DNA of 38,844 nt, from positions 59,581 to 98,424 of the forward strand of contig JASEGZ010000002.1 of NCBI GenBank assembly GCA_030018935.1, written 5' to 3'. Below the pieces are notes generated by a model, which saw only the letters and a program-made list of their open reading frames with translations, had not been told where the DNA came from and made no database searches. The DNA is from Syntrophales bacterium. Lineage in GTDB: Bacteria > Desulfobacterota > Syntrophia > Syntrophales > CG2-30-49-12. This document shows, piece after piece, positions 1 through 38,844 of this stretch. How positions within the stretch are numbered: position 1 is the first letter of the stretch; each line of letters opens with the position of its first letter. The translations under genes were made by a program, and so were the position numbers.

Positions 1-7
1 GTCCCCA

Positions 8-34
8 TCATCCACATCATCCACATCATCCATT
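8..34. repeat. short 9-bp tandem repeat (ATCATCCAC x3)
   Basis: Three consecutive copies of ATCATCCAC, the last ending in T, lie at the left edge of the window. The array may continue beyond the edge. No function can be read from it. Confidence 0.6.
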
Positions 35-68
35 TGTCAATGTTGCTCTTTTTATCATTTCTTTCTGT

Positions 69-97
69 TTGCAGAAGTTGCATATATTTGTTATATT
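69..97 (+). promoter_or_regulatory. possible sigma-70-type promoter for the CBS/SulP genes
   Basis: TTGCAG at 69-74 and TATATT at 92-97 are separated by 17 bp, upstream of the first gene. The -35 box matches the consensus poorly (3/6) and the -10 box well (5/6). The surrounding 183 bp are AT-rich and hold no gene. This is a weak prediction from spacing and consensus only. Confidence 0.25.
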
Positions 98-183
98 TTT
101 ACGATATTGGTCTGAAGGGTATCTATAAGGGGGGCGATGGAGGTTGAGAACTGACTAATTACTATAGATAAAGGAGTTGAGCG

Positions 184-711
184 ATGGAACTAAAACGGGC
201 AGGGGAGATGATGATACCCCTGGATGAATATGTGAGTATTCCTTACTGGTTTACTCTCCGTCAGGCCATGGCGGAGATGGAAAAGGCGGAGGTCGTTAAG
301 GGTGGCCGAAAACACCCCCCACGCTTTATGCTTGTTTTCAATGAGAAATCCGAGCTTCTGGGGACAGTCCGGCGAAGGGATATCCTGCGCGGGCTGGAGC
401 CGGAGTTTCTCACGGGTCTGCTGATAGATGTGCGGAAAAAGCTGTTCGATGTGAAAGTGGATCCGAAGCTATCTAAGATACCCACCGACAAGCTGTGGAA
501 GGGCATTGAGGAACGGGCCGAACGTCCGGTAAGTGATGTGATGCGCCTTGTCAAGACGACGGTGGATTATGAAGACCACATCATAAAGGTTATCTACGAG
601 ATGGTGGACAGTAACATCAGTTTGCTGCCCGTCCTTAAGGACAAGGAGGTGGTTGGTGTAGTGCGTACCCTGGAGGTGTTCCACGAAATGGCCAGGCTTT
701 TGGTGAAGTAA
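184..711 (+). CDS. CBS-domain pair protein upstream of a sulfate permease
   Basis: A small soluble protein of 175 residues made almost only of two CBS repeats: one at about residues 7-75, ending in a GTVRRRDILRGLEP segment, and one at about 111-172. CBS pairs usually bind adenine nucleotides or similar ligands and gate partner enzymes or transporters. The start ATG has an AAGGAG ribosome site at 171-176. The gene lies 31 bp upstream of the SulP permease and is probably co-transcribed with it, so it may regulate that transporter in trans (inference). It is a paralogue of the CBS protein at 7712-8278: both open with an M-x-PL-[DE]-EY segment and share DILRGLEP, and both precede an anion transporter. 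Confidence 0.85.
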   Translation: MELKRAGEMMIPLDEYVSIPYWFTLRQAMAEMEKAEVVKGGRKHPPRFMLVFNEKSELLGTVRRRDILRGLEPEFLTGLLIDVRKKLFDVKVDPKLSKIPTDKLWKGIEERAERPVSDVMRLVKTTVDYEDHIIKVIYEMVDSNISLLPVLKDKEVVGVVRTLEVFHEMARLLVK

Positions 712-742
712 GTTCATAAAACTTTGGAGGCTTTTTATCGTA

Positions 743-2911
743 ATGTGGACACGGATTTTCCCTTTCCTGAAATGGTTTGAGCGCTATAGCACCCCTGATC
801 TTCGTGCAGATCTAATTTCCGGTCTGACGGTTGCCCTTGTCTTAATCCCTCAATCCATGGCCTATGCCCAATTAGCTGGCCTGCCTGTTTACTATGGCCT
901 TTATGCAGCCTTCCTGCCACCCATGGTCGCCGCCCTGTTTGGTTCAAGCCACCAGCTTGCTACAGGACCGGTTGCCGTGGTTTCCCTGATGACGGCTACC
1001 GCCCTGGAGCCGCTGGCAACAGCAGGGGGTGAAGCTTTTATTGCCTACGCTATCTTTCTTGCCCTATTGGTGGGGATCTTTCAATTTGCCCTTGGTGTCC
1101 TCAGGCTCGGCCTGGTGGTTAATTTCCTCTCTCACCCCGTGGTAAACGGTTTTACCAATGCCGCAGCCCTTATCATTGCCTCGTCTCAGCTTGCAAAACT
1201 GTTCGGGGTTGAGGTGGACAATGCGGAACATCACTACGAAACCGTCCTTAATGCATGCAAAGCTGCCCTGGTTTCGACCCACTGGCCGACCATTGGATTG
1301 GCTGTCTTGGCCTTTGCCATTATGGTAGTTCTGAAACGCGTCAATCCGAGGATACCGAATGTACTGGTTGCCGTGGTGGTTACCACCCTGATTTCCTGGG
1401 CCGGCGGATTTGAGCATAGCTATAAGGGTGAGTTTGCCCTGATCGCCTCGCCTTACGTAAAGAAGACTATCGAAGAGTACAATGGTATCCTAAATAAAAT
1501 CGAGGAGGGGAACAGGGCGAGGATACCTCTGAACGATAAGATCGAAGATGCTAAGAATGCAAATGGTTCACACTCAGTTGCCGTCATGGAACTTAAGCAC
1601 CAGGTGGAGCTATTGAATCTCGAGATCGAGGGATTGAAAGAGAAGTCTCATGTATATCGCAGCAAGATGCGCGCCCTTGAGTTTGCCGCCGTGGAAGAAG
1701 GTAAGGGGAAACTGAAATTCTATACGGCGGGGGAATTACCGGCGGACTTAAAGACTGATGGGCGAAGATGGCGGCTTAAGGTGGGAAATCGCCGTCTGCA
1801 GGAGAAGGCTATTACTTTTGTCGGCGGTGGTTCTGTGGTGGGTGAAATCCCGAGGGGTCTTCCCGGTTTTACCCTGCCGAAGATCAATTTTACTGTCATG
1901 CTCAGTCTTTTTCCCATGGCGGCAATAATTTCCCTTCTCGGTTTTATGGAGGCGATCTCTATTGCCAAGGCCATGGCGGCAAGGACCGGCCAACGTCTGG
2001 ATCCCAATCAGGAATTGATCGGCCAGGGGTTAGCTAACATTATCGGGTCGCTTGGCCAAAGTTATCCGGTATCCGGTTCTTTCTCCCGATCTGCCGTGAA
2101 CATCCAGGCGGGTGCTGTGACCGGCATGTCGAGTGTATTTACCAGTGGCGTGGTCGTCATTGCCCTCTTGTTTTTCACACCGCTTTTGTACCACCTGCCC
2201 CAATCGGTCCTCGCCGCTATTATTATGATGGCGGTAGTAGGTTTGATAAATGTGCGGGGGTTTATCCATACCTGGCAGGCCCAGAGGTATGACGGTGTTA
2301 TTGCTGTTATCAGCTTCGTTGGCACTCTGATCTTTGCCCCGCATCTGGACAGGGGGATACTTATCGGCGTTGTACTGTCTATCGGCCTGTATCTGCTCAG
2401 AAATATGAGGCCGGACATGGCAATGCTGTCGAAATATACAGACGGTACCTATCGAAATGCCGCCCGTTTCGGTCTCGAACAGTGCAGGCATATCGCCGTA
2501 ATTCGCTTTAACAGTTCTTTATTTTTTGCTAATGTAAACTACCTCGAGGAAAGGGTGCTGGAAGAGGTAGCCTCTATGCCGGAGTTGAAACATGTTCTCA
2601 TTATCGGTCACGGCATCAACGAGCTTGACGCCTCCGGGGAGGAGATGCTCTCGTTACTTATAGGTAGACTGCGTGAAGCCGGCTACGATGTTTCCCTTGC
2701 CGGCTTGAATGATGCCGTTCTGGATGTGCTGAAGCGTACTCATCTGTATGAAAAGATTGGTGAAGATCACATATCTCATAGTATAGCCATGGCGATTGAG
2801 AGCATTCACGAATCGGCACACAGAGATTCACAGGAAAATGAATGTCCCTTGCTTACAGTGTGTTTCAAGGGGCTGCCTGTTTCAAAAAATGTCGTAAGTC
2901 ATAAGTCATAA
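743..2911 (+). CDS. SulP-family anion permease with STAS domain and a large soluble insert
   Basis: An inner-membrane transporter of 722 residues for sulfate or a similar anion (bicarbonate and dicarboxylates are alternatives within the family). The N-terminal SulP signature region (IPQSMAYAQLAGLP, about 35-48) and the conserved PVSGSFSRSAVN segment (about 442-453) are present. Hydrophobic helices cover about 20-222 and 380-552, and a cytoplasmic STAS domain follows at about 578-690, with the usual D-x-SG element (D630). Odd feature: residues about 224-362 form a charged, coiled-coil-like insert between two membrane halves, much longer than the short linker usual there. A GGAGG site at 726-730 precedes the ATG. 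The last residues (VVSHKS) and the TAA stop are encoded by an intergenic heptamer repeat. Confidence 0.9.
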   Translation: MWTRIFPFLKWFERYSTPDLRADLISGLTVALVLIPQSMAYAQLAGLPVYYGLYAAFLPPMVAALFGSSHQLATGPVAVVSLMTATALEPLATAGGEAFIAYAIFLALLVGIFQFALGVLRLGLVVNFLSHPVVNGFTNAAALIIASSQLAKLFGVEVDNAEHHYETVLNACKAALVSTHWPTIGLAVLAFAIMVVLKRVNPRIPNVLVAVVVTTLISWAGGFEHSYKGEFALIASPYVKKTIEEYNGILNKIEEGNRARIPLNDKIEDAKNANGSHSVAVMELKHQVELLNLEIEGLKEKSHVYRSKMRALEFAAVEEGKGKLKFYTAGELPADLKTDGRRWRLKVGNRRLQEKAITFVGGGSVVGEIPRGLPGFTLPKINFTVMLSLFPMAAIISLLGFMEAISIAKAMAARTGQRLDPNQELIGQGLANIIGSLGQSYPVSGSFSRSAVNIQAGAVTGMSSVFTSGVVVIALLFFTPLLYHLPQSVLAAIIMMAVVGLINVRGFIHTWQAQRYDGVIAVISFVGTLIFAPHLDRGILIGVVLSIGLYLLRNMRPDMAMLSKYTDGTYRNAARFGLEQCRHIAVIRFNSSLFFANVNYLEERVLEEVASMPELKHVLIIGHGINELDASGEEMLSLLIGRLREAGYDVSLAGLNDAVLDVLKRTHLYEKIGEDHISHSIAMAIESIHESAHRDSQENECPLLTVCFKGLPVSKNVVSHKS

Positions 2912-3030
2912 GTCGTAAGTCATAAGTCGTAAGTCGTAAGTCATAAGTCATAAGTCGAGGTAAGGGATGAAAGGGGGTTTTTATCAGTTATCTCAAAAAG
3001 ACATACGACATACGACATACGACATATGAC
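2891..3030. repeat. GTCRTAA heptamer array with inverted arm
   Basis: Nine head-to-tail copies of GTCATAA or GTCGTAA run from 2891 to 2953, plus GTCG. After a spacer of about 42 bp come four units of GACATAY at 3000-3030. The second arm is an imperfect inverse of the first, with about one mismatch per 7 bp, so the transcript could fold into a long hairpin. The first three units code the end of the SulP gene, including its stop. Similar arrays lie at 4291, 7105 and 16285. Confidence 0.9.
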
Positions 3031-3070
3031 TTAAATAATAACGTCTCGATAAATTTGAAGGAGTAGAGTT

Positions 3071-4294
3071 ATGGCAATGATTACCATTTTTAGCGGGTCT
3101 TACTGCAGGGCAGATGAGGTGGCAAAAATGGTAGCCCAGAGGCTGGGCTACGGGTGCATCGGCGAAGAGCTTCTCGAGGAAACAGCAAAGCTTTATAATG
3201 TTTCCCAGGAGAGGCTCAAACGTGCCATGTACGGCCCCCCTTCGGTGTTTAGTAAATTTACCCATGAGAAGGTACGGAATGTTGCCTATGTCAAAGCGAT
3301 CCTTGCCCGGCACGTTAAGGAAAACAACATCGTTTATCATGGGTTTGCCGGCCATCTTTTACCGCGGGATATTACCCATATTTTAAAGGTATGTATTGTG
3401 GCCAGTCACGATTATAGGGCTGCCCAAGCTATGGAGAAGGAAGGGGTATCGGAAAAGGAGGCCCAGCGTATCATTAGAAAAGACGACAATGAGTGCCGTG
3501 AGTGGACTAAATATCTCTTTGGTCTTGGTCCGTGGGATACGAGTCTTTATGACATTAAGATTCCCATGCATGAAAGCTCTGTGGAAGAGGCCGGGAAAAT
3601 TATTTGTGACAATGTAACTAAAAAAGCCCTGGAGACGACACCAAAATCTCAGCAGGCGGCGGATGATTTCGTGCTGGCGGCACAGGTCAACGTCGCTCTT
3701 GCCGAGGGGGGTCATGAAGTTGAAGTATCCTGTAACAATGGTAATATTACCATCATGATAAATAAATATGTGTTGAGATTGGAGCACCTGGAAAAGGAAC
3801 TCTGGAGGATCGCCGGTACCGTTGCTGGAGTGAAAAGCGCCCATACCCGTGTGGGGCCTAAATTTGAACCCCCTGCCATCTATCCTCCCAAATTTGACTT
3901 TGAGCTGCCTTCAAGAATCCTCCTGGTAGACGATGAGAAAGAGTTTGTCCAGACCTTATCAGAACGATTACAGACGAGGCACATAGAGGCTGCGGTGGCC
4001 TATAATGGCGAGGAGGCACTATCGTTCGTGGAGAGTGAGGAACCTGAGGTCATGGTCCTCGATTTGAAGATGCCGGGCATTGATGGTATCGAGGTCCTCC
4101 GTCGGGTAAAGAGAGAACATCCCAATGTGGAGGTAATTATCCTGACCGGCCATGGCACGGAAAGGGAGGAGATACTGGCCAGAGAGCTCGGTGCCTTTGC
4201 TTATTTGAAAAAACCGGTGGATATTGATGTCCTATCTCAAACGATGAAAGAGGCCTATCGGAAGCTGAACCTGACTAAAAAACATAAAACATAA
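3071..4294 (+). CDS. cytidylate-kinase-like domain fused to a C-terminal response-regulator receiver
   Basis: A three-part cytoplasmic protein of 407 residues. Residues 1-190 resemble the cytidylate-kinase-like family (opening MITIFSGSY, then RLGYGCIGEELLEE). The phosphate-binding loop reads GSYCRADE, without the lysine of a classic Walker A, so kinase activity is doubtful. Residues about 200-262 look like a small BON-like alpha/beta module (tentative). Residues 281-400 are a complete receiver: acidic pair D287/D288, phospho-acceptor D331 in LDLKMPG, T359 and K381. Start ATG with AAGGAG at 3058-3063. It sits between the SulP gene and a Cache histidine kinase, the likely phosphodonor. The output is unknown: either the receiver controls the kinase-like domain or that domain is a ligand sensor. 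Confidence 0.75.
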   Translation: MAMITIFSGSYCRADEVAKMVAQRLGYGCIGEELLEETAKLYNVSQERLKRAMYGPPSVFSKFTHEKVRNVAYVKAILARHVKENNIVYHGFAGHLLPRDITHILKVCIVASHDYRAAQAMEKEGVSEKEAQRIIRKDDNECREWTKYLFGLGPWDTSLYDIKIPMHESSVEEAGKIICDNVTKKALETTPKSQQAADDFVLAAQVNVALAEGGHEVEVSCNNGNITIMINKYVLRLEHLEKELWRIAGTVAGVKSAHTRVGPKFEPPAIYPPKFDFELPSRILLVDDEKEFVQTLSERLQTRHIEAAVAYNGEEALSFVESEEPEVMVLDLKMPGIDGIEVLRRVKREHPNVEVIILTGHGTEREEILARELGAFAYLKKPVDIDVLSQTMKEAYRKLNLTKKHKT

Positions 4295-4343
4295 GTCATA
4301 AGACGTACGACGTACGACATACGACATACGACATACGACGTAA
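4291..4343. repeat. GACRTAC heptamer array (inverted-arm type)
   Basis: Starts with ATAAGTCATAA at 4291, then two GACGTAC, three GACATAC and one GACGTAA unit (4302-4343). The TAA stop of the preceding gene (4292-4294) is the first TAA of the array. The plus-oriented GTCRTAA arm is reduced here to one unit, so this copy is nearly all inverse arm. The next gene starts 21 bp later. Confidence 0.85.
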
Positions 4344-4364
4344 GAAGTAAGGGAGAGAAGGGGT

Positions 4365-6080
4365 TTGAAGTTTCTTCGCAGGATTATCCCTGATTATTGG
4401 GCTGATGAGGGTAAATCAGAGGGGGGGAGGTTCCGTTATCGCCGGTTGTGGAAGTATCTGGTTTCTCTTACCGCTTTAGTCTCTTTGGCTCCCCTTGTCA
4501 TCATGACTGCTGTTAATTACTATCAGTATCAAAAGGTGCTCAGGGTGGAGATGATCCACCCCATCTCCCAGCTTGCCTCCAACACCAAGCGGTCTCTGGA
4601 GTCTTTTATTGAAGAGCGCATCTCTGCTCTGAATCTTATTATCCATGATAAGTCATTCGAGGATATTGCCGATCAGAAAAGGTTCATTGCCGTCTTCAGG
4701 AACATGAAGAATTCCTTCGGTGGTTTTGTTGACCTCGGTCTTATTGATGCGGAGGGGTATCAGCGTTCCTACGTAGGGCCGTACGAACTTAAGGGAAAGA
4801 ACTACAAGGATCAGGACTGGTTTCACGAGGTCAGCCTGAGGGGCGTCTATGTGAGTGACGTTTTTATGGGATACCGGAATTTCCCCCATTTTGTAATTGC
4901 CGTCAAAAATGAAAGAGCTGGAGGGGACTTCTATGTGCTTCGAGCTACCGTAGATACGGAGACCCCGATTCGAAAGATCATCTCTCCTCTGGATTTAAGG
5001 CCTTCAACTGATGTCTTTCTCATCAATCGGAAGGGAATCCTTCAGACCTCTTCCCGATTCTATGGCAGGATTCTGGAGAAAATGAGCCTGGCGGTGCCTC
5101 CCTTTTCGTCAAGGACAGAGGTCCTGGAAGAACAGACGAGGGAAGGACAATCGTATATCCTGGGGTATGCCTACATTGAACGGACCCCCTTCATCCTGAT
5201 GATCGTCGCCCAACCTAAGGCACTCATGGAGAACTGGCTATCCGTGCGTCGTGATCTGGTCTGGTTCTTGATTGGCAGCATTGTTATCATTCTCCTGGTG
5301 ATTCTCTGGAGTTCAACCTACATGGTAAACCGTGTCCGGGAGGCGGATCTAAAGCGCGCTGCTCTCCTCCATAGTGTGGAATATACAAACAAGATGGCCT
5401 CTATCGGCCGCCTGGCCGCAGGGGTGGCCCATGAGATTAACAATCCGCTCGCCATTATCAATGAGAAGGCTGGTCTGGTGAAGGACATTGCCGCACTAAC
5501 AACAGAAGATTTTCCTCAAAGAGAAAAGATCATAAAACTTATTGAATCCATCCTTGTCAATGTGGAGCGATGCAGCACCATCACCCACCGCCTCCTGGGT
5601 TTTGCCAAGCGGATGGATGTGCACCTGGAAACGATTAACCTCGAGCTTCTCATCAAGGAGGTGCTCAGCTTCCTCGAAAAGGAGGCAACCTATCGAGACA
5701 TCTCGGTGAATTTTCATATACCGGAAAATTTTCCTTCTATTCAGAGTGATCGTGGTCAGCTTCAGCAGGTGTTTTTGAATATTATCAACAATGCCTTTGC
5801 TGCGGTGGAAGACAGGGGGAGAATAGACATTTCCATAAGGGAGGATAAGGATACCGTTGCCGTTACCATCAGCGATAACGGTCATGGCATTTCCGAGGAA
5901 GACCTTCAGCGTATCTTTGAGCCCTTCTTTACCACCAAGAAAGAGGGGGGAGTTGGATTGGGCCTTTCCATCACTTACGGTATCGTGGAAAAACTCGGAG
6001 GCCGCATCAGTGTTGAGAGTAAGGTGGGTCAGGGAACCAGTTTCACCGTTATTTTACCCGCCAAAAGGACCAGGTTTTAG
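4365..6080 (+). CDS. membrane histidine kinase, dCache sensor (paralogue 1)
   Basis: A sensor kinase of 571 residues. Order: TM1 about 31-50, periplasmic dCache-type sensor about 55-290 with the family block Y-x-GPY-x-L and SDVFMGYRNFPHF, TM2 about 299-321, then the HisKA domain with H356 in [11 protein letters not shown], and an HATPase domain with N-box (NIINNAF), G1 (SDNGHGI) and the FEPFFTTK/GLGLS boxes. There is no clear HAMP domain. The start is TTG, because no ATG lies ahead of TM1 and GGGAGAG lies at 4351-4357. The next gene is a receiver 9 bp downstream. Three close paralogues (14611, 17236, 21229) share the Cache block, so all four probably sense related small molecules. The ligand cannot be named. 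Confidence 0.9.
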   Translation: MKFLRRIIPDYWADEGKSEGGRFRYRRLWKYLVSLTALVSLAPLVIMTAVNYYQYQKVLRVEMIHPISQLASNTKRSLESFIEERISALNLIIHDKSFEDIADQKRFIAVFRNMKNSFGGFVDLGLIDAEGYQRSYVGPYELKGKNYKDQDWFHEVSLRGVYVSDVFMGYRNFPHFVIAVKNERAGGDFYVLRATVDTETPIRKIISPLDLRPSTDVFLINRKGILQTSSRFYGRILEKMSLAVPPFSSRTEVLEEQTREGQSYILGYAYIERTPFILMIVAQPKALMENWLSVRRDLVWFLIGSIVIILLVILWSSTYMVNRVREADLKRAALLHSVEYTNKMASIGRLAAGVAHEINNPLAIINEKAGLVKDIAALTTEDFPQREKIIKLIESILVNVERCSTITHRLLGFAKRMDVHLETINLELLIKEVLSFLEKEATYRDISVNFHIPENFPSIQSDRGQLQQVFLNIINNAFAAVEDRGRIDISIREDKDTVAVTISDNGHGISEEDLQRIFEPFFTTKKEGGVGLGLSITYGIVEKLGGRISVESKVGQGTSFTVILPAKRTRF

Positions 6081-6089
6081 GAGTGAAAT

Positions 6090-6455
6090 ATGGCAATTTT
6101 ACGGGTTTTGCTGATTGACGACGAAGAAGAGTTGGTTTTTACTCTGGCAGAGCGGCTGATACTCCGTGGCATTGAGGTTGAAGGTGTAACCAGTGGAGCT
6201 GATGCCATCAAGCGCGTCCAGGAGAAAAAATTTGATGTGGCGGTTCTGGATATGAAAATGCCGGGTATAGGGGGGTTGGAGGTGATGAAAAGGATCAGGA
6301 GAGAACGGGAGGGGATAAAGTTTATCCTCATGACCGGTCGGGGATCCCCCGAGGAGGGAGAGGAGGGGATACGAGAGGGAGCCTTTGCCTATCTCGTAAA
6401 GCCAATCAACATCGAGGATTTGATGGAGAAAATGATGGAGGCGGTAAGTGTCTGA
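6090..6455 (+). CDS. stand-alone receiver protein
   Basis: A receiver domain of 121 residues and nothing else. D10/D11 form the acidic pocket, D54 is the phospho-acceptor (VLDMKMPG), T82 and K104 complete the set. There is no DNA-binding or enzymatic output, so it must act by protein contact or as a phosphorelay intermediate. It follows the kinase at 4365 by 9 bp and overlaps the next gene by 8 bp, so the three are surely translated together. Confidence 0.9.
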   Translation: MAILRVLLIDDEEELVFTLAERLILRGIEVEGVTSGADAIKRVQEKKFDVAVLDMKMPGIGGLEVMKRIRREREGIKFILMTGRGSPEEGEEGIREGAFAYLVKPINIEDLMEKMMEAVSV

Positions 6456-7125
6456 AGAAAAACTTTTGCGGGAAAAGGGTCTGGCCTTCTTTGGAAGTAT
6501 TACGGCAAGTTTTTCTCATGAGATAAATAATGTCATGACCATTATCAATGAGCTTGCCGGTCTCATGGACGATCTCCTCCGGGTCGGGCAGCAGGGACAT
6601 CCGCCGCAACTTGAGAGGCTCAGAGGGATTTCCGAGAGGATCGGCACGCAGGTAAAACGGGGGGAGGAAATGATCAAACGCCTCAACCGTTTTGCCCATA
6701 CGCTGGATGAAACGGTGAAGACCATTGACCTGAGGGACCTTCTTGAGGATTTAATCGCCCTTTCGGAGCGTCCCCGTACCCTGAGAAGCGCCCGCCTGGA
6801 AACCCGATTTCCTGAAGAGACAATTTTATTGGTGAGCAGCCCCTTTCTCCTTCAGCAGGCTATCTTCTCCTGCATAGACCTAATTTTGGCCGCCTCCCCT
6901 GATAACCAGCTTCTCAGGTTGATTCTTGAAAAACAGGACGGTGGGGCAAGGATTACTATTGCCGGCGAAGACCCCATTGTCAAGACAGACGACGCTGCCC
7001 TGTCTTTCCTCCCGATTTTAATGGAAGAGCTGGGCGGAAAGGTAGAGGTTATCTCCACTGATAACGGCGGGCTTTCCCTGGTACTCTCCCTTCCTTATTC
7101 AATAGTCGTAAGTCGTATGTCATAA
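6448..7125 (+). CDS. short kinase-like protein with intact H-box but degenerate ATP site (candidate phosphotransferase)
   Basis: A soluble protein of 225 residues starting with GTG inside the preceding receiver gene. Residues about 15-95 form a dimerisation/histidine helix region with H24 in SFSHEINNV. Residues about 100-222 follow the histidine-kinase ATPase fold, but its key boxes are gone: the N-box position reads QAIFSCIDLI, with no asparagine, and the G1 position reads AGEDPIV instead of D-x-G-x-G. It probably cannot bind ATP. The combination (short, no sensor, DHp histidine, dead ATPase) is that of Spo0B or ChpT-type phosphotransferases, which shuttle phosphate between receivers. The alternative is a decaying kinase. 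It sits between two receivers. The last residues and the stop lie in a heptamer repeat. Confidence 0.75.
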   Translation: MSEEKLLREKGLAFFGSITASFSHEINNVMTIINELAGLMDDLLRVGQQGHPPQLERLRGISERIGTQVKRGEEMIKRLNRFAHTLDETVKTIDLRDLLEDLIALSERPRTLRSARLETRFPEETILLVSSPFLLQQAIFSCIDLILAASPDNQLLRLILEKQDGGARITIAGEDPIVKTDDAALSFLPILMEELGGKVEVISTDNGGLSLVLSLPYSIVVSRMS

Positions 7126-7175
7126 GTCATAAGTCATAAGTCATAAGTCGTAAGTCGGACGTATGACGTATGACG
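7105..7175. repeat. GTCRTAA heptamer array with short inverted arm
   Basis: GTCGTAA, GTCGTAT, four GTCATAA and GTCGTAA run from 7105 to 7153, then GTCG and two GACGTAT units plus GACG to about 7175. The first three units encode the C-terminus and TAA stop of the preceding gene. The next gene's ribosome site (AAGGAGG) follows at about 7190. Confidence 0.85.
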
Positions 7176-7203
7176 GAAGAACCCAAAGTAAGGAGGTATT
7201 TTT

Positions 7204-7692
7204 ATGCCGGATAAGATTAAACTATTGGTAGTTGATGATGAAAAACAGTTTCTGGAGACCATCTCCAAGCGCCTCAGCATGAGGGATTTCGATGTTACCC
7301 CGGTGAGTAGCGGGGAGGAGGCGATCGAGGCCGCGCGGAAACAGGAATTTGAAACTGCCCTTGTTGATCTGAAAATGCCCGGGATGGGGGGTGAGGAGGT
7401 TCTGGAGATATTGAAGAGGGAACACAGATTCATGGAAGTGGTTATCCTGACCGGGTATGGGTCAATTGATTCCGCTATCAAGTGCACTAAGGCTGGTGTC
7501 TATGGTTATCTGGAGAAACCATGCGAACTCGAAACGTTACTGAGTGTGTTGCGGGAGGCATATCAGAGACGCGTCCAGAACAAACTCAAGTTTAAGGATG
7601 AAAAGTTAAAAGAGATTGTCTCTGAGGTAGCGCCCGGCTCACCTCTCGAAATATTGAGGAAACTAAAGGAAATGGATAGAAAACTAAAGTGA
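7204..7692 (+). CDS. stand-alone receiver with C-terminal helical tail
   Basis: A receiver protein of 162 residues: D11/D12, phospho-acceptor D55 (LVDLKMPG), T83 and K105. A charged helical tail of about 45 residues (about 118-162) follows instead of an output domain; it may be a dimerisation or docking segment. ATG start with AAGGAGG at 7190-7196. It is followed by the second CBS protein 19 bp downstream. Confidence 0.88.
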   Translation: MPDKIKLLVVDDEKQFLETISKRLSMRDFDVTPVSSGEEAIEAARKQEFETALVDLKMPGMGGEEVLEILKREHRFMEVVILTGYGSIDSAIKCTKAGVYGYLEKPCELETLLSVLREAYQRRVQNKLKFKDEKLKEIVSEVAPGSPLEILRKLKEMDRKLK

Positions 7693-7711
7693 AGAAAGGG
7701 AGATATGGATT

Positions 7712-8278
7712 ATGGAAGAGAAGCATGTGAGAGATATTATGGTTCCCCTGGAAGAATACGCTGTAGTCTCTCAGGAGGCAACGATCAAGGAAGCATTGAA
7801 GGTTATGAAAGAGAGTTCCGAGAGACTCTCACCGGGAAAATACAGGCATCTGGGGATACTGGTTAAGGATGCGGAGGGGAATATCGTGGGAAAACTCACC
7901 CAGGCCGATATCTTGAGAGGTCTCGAGCCTGATTACAAGGACATCGGTGGTTCGTATCTCTCCCCCCTGATGCGGGCGAAGATGGCCGATATTATGACCC
8001 ACATCCCGGATAAAACCTTCCTGGAACGTTGCAAGGCCCAGAAAGACAAAAAAGTGCGGGATTTCATGACCACTGTAGCCCTGTCCGTGGACGTAAACGA
8101 AGTCCTGGGCCATGCCCTTCACATCATGCTCATCAGTGAACATATAGGGCTTCTGGTTGTCGGAGAGGGGAAGAAACCGGTGGGGATACTGAGACTGACC
8201 GACATCTACCAGCTTGTGAAAGAGGCCATTCTGGAGGAACAATACAAAGAGGAGATTCAAGATGACGTACGAGGATAA
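7712..8278 (+). CDS. CBS-domain pair protein overlapping an anion transporter gene
   Basis: A protein of 188 residues with two CBS repeats (about 5-72 and 112-178), separated by a linker of about 40 residues. It is a paralogue of the CBS protein at 184-711 (shared PLEEY opening and DILRGLEP). The gene overlaps the DASS-type transporter by 17 bp, so translation is coupled. The repeated order CBS gene then anion-transporter gene suggests that it gates or senses for the transporter. The ligand is probably an adenine nucleotide by family knowledge. It could also act on the kinases. Confidence 0.85.
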   Translation: MEEKHVRDIMVPLEEYAVVSQEATIKEALKVMKESSERLSPGKYRHLGILVKDAEGNIVGKLTQADILRGLEPDYKDIGGSYLSPLMRAKMADIMTHIPDKTFLERCKAQKDKKVRDFMTTVALSVDVNEVLGHALHIMLISEHIGLLVVGEGKKPVGILRLTDIYQLVKEAILEEQYKEEIQDDVRG

Positions 8279-9611
8279 AACAGACAAAATCAAGTTCGAC
8301 TGGAAGAGGATATTTTTTATCTTATTGGGATTGGGACTTTTCTTTTACGTTTATTTCTCCCCCCCCTGGAGTGACGCCATTGACCCCCTGGGCAAGGCGT
8401 TCCCTCTGTCGAAGGAGGGGAAGGCATCCATTGCCCTTTTCTTGCTTGCCGGTACCTGGTGGGTCTTTGAGGTAGTGCCCATTGGTTTGACAAGTATAGC
8501 TATTGGCGTCTTTCAGGCGCTCTTCGCGATCCGCCCCGCAAAGGACGCCTTCCGGGACTTCATGGATCCGGCGGTGATGTTCATCTTCGGTTCTGTAGTC
8601 GTCGGTCTTGCCTTCACAAAGACGGGACTGACGAGACGTCTTGCTTATAAGATGTTAGAAATAGTGGGGGAAAGGACAAGCATGATACTATTAGGGGTAT
8701 GCCTTATGAGTGCCGGGCTTCCCCTCTTTATGGCCCATACGGCCGCTGCGGCTACTGTATTTCCTATCCTGATGACGATCTATGCTTTGTATGGTGAAGG
8801 GGATAGACCGACAAGATTCGGTAAGGCCCTCTTTATCGGTATGGCCTATTCCGCTGGGGCGGGGAGTATTATTACCATGTTAGGTGCAGCGAGAGCGCCT
8901 GCGGCAGCGAGTATGTTTAAGGAATTTACCGGCAGGGAGATCGGTTTCTTTGAGCTTACCAAATATATGTTCCCGATAGGGATAGTCATGGTCATTCTAA
9001 TATGGATTATTTTAATGATCTTCCTGATGCCTGAGAAGAAGACCATTGTCGGTCTTAAGGAACAGGTGAAGAGTCTCTCCTCTGAACTTGGCCCGATGAG
9101 GTGGGAGGAGAAGTTTGTCATCCTCTGTGTGATAGGGGTAGTAATCACCCTGTCCCTCCAGTCCTTCGTCCCTGCCTTAAAGCTCCTGGACAGGTCTGCC
9201 ATCATGCTGGTGTCAACCCTTCTTTTCTTTATATTCGGGGTACTTACGGTTAAGGAACTCGAGGAGATACCCTGGAATATCATTCTGCTGTTCAGCGGCG
9301 CCATGAGCATAGGTTTCTGTCTCTGGAAGACAGGGGGAGCGCAGTGGCTGGCCATCAACTGGCTTACCATATTCAAGGAGGCGCACTGGGCGATATTCGT
9401 GTTAGGTATTGCCTTTTTTGTGTTGGTCATGACCAATTTCATCATGAATGTAGCGGCAATTGCCATCTCTCTCCCTATCGCCCTGGTAACGGCAGGTTAT
9501 CTTCATGTTGCGCCGGAGGTGGTGCTCTATGCCTCTCTGGTCACCGCAGGTATGCCGTTCCTGTTATTGATCGGCGCTGCGCCGAATGCCATCGCCTATG
9601 CCTCAGGGTAA
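8262..9611 (+). CDS. DASS/SLC13-type anion transporter, interrupted by in-frame TAA near the 3' end
   Basis: A multi-helix inner-membrane permease of 449 residues up to the stop, of the divalent anion:sodium symporter type (dicarboxylate, sulfate or similar). Two repeat halves are visible, each with a re-entrant signature: MAHTAAAATVFPI (about 154-166) and MTNFIMNVAAIAISLPIA (about 390-407). The reading frame does not end naturally: after NAIAYASG a TAA at 9609-9611 is followed in frame by FTGGEFFKYGI and one more hydrophobic helix up to 9731. In the family a tyrosine normally stands there. The gene is therefore truncated by one codon change, or the base is a sequencing error. GAGGAGA at about 8249 serves the ATG. 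Confidence 0.85.
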   Translation: MTYEDKTDKIKFDWKRIFFILLGLGLFFYVYFSPPWSDAIDPLGKAFPLSKEGKASIALFLLAGTWWVFEVVPIGLTSIAIGVFQALFAIRPAKDAFRDFMDPAVMFIFGSVVVGLAFTKTGLTRRLAYKMLEIVGERTSMILLGVCLMSAGLPLFMAHTAAAATVFPILMTIYALYGEGDRPTRFGKALFIGMAYSAGAGSIITMLGAARAPAAASMFKEFTGREIGFFELTKYMFPIGIVMVILIWIILMIFLMPEKKTIVGLKEQVKSLSSELGPMRWEEKFVILCVIGVVITLSLQSFVPALKLLDRSAIMLVSTLLFFIFGVLTVKELEEIPWNIILLFSGAMSIGFCLWKTGGAQWLAINWLTIFKEAHWAIFVLGIAFFVLVMTNFIMNVAAIAISLPIALVTAGYLHVAPEVVLYASLVTAGMPFLLLIGAAPNAIAYASG

Positions 9612-9731
9612 TTTACCGGAGGCGAGTTCTTCAAATACGGCATTATTCCTTCCGTTCTATTGATGATTGTTCTGGCGATAGCGCTGTTTACCATCTGGCC
9701 GCTTTTAGGGATGCCGATTTTGAACGGATAA
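9612..9731 (+). pseudogene. detached last transmembrane segment of the DASS-type transporter
   Basis: In the same frame as 8262-9611, these 39 codons encode FTGGEFFKYGI, then a hydrophobic helix ending IWPLLGMPILNG and a natural TAA at 9729-9731. This is the expected C-terminus of the transporter. No start codon with a ribosome site is evident, so it would be expressed only by readthrough or if the TAA is an error. Confidence 0.8.
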
Positions 9732-9735
9732 TGGT

Positions 9736-12465
9736 TTGAAGGTAATGAAAATAATTCACCGTGTCTTTTTTCTCCTCTTATTACTTCTTTTAATTCCTCC
9801 GCAGGCATTTTCTTCCGCCGGGGGAAAGACCCTGGTCTTTGGGGGAGGTAAGGGTTTTGCCCCATACGAGTACCTGGACCCTTCCGGTGGGCCGAAGGGG
9901 TTTGATGTGGAATTGGTGCGGGCGATGGCCAGGATCAAGGGGTGGGATATTGAGATAAGGCTGATGGATTGGCCGCTCGCGATAAATGCCCTCCGTAAAG
10001 GGGAGGTTGATGCCCTGCTGGGGATGCTCTACAGCGAGGAACGGGACAGGGAATTCGATTTTTCTGATCCCCATTCCACGCTGGAGTTATCCCTCTTCAC
10101 CCGTAGAGATGCCCTTCCCCTCTTTACACTGGATGATCTTGAAGGCAAGAAGATCGCCGTATATGATAGGGGTATGCCCCTCGAAATCCTCAGGGACAGG
10201 AAAGACATCAAGCCGATAGTCATGAAGGATATGAAAGGTGTCTTCTCCGCCCTTACCAGGGGGGAGGTAGATGCAGCCCTCTGTCCCAAGTTAATGGGTC
10301 TGTACTGGATGCGAGAAGCGGGGATATCCGGTTTAAAATCCCAGGATACCCAGATCTTCCTGCGCCAGTCCTGCTTCGCGGTGCGGGAGGGGGATACAGC
10401 GCTCCTCGCGGAGATCAACGACGCCCTGGAGAGAATGAAAAGATCGGGCGAGTACTATCGGCTGGGCAATCTCCTCTTCGAGGGTATCGGAAGAGAGGCC
10501 AGACTTGACCTGTTTTATCTTTTGGCTCCCCTTCCCCTGATCGTCCTCGCCCTTTTTATTGCCATCAGTATTTTTAAGGGACGAAGGAGTATCCAGCTCA
10601 AGTTGACGCTCTCTTTCCTCTCTATCAGCATTGTCCCCCTCTTGGGAATTGGGGCGCTTACATACTTTAACGAACGGGACATCATCAAAGACAAGGTAGC
10701 CAGCCATCTTAAATCCATTGTGGAACTACAGGCCGCCCTCGTGAGCCAGTGGCTGGACCAGGTGATCTCTGATTGCCGGTTTCTTGCCAAGGATCAGATC
10801 CTGATCGAATCCATTTTGTCTCATTTTTCAAATATTCATCATGCCAACCCGGGAGTGGGAACTGTTCATATACGCCGTTATCTCGAAGGTCTTGTCGGGG
10901 GCTGGGGATATGGAGAGGCCCTTGTGATCAGTCCGGCAGGCAGGGTGCTCTTCTCGACCTGTCCGCTGTACGAGGGATTGGATATGGCGGCAAACCCGCA
11001 CTTCAGAGGGGCGATGTCCCTGCCGCCAGGAGAGGTCTATATCAAGGACATCTACTATTCGGAGCGCACAAAGACCCTGAGTATGGCCTTTTCTACCAGG
11101 ATACAGGTCGCCAACGATAAATTTCCGCAGGACCGAACAATTGGTGCGCTTGTTCTCAGGGTTTGCGTGGGCAGGACGTTATACCCGTTGCTCCGCAACT
11201 GGCAGGGGATGGGAAACTCAGGGGAGACTATGCTGGTGCGAAGGGACGGGGAGAGGCTCATTTTTTTGAACAACACGAGGAATTTCCCGGATACCGCCTT
11301 AAAGCTCGCCATTCCCGTCCAACCGGCTACAGGACAGGCAGGGATCGCCCTGAAGGCCATCGGGGGTCAGAGGGGTATTGCAGAATCGGTGGACTATCGG
11401 GGAATCTCCGTACTGGCTGCCTATTCCCCTGTTTTTAGGACACATTGGGGATTGATCACCAAACAGGACAGTCGCGAGGCCATCTCTGAGATCAATCTTC
11501 TGGTGCAGAGAAACTATTTTATCTTGATGGCCTTTTTACTGATCGTCTCCGTCTTTGCCTTTCTGATCTCCCGTTCCATTACCAGGCCGATAAGGATCCT
11601 CGACGGGATGACCCGCAGGGTAACGGAGGGAGTCCTTGATGTGGACCCCCAGGTGAAGCAGACAGATGAAATTGGACGCCTTGTGGAATCCTTTAAGGTG
11701 ATGACCCGTTCCCTGAGGGAGCGGTTCACCCGGTCCGAAAAACTCTCTGCCTTGGGAAAACTTTCGTCGGGTATAGCCCACGAGATCCGCACCCCGCTTA
11801 CCTCGATAAGGGTTACCATCCAGTCTCTGGAGAAACAACTGGAGCTTAATGAGGATCAAAAGGAAGATTTTACCCTGGTAAAGAGGGAGATTGATCGTAT
11901 CAGCGAAAATGTCACCAGGTTTCTTGATTTTGCCAGGCCGGCCACGCCGACCTTCAAGTCCTTTGATCTTAATAGTTTGTTAAGGGAAACCTTAAATCTC
12001 CTCCAGCCCGAGATAAAGGTTAAGAGAGCCGATGTTCAGTTTGCCCCGGATGATGAAATGCCGGAGATAGAGGGAGATGAAAAACTCCTACGGCAGGTTT
12101 TTTTGAACATCATCCTCAATGCGCTGGAAGCTATACCCGAAGGGGGGACGGTTGCCATTTTCATCAGGAGGTTTGAGAAGGTCGGTGAGGAATCAGGGGG
12201 AGAGAAAAAAATTTCTTTGCCGGGGACAGGGCATGACTTCGTTGAGGTCTCGATCGCGGACAATGGTGGGGGAATTCTGCCTCAGGACCAGTCTTACATC
12301 TTTGATCCTTTCTTTACCACCAAGGAGTCAGGTACAGGTCTCGGGCTATCCATAGCATTTTCCATCGTGGAAGGACATCATGGCTGGATCGAGGTAGAGA
12401 GCCGGCCAGATACTGGCACTACCTTTAAGGTGATCATTCCCATTCGCCAGGAGAACATGGAATGA
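9736..12465 (+). CDS. sensor histidine kinase with periplasmic SBP_bac_3 plus dCache domains and HAMP
   Basis: A kinase of 909 residues with two extracytoplasmic sensors in series. Signal/TM1 about 5-28; family-3 solute-binding domain about 31-250 (opening KGFAPYEYLDPSGGPKGFDVEL); TM2 about 258-280; TM3 about 289-311; dCache domain about 315-588; TM4 about 594-613; HAMP about 613-665; HisKA with H682 in SGIAHEIRTP; HATPase about 775-905 with NIILNAL, ADNGGGI and [13 protein letters not shown]. Solute-binding domains of this type bind amino acids or small organic acids. The HisKA subclass differs from the four Cache kinases here. The start is uncertain: TTG 9736 or ATG 9745, the latter with GAAGG very close upstream. 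It overlaps its sigma-54 activator by 4 bp (ATGA). Confidence 0.9.
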   Translation: MKVMKIIHRVFFLLLLLLLIPPQAFSSAGGKTLVFGGGKGFAPYEYLDPSGGPKGFDVELVRAMARIKGWDIEIRLMDWPLAINALRKGEVDALLGMLYSEERDREFDFSDPHSTLELSLFTRRDALPLFTLDDLEGKKIAVYDRGMPLEILRDRKDIKPIVMKDMKGVFSALTRGEVDAALCPKLMGLYWMREAGISGLKSQDTQIFLRQSCFAVREGDTALLAEINDALERMKRSGEYYRLGNLLFEGIGREARLDLFYLLAPLPLIVLALFIAISIFKGRRSIQLKLTLSFLSISIVPLLGIGALTYFNERDIIKDKVASHLKSIVELQAALVSQWLDQVISDCRFLAKDQILIESILSHFSNIHHANPGVGTVHIRRYLEGLVGGWGYGEALVISPAGRVLFSTCPLYEGLDMAANPHFRGAMSLPPGEVYIKDIYYSERTKTLSMAFSTRIQVANDKFPQDRTIGALVLRVCVGRTLYPLLRNWQGMGNSGETMLVRRDGERLIFLNNTRNFPDTALKLAIPVQPATGQAGIALKAIGGQRGIAESVDYRGISVLAAYSPVFRTHWGLITKQDSREAISEINLLVQRNYFILMAFLLIVSVFAFLISRSITRPIRILDGMTRRVTEGVLDVDPQVKQTDEIGRLVESFKVMTRSLRERFTRSEKLSALGKLSSGIAHEIRTPLTSIRVTIQSLEKQLELNEDQKEDFTLVKREIDRISENVTRFLDFARPATPTFKSFDLNSLLRETLNLLQPEIKVKRADVQFAPDDEMPEIEGDEKLLRQVFLNIILNALEAIPEGGTVAIFIRRFEKVGEESGGEKKISLPGTGHDFVEVSIADNGGGILPQDQSYIFDPFFTTKESGTGLGLSIAFSIVEGHHGWIEVESRPDTGTTFKVIIPIRQENME

Positions 12466-13871
12466 AGAAGATCTTGATAGTGGAGGATGATACTGTCCTT
12501 GCCAGATCCTTGAAGAAGGCTCTTTCCCGATCAGGGTATGATGTACAGACCTGCGAGAGGGGTCGGGAGGCCATAGAGAGGATTGAAAAAAACAATGTAA
12601 AGCTGGTTCTCCTCGATAACAGACTGCCGGATACCACAGGGCTGGAAATTCTGAGGCAGATCAGAGAGGGTCAGAGCAAGTTTCCCGTAATTATGATGAC
12701 CGCTTTTGGCACAGAGGAAACTGCCATCCAGGCGATGAAATGCGGGGCTTACGATTACATTGTCAAGCCTTTTGACATAGATGAACTCGAAAGGATCATC
12801 GCCAAGGGGATAGAGGATAGCCGTCTTATGGACGAGATAGCGTTTTATCCCTTTGTCGGGGATATTGACCTGAGTGCCGGGAGGATCATCGGAAACAGCA
12901 AAAAGATGCAGGATGTCTACAAGCTGATCGGTCAGGTGACAGAGGCCGATATTACCGTTCTTATCAGGGGGGAATCGGGCACGGGGAAGGAACTGGTAGC
13001 TCGGGCAATTTATCACCACAGTCGCAGGAAGGATAAGCCATTTCTTGCCGTCAACTGCGCGGCGATTCCGGAGACACTTCTGGAGAGTGAGCTCTTTGGA
13101 TATGAAAAGGGCGCATTTACCGGGGCGATGAAGAGGAGGATAGGTAAATTCGAACAATGTCACCAGGGTACGATCTTTCTCGATGAGATCGGAGACATGT
13201 CCTTAGCCACCCAGGCCAAGGTCCTCCGTGTCCTGCAGGATGGAGAGTTTGAGCGGATAGGAGGGGAAGAGAAAATCAAGGTAGATGTGAGGGTCATCAC
13301 GGCGACCAACAAACCCCTCGATGAATATATCAGGCAGGGCCTCTTCCGTGATGATCTTTACTATCGCCTTGAGGCTGTTACTATTACTATTCCCCCTCTG
13401 CGGGAAAGGCCCGAGGATATCCGTGAACTTGCAGGGTATTTCTTCCAGCATTTCAGAAAAAATATGAAGAGTCATGTGAAGATGATGAGCCCCGCAGTGA
13501 TAAAAAAACTTCAGGAATATCACTGGCCGGGAAACGTGAGGGAGCTTATCAATACGATCATGAGGGCCCTTGTCCTCGCCACAGGCGATGTGCTTACCGT
13601 TGATCATCTGCTTCTGGGCGGAGGTAATGAGGGGACACCGCCGACAGGAGTTGGGTGGGAAAGGTCTCTCGCAGAGGGGATATCCGGGGCTATTAAGGGA
13701 GCCCTTCTCTCCTCAGAGCGAAACCTCTATGCCCGGGTAATAAACGAGGCGGAGAAGATACTCATCGGCAGCCTTATGAAAGAAATGAATGGAAACCAGG
13801 TTCGGGTGGCCGGAGTTTTAGGCATCAGCCGAAACACACTGCGTCAAAAGATAAAACAGTTTGCCATTTAG
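12462..13871 (+). CDS. NtrC-type sigma-54-dependent response regulator
   Basis: A transcription activator of 469 residues. Receiver at 1-120 with D52 (LLDNRLP) and K102; AAA+ domain about 140-380 with Walker A GESGTGKE (170-177), the sigma-54 contact loop GAFTGA (217-222) and Walker B TIFLDEIGD (237-245); Fis-type helix-turn-helix at the C-terminus (NQVRVAGVLGISRNTLRQKI). It is translationally coupled to the double-sensor kinase, its obvious partner. It is the only DNA-binding regulator in the window. A plausible target is the sigma-54-like site at 14145-14158; the upstream transporter is another (inference). Confidence 0.95.
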   Translation: MKKILIVEDDTVLARSLKKALSRSGYDVQTCERGREAIERIEKNNVKLVLLDNRLPDTTGLEILRQIREGQSKFPVIMMTAFGTEETAIQAMKCGAYDYIVKPFDIDELERIIAKGIEDSRLMDEIAFYPFVGDIDLSAGRIIGNSKKMQDVYKLIGQVTEADITVLIRGESGTGKELVARAIYHHSRRKDKPFLAVNCAAIPETLLESELFGYEKGAFTGAMKRRIGKFEQCHQGTIFLDEIGDMSLATQAKVLRVLQDGEFERIGGEEKIKVDVRVITATNKPLDEYIRQGLFRDDLYYRLEAVTITIPPLRERPEDIRELAGYFFQHFRKNMKSHVKMMSPAVIKKLQEYHWPGNVRELINTIMRALVLATGDVLTVDHLLLGGGNEGTPPTGVGWERSLAEGISGAIKGALLSSERNLYARVINEAEKILIGSLMKEMNGNQVRVAGVLGISRNTLRQKIKQFAI

Positions 13872-13951
13872 ACTGCTCAAAATGTTGCCATCTCTGTTCA
13901 TCTTTTGCGCACCATGAGCTATCAGCCATCAGCTTCGAGCGGTTAGGATTT

Positions 13952-14112
13952 TTCACCGCAAAGGCGCAAAGGTCGCAGAGAAAAAATATCATTTCTTTTC
14001 TGCTGAGAGGGCAGAAAAGAAATAATCTCAGCCGTGAGGCTTGAGTTTGTTGTTTTCCGTCCCTCTCAACGGAAAACAACAAAAAAATTAATCTCTGCGT
14101 TTTTGCGGTGAA
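13952..14112. repeat. multi-hairpin intergenic element
   Basis: The gene-free stretch 13872-14200 holds a nested palindromic element. Outer arms: TTCACCGCAAA plus CGCAGAGA at 13952-13981, pairing with 14092-14112 and leaving a left-side bulge. Inside are a perfect 13-bp hairpin (13991-14003 with 14011-14023, 7-nt loop), a small stem at 14027-14045, and a perfect 15-bp hairpin (14046-14060 with 14069-14083, 8-nt loop). A mobile repeat family or structured RNA are both possible. No coding signal is convincing. Confidence 0.85.
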
Positions 14113-14144
14113 CTATTCCCCCGCAACCATTCCCCACTCCCTTC

Positions 14145-14158
14145 GGTACATTAATTGC
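14145..14158 (+). promoter_or_regulatory. candidate sigma-54 (-24/-12) promoter
   Basis: GGTAC at 14145-14149 and TTGCA at 14155-14159 place GG and GC exactly 10 bp apart, as in the -24/-12 consensus. It lies about 45 bp upstream of the receiver gene at 14201 and downstream of the sigma-54 activator gene. The -24 box is CGGTAC rather than TGGCAC, so the match is imperfect. Confidence 0.45.
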
Positions 14159-14200
14159 ATTCAATCCCCATGCGGATTTATACCCTAATTTCAGGAGAGT

Positions 14201-14614
14201 GTGGAATTGGAACGGTTTACGAGGGATGTCCCGGTAATTCTGATTGCCGATGATGATCCTGTGATTCTTCATACCTTGAGCAAGTTTTTTTCCAAGGAAG
14301 GTTACCGGATCATCCTGGCCCATAATGGTCAGGAGGCCCTCTACGTTCTGAAAGAAAAGGAACCGGATCTCCTCATCCTTGATGTTAGGATGCCGTTGAA
14401 ATCGGGGGTTGAGGTGATTAAGGAGATGGCCGGTGGGGGTATGATGATTCCCGTGATAGTCATGACGGCCTATTCAAATGCCTTTACCCTCTCAGATGCG
14501 GAGGTCTGGGGAGTAAGGGGATACTTTCAAAAACCTTTTGATGTGGAGGAAATGAACATACTGGTGAGAAAGATCCTTTTTTCACCGAACGGCAAAAATG
14601 GTAGTGGTTCATGA
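14201..14614 (+). CDS. stand-alone receiver protein
   Basis: A receiver-only protein of 137 residues: D17/D18/D19, phospho-acceptor D61 (LILDVRMP), T90 and K111. There is no output domain. The start is ambiguous: GTG at 14201 or TTG at 14207, with AGGAG at 14193-14197; spacing favours the second slightly. Its stop overlaps the ATG of the kinase at 14611 (ATGA), so they form a coupled pair with the receiver first, the reverse of the order at 4365-6455. Confidence 0.88.
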   Translation: MELERFTRDVPVILIADDDPVILHTLSKFFSKEGYRIILAHNGQEALYVLKEKEPDLLILDVRMPLKSGVEVIKEMAGGGMMIPVIVMTAYSNAFTLSDAEVWGVRGYFQKPFDVEEMNILVRKILFSPNGKNGSGS

Positions 14615-16290
14615 AGAGAGAGAAGACGGAAAATGCCCATTACTACCGATTATTGACCAGAAACCTGATTTTAACAGTCATCCTTGTTTCCTTAGCCCCT
14701 CTGCTCCTGGTCAGCGGAACGATACTCTATCATTTTCAGGTATCATACCGTGAAAAGGCGATTGCCCACCTGGAGGAGGTGGTAGAGAAACACAGGCAGA
14801 ATATTGACAGCTTTTTAAACGGAAAACTGGCCGATATCAGGGTCATGGGAAGCTCTTATACCTTTGAGCAATTGAGCAATGAGTCCTTTCTGCAGGAGAG
14901 GTTGTCCATACGGCAGAGGGAATATGGCGGCGTGTTTGTGGATCTGGGTCTGGTGGATGACCGGGGGGTTCAGATCGCCTATGCGGGAACATTTAAGTTG
15001 GGGAGAGCCGTATATTCAGAGGCCGACTGGTTTAAAAAGGCCATGAAGAGCCGGTATTTTATCAGCGACGTCTTTTTAGGTCTCCGTGGTCTGCCCCATT
15101 TCATCGTTGCCACCAGACAGGAATGGCAGTCAAGGGAGTGGATCTTAAGGGCCACCATTGATTTTGTTACCTTTAATTCTCTGGTCGAAAACATACAGAT
15201 AGGTGAAACGGGTCTGGCCTTTATTTTGAATAGGAAGGGCGAATTTCAAACAAAACCTCGAGCAGATGCAACCTTAAACAGGGATCTCTATCGGGACTTT
15301 CTGACAGAGAAGATAGACAGGGTAAAGGTTGTTGAGAAGGCCGATAGTTCGGGCAGAGAATTCATCTATGTTCTGGCCCCCCTTAAAAAGGGGGACTGGA
15401 TACTGGTCTATCAGCAGGATGCACGGGACGCCTTTTCAGTCGTGTATGGGACACGAAGGCTGGCGATAACTATCCTTTTGTTGGGAGGTATCGGCATCGT
15501 TATCATGGCCTTTGTGTTGTCGAATAGGGTGGTCAATCGCGTTGCCCGGGCCGACCGTGAGAAGGAAATGATGAGCGAGCAGGTCATTGAAGCCGGTAAG
15601 TTGGCCTCCTTAGGTGAACTTGCCGCCGGCATAGCCCATGAAATCAATAACCCGGTAGCCATCATGGTTGAGGAAGCAGGATGGATGGAGGATTTGTTAG
15701 GAGAAGGAGAATTACAGAAAAGTGAAAACCTCGATGAATTTGAACGTTCCTTGAAACAGATAAGGACTCAGGGGATACGCTGCAAGGGGATCACCCATAA
15801 ACTGTTGAGTTTCGCCAGAAGGACGGATGCCGAGGTCCATGACGTGCAGTTAAACGACTTGATTACAGAAGTCGTGGGACTTTCTGAACAGAGGGCGAAA
15901 TACAGCAATGTGAAGATCCAGACCCGTTTGGCAGGCGATTTGCCGACCGTAACTGTTTCCCCGTCGGAAATGCAGCAGGTCTTTCTTAATCTGATCAATA
16001 ATTCCCTCGACGCCATGGATAAGGAAGGGGGGAGAATTGATATCACGAGCAGAGTTGACGGCAATTATCTCGTCGTTGATGTGGCTGATACGGGTCATGG
16101 TATCCCCAAATCCTACCTTCCCAGGATATTTGACCCCTTTTTTACCACAAAGCCGGTAGGGAAGGGAACCGGCTTGGGACTATCTATAGTTTACGGCATT
16201 ATCGAGAAAATGGGAGGGGAGATAAGTGTGAACAGCGCCGTGGGTGTGGGCGCCACTTTTCATATCCGTATCCCCCTTCCTCAAACATAA
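14611..16290 (+). CDS. membrane histidine kinase, dCache sensor (paralogue 2)
   Basis: A kinase of 559 residues: TM1 about 18-41, dCache about 45-280 with YAGTFKLG and ISDVFLGLRGLPHF, TM2 about 284-305, H343 in [12 protein letters not shown]-box NLINNSLDA, G1 ADTGHGI, and [13 protein letters not shown]. In the Cache block this copy has AGTF where its paralogues have [VI]GPY, so its ligand preference may differ. It is coupled to the receiver upstream and ends exactly at a heptamer array, whose leading ACATAA supplies the stop. The next gene is again a receiver. Confidence 0.92.
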   Translation: MKREKTENAHYYRLLTRNLILTVILVSLAPLLLVSGTILYHFQVSYREKAIAHLEEVVEKHRQNIDSFLNGKLADIRVMGSSYTFEQLSNESFLQERLSIRQREYGGVFVDLGLVDDRGVQIAYAGTFKLGRAVYSEADWFKKAMKSRYFISDVFLGLRGLPHFIVATRQEWQSREWILRATIDFVTFNSLVENIQIGETGLAFILNRKGEFQTKPRADATLNRDLYRDFLTEKIDRVKVVEKADSSGREFIYVLAPLKKGDWILVYQQDARDAFSVVYGTRRLAITILLLGGIGIVIMAFVLSNRVVNRVARADREKEMMSEQVIEAGKLASLGELAAGIAHEINNPVAIMVEEAGWMEDLLGEGELQKSENLDEFERSLKQIRTQGIRCKGITHKLLSFARRTDAEVHDVQLNDLITEVVGLSEQRAKYSNVKIQTRLAGDLPTVTVSPSEMQQVFLNLINNSLDAMDKEGGRIDITSRVDGNYLVVDVADTGHGIPKSYLPRIFDPFFTTKPVGKGTGLGLSIVYGIIEKMGGEISVNSAVGVGATFHIRIPLPQT

Positions 16291-16384
16291 GTCATAAGTC
16301 ATAAGTCGTAAGTCATAAGTCATAAGTCATAAGTCATAAGTCATAAGTCAAAAGACATATGACATATGACATATGACATACGAC
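16285..16384. repeat. longest GTCRTAA heptamer array, inverted arms without spacer
   Basis: ACATAA, then nine units of GTCATAA/GTCGTAA (the ninth is GTCAAAA) at 16291-16353, directly followed by four GACATAY units to 16384. The two arms meet without a spacer, so this copy could form a compact stem. The TAA at 16288-16290 is the stop of the kinase gene. The array ends 24 bp before the likely start of the next receiver. Confidence 0.92.
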
Positions 16385-16407
16385 TGATGTTTTCCGGGGT
16401 AAGGCAA

Positions 16408-16809
16408 ATGACTCAAGAGGGGGAAAAACAGACCGAGCGCATAAAACTTCTCCTTGTGGATGATGAGGAGGGGTATGTGAATGTCCTTGCGAGAAGAATG
16501 GCGAAAAGAAACTTTGAGGTAACGCCAGCTCTAAGTGGAACGGAGGCGATAGAGGCTCTCCGCAGGCAGGATTTCGATGTAGCTGTTCTGGATCTGAAGA
16601 TGGAGGACATGGATGGTATCGAGGTTTTAAAGATATTTAAAAAGATGTGTCCCTCTATGGTGGTGATCATGCTTACAGGCCACGGTTCCGAGCAAGCCGC
16701 CAGGGATGGCCTGTCTCTGGGGGCATTTGCCTATCTCACCAAACCCTGCGATCTCGATGATCTTGTCAATAAGATCAGGCATGCCTGTAGAAGAGAAGGA
16801 GGTGGGTGA
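16408..16809 (+). CDS. stand-alone receiver protein
   Basis: A receiver of about 133 residues: D18/D19, phospho-acceptor D62 (VLDLKMED, with MED in place of the usual MPG), T89-region threonine (MLTGHG) and the lysine of TKPCD. ATG 16408 is preferred because GGGGTAAGG lies just upstream; the frame is open further upstream but enters the heptamer repeat. Another receiver starts 1 bp after its stop, so two receivers stand in tandem between two kinases. Confidence 0.85.
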   Translation: MTQEGEKQTERIKLLLVDDEEGYVNVLARRMAKRNFEVTPALSGTEAIEALRRQDFDVAVLDLKMEDMDGIEVLKIFKKMCPSMVVIMLTGHGSEQAARDGLSLGAFAYLTKPCDLDDLVNKIRHACRREGGG

Positions 16810-16810
16810 G

Positions 16811-17236
16811 GTGGATGAATTCAGCGTCCTTCTGGTAGACGACGAGAGAGAATTTTTAGAGACATTGATCAAAAGGCTGCAAAAGCGAAAGTTAAAGGTA
16901 AGAGGGGTTACCAGCGGTGAAGAGGCCCTTAAGATCCTGAAAGAGATGTCGCCGGACGTGGTGGTCCTGGATGTAAGGATGGAGGGTATGGACGGCATAC
17001 AGACCTTGCGGGAAATCAAAAAGGCGAGCCCTCTCGTGGAGGTGATTATGCTTACAGGACATGCCAATCTGGAAGTCGCCGTGGAGGGGATGGAATTAGG
17101 GGCCTTTGATTATCTGATGAAACCGATGGATATTGACGAGTTATTGTATAAACTTGAGGATGCCTATAAGAGAAAAACGATCCAGGAACAGAAGATAAAA
17201 CACCTGGAAGAGGGCAGGGAATTGGAAGGGGTTTAA
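16811..17236 (+). CDS. stand-alone receiver with C-terminal helical tail
   Basis: A receiver of about 141 residues: D10/D11, D54 (VLDVRMEG), T81-region threonine (MLTGHAN) and the lysine of MKPMD. The GTG start at 16811 fits AAGGAGG at 16796-16802 and follows the previous stop by 1 bp. The tail (QEQKIKHLEEGRELEGV) resembles that of the receiver at 18990 (QEQKIRSAKIQEL). Its TAA shares a base with the next kinase's ATG. Confidence 0.87.
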   Translation: MDEFSVLLVDDEREFLETLIKRLQKRKLKVRGVTSGEEALKILKEMSPDVVVLDVRMEGMDGIQTLREIKKASPLVEVIMLTGHANLEVAVEGMELGAFDYLMKPMDIDELLYKLEDAYKRKTIQEQKIKHLEEGRELEGV

Positions 17237-18900
17237 TGATGAAAAGACGCATGTATGCAAACCTCCAGAGGAGGATCATCTTCATTACCCTGCTGGTTTC
17301 TTTCATACCCCTCATCTCTCTCGGTGTGACGATCTATTACCAATTTGCCCAGATGTACAGGGATAAGATTGAAGAACAGATTAAATACCGTGCCAGGGCC
17401 CAGAGTAACGCCATAGAGCTTTTTTTAAAGGAACGCACCGCCATTCTTCTGGCCATGGCCGACACGCATACTTTTGATTATTTAGTAGATGAGGGCAACT
17501 TAGAGAGGGTCTTTCAGATAATGAATCATCGAGCCGGCGGTTTCATTGATCTTGGCTTGATTGACAGCAGCGGCCGGCATGTCGCCTATGTAGGCCCTTA
17601 CAACCTTCTTGGTCGGGACTATTCTTCGCAACCATGGTTCGATGAGGTTGAAAGTAAAGGCCTTTACATCAGTGACGTCTTTATGGGTTACAGGAGGATA
17701 CCTCATTTTATCATCGCTGTTCAACGCCAGGAAAACAACAGGCGCTGGATACTGAGAGCAACAATAGACTCTGATGTTTTTGAGGGTCTCATCCGGGCGG
17801 CGCAGGTGGGAAAAACAGGAGATGCTTTTATCATCAACAAAGGCGGCTTCTATCAAACGCACCTGCGTTTTGATGGTGAAATTCTCTCTAAATCAAACCT
17901 GGATCCCACGGTCTTTGGAGAGGGGACGACGGTCCTGGAAAAGGTGAACAGAGAGGGGAAAAAGGAACTCTATGCAGGAAGCTGGTTGAAAAAACATAGC
18001 TGGCTTTTAGTGATCAGCCAGGATGTGTCGGAAGAGATGACGAGACTGTTTAAAACGAAAAGGATAGAGATTGTTATCATTGTCTCTGGTTGTTTGCTGA
18101 TCATTCTGACGACTATCTTTACCACCCATCTGATTGTCAGGCGTTTAGGAATGGCCGATCGGAAGATGAATGAACTGAATGTACAACTCGTCCATGCCGA
18201 CAAACTGGCTGCCCTCGGTAAGATGGCGGCCGGTGTTGCCCATGAGATCAACAATCCCCTCGCCGTGATTGCCGAAAAAACCGGCTGGATGGAGGATCTC
18301 CTGATAGAGGAGGAGTTTCAGAAGAGTCGGCACCTTGAGGAGTATAGAAAATCACTCAGGAAGATAGAGGAACACGTGGAGAGGGCAAGAAAGGTAACCC
18401 ATGGGATGCTTGGATTTGCCCGGAGGATGGAGCCTCACCTGGAGGATGTGGACATAAACGAGGTCTTGCATGAGACGATAACTTTTCTGGAGAGTTATGC
18501 CCGGCTAAACAACATTACCATAGAAAGAGACTTAAAGCCTGATCTGCCCATCATCGCCAGTGACCACGCCCAGCTCCAGCAGGTGTTCTTGAACCTGATA
18601 ACCAATGCCATTGATGCGATAGGTAAGGATGGATTGGTTTACATAAGCAGCCAGAGGATCAATTCCGAGATAGCCGTCAGCGTAAAAGACAATGGCCCCG
18701 GTATTCCCAGAGAATATCAGGCAAGGGCCTTTGAACCTTTTTTCACTACCAAAGAGAGAGGAAAAGGGACGGGGCTTGGTTTGTCGGTCAGTTATAATAT
18801 TGTCCAGAATATGGGAGGGACTATCACCCTCGAGAGCGAGGAAGGGAAAGGGACAACATTCACCGTGGGGTTACCCGTTGTTGTCCCGGAAAAGAAGTAG
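17236..18900 (+). CDS. membrane histidine kinase, dCache sensor (paralogue 3)
   Basis: A kinase of 554 residues: TM1 about 13-36, dCache about 40-275 with AYVGPYNLLG and ISDVFMGYRRIPHF, TM2 about 278-298, H336 in [12 protein letters not shown]-box NLITNAIDA, G1 KDNGPGI, and FEPFFTTK/GLGLS. It is coupled to the receiver upstream by a TAATG overlap. Its TAG stop lies inside a 28-bp perfect palindrome. By its Cache block it is closest to paralogues 1 and 4. Confidence 0.92.
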   Translation: MMKRRMYANLQRRIIFITLLVSFIPLISLGVTIYYQFAQMYRDKIEEQIKYRARAQSNAIELFLKERTAILLAMADTHTFDYLVDEGNLERVFQIMNHRAGGFIDLGLIDSSGRHVAYVGPYNLLGRDYSSQPWFDEVESKGLYISDVFMGYRRIPHFIIAVQRQENNRRWILRATIDSDVFEGLIRAAQVGKTGDAFIINKGGFYQTHLRFDGEILSKSNLDPTVFGEGTTVLEKVNREGKKELYAGSWLKKHSWLLVISQDVSEEMTRLFKTKRIEIVIIVSGCLLIILTTIFTTHLIVRRLGMADRKMNELNVQLVHADKLAALGKMAAGVAHEINNPLAVIAEKTGWMEDLLIEEEFQKSRHLEEYRKSLRKIEEHVERARKVTHGMLGFARRMEPHLEDVDINEVLHETITFLESYARLNNITIERDLKPDLPIIASDHAQLQQVFLNLITNAIDAIGKDGLVYISSQRINSEIAVSVKDNGPGIPREYQARAFEPFFTTKERGKGTGLGLSVSYNIVQNMGGTITLESEEGKGTTFTVGLPVVVPEKK

Positions 18901-18924
18901 GGGCACGTTGCAACGTGCCCCTAC
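18897..18924. repeat. 28-bp perfect palindrome
   Basis: GTAGGGGCACGTTG followed directly by its exact reverse complement. It overlaps the stop codon of the kinase gene. It has no poly-T tail, so a terminator role is not supported; it looks like a dispersed palindromic repeat. Confidence 0.9.
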
Positions 18925-18941
18925 CATGGTAAAGATAAAAT

Positions 18942-18976
18942 GTAACGCAACCTTCAGGTTGTGTGAATTGCGTAAA
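18942..18976. repeat. second palindrome (ACGCAA/TTGCGT with inner CAACCT/AGGTTG stem)
   Basis: An ACGCAA...TTGCGT outer stem and an inner CAACCT/AGGTTG hairpin lie just after the 28-bp palindrome and just before the ribosome site of the next receiver. They could fold in the leader of that gene. Confidence 0.6.
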
Positions 18977-18989
18977 TAAGGAGGTTACG

Positions 18990-19454
18990 ATGGACACCTT
19001 CCGGGTTTTGGTCGTAGATGATGAGGCAGATTTTTTAGAAACTATCGTCAATCGTTTGCAGAAAAGGAAAGTTGAGGCAACAGGCGTTCCCAGCGGGGAG
19101 GCTGCCCTGGAGCTGATGAAGGGAAGGCTCTTCGATGTTGTTCTGCTGGACATCAAGATGCCGGGCGGTATGGATGGCATCGAGGTCTTAAGAGAAATCA
19201 AGAAGATGCAGCCTTTGACCGAGGTGATTCTCCTTACCGGACATGCCTCGGTGGAAACGAGTATCGAGGGGTTGAAGTTAGGCGCCTTTGATTACCTGAT
19301 AAAACCGGTAAAATTTGATGAACTCCTGGAGAAACTGGCCGCCGCTTTTGAAAAGAAGAATGCCCAGGAACAGAAAATTCGCAGCGCAAAGATACAGGAG
19401 TTGATCCGCTTTCCCGGTCGCATATTTGATCAGGAGAGGGAGGAAAAGGAGTAA
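18990..19454 (+). CDS. stand-alone receiver with C-terminal helical tail
   Basis: A receiver of 154 residues: D10/D11, D54 (LLDIKMPG), the LTGHAS threonine and the lysine of IKPVK, then a charged tail of about 35 residues. ATG 18990 has AAGGAGG at 18978-18984; an upstream in-frame GTG at 18963 has none. It leads into the second DASS-type transporter 45 bp downstream, so receiver and transporter are probably co-transcribed. Confidence 0.88.
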   Translation: MDTFRVLVVDDEADFLETIVNRLQKRKVEATGVPSGEAALELMKGRLFDVVLLDIKMPGGMDGIEVLREIKKMQPLTEVILLTGHASVETSIEGLKLGAFDYLIKPVKFDELLEKLAAAFEKKNAQEQKIRSAKIQELIRFPGRIFDQEREEKE

Positions 19455-19499
19455 TTCTCCCTCCGCAAAAAAATTGATAATTCGACAGGAGGTTAGTGT

Positions 19500-21188
19500 A
19501 TGTACGTGAAACCCGGATACGCTGGTGAAAAACCTTTAACCTGGAAGGGTGTCCCTGCTTTTAAGCCCATACTGCTTATTGCTGCGGTGGTGCTTTTTGC
19601 CATTGCTGTCATCCTTCCACCCCCCCAGGGCCTGCTCGACCTGGTTACTAAGACCGATCCCCCGGGATATAAGCTCGATCGGGGGGTGACTACCATTGTG
19701 GAAACGGTGAATAAAAAACTCCGGCCCGAGGCCTTCAAGCGGTATCAGGCCGCCAAAGAGGGGAAGCCGGTCAAAGAGGGGCATACGAAAGACGCAGAAG
19801 AGGCTCACCAGAAGGTAAAACCTCTATTAACACCGGAGCAGGTGGCCCGGACGGCCAAGATCATGGTGTTATTGCTCTTCCTGGCTGCCTTCCTGTGGGG
19901 GACCGAGACAATCCCCTTAGGGGCCACCGACGTTGTGGTAGCCGTTGTTTTGTATATCTTCGCCATACTTCCCATTGATGAAATTGCCGGGGCGTTTATG
20001 CAGGATGCTGTGTTTTTCATCTTCGGTATCCTCGCCGTGGCCGTTGGTGTGGGAAAGACTGGCCTCGACAAACGGATCGGCCTTATCCTCCTTTCTCGTA
20101 TCAAAAGCGCCAAGGCCTTTGCCTTCATTTTCTATCCCTCCATTGCCATAGCGGCAAGTTTTCTCTCCGAGCATGCCCTGGTGGCCCTCCTTGTTCCCGT
20201 CCTCATGGGGATATATAAGGTCACCTGCCGGATGCACGGTGTGGAAAAGGACCGAGCCCTGGCCCTCTTTCTCGTTCTGGGCATGTGTTTTGCTGCCAAC
20301 CATGGAGGGCCTGGCTCTCCCGCTGCCGGGGGCCGCAATGCCATCATGGTAGGTTACCTCATGGCTCAGGGTACTCCCATAACCTTTATGGAATGGATGA
20401 AATACGGGATGCCCTTTGTTCCGGTCATGGCCGCCTGCATTGGACTGTATATGTATCTTCTCCTTAAGCCAAAATTCAAGGTAAAGGATGTGAATCCCTC
20501 CGTAGTGGTCAAGGCCGAGGTGGCCAGGATGGGAAAGTTAAGGGGAAGAGAGGCGATCATGGCCGTAATCCTGGTCTGTCTGGTGGCAGCGTGGATTATC
20601 CTGGGCGAGCACTCCGGGCTGGGGGGGCCGACCCTCTATGCGGTGATGGCGATGTTCCTTAGCCGGATCATCACCTGGGAGGATGTGCAGGGTGGTGTCG
20701 CCTTTGACGTGGTGGGGCTCTATGCGGCCGCCTGTGCCATGGGTGTTGGTCTTAAATTTACCGGTGGGGCGCTCTGGATGGCCCAGAGCTTTGTCGGCGC
20801 TCTACCGGATTTCCTTACTAAAGGGGACAACCTCGCCGTGGGGGTGAGCCTCCTCGCAGGGACGATAACCAACTTTATGAGCGATGGCGCCACCGTGGCC
20901 GCTCTCGGACCGATCGTACTTCCCATGGCCACCCTGGCCGATGTCCATGCTTGGAAGGTGGGGTTGGCCTGCGCCTTTTCTTCCTCTTTCGCCAATGCCC
21001 TCGTGGTAGGTACACCCAACAACGCCATTGCCTTTGCCATGTGCAAGGATCCGGAAACTGGCGAGCGACTGATGGAGGTCACAGATTTTATTAAATATGG
21101 GGTAGGGGTTACGATCATGGCCCAGGTGGTGCTCTGGTTCTGGGGTATCTTTGGTTACTGGCAATTCATCTCCTGGCCGTCTTTCTAA
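19500..21188 (+). CDS. DASS/SLC13-type anion transporter with soluble insert after the first helix
   Basis: An inner-membrane permease of 562 residues. A helix at about 23-41 is followed by a charged insert of about 75 residues (about 45-120), then the transporter core with GTETIPLGATDVVVA, the glycine/asparagine-rich segment FAANHGGPGSPAAGGRNAIM (about 262-281) and the second signature TNFMSDGATVAALGPI (about 460-475). The C-terminal block VVGTPNNAIAFA matches the family. Substrate is a small anion (dicarboxylate, sulfate, phosphate or sulfonate); the sequence does not decide. AGGAGG lies at 19487-19492. Unlike the first DASS gene it is intact. It lies between a receiver and a Cache kinase. 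Confidence 0.88.
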   Translation: MYVKPGYAGEKPLTWKGVPAFKPILLIAAVVLFAIAVILPPPQGLLDLVTKTDPPGYKLDRGVTTIVETVNKKLRPEAFKRYQAAKEGKPVKEGHTKDAEEAHQKVKPLLTPEQVARTAKIMVLLLFLAAFLWGTETIPLGATDVVVAVVLYIFAILPIDEIAGAFMQDAVFFIFGILAVAVGVGKTGLDKRIGLILLSRIKSAKAFAFIFYPSIAIAASFLSEHALVALLVPVLMGIYKVTCRMHGVEKDRALALFLVLGMCFAANHGGPGSPAAGGRNAIMVGYLMAQGTPITFMEWMKYGMPFVPVMAACIGLYMYLLLKPKFKVKDVNPSVVVKAEVARMGKLRGREAIMAVILVCLVAAWIILGEHSGLGGPTLYAVMAMFLSRIITWEDVQGGVAFDVVGLYAAACAMGVGLKFTGGALWMAQSFVGALPDFLTKGDNLAVGVSLLAGTITNFMSDGATVAALGPIVLPMATLADVHAWKVGLACAFSSSFANALVVGTPNNAIAFAMCKDPETGERLMEVTDFIKYGVGVTIMAQVVLWFWGIFGYWQFISWPSF

Positions 21189-21228
21189 GAGGGGACTCTC
21201 TGTTGTGTTTGGGTAAAGGATGGGCGTG

Positions 21229-22899
21229 ATGGCTGATGAGGGGAAAAACTCCTATCTTGGTTTGCGCCGATATATCGTTATTATTCTGTGTGCGGCAGCG
21301 GCTATTCCCCTCGGGCTCATAGGTGGCACCATCTATTACCAGTATCGTAACTCGATTAGCGAGAGGGTAACCACGCAACTTACGTCTATCGTGAGGGAAC
21401 ACAAAGAGGCAATAGAGAAGTTTCTCCAGGAGGTAACCTCTGCCATGAGGGTGGTTACACAACTTAAAACTCTGAATGATCTGAGGAATAGGGATGTGCT
21501 GCAGAAGGTATTTGATTCCCTGCAAAGAGAGTACGATCATGCCTTTGAGGACCTGGGGGTTATAGACGCACAGGGGAATCATCTGGCCTATATAGGACCC
21601 TATGATCTACTGGGGAAGAATTACCGCGGCGCCGCCTGGTTCAAAGAGACCATGGAAAAGGAGGTATTTATAAGCGACGTGTTCCTCGGGTTCCGCCAGG
21701 TACCCCACTTCATCGCTGCCGTCAAGAAGGGGAAGGGGAGAGAGGCATGGATACTGAGGGCTACAATCAACGCTGCCAGATTTAGTTCTCTGGTGGAAAA
21801 TGTGCGTCTGGGACGCACGGGGGAGGCCTTTATCGTGAGCAGTGAGGGGTTCTACCAGACCCAGAGCAGGATAGGCAACCGGATCATGGAAAGGGCGCCG
21901 CCGGGTTCTTTTGATCTGACGGACTTTGCTGGTGTCAAGTTTTGGGAGGTTATGGGGAAAAATGGTAGAAAGGTCTTGCGGGCCAAAACGTGGATGAAGA
22001 ACGGACATTGGCTATTGATTGTCCAGCAGGATGACGATGATGCCTTCTCTGAACTTTATGCCACGAGAAACAGAGCCATTGCGGTGTTTATCTTCGGTGC
22101 CCTCGTGATTGGCATGGTGACCTTTCTTACCACGAGACTTCTCGTCCGGAAGATTGAGAGGATTGATAGAGAGAAGAATATCCTTGATGAGCAACTGATC
22201 CAGTCGAGCAAGCTTGCCTCTATCGGTGAGCTTTCTGCGGGAATTGCTCACGAGATTAACAACCCTCTGGCCATCATCGGTGAAGAGGCAGGGTGGATGC
22301 AGGATCTTTTGCGGCGTCCTGGTCTCAAGGAGTTGGAAGGGATAGGCGAGTTCAGGGATTCCCTCCGTGAAATCTGCCAGCAGGCGGGCCGCTGCAGGGA
22401 AATTACCCACAAATTACTGAGCTTTGCCCGCAAGATGGAGTCGGTTGTCAAAGATGTGGAGCTGAACAGGTTAATTGAAGAGGTGGTCAGCATGCGGGAG
22501 CGGGAAGCCTCCCTTAACAACATAAAATTTGTCAAGAATTACCAGAAGGATTTACCCTTGATTTACAGTGACCCTTCCCTGTTACGGCAGGTGTTTTTGA
22601 ACCTGATCAATAATGCCATAGATGCCTTGCAAAAAGGTGGCGAGATAAAGATTGAGACTGTCCTTGACGGGGAAAACCCTGTGGAGGTCAAGATCGGTGA
22701 TACCGGTGTGGGGATACCCAGAGAGAATCTGAAAAAAATCTTTGATCCTTTCTTTACAACCAAGGCCCCGGGAAAGGGGACCGGTCTGGGGCTTTCCATC
22801 TGCCACGGGATCATGGAAAAGTTAGGAGGGAGAATTTCTGTGACTTCGCAGGTGGGTGAGGGGACGGTATTTACCGTTTATCTTCCAAGAGAACATTAG
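21229..22899 (+). CDS. membrane histidine kinase, dCache sensor (paralogue 4)
   Basis: A kinase of about 556 residues: TM1 about 14-36, dCache about 40-275 with [10 protein letters not shown] and [16 protein letters not shown]2 about 284-304, H342 in [12 protein letters not shown]-box [10 protein letters not shown]1 GDTGVGI, and [16 protein letters not shown] 21229 is preferred over ATG 21220, because AAAGGA abuts the earlier codon but lies 8 bp from the later one. It follows the intact DASS-type transporter by about 40 bp and is followed by a receiver 17 bp on. Confidence 0.92.
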
Positions 22900-22916
22900 A
22901 AAGGAGTGAGGTTGCC

Positions 22917-23348
22917 ATGCCAATACCGAGGATACTAATTGTAGATGATGAAGAGAGGTTTAGGACCACGTTAGGCAAACGGTTGACGGAAAGGGAGTTG
23001 GATGTTGTTACTGTAGGAAGCGGAATAGAGGCTATTGACGAGGTAAAGCACCGGCTTTACGATGTAATCATCCTGGATATCAAGATGCCGGGATTGGACG
23101 GTATAGAGACCCTGGCGGAGATCAAGAAGATCAATTCTGTTATCGAGGTTATCCTCCTTACCGGACATGCTTCGGTTGATTCGGCTGTGGAGGGGATGAG
23201 ATTGGGGGCCTATGACTACGTCTTGAAGCCCTGTGACATTGAACAGTTACTGGAAAGGATCAATGGCGCTTATGAGGTGAAGGCGGCGAGAGACGAAAGG
23301 ATTCGCCAGGCGGAAATCAGGAAGCTGATTGATCGTTCTCCCACGTAG
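22917..23348 (+). CDS. stand-alone receiver with short tail
   Basis: A receiver of 143 residues: D10/D11, D54 (ILDIKMPG), the LTGHAS threonine and the lysine of LKPCD. A tail of about 20 residues ends in QAEIRKLIDRSPT. AAGGAG lies upstream of the ATG. It is close to the minus-strand receiver at 36480-36878 (both have DDEE-x-FRTTL and D-x-KMPG). It is the last two-component gene of the + strand block and is followed by a universal stress protein. Confidence 0.9.
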   Translation: MPIPRILIVDDEERFRTTLGKRLTERELDVVTVGSGIEAIDEVKHRLYDVIILDIKMPGLDGIETLAEIKKINSVIEVILLTGHASVDSAVEGMRLGAYDYVLKPCDIEQLLERINGAYEVKAARDERIRQAEIRKLIDRSPT

Positions 23349-23369
23349 GACTGGAAGAGGAGGTGTTTT

Positions 23370-23783
23370 ATGAAGGTGCTGGCAGCGACAGATGGTTCGG
23401 AACATGCCATGAAAGCAGTCGGAAGGGCACTGGAACTGGCAGAGAAAGAAAAGGCAGAGATTACTTTGATGTCAGTTGCCTATTTTGGGAAGGGCGATTT
23501 TGATGACATGCCGCCCAGGATACAGGAGAAATTAGAGAAACAGGCCAGGGATGCTCTCGAGAGGGCAAAGGTTATTTTCGATGAGAAGGGGATCAAGGTT
23601 GAGACCATCCTGGAGACAGGTGTTGTGCCGGCTAACAATATTATCAAGAGGGCAAAGGAGGATGGATTTGATCTCATCCTTCTGGGGAGCACTGGTCTCA
23701 CCGGTCTCGAGAGGGTCTTGATAGGCAGTACGGCGGCCAAGGTGGTGGCACACGCCCCATGCAGTGTGAGTGTAATTCGCTGA
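23370..23783 (+). CDS. universal stress protein, ATP-binding type
   Basis: A single Usp domain of 137 residues. It opens MKVLAATDGSEHAMKAV and ends with the G-x2-G-x9-G-[ST] nucleotide motif (GSTGLTGLERVLIGST), so it is of the ATP-binding class. Such proteins are dimeric and modulate stress responses, and some regulate transporters. It is 21 bp after the receiver and about 18 bp before a small membrane protein, so it likely belongs to the same transcript as the TauE/SafE gene. Confidence 0.92.
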   Translation: MKVLAATDGSEHAMKAVGRALELAEKEKAEITLMSVAYFGKGDFDDMPPRIQEKLEKQARDALERAKVIFDEKGIKVETILETGVVPANNIIKRAKEDGFDLILLGSTGLTGLERVLIGSTAAKVVAHAPCSVSVIR

Positions 23784-23801
23784 ATCAGGGAGGTGAAGAA
23801 G

Positions 23802-24098
23802 ATGTGTAGGTTATGGACAAAGCTGACAGGTGTAATGGTCGTGGCAATGTTGGTTATCTCGGATGTTGTCCTGGCTGCGGGAGAAAAGGCTTCCCCCCTC
23901 GTCATTGTGGCTGATACCCGTAAGTTGACGGGGTGGGAGGCATGGTTTGCCAATCTCTATAATGAAAGCCATGTATATTTTACCCTTCTCACCGTGGTAA
24001 CCATCCCCATTGTGGGCGTGATCCTTGGTATTCTCGCGGACCTCGTTATGAACCGTATCGGCATTGACCTGAGCTCCAGGGAACTGGCTGAACACTGA
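23802..24098 (+). CDS. small membrane protein preceding a TauE/SafE permease, function unknown
   Basis: 98 residues. A signal-peptide-like N-terminus (about 8-26, ending VVLAAG), a short periplasmic stretch with WEAWFANLYNESHVYFTL, and one transmembrane helix at about 60-80 (VVTIPIVGVILGILADLVM). ATG 23802 fits GGGAGG at 23788-23793. It lies directly upstream of the permease gene and may be a subunit or accessory of it (inference from position). No family was recognised. Confidence 0.75.
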   Translation: MCRLWTKLTGVMVVAMLVISDVVLAAGEKASPLVIVADTRKLTGWEAWFANLYNESHVYFTLLTVVTIPIVGVILGILADLVMNRIGIDLSSRELAEH

Positions 24099-24135
24099 GA
24101 TTTTCGTCAACGATGAAAGGTAAGGAGGTTAAATC

Positions 24136-25191
24136 ATGGATTGGTTATATGTTCTCATGCCCATTTCGGGGGTTACGGTATTCTGGCCGGGTCTGGTTAT
24201 CCTCGGAGTCGGGGTTGGGATAATTGGTGGTTTCTTCGGCATGGGCGGCGCCTGGATGGTGACACCGGGGCTTAATATCCTTGGTTTTCCCATGGCTTTC
24301 GCGATCGGGACCGATATCGCCCACATGGCGGGAAAGTCCCTCATTTCCACCATGCGGCATGGCAGGTTCGGGAATGTGGATTACCGTCTGGGCTTTATTA
24401 TGATCGTCGGTACTGTGGTAGGGTTTGAGGTAGGGGCACAGATGATTATGTGGCTGGAGCGCCTCGGTAAGGTGGAACTCTATGTCCGCTGGATGTATGT
24501 TGTACTCCTTATCCTTATTGCCTGGATGATCTTTTCTGACGTAGCAAAGAAAAGAAAAAAGGAAAAGGAGGCAAGGGCAGCAGGTATAGAGGTGGACAAA
24601 CTGGCCACTGGTATTGAATGGCACAAGACCCTCCATAAGATCAAGATCCCTCCGGTGATACATTTTAAGACGGCTGGATTTTACTGTTCTGCCTGGTTAC
24701 CTATCTTTATCAGTTTTTTTACCGGCTGGCTGGCAGGTATCCTCGGTATCGGCGGAGGTTTGATACGTATGCCGGCCCTGATCTATTTTATGGGTTGTCC
24801 CACCCATATCGCCGTGGGGACGGACCTCTTTGAGGTGATGATATCCGGTCTTTACGGGGCTGCCACCTATACTTACAAGGGCAGGACGGAGCTGGTTGCT
24901 GCCCTTATCATGCTGATAGGTGCTGCCGTGGGGGCGCAGGTCGGGACAGTGGCAACCAAATACATTAAAGGGTATGGAATTCGTATCGCCTTCGGAGTTG
25001 CTGTGATCGGTTGTTGTGTTTCCATTATCATGAAACTTATCCCCAAGTATGTGACGGGAACCAAAGCTGTGATGGATGCTGGCTCAACCGTTCTCATCCT
25101 TGGGCTTGTGGCTGCCCTGTCTCTCTATATTTTTATCAGAATGATACAGGGTGTAAGGGAGGAGATCGCCGTGAGGAAAGGGAAGGCTTAG
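24136..25191 (+). CDS. TauE/SafE-family permease (probable sulfur-anion exporter)
   Basis: 351 residues with two homologous membrane halves. Each carries the family motif: GIIGGFFGMGGAWMVTP with GTDIAHM (about 28-60) and AGILGIGGGLIRMPAL with GTDLFEV (about 201-235). A charged cytoplasmic loop lies at about 133-165. The family moves sulfite, sulfonates or similar anions. ATG 24136 has AAGGAGG upstream. A second family member follows at 26785. Confidence 0.9.
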   Translation: MDWLYVLMPISGVTVFWPGLVILGVGVGIIGGFFGMGGAWMVTPGLNILGFPMAFAIGTDIAHMAGKSLISTMRHGRFGNVDYRLGFIMIVGTVVGFEVGAQMIMWLERLGKVELYVRWMYVVLLILIAWMIFSDVAKKRKKEKEARAAGIEVDKLATGIEWHKTLHKIKIPPVIHFKTAGFYCSAWLPIFISFFTGWLAGILGIGGGLIRMPALIYFMGCPTHIAVGTDLFEVMISGLYGAATYTYKGRTELVAALIMLIGAAVGAQVGTVATKYIKGYGIRIAFGVAVIGCCVSIIMKLIPKYVTGTKAVMDAGSTVLILGLVAALSLYIFIRMIQGVREEIAVRKGKA

Positions 25192-25207
25192 CATGGGGAG
25201 GTATGCG

Positions 25208-25813
25208 ATGGTAAAGAAACTTAGTCTGTTTACGATACTAACTGTCTTACCCTTTGTCCTCGCCTGTGGGGAATTGGGTAAGGTGGATCAGGGCAAGGTT
25301 ATCGAGTTTGACAAGGAAAAAGGAACGGTAACTATTGTCAGGGATAAGGAGTCCGATCCAAAGAATCCTGATTACAGTTATCTGCCGCCTGTTACTTATG
25401 AGATGCCGAAGGATCCTGCGGAAATCGGGGCTCTCCCGAAGGCAGGAAAGCGAATGAAACTCGATACTAAGAAAAACCAGATAGTCATCTTTGATACGGC
25501 CACACAGAACTTCAAGACGATCGCCTATAAACTGATCGAACAGAGGGAAAACGTGGGCAAAGAGGATCCGTTGGTCTATGATCAGGCGGCAGATAAACCC
25601 AAGAATTTCCCTGTGATAGACAGGGAAAAGAAGACCATCACCGTCTATTCGAAGAGACAAAAGATTCTCACCACCTTCTCTCTGCCGGATGAATACTTTG
25701 CCCTTCCGGATAATACCTGGGATGCCGGTGATGAAGTCCGCATCTACTATAAAGAGGAGGGGAAGGCGAGGAGGTTTATGAACGTCAGCAAGACCGATAT
25801 TTTTAAGAAATAA
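25208..25813 (+). CDS. lipoprotein of unknown function in the TauE/SafE cluster
   Basis: About 201 residues. N-terminal lipoprotein signal with a lipobox ending VLAC (cysteine at about 20), followed by a charged beta-rich domain with two similar segments (KGTVTIVRDKE and KKTITVYSKRQ). ATG 25208 is preferred over 25193, because GGGGAGG at 25195-25201 serves it. It resembles uncharacterised lipoproteins of sulfate-reducing bacteria, but I cannot assign a family with certainty. It is probably anchored facing the periplasm, beside the transporter genes. Confidence 0.78.
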   Translation: MVKKLSLFTILTVLPFVLACGELGKVDQGKVIEFDKEKGTVTIVRDKESDPKNPDYSYLPPVTYEMPKDPAEIGALPKAGKRMKLDTKKNQIVIFDTATQNFKTIAYKLIEQRENVGKEDPLVYDQAADKPKNFPVIDREKKTITVYSKRQKILTTFSLPDEYFALPDNTWDAGDEVRIYYKEEGKARRFMNVSKTDIFKK

Positions 25814-25838
25814 CGAACGATTCAGGCAGGCACAGAGG
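25811..25838. repeat. left half of dispersed inverted-repeat element
   Basis: TAACGAACGATTCAGGCAGG followed by CACAGAGG resembles the left end of the element at 36915-37021. It overlaps the TAA stop of the lipoprotein gene. A matching right end (CCTGAGTAGTTACA) lies at 26743-26756, after the next gene. Confidence 0.5.
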
Positions 25839-25890
25839 GACATCTTTTTTGTGCTTTCATTAATCAGTCAAAGGGGATAGAGTAGTTGTG

Positions 25891-26691
25891 ATGGACGTAG
25901 AGAAGGTTAGACGGTGGAGAAACGCCATGGGGAAAGCTGCCGCCGTTTTTTGTGTTGTCCTCAGTCTGTCACTTATTGATGCCCTGGTCGCCGGGTTCAG
26001 GCAACCGATAAATGTATTTAATCTTATTCCTGGAACATCTATAGGGATCAATGGACCACTGGCGGAAAAAGCCCAGAACATCCAGGAACTAACCTACAGG
26101 AGCAGTTCAAATCTTATTCAGCTTTCCATTGATTCGATTCAGAGAGGTTTTTGGTTCGGGGAAAACATGTGGCAGGGGCGGCTAACAACCGACCCCCATA
26201 TTAGACAGGGAGAGTATAGATTAGTCGTGGGTATTAAGGGAAAGAAGATGCAAAAATCGCCTCTTATTTTTCTGATAAGGGTTCATAAAGATTATGCGAG
26301 CTATCGCCAGAGCTTCAAGTCTCTCATACGGCGACACTTAGACATCTCTCCGTGGGTTGCAGTCGCTTCTTCTTTTCCCTTGGTTGTTTTGGCCTTCGGG
26401 TATATATTTTCCCTCTCCAGAAAGATTGAAGATCTCATGGCCAAACAGGGAAAGGCAGAGGTCTATAAGGTCAGGAGGGGTGAGGAAGGATACGAGATTG
26501 CCTTCAGTTTAGGTACCAGACATGGTATCCAGGCCGATACCTGCCTTACCCTCCTTAATGAAAAGGGAAAACCGGTAGGAACGGTAGTGGTTGACAGAGT
26601 CTCAGAAACAGACTCGTTGGCAACGGCGGGATTTAACTACACAGTGAAACCGGGCTATATCGTTTCACTTCAGGAGCAAACCCACGAATAG
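25891..26691 (+). CDS. two-helix membrane protein with extracytoplasmic domain, function unknown
   Basis: About 266 residues. TM1 about 14-36, an extracytoplasmic domain of about 110 residues, TM2 about 154-176 (VAVASSFPLVVLAFGYIF), and a C-terminal cytoplasmic domain of about 80 residues (GTRHGIQADTCLTLLNEKGKPVGT) that looks like a small beta-barrel fold. The start is GTG 25888 or ATG 25891; the ribosome site is poor. No family was recognised. It is flanked by the two half-copies of a dispersed repeat. Confidence 0.7.
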   Translation: MDVEKVRRWRNAMGKAAAVFCVVLSLSLIDALVAGFRQPINVFNLIPGTSIGINGPLAEKAQNIQELTYRSSSNLIQLSIDSIQRGFWFGENMWQGRLTTDPHIRQGEYRLVVGIKGKKMQKSPLIFLIRVHKDYASYRQSFKSLIRRHLDISPWVAVASSFPLVVLAFGYIFSLSRKIEDLMAKQGKAEVYKVRRGEEGYEIAFSLGTRHGIQADTCLTLLNEKGKPVGTVVVDRVSETDSLATAGFNYTVKPGYIVSLQEQTHE

Positions 26692-26742
26692 ATCGGTGGG
26701 ACAGGAGTTAGAATGAAATAATTTTCTCCTGATTCACTAACC

Positions 26743-26756
26743 CCTGAGTAGTTACA
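26743..26756. repeat. right end of dispersed inverted-repeat element
   Basis: CCTGAGTAGTTACA, identical to the right ends at 31536-31549 and 37008-37021. An imperfect hairpin (CAGGAG/CTCCTG, GGAGTTAG/CTAACCCC) lies just upstream at about 26702-26744. Confidence 0.6.
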
Positions 26757-26784
26757 CTAAAATTTGAGAGGAGGATGTTGTTTA

Positions 26785-28068
26785 ATGAGAAAAGGCGAGA
26801 GATTGTATCAGATGCTCTTGATGGCTGCAAAGGCCCATGCAAGGTGGGAGTATGAAATCTCGATGAACATCTTGAGCAGTAAGAAGAGGCGCCTGATACT
26901 GGGCTTGATGTTATTGCCGATCATTTTAGGATCCATCGCTTTCGCCACCGCCGAACTTCCACCCATCTTAGGGGGGAAAGAGGCTTACAGCCCTGCCTTT
27001 TATACTACCTTTGTTTTTATGGTCTCCATACTCATCGGCCTCTGTGCAGGGTTAATTACCGGCGCTATCGGGGCGGGCGGGGGATTTATCATCACGCCGG
27101 CGCTCATGAGCGCCGGAATAAAGGGAATCCTGGCTGTAGGCACCGATCTCTTCCACATCTTCGCCAAGGCTATTATGGGAACGGTGGTTCATAAAAAATT
27201 AGGTAATGTTTCGGTTGGCCTGGCTGTCGCCTTTTTAGTCGGATCAGTCCTCGGGGTTACCGGTGGCGGGGTGATCAACAGGACACTTTATGAAAAAAAC
27301 CCTGTTTTGAGTGATACCTTCATCAGCGTTGTTTATGTCCTTCTATTAGGGTTTTTAGGCATCTATGCCCTGGTTGATTTTTTCAGGCTCAGGAGAGCCG
27401 GCGGAGAGGTGGGAGCCCATGTGGGAGAAAGCCCCCATGGCGCCGAAGCGGCCTCCGGGGGGAAAGGCCTTCCCGCCAGGTTGCAGTCGGCCAGGATTCC
27501 TCCCTTTATTACCTTTGATCAGGACCTTACCCCCGGTGGGAAGAAGATTTCCGCTGTTTTTGTGGCTATCTGCGGGGCTATTGTCGGTTTCGCAGCAGCA
27601 ATCATGGGGGTAGGCGGAGGCTTTTTGACTTTTCCCATGTTTGTTTACATCCTCGGTGTTTCATCCTTTACCACCGTGGGAACGGATATTCTGCAGATCA
27701 TATTTACCGCCGGCTATGCCGCCATTTCACAATACGCCATCTACGGCTTCGTTTTTTATACCCTGGCCATGGGGATGCTTCTCGGCTCCCTGATAGGAAT
27801 TCAGCTCGGCGCACTGACCACCAAGGTTGTCAAAGGAATCTATATCAGGGGGTTTTATGCTGTAGCCGTTCTCGCCGGTTTTCTCAACAGGTTGTTTGCC
27901 CTGCCCGGTAAACTCAGGGAAATGGAGATCATTGACATCTCCAAAGCTATGGCAGCAACTATGACCACTATCGGTAACTGGCTCTTCTTTATTGCCGTGG
28001 GGGTTTTCGCGATCTGGGTAATCGGAAAGTTTTTCAGCAACATTAAAGTCTTAAGAGGGGAGGTATAA
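26785..28068 (+). CDS. TauE/SafE-family permease, long N-terminal extension
   Basis: About 427 residues. An N-terminal extension of about 35 residues precedes TM1; two membrane halves carry GLITGAIGAGGGFIITPAL with GTDLFHI and AAIMGVGGGFLTFPMF with GTDILQI. The loop between the halves (about 205-255) is charged and glycine-rich. ATG 26785 is chosen because GAGAGGAGG lies at 26766-26774. Likely exports sulfite or a sulfonate (family knowledge). It is followed at 4 bp by a small membrane protein, so both are coupled. Confidence 0.88.
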   Translation: MRKGERLYQMLLMAAKAHARWEYEISMNILSSKKRRLILGLMLLPIILGSIAFATAELPPILGGKEAYSPAFYTTFVFMVSILIGLCAGLITGAIGAGGGFIITPALMSAGIKGILAVGTDLFHIFAKAIMGTVVHKKLGNVSVGLAVAFLVGSVLGVTGGGVINRTLYEKNPVLSDTFISVVYVLLLGFLGIYALVDFFRLRRAGGEVGAHVGESPHGAEAASGGKGLPARLQSARIPPFITFDQDLTPGGKKISAVFVAICGAIVGFAAAIMGVGGGFLTFPMFVYILGVSSFTTVGTDILQIIFTAGYAAISQYAIYGFVFYTLAMGMLLGSLIGIQLGALTTKVVKGIYIRGFYAVAVLAGFLNRLFALPGKLREMEIIDISKAMAATMTTIGNWLFFIAVGVFAIWVIGKFFSNIKVLRGEV

Positions 28069-28072
28069 GGCA

Positions 28073-28792
28073 ATGATCGTGGCAAATAAAAGGGAATTCA
28101 CTAAAGGTCTTCTTCTATCTGTAAGTTTCTTGATTGTCCTGGGAATAATGTTTACCCCTGTATTCGGGGGAGGGAGGAATGCCTTCCAGGCTGCCGATCG
28201 GCTTTTCAACTCCATTGCCAAGGGATCAACGTACTACATCCCCAAAGTTCTGAAAGAAAACGAGGAGTATAAAGGTCGTCGTGTTGATATTGCCATCAAA
28301 CTTGATAATGAAGAAATGGCAAAGAAGACAGGGCAGCTCTTCTCCGCCGCGGGCGCTTCGGTGAGTACAGCAGGCAATGGTTTACCCCTGCTTAAGGTAA
28401 ATGGCGACCTTGGCCGGATTTTAGAGGCGGCGATCAGGGATAGCGACGTTGTCTTCTATAATCGAGGTGAAGAGATCGCCCAGAAATACGGCTTCCCGCA
28501 AAAAGAGGTGTTGTTTGTCTGGCATAAAGGATTCAAGGCACTGAACAAGGCACTGACAAAACAGGAAAGATTCACCGAGGCGACCTGGGTGGAAGAGGTG
28601 ATGAAGAGAACCATTGAGGTGGCATACAATTTCTATAAAATCGAACCGAGATCGGCATCTTCGAGTGTTGGCATCTTAAGTGTTTCGCTCGGCTTCTATG
28701 TCCTTTATACCCTGTGGTGGGGTTATGCAATCCTCTTCCTCTTTGAGGGTCTCGGCCTGCAGATGAAAGCGGGCCATAAAAAAGAGGTTTAA
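28073..28792 (+). CDS. membrane-anchored protein of unknown function
   Basis: 239 residues. TM1 about 11-31, an extracytoplasmic alpha/beta domain of about 150 residues, and a C-terminal helix at about 200-226 (GILSVSLGFYVLYTLWWGYAI). It starts 4 bp after the permease gene and ends 7 bp before the dikinase-like gene, so the three are probably one operon. No catalytic motif was recognised. Confidence 0.75.
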   Translation: MIVANKREFTKGLLLSVSFLIVLGIMFTPVFGGGRNAFQAADRLFNSIAKGSTYYIPKVLKENEEYKGRRVDIAIKLDNEEMAKKTGQLFSAAGASVSTAGNGLPLLKVNGDLGRILEAAIRDSDVVFYNRGEEIAQKYGFPQKEVLFVWHKGFKALNKALTKQERFTEATWVEEVMKRTIEVAYNFYKIEPRSASSSVGILSVSLGFYVLYTLWWGYAILFLFEGLGLQMKAGHKKEV

Positions 28793-28799
28793 GCTTTCC

Positions 28800-31421
28800 G
28801 TGCTTCCTTTCCTGAAAAAAATCTTTTCCACCCCCCCACGGAGGCGACTTTTTACTTTTAACGTCGAGGAACTTCGCTCTACCTTCAGGGCCCGCTACCA
28901 TAACTTTAAGCTCCTTCTCAATGCCAACAACAAGGCCCTGGAGATTATGGCTGATATAGAGCAGGCCCTTGCCGGGGGACGCCCTTTCAGTATGTCCTTT
29001 ATCAGGGCAAACTGTACAGCTTTGTCTGTCAATGTCTTCCGTATCATCCAGAATCTTGATGAACTCGCCCCAGGCAAATACCGGGAATTATACAACAGGT
29101 TCAGGGATATAGAGACGTCCATCAATCAGATACTTTCCCGGAGAAGACTGCCCAAAGGGGACAGGCTTGTTATTTCACTGCGGGAAATCGGCGGGGAGAT
29201 GGCCGATGAGGTGGGAAATAAGATGGCCGGCCTGGGGGAAATAAAAAATCAGCTCCAGATTTCCACACCGGAAGGCTTCGTGATCACAGCCCTTGCCTAT
29301 CAGAGGTTTTTTGCCCATAACGACCTTCAGACAGAGATTGACCGTCGCCTCCAGTCTTCTCGTGGGGAGCAGATCGTCCATCTCTACACCCTCAGCGCCG
29401 GCATCCAGCAACTGATCATCCGGTCAAGTATTCCTCCCGACCTGGAAGAGATAATCATGGAGGCTTACAGAGACCTGGAGCAGCAGGTCAGAGGGGGGAT
29501 AACGGTATCTCTGCGGAGCAGCGCCTTAGCGGAAGATTCTATGGGAACATCCTTTGCCGGACAGTATCGTTCTGAACTGAACGTGAGCGCCGAAAATATT
29601 ATGCGGGCCTATAGAGAAGTCATCGCCAGCAAGTACAGCCTGCCGGCCATGGCTTACAGATTGAACAAGGGGATCCGTGATGAAGACATTGACATGTGTG
29701 TGGGTTGCATGGTGATGGTTGATGCGCTGACCGGCGGGGTCATCTACTCCCGTAATCCGCTGGATATGAGAGACAGTTCGATTTTTATAAACTCAGCCTG
29801 GGGTCTGCCCAAATCCGTGGTTGACGGCAGCGGGGCCTCCGACCTGTTTGTTGTCTTACGAGATAACATGGCTGTGGTAAAGAAAGAGATCAGGAACAAG
29901 GAATATAAGTTCGTCTGTTACCCTGAAGAAGGGGTATGTCGTCTGGATCTGGCGGGAGAGAAGGCCTCCTCCCCTTCCCTGACAGACGACCAGGTCCGTC
30001 GGTTAGCCGGGATGACAATGAAAATAGAGGAATACTACGGGTTTCCTCAAGACATTGAGTGGGCCATTTCCCAGGATGGCGCCGTCTATATCTTGCAATG
30101 CCGGCCGCTTAAGCAGTTTGATACGGGAGAAAATGTTCCTGGAGGGCCGGAGGAGCCGGTAGAGAAGGAATCGGTGATCATCGCAGGAGGGATAACGGCC
30201 TCTGCCGGTGTGGCCTGCGGTCCTGTCTTTATAGTAAAGAGAGACATGGATACCCTTCAGTTTCCGGAGGGGGCTGTCCTGGTTACCCCCTGGCCTCTGC
30301 CGAGATGGGCTGCTCTCTTGAGTCGGGCCCAGGCGGTGGTCACTGAGGAGGGGAGTTTTGCCGGCCATCTGGCGACGGTGGCGAGGGAATTTAACGTCCC
30401 GGCATTGTTCGGTGTTCCCGGGGCGACTGATACATTGAAGAATAACGACCTGGTAACGGTAGATGCCGAGGGACGGAGAATCTATAAGGGCCGTGTTGAG
30501 GCGCTGTTAGTGCAGTCGGAGCATAAGAAAAAATTTGCCGAAGGCAGCCCTGTTTATGAGATCCTCAAAGAAGTAAGCCGGTACATTGTCCCCTTAAACC
30601 TCCTTGATCCGGATGCCCCCGATTTTAAACCGCAGAAGTGCCGGACCTTCCATGATCTTACCCGCTTTTCCCACGAAAAGGCGGTTTGGGAGATGTTCAG
30701 TTTCGGTAAGGAGCATCATTTCCCAGAGCGTGCCAGTAAACAACTGGTAACTGACGTACCGATGCAGTTCTGGGTCATTGATTTAGATGACGGCTTCAAG
30801 GATGAGGTCGAGGGAAGGCATGTTAAATTAGAAAACATCTCCTCCATCCCCATGCTCGCCCTCTGGAAGGGGATCACCGCCATCCCCTGGCGGGGCCCCC
30901 CGCCGGTGAATGCAAAGGGATTTTTGTCCATCTTGCACGAGGCCACTACCAATCTGGCACTCGATCCCTCCTCCCGCTCCTCCTATGCCGTCCGCAATTA
31001 TTTTATGATCTCCAAGAATTTCTGCAGCCTCCATTCTCGGTTTGGTTTCCATTTCTCCATTGTGGAGGCATTAGTTGGTGAAAGAGCCCTGGAAAATTAC
31101 ATCAGTTTCCAGTTCAAGGGGGGTGCCGCTGACTATCAGCGAAGGGTGAGACGTACCTTTTTTGTCGGCCGTATCTTAGAGGAATTTGGTTTTCGGACAG
31201 AGGTCAGGGAAGATGCACTTTTTTCCCGCCTGGAGGGGCAAGAGGAAGGCTTCATGAAAGGAAGGCTCATGGTCATCGGTTACCTGATCATCCATACCCG
31301 CCAGTTAGACATGATTATGCTGGACGATGCCTCCATAAGCGGCCAGAGGGCAAAGATCATGAGAGACATCCATTCCATTCTCGAGACCCCGGGGCCGGCC
31401 ATACCCAATTCGCCTGATTGA
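28800..31421 (+). CDS. PEP-synthase-like dikinase without TIM barrel (paralogue A)
   Basis: 873 residues. A helical N-terminal region (about 20-125), an ATP-grasp PEP/pyruvate-binding domain (about 130-440) with SLRSSALAEDSMGTSFAGQY around R239 and QDIEWAISQDG near its end, then a swivelling phosphohistidine domain (about 455-570) with H523 in SFAGHLATVARE. The C-terminal 300 residues are not the TIM barrel that binds pyruvate/PEP in PpsA or PPDK; they carry FKGGAADYQRRVRR. The enzyme can plausibly move phosphate from ATP to H523 and on to an unknown acceptor. The ATP loop reads VGNKMAGLGE instead of VGGKNA-LGE. GTG start. Paralogue B lies at 33874-36477 on the other strand. Confidence 0.82.
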   Translation: MLPFLKKIFSTPPRRRLFTFNVEELRSTFRARYHNFKLLLNANNKALEIMADIEQALAGGRPFSMSFIRANCTALSVNVFRIIQNLDELAPGKYRELYNRFRDIETSINQILSRRRLPKGDRLVISLREIGGEMADEVGNKMAGLGEIKNQLQISTPEGFVITALAYQRFFAHNDLQTEIDRRLQSSRGEQIVHLYTLSAGIQQLIIRSSIPPDLEEIIMEAYRDLEQQVRGGITVSLRSSALAEDSMGTSFAGQYRSELNVSAENIMRAYREVIASKYSLPAMAYRLNKGIRDEDIDMCVGCMVMVDALTGGVIYSRNPLDMRDSSIFINSAWGLPKSVVDGSGASDLFVVLRDNMAVVKKEIRNKEYKFVCYPEEGVCRLDLAGEKASSPSLTDDQVRRLAGMTMKIEEYYGFPQDIEWAISQDGAVYILQCRPLKQFDTGENVPGGPEEPVEKESVIIAGGITASAGVACGPVFIVKRDMDTLQFPEGAVLVTPWPLPRWAALLSRAQAVVTEEGSFAGHLATVAREFNVPALFGVPGATDTLKNNDLVTVDAEGRRIYKGRVEALLVQSEHKKKFAEGSPVYEILKEVSRYIVPLNLLDPDAPDFKPQKCRTFHDLTRFSHEKAVWEMFSFGKEHHFPERASKQLVTDVPMQFWVIDLDDGFKDEVEGRHVKLENISSIPMLALWKGITAIPWRGPPPVNAKGFLSILHEATTNLALDPSSRSSYAVRNYFMISKNFCSLHSRFGFHFSIVEALVGERALENYISFQFKGGAADYQRRVRRTFFVGRILEEFGFRTEVREDALFSRLEGQEEGFMKGRLMVIGYLIIHTRQLDMIMLDDASISGQRAKIMRDIHSILETPGPAIPNSPD

Positions 31422-31444
31422 CAAACAATGTTCTGTCTACCGTT

Positions 31445-31549
31445 AGGCTTGGCACAGAGGGGCAGAGCTTAGCAGTTTAATCAGGAAGTTAAGCAGCAAA
31501 TAGGCAAGACAGCTTTGTGCCTCTGTGCCTATTAACCTGAGTAGTTACA
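31445..31549. repeat. dispersed inverted-repeat element (copy with right end)
   Basis: Left arm at 31445-31469 (GGCACAGAGG core) and right arm at 31511-31530 (CTTTGTGCCTCTGTGCCT) are inverse to each other, with about 40 bp between; the end CCTGAGTAGTTACA follows at 31536-31549. It fills the gap between the dikinase and mutase genes. Confidence 0.7.
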
Positions 31550-31577
31550 AAAATATTAAAAAAAAGGGGGGTCATAG

Positions 31578-33257
31578 ATGTTTAAAAAGGAATTCTTAGA
31601 GGAAGAGGACAAGTTGAAAGCACAGTGGAAAGAGTCATACGACAAGCTTTACAAAGGCAAAGAGTTTCAAGCTACTACAGATTCCGGTATCCAGGTAAAA
31701 TCCGTTTATACAACAAGAGATCTGGAAGAGGTTGGTTTTAAACCGGAAATGCCGGGGGTTTATCCTTATACAAGAGGGATATACCCGGTGCAGTATCAAT
31801 TCACCCCCTGGTTTAACAATCTGGTTTTGGGCTATGGTTTGCCGGAACAAACCCGGGAAAGAATGGATCTTTTAAAAGAAATGGGAGCCAGGGGTTATTT
31901 TGGCAAGGATGCCTATAACCTGGTGTTCGATCTGGTAGCGAAGGCAGGTTACGATCCCGATGATCCGGAAGTGAAAGGGAGGGTGGGACACGCGGGTTGT
32001 CATTTTGCGACTCAAGATGATTTTGATTACCTTTTTCACGATATTGATCTTACGAAAGTATCAGTTGTCCACAACATCTGCCGTGCCACCCTGGTCCAGA
32101 TAGCGCTGTACGTTGCCTATCTTGAAAAAAGGGGGATCCCCATAACAAAAGTTTACGGCAACAGTATGAATTGGCTCTGGTCTTTTGCTTTTGTGGGCAA
32201 CGTTGCCTTTCCTCCCAAAAGCGCCTTTAAGCTTATGGCGGAGTTTATAAAATTCTGCTGCCGGAACATGCCCCAGTGGAATCATACCAATATCGTATCT
32301 TATTATGTGGAAGAATCGGGGGGCAGCGCCATCCAGGAGGCAGGTTTTGCGATAGCGGCAGGAATAGCCATCACGGAAGAATGCATAAAAGCGGGACTTG
32401 AGCCGGATGAGTTTTTACCGAGAGTTGGCTTTCAGATTGCCCAGGCCGCCGATTTCTTCGAGGAGATTGCCAAGGTCAGGGCGATGAGAAGGGTGTGGGC
32501 CAAGGTGAACAGGGAAAGATTTGACTGCAAAAATCCGAGATCGTTGCATTTAAGGATGCACAGCCAGACCTCTGGTGTTACCTTAACGGCGCAGCAGCCT
32601 TTAAATAATGTGGTAAGAACCACGTTAGAGACTCTGGGAGCGGTACTTTCAGGTACAAATTCCATCCAGACAAATTCGTATCTGGAAGCTCTTTCTACTC
32701 CCACCGAAGAATCCCACATCCTCGCCCTGAGGACCCAGCAGATTATCCTCCATGAGACAAACATACCGAATGTTTCAGATCCATTGGCAGGTTCCTATTA
32801 TGTAGAATGGCTGACCAGCAAAGTGGAAGGAGAGATTTTCCGGATTATAGAACAGATAGACAAAAGGGGCGGCTTTGTAAAGTGCTGGGAATCCGGGTGG
32901 TTTAAAGAGGAGATCACAAAGTCTGCTTATGAATGGCGGGAGAAGATAGATAAAGGGGAAAAGATAATTGTAGGATTGAATAAATATGTAACAGAGAAGG
33001 AACAAAAAGTCCCCGTCTTTAAATATCCGGAGATAGAGGAGGAGGCTCTAAGAAGGCTTAAAGAATACAAGGAAAAAAGGGATAATGAAAAAGTAAAAGA
33101 AGCCCTGCAGAGACTCAGGGAAATAGCTGTACTGGTCAATGAAACCTGGCCTGAACATAGCGGGGAGCTAATGCCGGCGGTAATTGAGGCGGCAAAAGCA
33201 GAAGCTACCCTTGGGGAGTTGCAGGGCGTCTTAAGAGAAGTATTTGGTTGGGCATAG
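31578..33257 (+). CDS. divergent B12-dependent acyl-CoA mutase, large subunit
   Basis: 559 residues, the usual length of a mutase large subunit that lacks its own cobalamin domain. Family blocks: YPYTRGIYPVQY (62-73), LHLRMHSQTSGVTLTAQQ, NNVVRTT and DPLAGSYYVE. Compared by eye with methylmalonyl-CoA mutase, key substrate residues differ: the catalytic histidine after SGY is tyrosine (Y243), the arginine that holds the succinyl/malonyl carboxylate (R207 in the Propionibacterium enzyme) is replaced by a small or hydrophobic residue, and RQYAGF reads NNLVLGYG. Methylmalonyl-CoA is therefore not the likely substrate; another branched or bulky acyl-CoA is more plausible. The ribosome site GGGGGG is near 31570. 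Its partner follows at 33270. The DNA looks more A-rich than its neighbours. Confidence 0.88.
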   Translation: MFKKEFLEEEDKLKAQWKESYDKLYKGKEFQATTDSGIQVKSVYTTRDLEEVGFKPEMPGVYPYTRGIYPVQYQFTPWFNNLVLGYGLPEQTRERMDLLKEMGARGYFGKDAYNLVFDLVAKAGYDPDDPEVKGRVGHAGCHFATQDDFDYLFHDIDLTKVSVVHNICRATLVQIALYVAYLEKRGIPITKVYGNSMNWLWSFAFVGNVAFPPKSAFKLMAEFIKFCCRNMPQWNHTNIVSYYVEESGGSAIQEAGFAIAAGIAITEECIKAGLEPDEFLPRVGFQIAQAADFFEEIAKVRAMRRVWAKVNRERFDCKNPRSLHLRMHSQTSGVTLTAQQPLNNVVRTTLETLGAVLSGTNSIQTNSYLEALSTPTEESHILALRTQQIILHETNIPNVSDPLAGSYYVEWLTSKVEGEIFRIIEQIDKRGGFVKCWESGWFKEEITKSAYEWREKIDKGEKIIVGLNKYVTEKEQKVPVFKYPEIEEEALRRLKEYKEKRDNEKVKEALQRLREIAVLVNETWPEHSGELMPAVIEAAKAEATLGELQGVLREVFGWA

Positions 33258-33269
33258 GAGGTAGGATTG

Positions 33270-33674
33270 ATGAAAGAAAAAAAGATCAGGATGTTGTTGA
33301 CCATCGCTCGATTTGATGGACATGATCGGGGAGTAAGGCATCTAGCCAGGAAATTAAGAGATTTTGGTATGGAAGTGATCTTCACTAGATTTGTTTATCC
33401 TCGGGATGTGGTAAGTTCGGCCATTCAGGAAGATGTGGATGTTGTGGGGGTAAGTTTTTCCGTGGGGGGACATAAGTCCATTACCTCTGAAATAATAAAA
33501 GGGTTAAGAGAAAGTAAAAGGGAAGATATATTGGTTATTGTAGGAGGAGTAGTCCCTGATGATGATGTACCAGAGTTGATAAGTACGGGTGTGGGAAGAA
33601 CCTTTGGCCCCGGGTCGTCTGCTGCAGATATTGCTCAATATATTAAAGACAATATGGGCAATATCAAAGATTAG
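33270..33674 (+). CDS. cobalamin-binding small subunit of the acyl-CoA mutase
   Basis: 134 residues. A B12-binding fold with the D-x-H-x-x-G motif (D16, H18, G21; H18 ligates cobalt), the GVSFSVGGH segment and VGGVVP...GVGRTFGPGSS at the end. AGGAGG at 33256-33261 serves ATG 33270; the gene begins 12 bp after the large subunit. Together they form a two-subunit mutase, as in HcmA/HcmB or archaeal methylmalonyl-CoA mutase. No mutase chaperone (MeaB type) gene is next to it. Confidence 0.93.
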   Translation: MKEKKIRMLLTIARFDGHDRGVRHLARKLRDFGMEVIFTRFVYPRDVVSSAIQEDVDVVGVSFSVGGHKSITSEIIKGLRESKREDILVIVGGVVPDDDVPELISTGVGRTFGPGSSAADIAQYIKDNMGNIKD

Positions 33675-33675
33675 A

Positions 33676-33852
33676 TTGTTGAGAGACCTCCATTCCATTA
33701 TCGAAGCTCCTCCGGTAGTAGAGGCCCTCCTCTTTTGGCTGACCCAGTCGGTACCCAGGGAACCTGAGCAGGAGGCCATCAGTATCTTTGCCACGGATCG
33801 CTGCCTTTTCATTGCCGACCGCCCAGCGCCAACGAAGAGGATAAGCTTTTGA
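33676..33852 (+). pseudogene. possible 3' remnant of a dikinase-like gene
   Basis: Directly after the small-subunit stop, the + frame reads LLRDLHSIIEAPPVVEALL. It resembles the end of paralogue A (MRDIHSILETPGPA), and the DNA matches well around CATTCCATT. The frame runs to a TGA at 33850-33852 without a start of its own. It looks like the tail of a broken copy; the mutase genes would then lie between a dikinase gene and a dikinase scrap. A chance match is possible because the segment is short. Confidence 0.5.
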
Positions 33853-33873
33853 TTGAGGAAGTTTCCTTTACAT

Positions 33874-36477
33874 CTATTTACGGAGAATTTTTTCTTCAAA
33901 GTTATAGTTTCCCATCAGGAAGTTTTTGGCCAAGGCCTCGACACTGGCCTCATTGGTCATCAGCATGTCCATCTGGCGTGTGAACTGTAACAGTCGCCCG
34001 ATCATGTCCAGCTTCTCTTCCATGAGAGGGAGCTCATGTTTTTGGTACCGGGCGCCTACCTGGTCTCCGGTAATTTCCACCGCAAAATCGAGTGATTGAA
34101 GGATCCTGGCGATAGCCCGGGCACGCCTGTTTCTCCGCACATCATCGGCCGCGCCCCCCTTGAAAGAGAATGTTATATAATTCATGTTCACTGTCTGGCT
34201 GCAGTAAGAGTCAAGGATGCTGTAATGGTACCCCACGCGGGAGCTAAAATTCAGATATTTATCGGAAATAATGGCATAACTGCGATCACCGAACCTTTCC
34301 ACTGTAGAAGGGGGGGAGAGCATCTGCTCTCTCATCACAGATAAAAAACCTTTAAACTCCACCGGGCGTAATTGATTTTGCTGGAAATCTTCATGCGTTA
34401 TTCCTCTAAGGAGGGCCTTGAAGGGGACAGAGGCGATCTTATCCGGAGATACCCTTTTGAGATGCACGCTGGTTTCCGTCAGACCACCCCCTAAATCAAT
34501 AACATACAGGTCAAGCGGAATGGACCCCTTCAATTTAAAAGCCACTCCTTTTTTATCGGATACAAAATCGCTGAGTTGAAACATCTCAGTATATGAGAAT
34601 TCGTGTACCAGCCGGCTGATATCGTGAAGGGACTGACAAAAAGGAGGGGCAAAGTTGGGCGACTTGGGATCCAGAAGATGCAGAGGGACGATCCAATCAC
34701 TGACTTCCCTCAGGACCCTGTATACTGGTGTGCCCTGCATGGGGGATTTACCGGTAATTTGGAAGGAGTCTAATTCCGGCACCCTTCCCAGATATACCCT
34801 TCCCGAATAGGCATCCACGGTAACTTCCATACCGGAGGGGATGCTGGTCGTGGCCACATTGGTATTCACAACGGTAGGCACCGCAAATTCCCTGGCCAGA
34901 GAGGCCATATGTCCCGCTACATTTCCCAGATCGGTGATGATGGCCCGGGTTTTCTTCATGACCATAACAAACTTCGGAGAAGAGTGCCTGGCCACCAGGA
35001 CCGCCCCATCGGGGAAATTCAAGAGGTCTTCGTCTGAAGCTACATGAAAGGCCGGTCCGAAACCTACCCCCGCAGATGCGGTCGTTCCCTTTTCGATCAG
35101 CAGCGGGTATGCTGTCAAGACGGGGGTGATGGGATAGTTTTTCCCATAGTCTGCTACGCGAAGGGGGCGGCTTTGCAGGATAAGGAGACGCCCCTCCCGG
35201 TCGAGGGCCCACTCGATATCCTGGGGGCATCCGTAATGTTCCTCAAGTTTCAGGGCGTAGCCGGCAAGAATGCCGATCTCTTCCGGCAAGAGACAGGGTT
35301 TGTCCTGAAGATCATCCGCCACGGGAATTTCCATCAAACCACCGTCCGGCTTACTGACTAATTGAACTGTCTTGTGGGAGATCTCGGCGGCTATTGTTTG
35401 ACGATTTTTGCCCACCGTGTAACTGTCCGGCGTGATGACCCCCTCCACGGCATATGGTCCCAGTCCCCATACGGCGGTAATGATGATATTTTCTTTTAGG
35501 AGGTTGAAAGGATTTCGCGAATACATCACGCCGCTGGCTGCGGATTCCACCATTTGCAGGCAGGCCACACTCATGGCGATATCTTCGTCCCTTATCCCTT
35601 TGTTGAGGCGATAGGCAATCGCCCGGGGAGTATAGAGACTGGCTACGATTTCCTTATAGGTCTGGATGAGACGATCCGATGGCACGTTTAATTTGGACAG
35701 GTATTGGCCGGCATAGGAAAGCTCGCTATCCTCTCCAATCCCGCTGCTCCTCATGGATACCCGTAAAGAAGAATTCGGAGATTGCCCCTTACTGTCAGCC
35801 TCGGCAAGTTTTGCATAGGCCAGGAGGATGGCCTCTTCCAATGTGGCAGGAACCTGGGCGGAGACGATTAACCGCTGGATTTCTTCACTGGTGGTTTTAA
35901 TGGTTTCCGGGTTATCAGGGTCAATCTCCATCTTTTTCCTGCTGATCTCATCAAAGAGATCATTGTCGGCCATAAAAGACTCGCAGGCCCGTGTGGTGAC
36001 AGCAAATCCCCCGGGTATGGGAAGCCCCACCCTGCTATGTATCTCACCCAGATTGGCATTTTTCCCTCCCACCCAGTCCATCATCTCTGCGTTGATCTGA
36101 CAGTAGGGTAAAATCAATTCTGTTGGAGGAATTTCCTTTCTCTTACTCAGGATCTCTTTGATTTTTACATTGATCTTTTCGAGGACATCAAAAAGTAAAG
36201 AGTAACGATGGCCCGAGAGGTCATCTAAGTTTTTAACCATACGCAGGGTATGGAAAACGGCCTGGGCCGACCGGGATTTCACGTATGACATACCAAAGAC
36301 CTGCTGTCCCCGCAGTTTCTCCTCTATATCGGTTATTATCTTTAAAAATTCGGCATTCGAATCCAGCAACATTTTGAAACAGGAATATTTAAAGCGAAAG
36401 AGATCGGACAGGTTATTCCGGGAGGAAGCGCCTTGGTTTAATTTTTTCCTTTTAAAGAGTTTAAGTTTTTTCCACAT
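33874..36477 (-). CDS. PEP-synthase-like dikinase without TIM barrel (paralogue B)
   Basis: 867 residues, same plan as paralogue A: helical N-terminus (about 25-115), ATP-grasp domain with the intact VGGKNANLGEI (136-146) and SMRSSGIGEDSELSYAGQY, QDIEWALDREG, then the swivelling domain with H523 in VAGHMASLARE, and a C-terminal region with FKGGAADDVRRNRR in place of the TIM barrel. The ATP loop is closer to consensus here than in paralogue A. It starts 2 bp after the receiver at 36480-36878, with AGGAAG upstream of the ATG, so the two are co-expressed. The phosphate acceptor is unknown. Confidence 0.85.
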   Translation of the reverse strand: MWKKLKLFKRKKLNQGASSRNNLSDLFRFKYSCFKMLLDSNAEFLKIITDIEEKLRGQQVFGMSYVKSRSAQAVFHTLRMVKNLDDLSGHRYSLLFDVLEKINVKIKEILSKRKEIPPTELILPYCQINAEMMDWVGGKNANLGEIHSRVGLPIPGGFAVTTRACESFMADNDLFDEISRKKMEIDPDNPETIKTTSEEIQRLIVSAQVPATLEEAILLAYAKLAEADSKGQSPNSSLRVSMRSSGIGEDSELSYAGQYLSKLNVPSDRLIQTYKEIVASLYTPRAIAYRLNKGIRDEDIAMSVACLQMVESAASGVMYSRNPFNLLKENIIITAVWGLGPYAVEGVITPDSYTVGKNRQTIAAEISHKTVQLVSKPDGGLMEIPVADDLQDKPCLLPEEIGILAGYALKLEEHYGCPQDIEWALDREGRLLILQSRPLRVADYGKNYPITPVLTAYPLLIEKGTTASAGVGFGPAFHVASDEDLLNFPDGAVLVARHSSPKFVMVMKKTRAIITDLGNVAGHMASLAREFAVPTVVNTNVATTSIPSGMEVTVDAYSGRVYLGRVPELDSFQITGKSPMQGTPVYRVLREVSDWIVPLHLLDPKSPNFAPPFCQSLHDISRLVHEFSYTEMFQLSDFVSDKKGVAFKLKGSIPLDLYVIDLGGGLTETSVHLKRVSPDKIASVPFKALLRGITHEDFQQNQLRPVEFKGFLSVMREQMLSPPSTVERFGDRSYAIISDKYLNFSSRVGYHYSILDSYCSQTVNMNYITFSFKGGAADDVRRNRRARAIARILQSLDFAVEITGDQVGARYQKHELPLMEEKLDMIGRLLQFTRQMDMLMTNEASVEALAKNFLMGNYNFEEKILRK

Positions 36478-36479
36478 AT

Positions 36480-36878
36480 TTATTCTTCCTGAGTATGCCC
36501 CTTCTCGACCAGTTTCCGCCGGTAGGCATCCTCTACCTTAAGCAAGAGATCATTGACATTACAAGGTTTAATCACGTAATCATAAGCCCCTGATTTTATA
36601 CCCTCGATACCTGCTTCCACAGAGGCATGTCCGGTCAGCAGGATAACCTCTACGAGTGGAGCAATCTTCTTGATCTGCCTCAGGGTTTCTATGCCGTCCA
36701 TCCCGGGCATTTTGATGTCAACAACGGCCACATCGAAAGACTTTTCTCTGACCAGTTCTATCGCCTCTTTGCCGCTGCCAATATTGGTAACATCCATATT
36801 CCTTCTTTTTAACCTGCCGGCCAGTGTTGTTCTGAAATCTTCTTCATCATCTACCAGCAGCAGGTGGATAATTTCCAT
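36480..36878 (-). CDS. stand-alone receiver co-transcribed with a dikinase-like enzyme
   Basis: 132 residues: D10/D11, D54 (VVDIKMPG), the LTGHAS threonine and the lysine of IKPCN. No output domain. GGGGAGAGA precedes the ATG on the minus strand. It is the first gene of a two-gene minus operon with paralogue B, which suggests that the receiver's phosphorylation state controls the dikinase. Its sequence is closest to the receiver at 22917. Confidence 0.9.
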   Translation of the reverse strand: MEIIHLLLVDDEEDFRTTLAGRLKRRNMDVTNIGSGKEAIELVREKSFDVAVVDIKMPGMDGIETLRQIKKIAPLVEVILLTGHASVEAGIEGIKSGAYDYVIKPCNVNDLLLKVEDAYRRKLVEKGHTQEE

Positions 36879-36914
36879 ATCTGATCTCTCCCCAGCAAGT
36901 TTATTGTATACAAA

Positions 36915-37021
36915 TGTAACTATTCAGGTAGGCACAGAGGCACAGAGCACCAAAGGCACAAAGTAGGAAAAAAACAACGAAACGACCCTGCTCCGCTCTG
37001 CTTTGTGCCTGAGTAGTTACA
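36915..37021. repeat. dispersed inverted-repeat element (most complete copy)
   Basis: Inverted ends TGTAACTATTCAGG (36915-36928) and CCTGAGTAGTTACA (37008-37021) match in 13 of 14 positions. Next to them lie GGCACAGAGG-type and CTTTGTGCCT sub-arms. About 107 bp with no coding capacity, so it may be a small non-autonomous mobile element. It separates the divergent receiver and porin genes. Confidence 0.75.
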
Positions 37022-37064
37022 CACAAATTACCATCTGACGGCAGATTAGTCAATAATATGGGGT

Positions 37065-37093
37065 TGCCTTCCCGGCATAGATTTTGTATATAT
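37065..37093 (+). promoter_or_regulatory. candidate sigma-70-type promoter for the porin gene
   Basis: TTGCCT at 37065-37070 and TATATA at 37088-37093 are spaced by 17 bp, about 50 bp upstream of the porin ATG. Each hexamer matches 4 of 6 consensus positions. Confidence 0.4.
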
Positions 37094-37142
37094 GGCAAGG
37101 AACACGCCGATAGGCAATTATTTCGATAGGGGGTATCGTAGG

Positions 37143-38696
37143 ATGAAATGGAAAGTTTTGGTTCTTGTCGTTAGTCTTTCGTTTTTTCTTTTCGGGTTCC
37201 GTACGCCGGCTTTTGCTTCCCCTGAGGAATCACTCAAACAGAGGATAGAGAATCTTGAAAAGATAATCCAGGGACAGCAGAAATCGCTCGAATCCTTAAA
37301 ATTGGAGATGGAGAGACAGAAAGAGGCGGAAGATAAGGCTCGCCAGGAACAGGAAAGACTCAAGGCGCTGGAAAGGAAGGTGGAAGAGGTAGAAAAGGTA
37401 ACCACGAAGCGGGAGGAAGAGTTAAAAAAAGAGAAGAAGACGGGGCTTATCGCCTACTGGCGGGACGGTTTCTTCCTTGAGACGCCGGACAAACAATTCA
37501 GACTTCAGTTTGGCGGCGTTTTGCATTTCGATACCCGTTTCTTCAGTGGCGGGTCCAGGAGTCCCGACTCATTCGATATCCGCCGGGCACGTTACGATAT
37601 GAGGGGAAACCTCTATAGGGGTGATCTGGAGCATATCTTTCGCCTCCAGATCGAGATGGCCGATGATCCTTATCTGAGAAATGCCTACTGGATGTTTAAG
37701 GTGCGTCCCGAATTTAATCTGCAGATCGGTCAGTTCAAGGTTCCCGCCGGAGGCGCCGACTCGCTTACAGAAGAGGCACATATTAATTTCGTTGAGTATG
37801 CAACCGCCACACCCGTTTCCCCCTTTTTTGATCGAGGAATCAATATCCAAAGCCAGTTTCTTGGCGGGAAAGTCCAGACCTGTCTCGCTGCGACAACAGG
37901 CGTGGGTGTAGATAAGGATGTCGGTTCCGGTGATTATGATAACCATAAGGACTTCGCCGGACGGATCCTTCTCGTGCCTTTCAAGGACATGGCTTCTCCG
38001 TGGCTTAAAGGGATGCGTTTTGCGGGGAGCTATCAGACCGGCATCCAGTCCATCAAGACGACAAGGGGTGAAACGAACATGAGGACGGAAAACTATGAGT
38101 CCAGGTGGTTCCGTTGGACGAAAAGCTATGTGGACCTCGATCAGCGCACACGCTATGGGGGGGAGTTCCACTGGTTGCACGGTCCCCTGACCATGAGCTA
38201 CGAGTTCAATCGTGTTCAGTGGGAGGATATTACCGTATATAAAGAAGATGATAAAGGCACACTCGATTTCCGACTCCCTGGCAACTATCATGTGGATGTG
38301 CACCAGTTCTGGGTGAGCTATTTCCTCACCGGTGAGCAGAAGGAATTCGAGGATGTGTTCTTTGCCTGGAGGCAGCCAAAGCCCAAGAAAAACTTCAGCC
38401 TGAAAAACGGCACCTGGGGGGCCTGGGAGGTTATCGCCCGGTATAGTTATAAGGATGCCTCCCAGGAACTTTTTGACTCAGGTCTCCTTGATGGGAGCAG
38501 CGAGGGGTATTCTGTGACCGGCGGCATACGCTGGATCTGGAATCCCAAATGCAGGATCATGTTTGATGTAAATTACCTGCACAGCAGCGAGGGAAAGGGG
38601 ATTATAACTGAGTACGCAGACAGGGGTGTTTTTACCAATAGAAAGTATGAAAGCTCCGAGTTGGGCTACCTCCTCCGTTTCATCCTGACACCCTAA
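37143..38696 (+). CDS. outer-membrane porin, OprO/OprP (phosphate-selective porin) type
   Basis: About 517 residues. Signal peptide about 1-26 (ending PAFAS), a coiled-coil segment of about 75 residues rich in E, K and Q (about 27-100), then a beta-barrel with FRLQFGGVLHFDTRFF and FDIRRARYDMRGNLY early and GYLLRFILTP at the end. Such N-terminal coiled coils trimerise or anchor the porin to the cell wall. ATG 37143 is preferred over 37092, since AGGGGG at about 37128 serves it and the signal peptide then starts the protein. Family members pass phosphate, pyrophosphate or other anions, which fits the transport theme. No gene follows in the last 148 bp. Confidence 0.88.
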   Translation: MKWKVLVLVVSLSFFLFGFRTPAFASPEESLKQRIENLEKIIQGQQKSLESLKLEMERQKEAEDKARQEQERLKALERKVEEVEKVTTKREEELKKEKKTGLIAYWRDGFFLETPDKQFRLQFGGVLHFDTRFFSGGSRSPDSFDIRRARYDMRGNLYRGDLEHIFRLQIEMADDPYLRNAYWMFKVRPEFNLQIGQFKVPAGGADSLTEEAHINFVEYATATPVSPFFDRGINIQSQFLGGKVQTCLAATTGVGVDKDVGSGDYDNHKDFAGRILLVPFKDMASPWLKGMRFAGSYQTGIQSIKTTRGETNMRTENYESRWFRWTKSYVDLDQRTRYGGEFHWLHGPLTMSYEFNRVQWEDITVYKEDDKGTLDFRLPGNYHVDVHQFWVSYFLTGEQKEFEDVFFAWRQPKPKKNFSLKNGTWGAWEVIARYSYKDASQELFDSGLLDGSSEGYSVTGGIRWIWNPKCRIMFDVNYLHSSEGKGIITEYADRGVFTNRKYESSELGYLLRFILTP

Positions 38697-38844
38697 TGAA
38701 ACCTCCTTTTCGTGGCATGAAAATAGCGACGTAAAGGAATAAAGAAAAACCTGAGGTGAACGGAAAATCAAGGGGAAATTGAGTATAGTTTATAACTCTC
38801 CCCAAAAACTGGACAGGTATATAAGGTGCGTGTTAGCCTGCCGA

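Follow-up and report, generated by a model that had tools for sequence, protein, structure and literature searches.

The 225-aa protein encoded between two receiver genes of a Syntrophales bacterium is probably a dimeric DHp-type histidine phosphotransferase working in a kinase-receiver relay; judging from its sequence, it descends from a sensor kinase whose ATP site has disappeared while the histidine that carries the phosphate was retained. It belongs to a family that is found in many sulfate-reducing bacteria, often beside sulfate transporter genes, and that was previously unnamed, and we found no earlier description of it in the literature searched. The gene lies in a window of 38,844 nucleotides (the whole stretch of DNA analyzed here), which is part of contig C2 of a 2.07-Mb genome with Syntrophaceae bacterium CG2_30_49_12 as its close relative. 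The features discussed below are collected in Table 1.

Table 1. Features of the gene cluster and of the candidate phosphotransferase (positions in the window)
Feature	Positions	Strand	Basis
CBS-domain protein heading the cluster	184-711	+	Pfam CBS; syntenic in relative L009
SulP-type sulfate permease carrying a STAS domain; the module's first transporter	743-2911	+	Pfam Sulfate_transp, STAS
Cytidylate-kinase-like protein ending in a receiver domain (CK2+REC), possible output	3071-4294	+	Pfam
dCache membrane histidine kinase with both DHp and ATPase domains complete; proposed as the source of phosphate	4365-6080	+	Pfam dCache_1, HisKA, HATPase_c
Receiver 1, REC only, 121 aa, proposed relay intermediate	6090-6455	+	Pfam Response_reg
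Standalone DHp-type histidine phosphotransferase candidate, 225 aa	6448-7125	+	ORF; 94-member family; AlphaFold2 model pLDDT 91.6, pTM 0.84
DHp hairpin of two helices (first at residues ∼3-48, second at ∼55-85)	6454-6702	+	AlphaFold2 secondary structure; HisKA profile match 19-83
H24, phospho-acceptor His of the HEINN box	6517-6519	+	H in 94/94 members
N28, H+4 of the ExxN motif	6529-6531	+	N in 94/94 members
N80, clade-specific, for Leu of kinases	6685-6687	+	N in 89/94 members, L in 46/46 kinases
H84, clade-specific second invariant His, for Arg/Lys of kinases	6697-6699	+	H in 94/94 members, R in 41 and K in 5 of 46 kinases
CA-like alpha/beta domain lacking the ATP lid and the N, D, and G boxes	6703-7113	+	Motif comparison; AlphaFold2 model
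Receiver 2, REC with C-terminal extension, proposed acceptor	7204-7692	+	Pfam Response_reg
CBS-domain protein after receiver 2	7712-8278	+	Pfam CBS
SLC13/DASS-type sodium:sulfate or dicarboxylate symporter	8262-9611	+	Pfam Na_sulph_symp

A kinase-like fold without an ATP site

The ORF begins with GTG and overlaps the stop end of receiver 1 by 8 nucleotides, and receiver 2 begins 78 bases past its stop codon. Pfam returned for the protein only a sub-threshold match to HisKA (16.9 bits, E of 0.0065, below the curated cut-off) and no match to HATPase_c, while the Hpt profile matched neither the window protein nor 27 members of its family. AlphaFold2, run as a single chain on the family alignment, predicts with the scores listed in Table 1 a kinase-like DHp hairpin (helices 2-47 and 54-84, with Met excluded from the numbering) followed by an alpha/beta CA-like domain in which the lid segment is missing. 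This combination of a two-helix hairpin and an alpha/beta domain is unlike the single-chain four-helix bundle of monomeric HPt proteins. In a fold search, the nearest solved structures were the DHp-CA portions of histidine kinases, with HK853 in first place (E of 2e-12); neither Spo0B nor ChpT was among the 50 solved-fold matches listed, and the sequence-profile search likewise did not return them. There is no room for a sensor because DHp helix 1 starts at residue 2-3, in agreement with the preliminary description of a sensorless protein of this length.

An ancient family with an altered active site

In a draw of 395 genomes from the phylum, at least 59 carried a match at E ≤ 1e-16, a lower bound obtained with seven candidates scored per genome, and nearly all of these matches were short standalone ORFs of ∼213 to 360 codons. 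Class-wide profile searches found the family in 42/85, 4/8, and 93/258 genomes. Within the order to which the window belongs it is confined to the window's own genus (2 of 155 genomes at E ≤ 1e-20), and a pattern search of named genomes, with a reach of close relatives only, gave one locus. The fetched loci yielded 94 distinct members, standalone homologues from dozens of genera of the phylum. A 360-aa homologue in L074, considered as an intermediate with a kinase/ATPase domain, belongs to the family and owes its length to a spurious N-terminal extension, and a 251-aa ORF on contig C45 is an ordinary kinase located where the contig ends. In-frame TGA codons were flagged in some homologues; in the four read (L132, L137, L138, and L139), they are ordinary gene ends and not selenocysteine.

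The Glu/Asp at H+1 is kept in all 94 members, and so are the histidine of the HEINN box (H24), whose retention had been pointed out beforehand, and the asparagine at H+4 (N28); the conservation of the latter two rules out a chance motif. In the window protein, the positions of the N-box, D-box, G1, F, and G2 motifs, which the 46 neighboring dCache kinases have intact (43/46 for the F box), are absent or replaced, and across the family those of the N-box, D-box, G1, and G2 are likewise replaced or deleted; this bears out the earlier report that the N-box asparagine and the D-x-G-x-G of the ATP site are gone; even as a loose string, D-x-G-x-G occurs in 5/94 members versus 46/46 kinases. At the profile level, HisKA was matched by 25 of 27 members (E ≤ 1), and HATPase_c gave 2 weak matches among the 27. 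The proline at H+5, present in every one of the 46 dCache kinases of these loci, is found in none of the 94 members, and at the end of helix 2 a leucine has become asparagine (N80, 89/94) and an arginine or lysine has become histidine (H84, 94/94). From the helix lengths we estimate that N80 should lie opposite H24 across the hairpin, with H84 one turn above.

A tree built by a quick search, without bootstrap, from 33 family members and 35 kinases places the family in one group (SH-aLRT of 100) and the operon kinases in another (97). Since the family is one clade apart from the kinases, a single loss of the ATP site is the simplest explanation. On these sequence comparisons, the family represents a distinct ATP-less branch derived from HisKA kinases. 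The dN/dS of the 225-aa gene is ∼0.26, compared to 0.10 to 0.18 for its neighbors, in a single comparison with the sole close relative (90% identical); the gene is therefore under purifying selection.

Gene order and a proposed relay

The order CBS-SulP-CK2/REC-kinase-REC-phosphotransferase is syntenic in the close relative. Across the 94 family loci, a receiver lies directly upstream of the phosphotransferase gene in 92 and directly downstream in 84, and a kinase lies upstream in 89; of the 10 loci that lack the downstream one, six are short or lie at a contig end. The position between two receivers that had drawn attention to this gene is therefore an arrangement conserved across dozens of genera. 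Within 8 kb in the 40 larger family loci we found CK2+REC in 28, SulP in 22, and either SulP or SLC13 in 30, co-occurrence counts that are not independent because all of these genes are inherited together. Active-site residues are preserved in the receivers of most loci. Each element of the receiver 1 site (acidic pair, Asp, Thr/Ser, and Lys) is present in no fewer than 91 of its 92 orthologues, and the phospho-acceptor Asp of receiver 2 is intact in 79 of 84, the active site being lost in ∼5 of the 84 loci.

As far as sequence can tell, the 225-aa protein most likely passes phosphate between the two small receivers. From gene order, conserved residues, and predicted fold we infer the phosphotransfer, its direction, dimerization, and a transporter as the output, in the following scheme. 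The dCache kinase would autophosphorylate with ATP, receiver 1 would accept its phosphate and phosphorylate H24, and H24 would hand the phosphate on to receiver 2 and probably also to the receiver of the cytidylate-kinase-like protein, in a flow that may be reversible. The CA-like domain would contribute to docking or to the shape of the dimer and not to ATP binding, and the relay would most likely tune sulfate uptake via the linked SulP or SLC13 transporter. The kinase as the donor, and the CK2-like receiver protein and the SulP transporter as outputs, are two probable points that go beyond the preliminary description.

The residues expected to govern docking are consistent with this scheme. 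In HK853, the positions A268, A271, and T275 (named in PDB titles) lie at H+8, H+11, and H+15 from H260 and are kinase positions that set receiver choice. These are I/V, E, and L in the operon kinases and likewise in the phosphotransferase family; the window's three other dCache kinases instead carry W at H+15. The SulP-fused receiver, the CK2 receiver, and receivers 1 and 2 mostly have an acidic-F/L-x-R pattern on helix 1, from which the NtrC receivers in the same loci differ. This pattern fits the use of one docking surface along the whole putative relay, and shared interfaces have been described for the CckA-ChpT-CtrA relay (PMC9981736). Mutual information between the family and the receivers gave lineage noise only and singled out neither receiver as the partner.

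The stretch of the window at 14201-23348 holds three more dCache kinases, several single receivers, and an SLC13 transporter. Many of the receivers there have similar docking residues, and cross-talk within a larger network is therefore possible.

Comparison with known phosphotransferases

To our knowledge, few kinase-derived phosphotransferases have been described, namely, Spo0B, ChpT, and PhyT. The candidate resembles Spo0B of Bacillus subtilis, a cytosolic DHp-type phosphotransferase that links a single-domain receiver to a regulator further along the pathway and has an ATP-less C-terminal domain of kinase ancestry. However, the window operon encodes its own kinase and both receivers, N80 and H84 mark a different end of helix 2, and the Pfam model SPOB_a matched 0 of 27 members and nothing in the window's genome, with a positive B. 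subtilis control.

ChpT of Caulobacter crescentus and Brucella shares with the candidate the DHp hairpin, an atypical Bergerat fold that does not use ATP, and a similar size, and it serves several acceptors from one donor, as proposed here (PMC3433190, PMC9981736). It differs in having a proline at H+5 (PMC9981736), which is missing from 94/94 members of the window family, and in receiving phosphate from a hybrid kinase, whereas the proposed donor for the window protein is a separate receiver. The ChpT model HPTransfase (PF10090) matched 0 of 27 members; its sole hit in the window's genome was weak and fell on a 645-aa kinase ORF, and the Caulobacter control was positive. The assignment as Spo0B/ChpT-type made in the preliminary description is supported, with a correction: the testable signs of a DHp-type phosphotransferase are all present, but the protein matches neither Pfam model. 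Since both models went unmatched, we consider the working similar and the origin probably independent.

PhyT (PhyP) of Sphingomonas melonis is the third precedent: a degenerate kinase, it takes phosphate from the single-domain receiver SdrG and relays it to a second receiver (PMC5898713). It is membrane anchored and has an HRxxN box and, putatively, a sensor in the periplasm, whereas the window protein has neither membrane nor sensor part and carries an HExxN box. The dCache kinases of the operon (4365-6080 and its orthologues) have the same DHp type and the same residues at H+8, H+11, and H+15 as the family, but they retain a whole ATP site, the H+5 proline, and an Arg/Lys at the H84 position and form a separate clade.

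Other roles for the protein

Because ExxN is retained, the main rival to a relay is a receiver phosphatase or phosphate sink, which would dock phosphorylated receivers and drain the phosphate of the dCache kinase, shutting the pathway off instead of passing a signal on. In kinases, the Glu at H+1 and the Asn at H+4 serve phosphatase activity, and the acid and the Asn are kept in all 94 members. A pure ExxN phosphatase would not necessarily need the histidine, though, and H24 is invariant; two flanking receivers are also almost always present. The degenerate DHp protein PhyP/PhyT was initially taken for a phosphatase as well, but on testing it proved to be a phosphotransferase with undetectable phosphatase activity (PMC5898713). 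Taken together, we regard a phosphatase as unlikely.

It is improbable that the protein is a pseudokinase modulating the dCache kinase as its pairing partner, in which case H24 would carry no phosphate in the cell. RetS pairs with GacS in this way, DivL and RetS are among the distant profile or fold matches, and the gene sits beside that of a kinase. However, H24 is invariant in 94/94 members, the DHp regions of family and kinase form distinct clades with differing helix-2 ends, and DivL is named a tyrosine kinase in the fold-match listing, while the 225-aa protein retains its histidine. In another reading, the ATPase domain of the dCache kinase would phosphorylate H24 in trans, and the protein would be an extra acceptor of a split kinase instead of a relay step after a receiver. 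The kinase gene lies two genes upstream and its box is close to HEINN, but the family has lost the H+5 proline of 46/46 kinases in 94/94 members and has an altered helix-2 end near H24, which suggests that contact with a kinase domain is no longer selected and makes this reading very improbable. A decaying, functionless kinase fragment, for which the lost ATP site could speak and which had been named beforehand as the finding in relatives that would count against a phosphotransferase, is practically negligible given the dN/dS value, a single ancient loss common to dozens of genera, and the strict conservation of motifs.

A link to sulfate reduction

The presence of the family follows that of dsrA. 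A dsrA match above the cut-off was found in 55 of 58 family genomes versus 132 of 337 others in the phylum draw (Fisher p of 1.4e-16, with kinship ignored); the 58 exclude one of the 59 genomes above, G492, in which a full-length kinase gave the match. The three family genomes without dsrA are incomplete assemblies (62 to 80% complete). In the window's own genome, dsrA (G000:C2:36655-37914) is located on the window's contig, ∼22 kb ahead of the window, although no dsrA was seen in many of the genomes sampled from this order.

A physical connection between receiver and transporter is seen in SulP-STAS-REC fusions identified by Pfam in two genomes of one genus (L062, 447-2981 on the plus strand, and L063, 10255-12813 on the minus strand); a third SulP-receiver fusion, in L077, was found with a custom profile and is cut by the contig end. 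By its domain composition, such a transporter is itself a response regulator. We can extend the relay model to a separate ATP-less phosphotransferase lineage, native to sulfate reducers, with a relay that ends on SulP: phosphate reaching a receiver fused to or docked on the STAS end would open or close sulfate uptake, and N80 and H84 would form a re-tooled active site beside H24. This extended version is speculative, and we put it forward only tentatively.

A comparative survey of sulfate-reducer sulfate transporters reports, citing Stahlmann 1991, that high sulfate shuts off high-affinity sulfate uptake, and it mentions neither a histidine kinase nor a response regulator (PMC5840216). The gene cluster is a concrete candidate for the regulation of sulfate uptake in sulfate reducers. 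A further ancient and widespread family also suggests that relays can arise repeatedly from kinases that lose the ATP site.

Other features of the window

Two PEP-synthase-like proteins are encoded at 28800-31421 and 33874-36477, the first with PPDK_N and a mobile phosphohistidine domain (Pfam). A further receiver lies near them at 36480-36878, and genes of this kind also neighbor the relay in several other genomes.

A 7-base unit (GTCATAA and variants) forms arrays between genes of the cluster at 2891-2957, 3000-3030, 4282-4345, 7104-7157, and 16286-16384, and some of these arrays have an inverted counterpart. The array that follows the phosphotransferase gene reaches into its 3' end, where it encodes the final residues of the protein, and it is probably recent because it is missing at that place in the relative L009.
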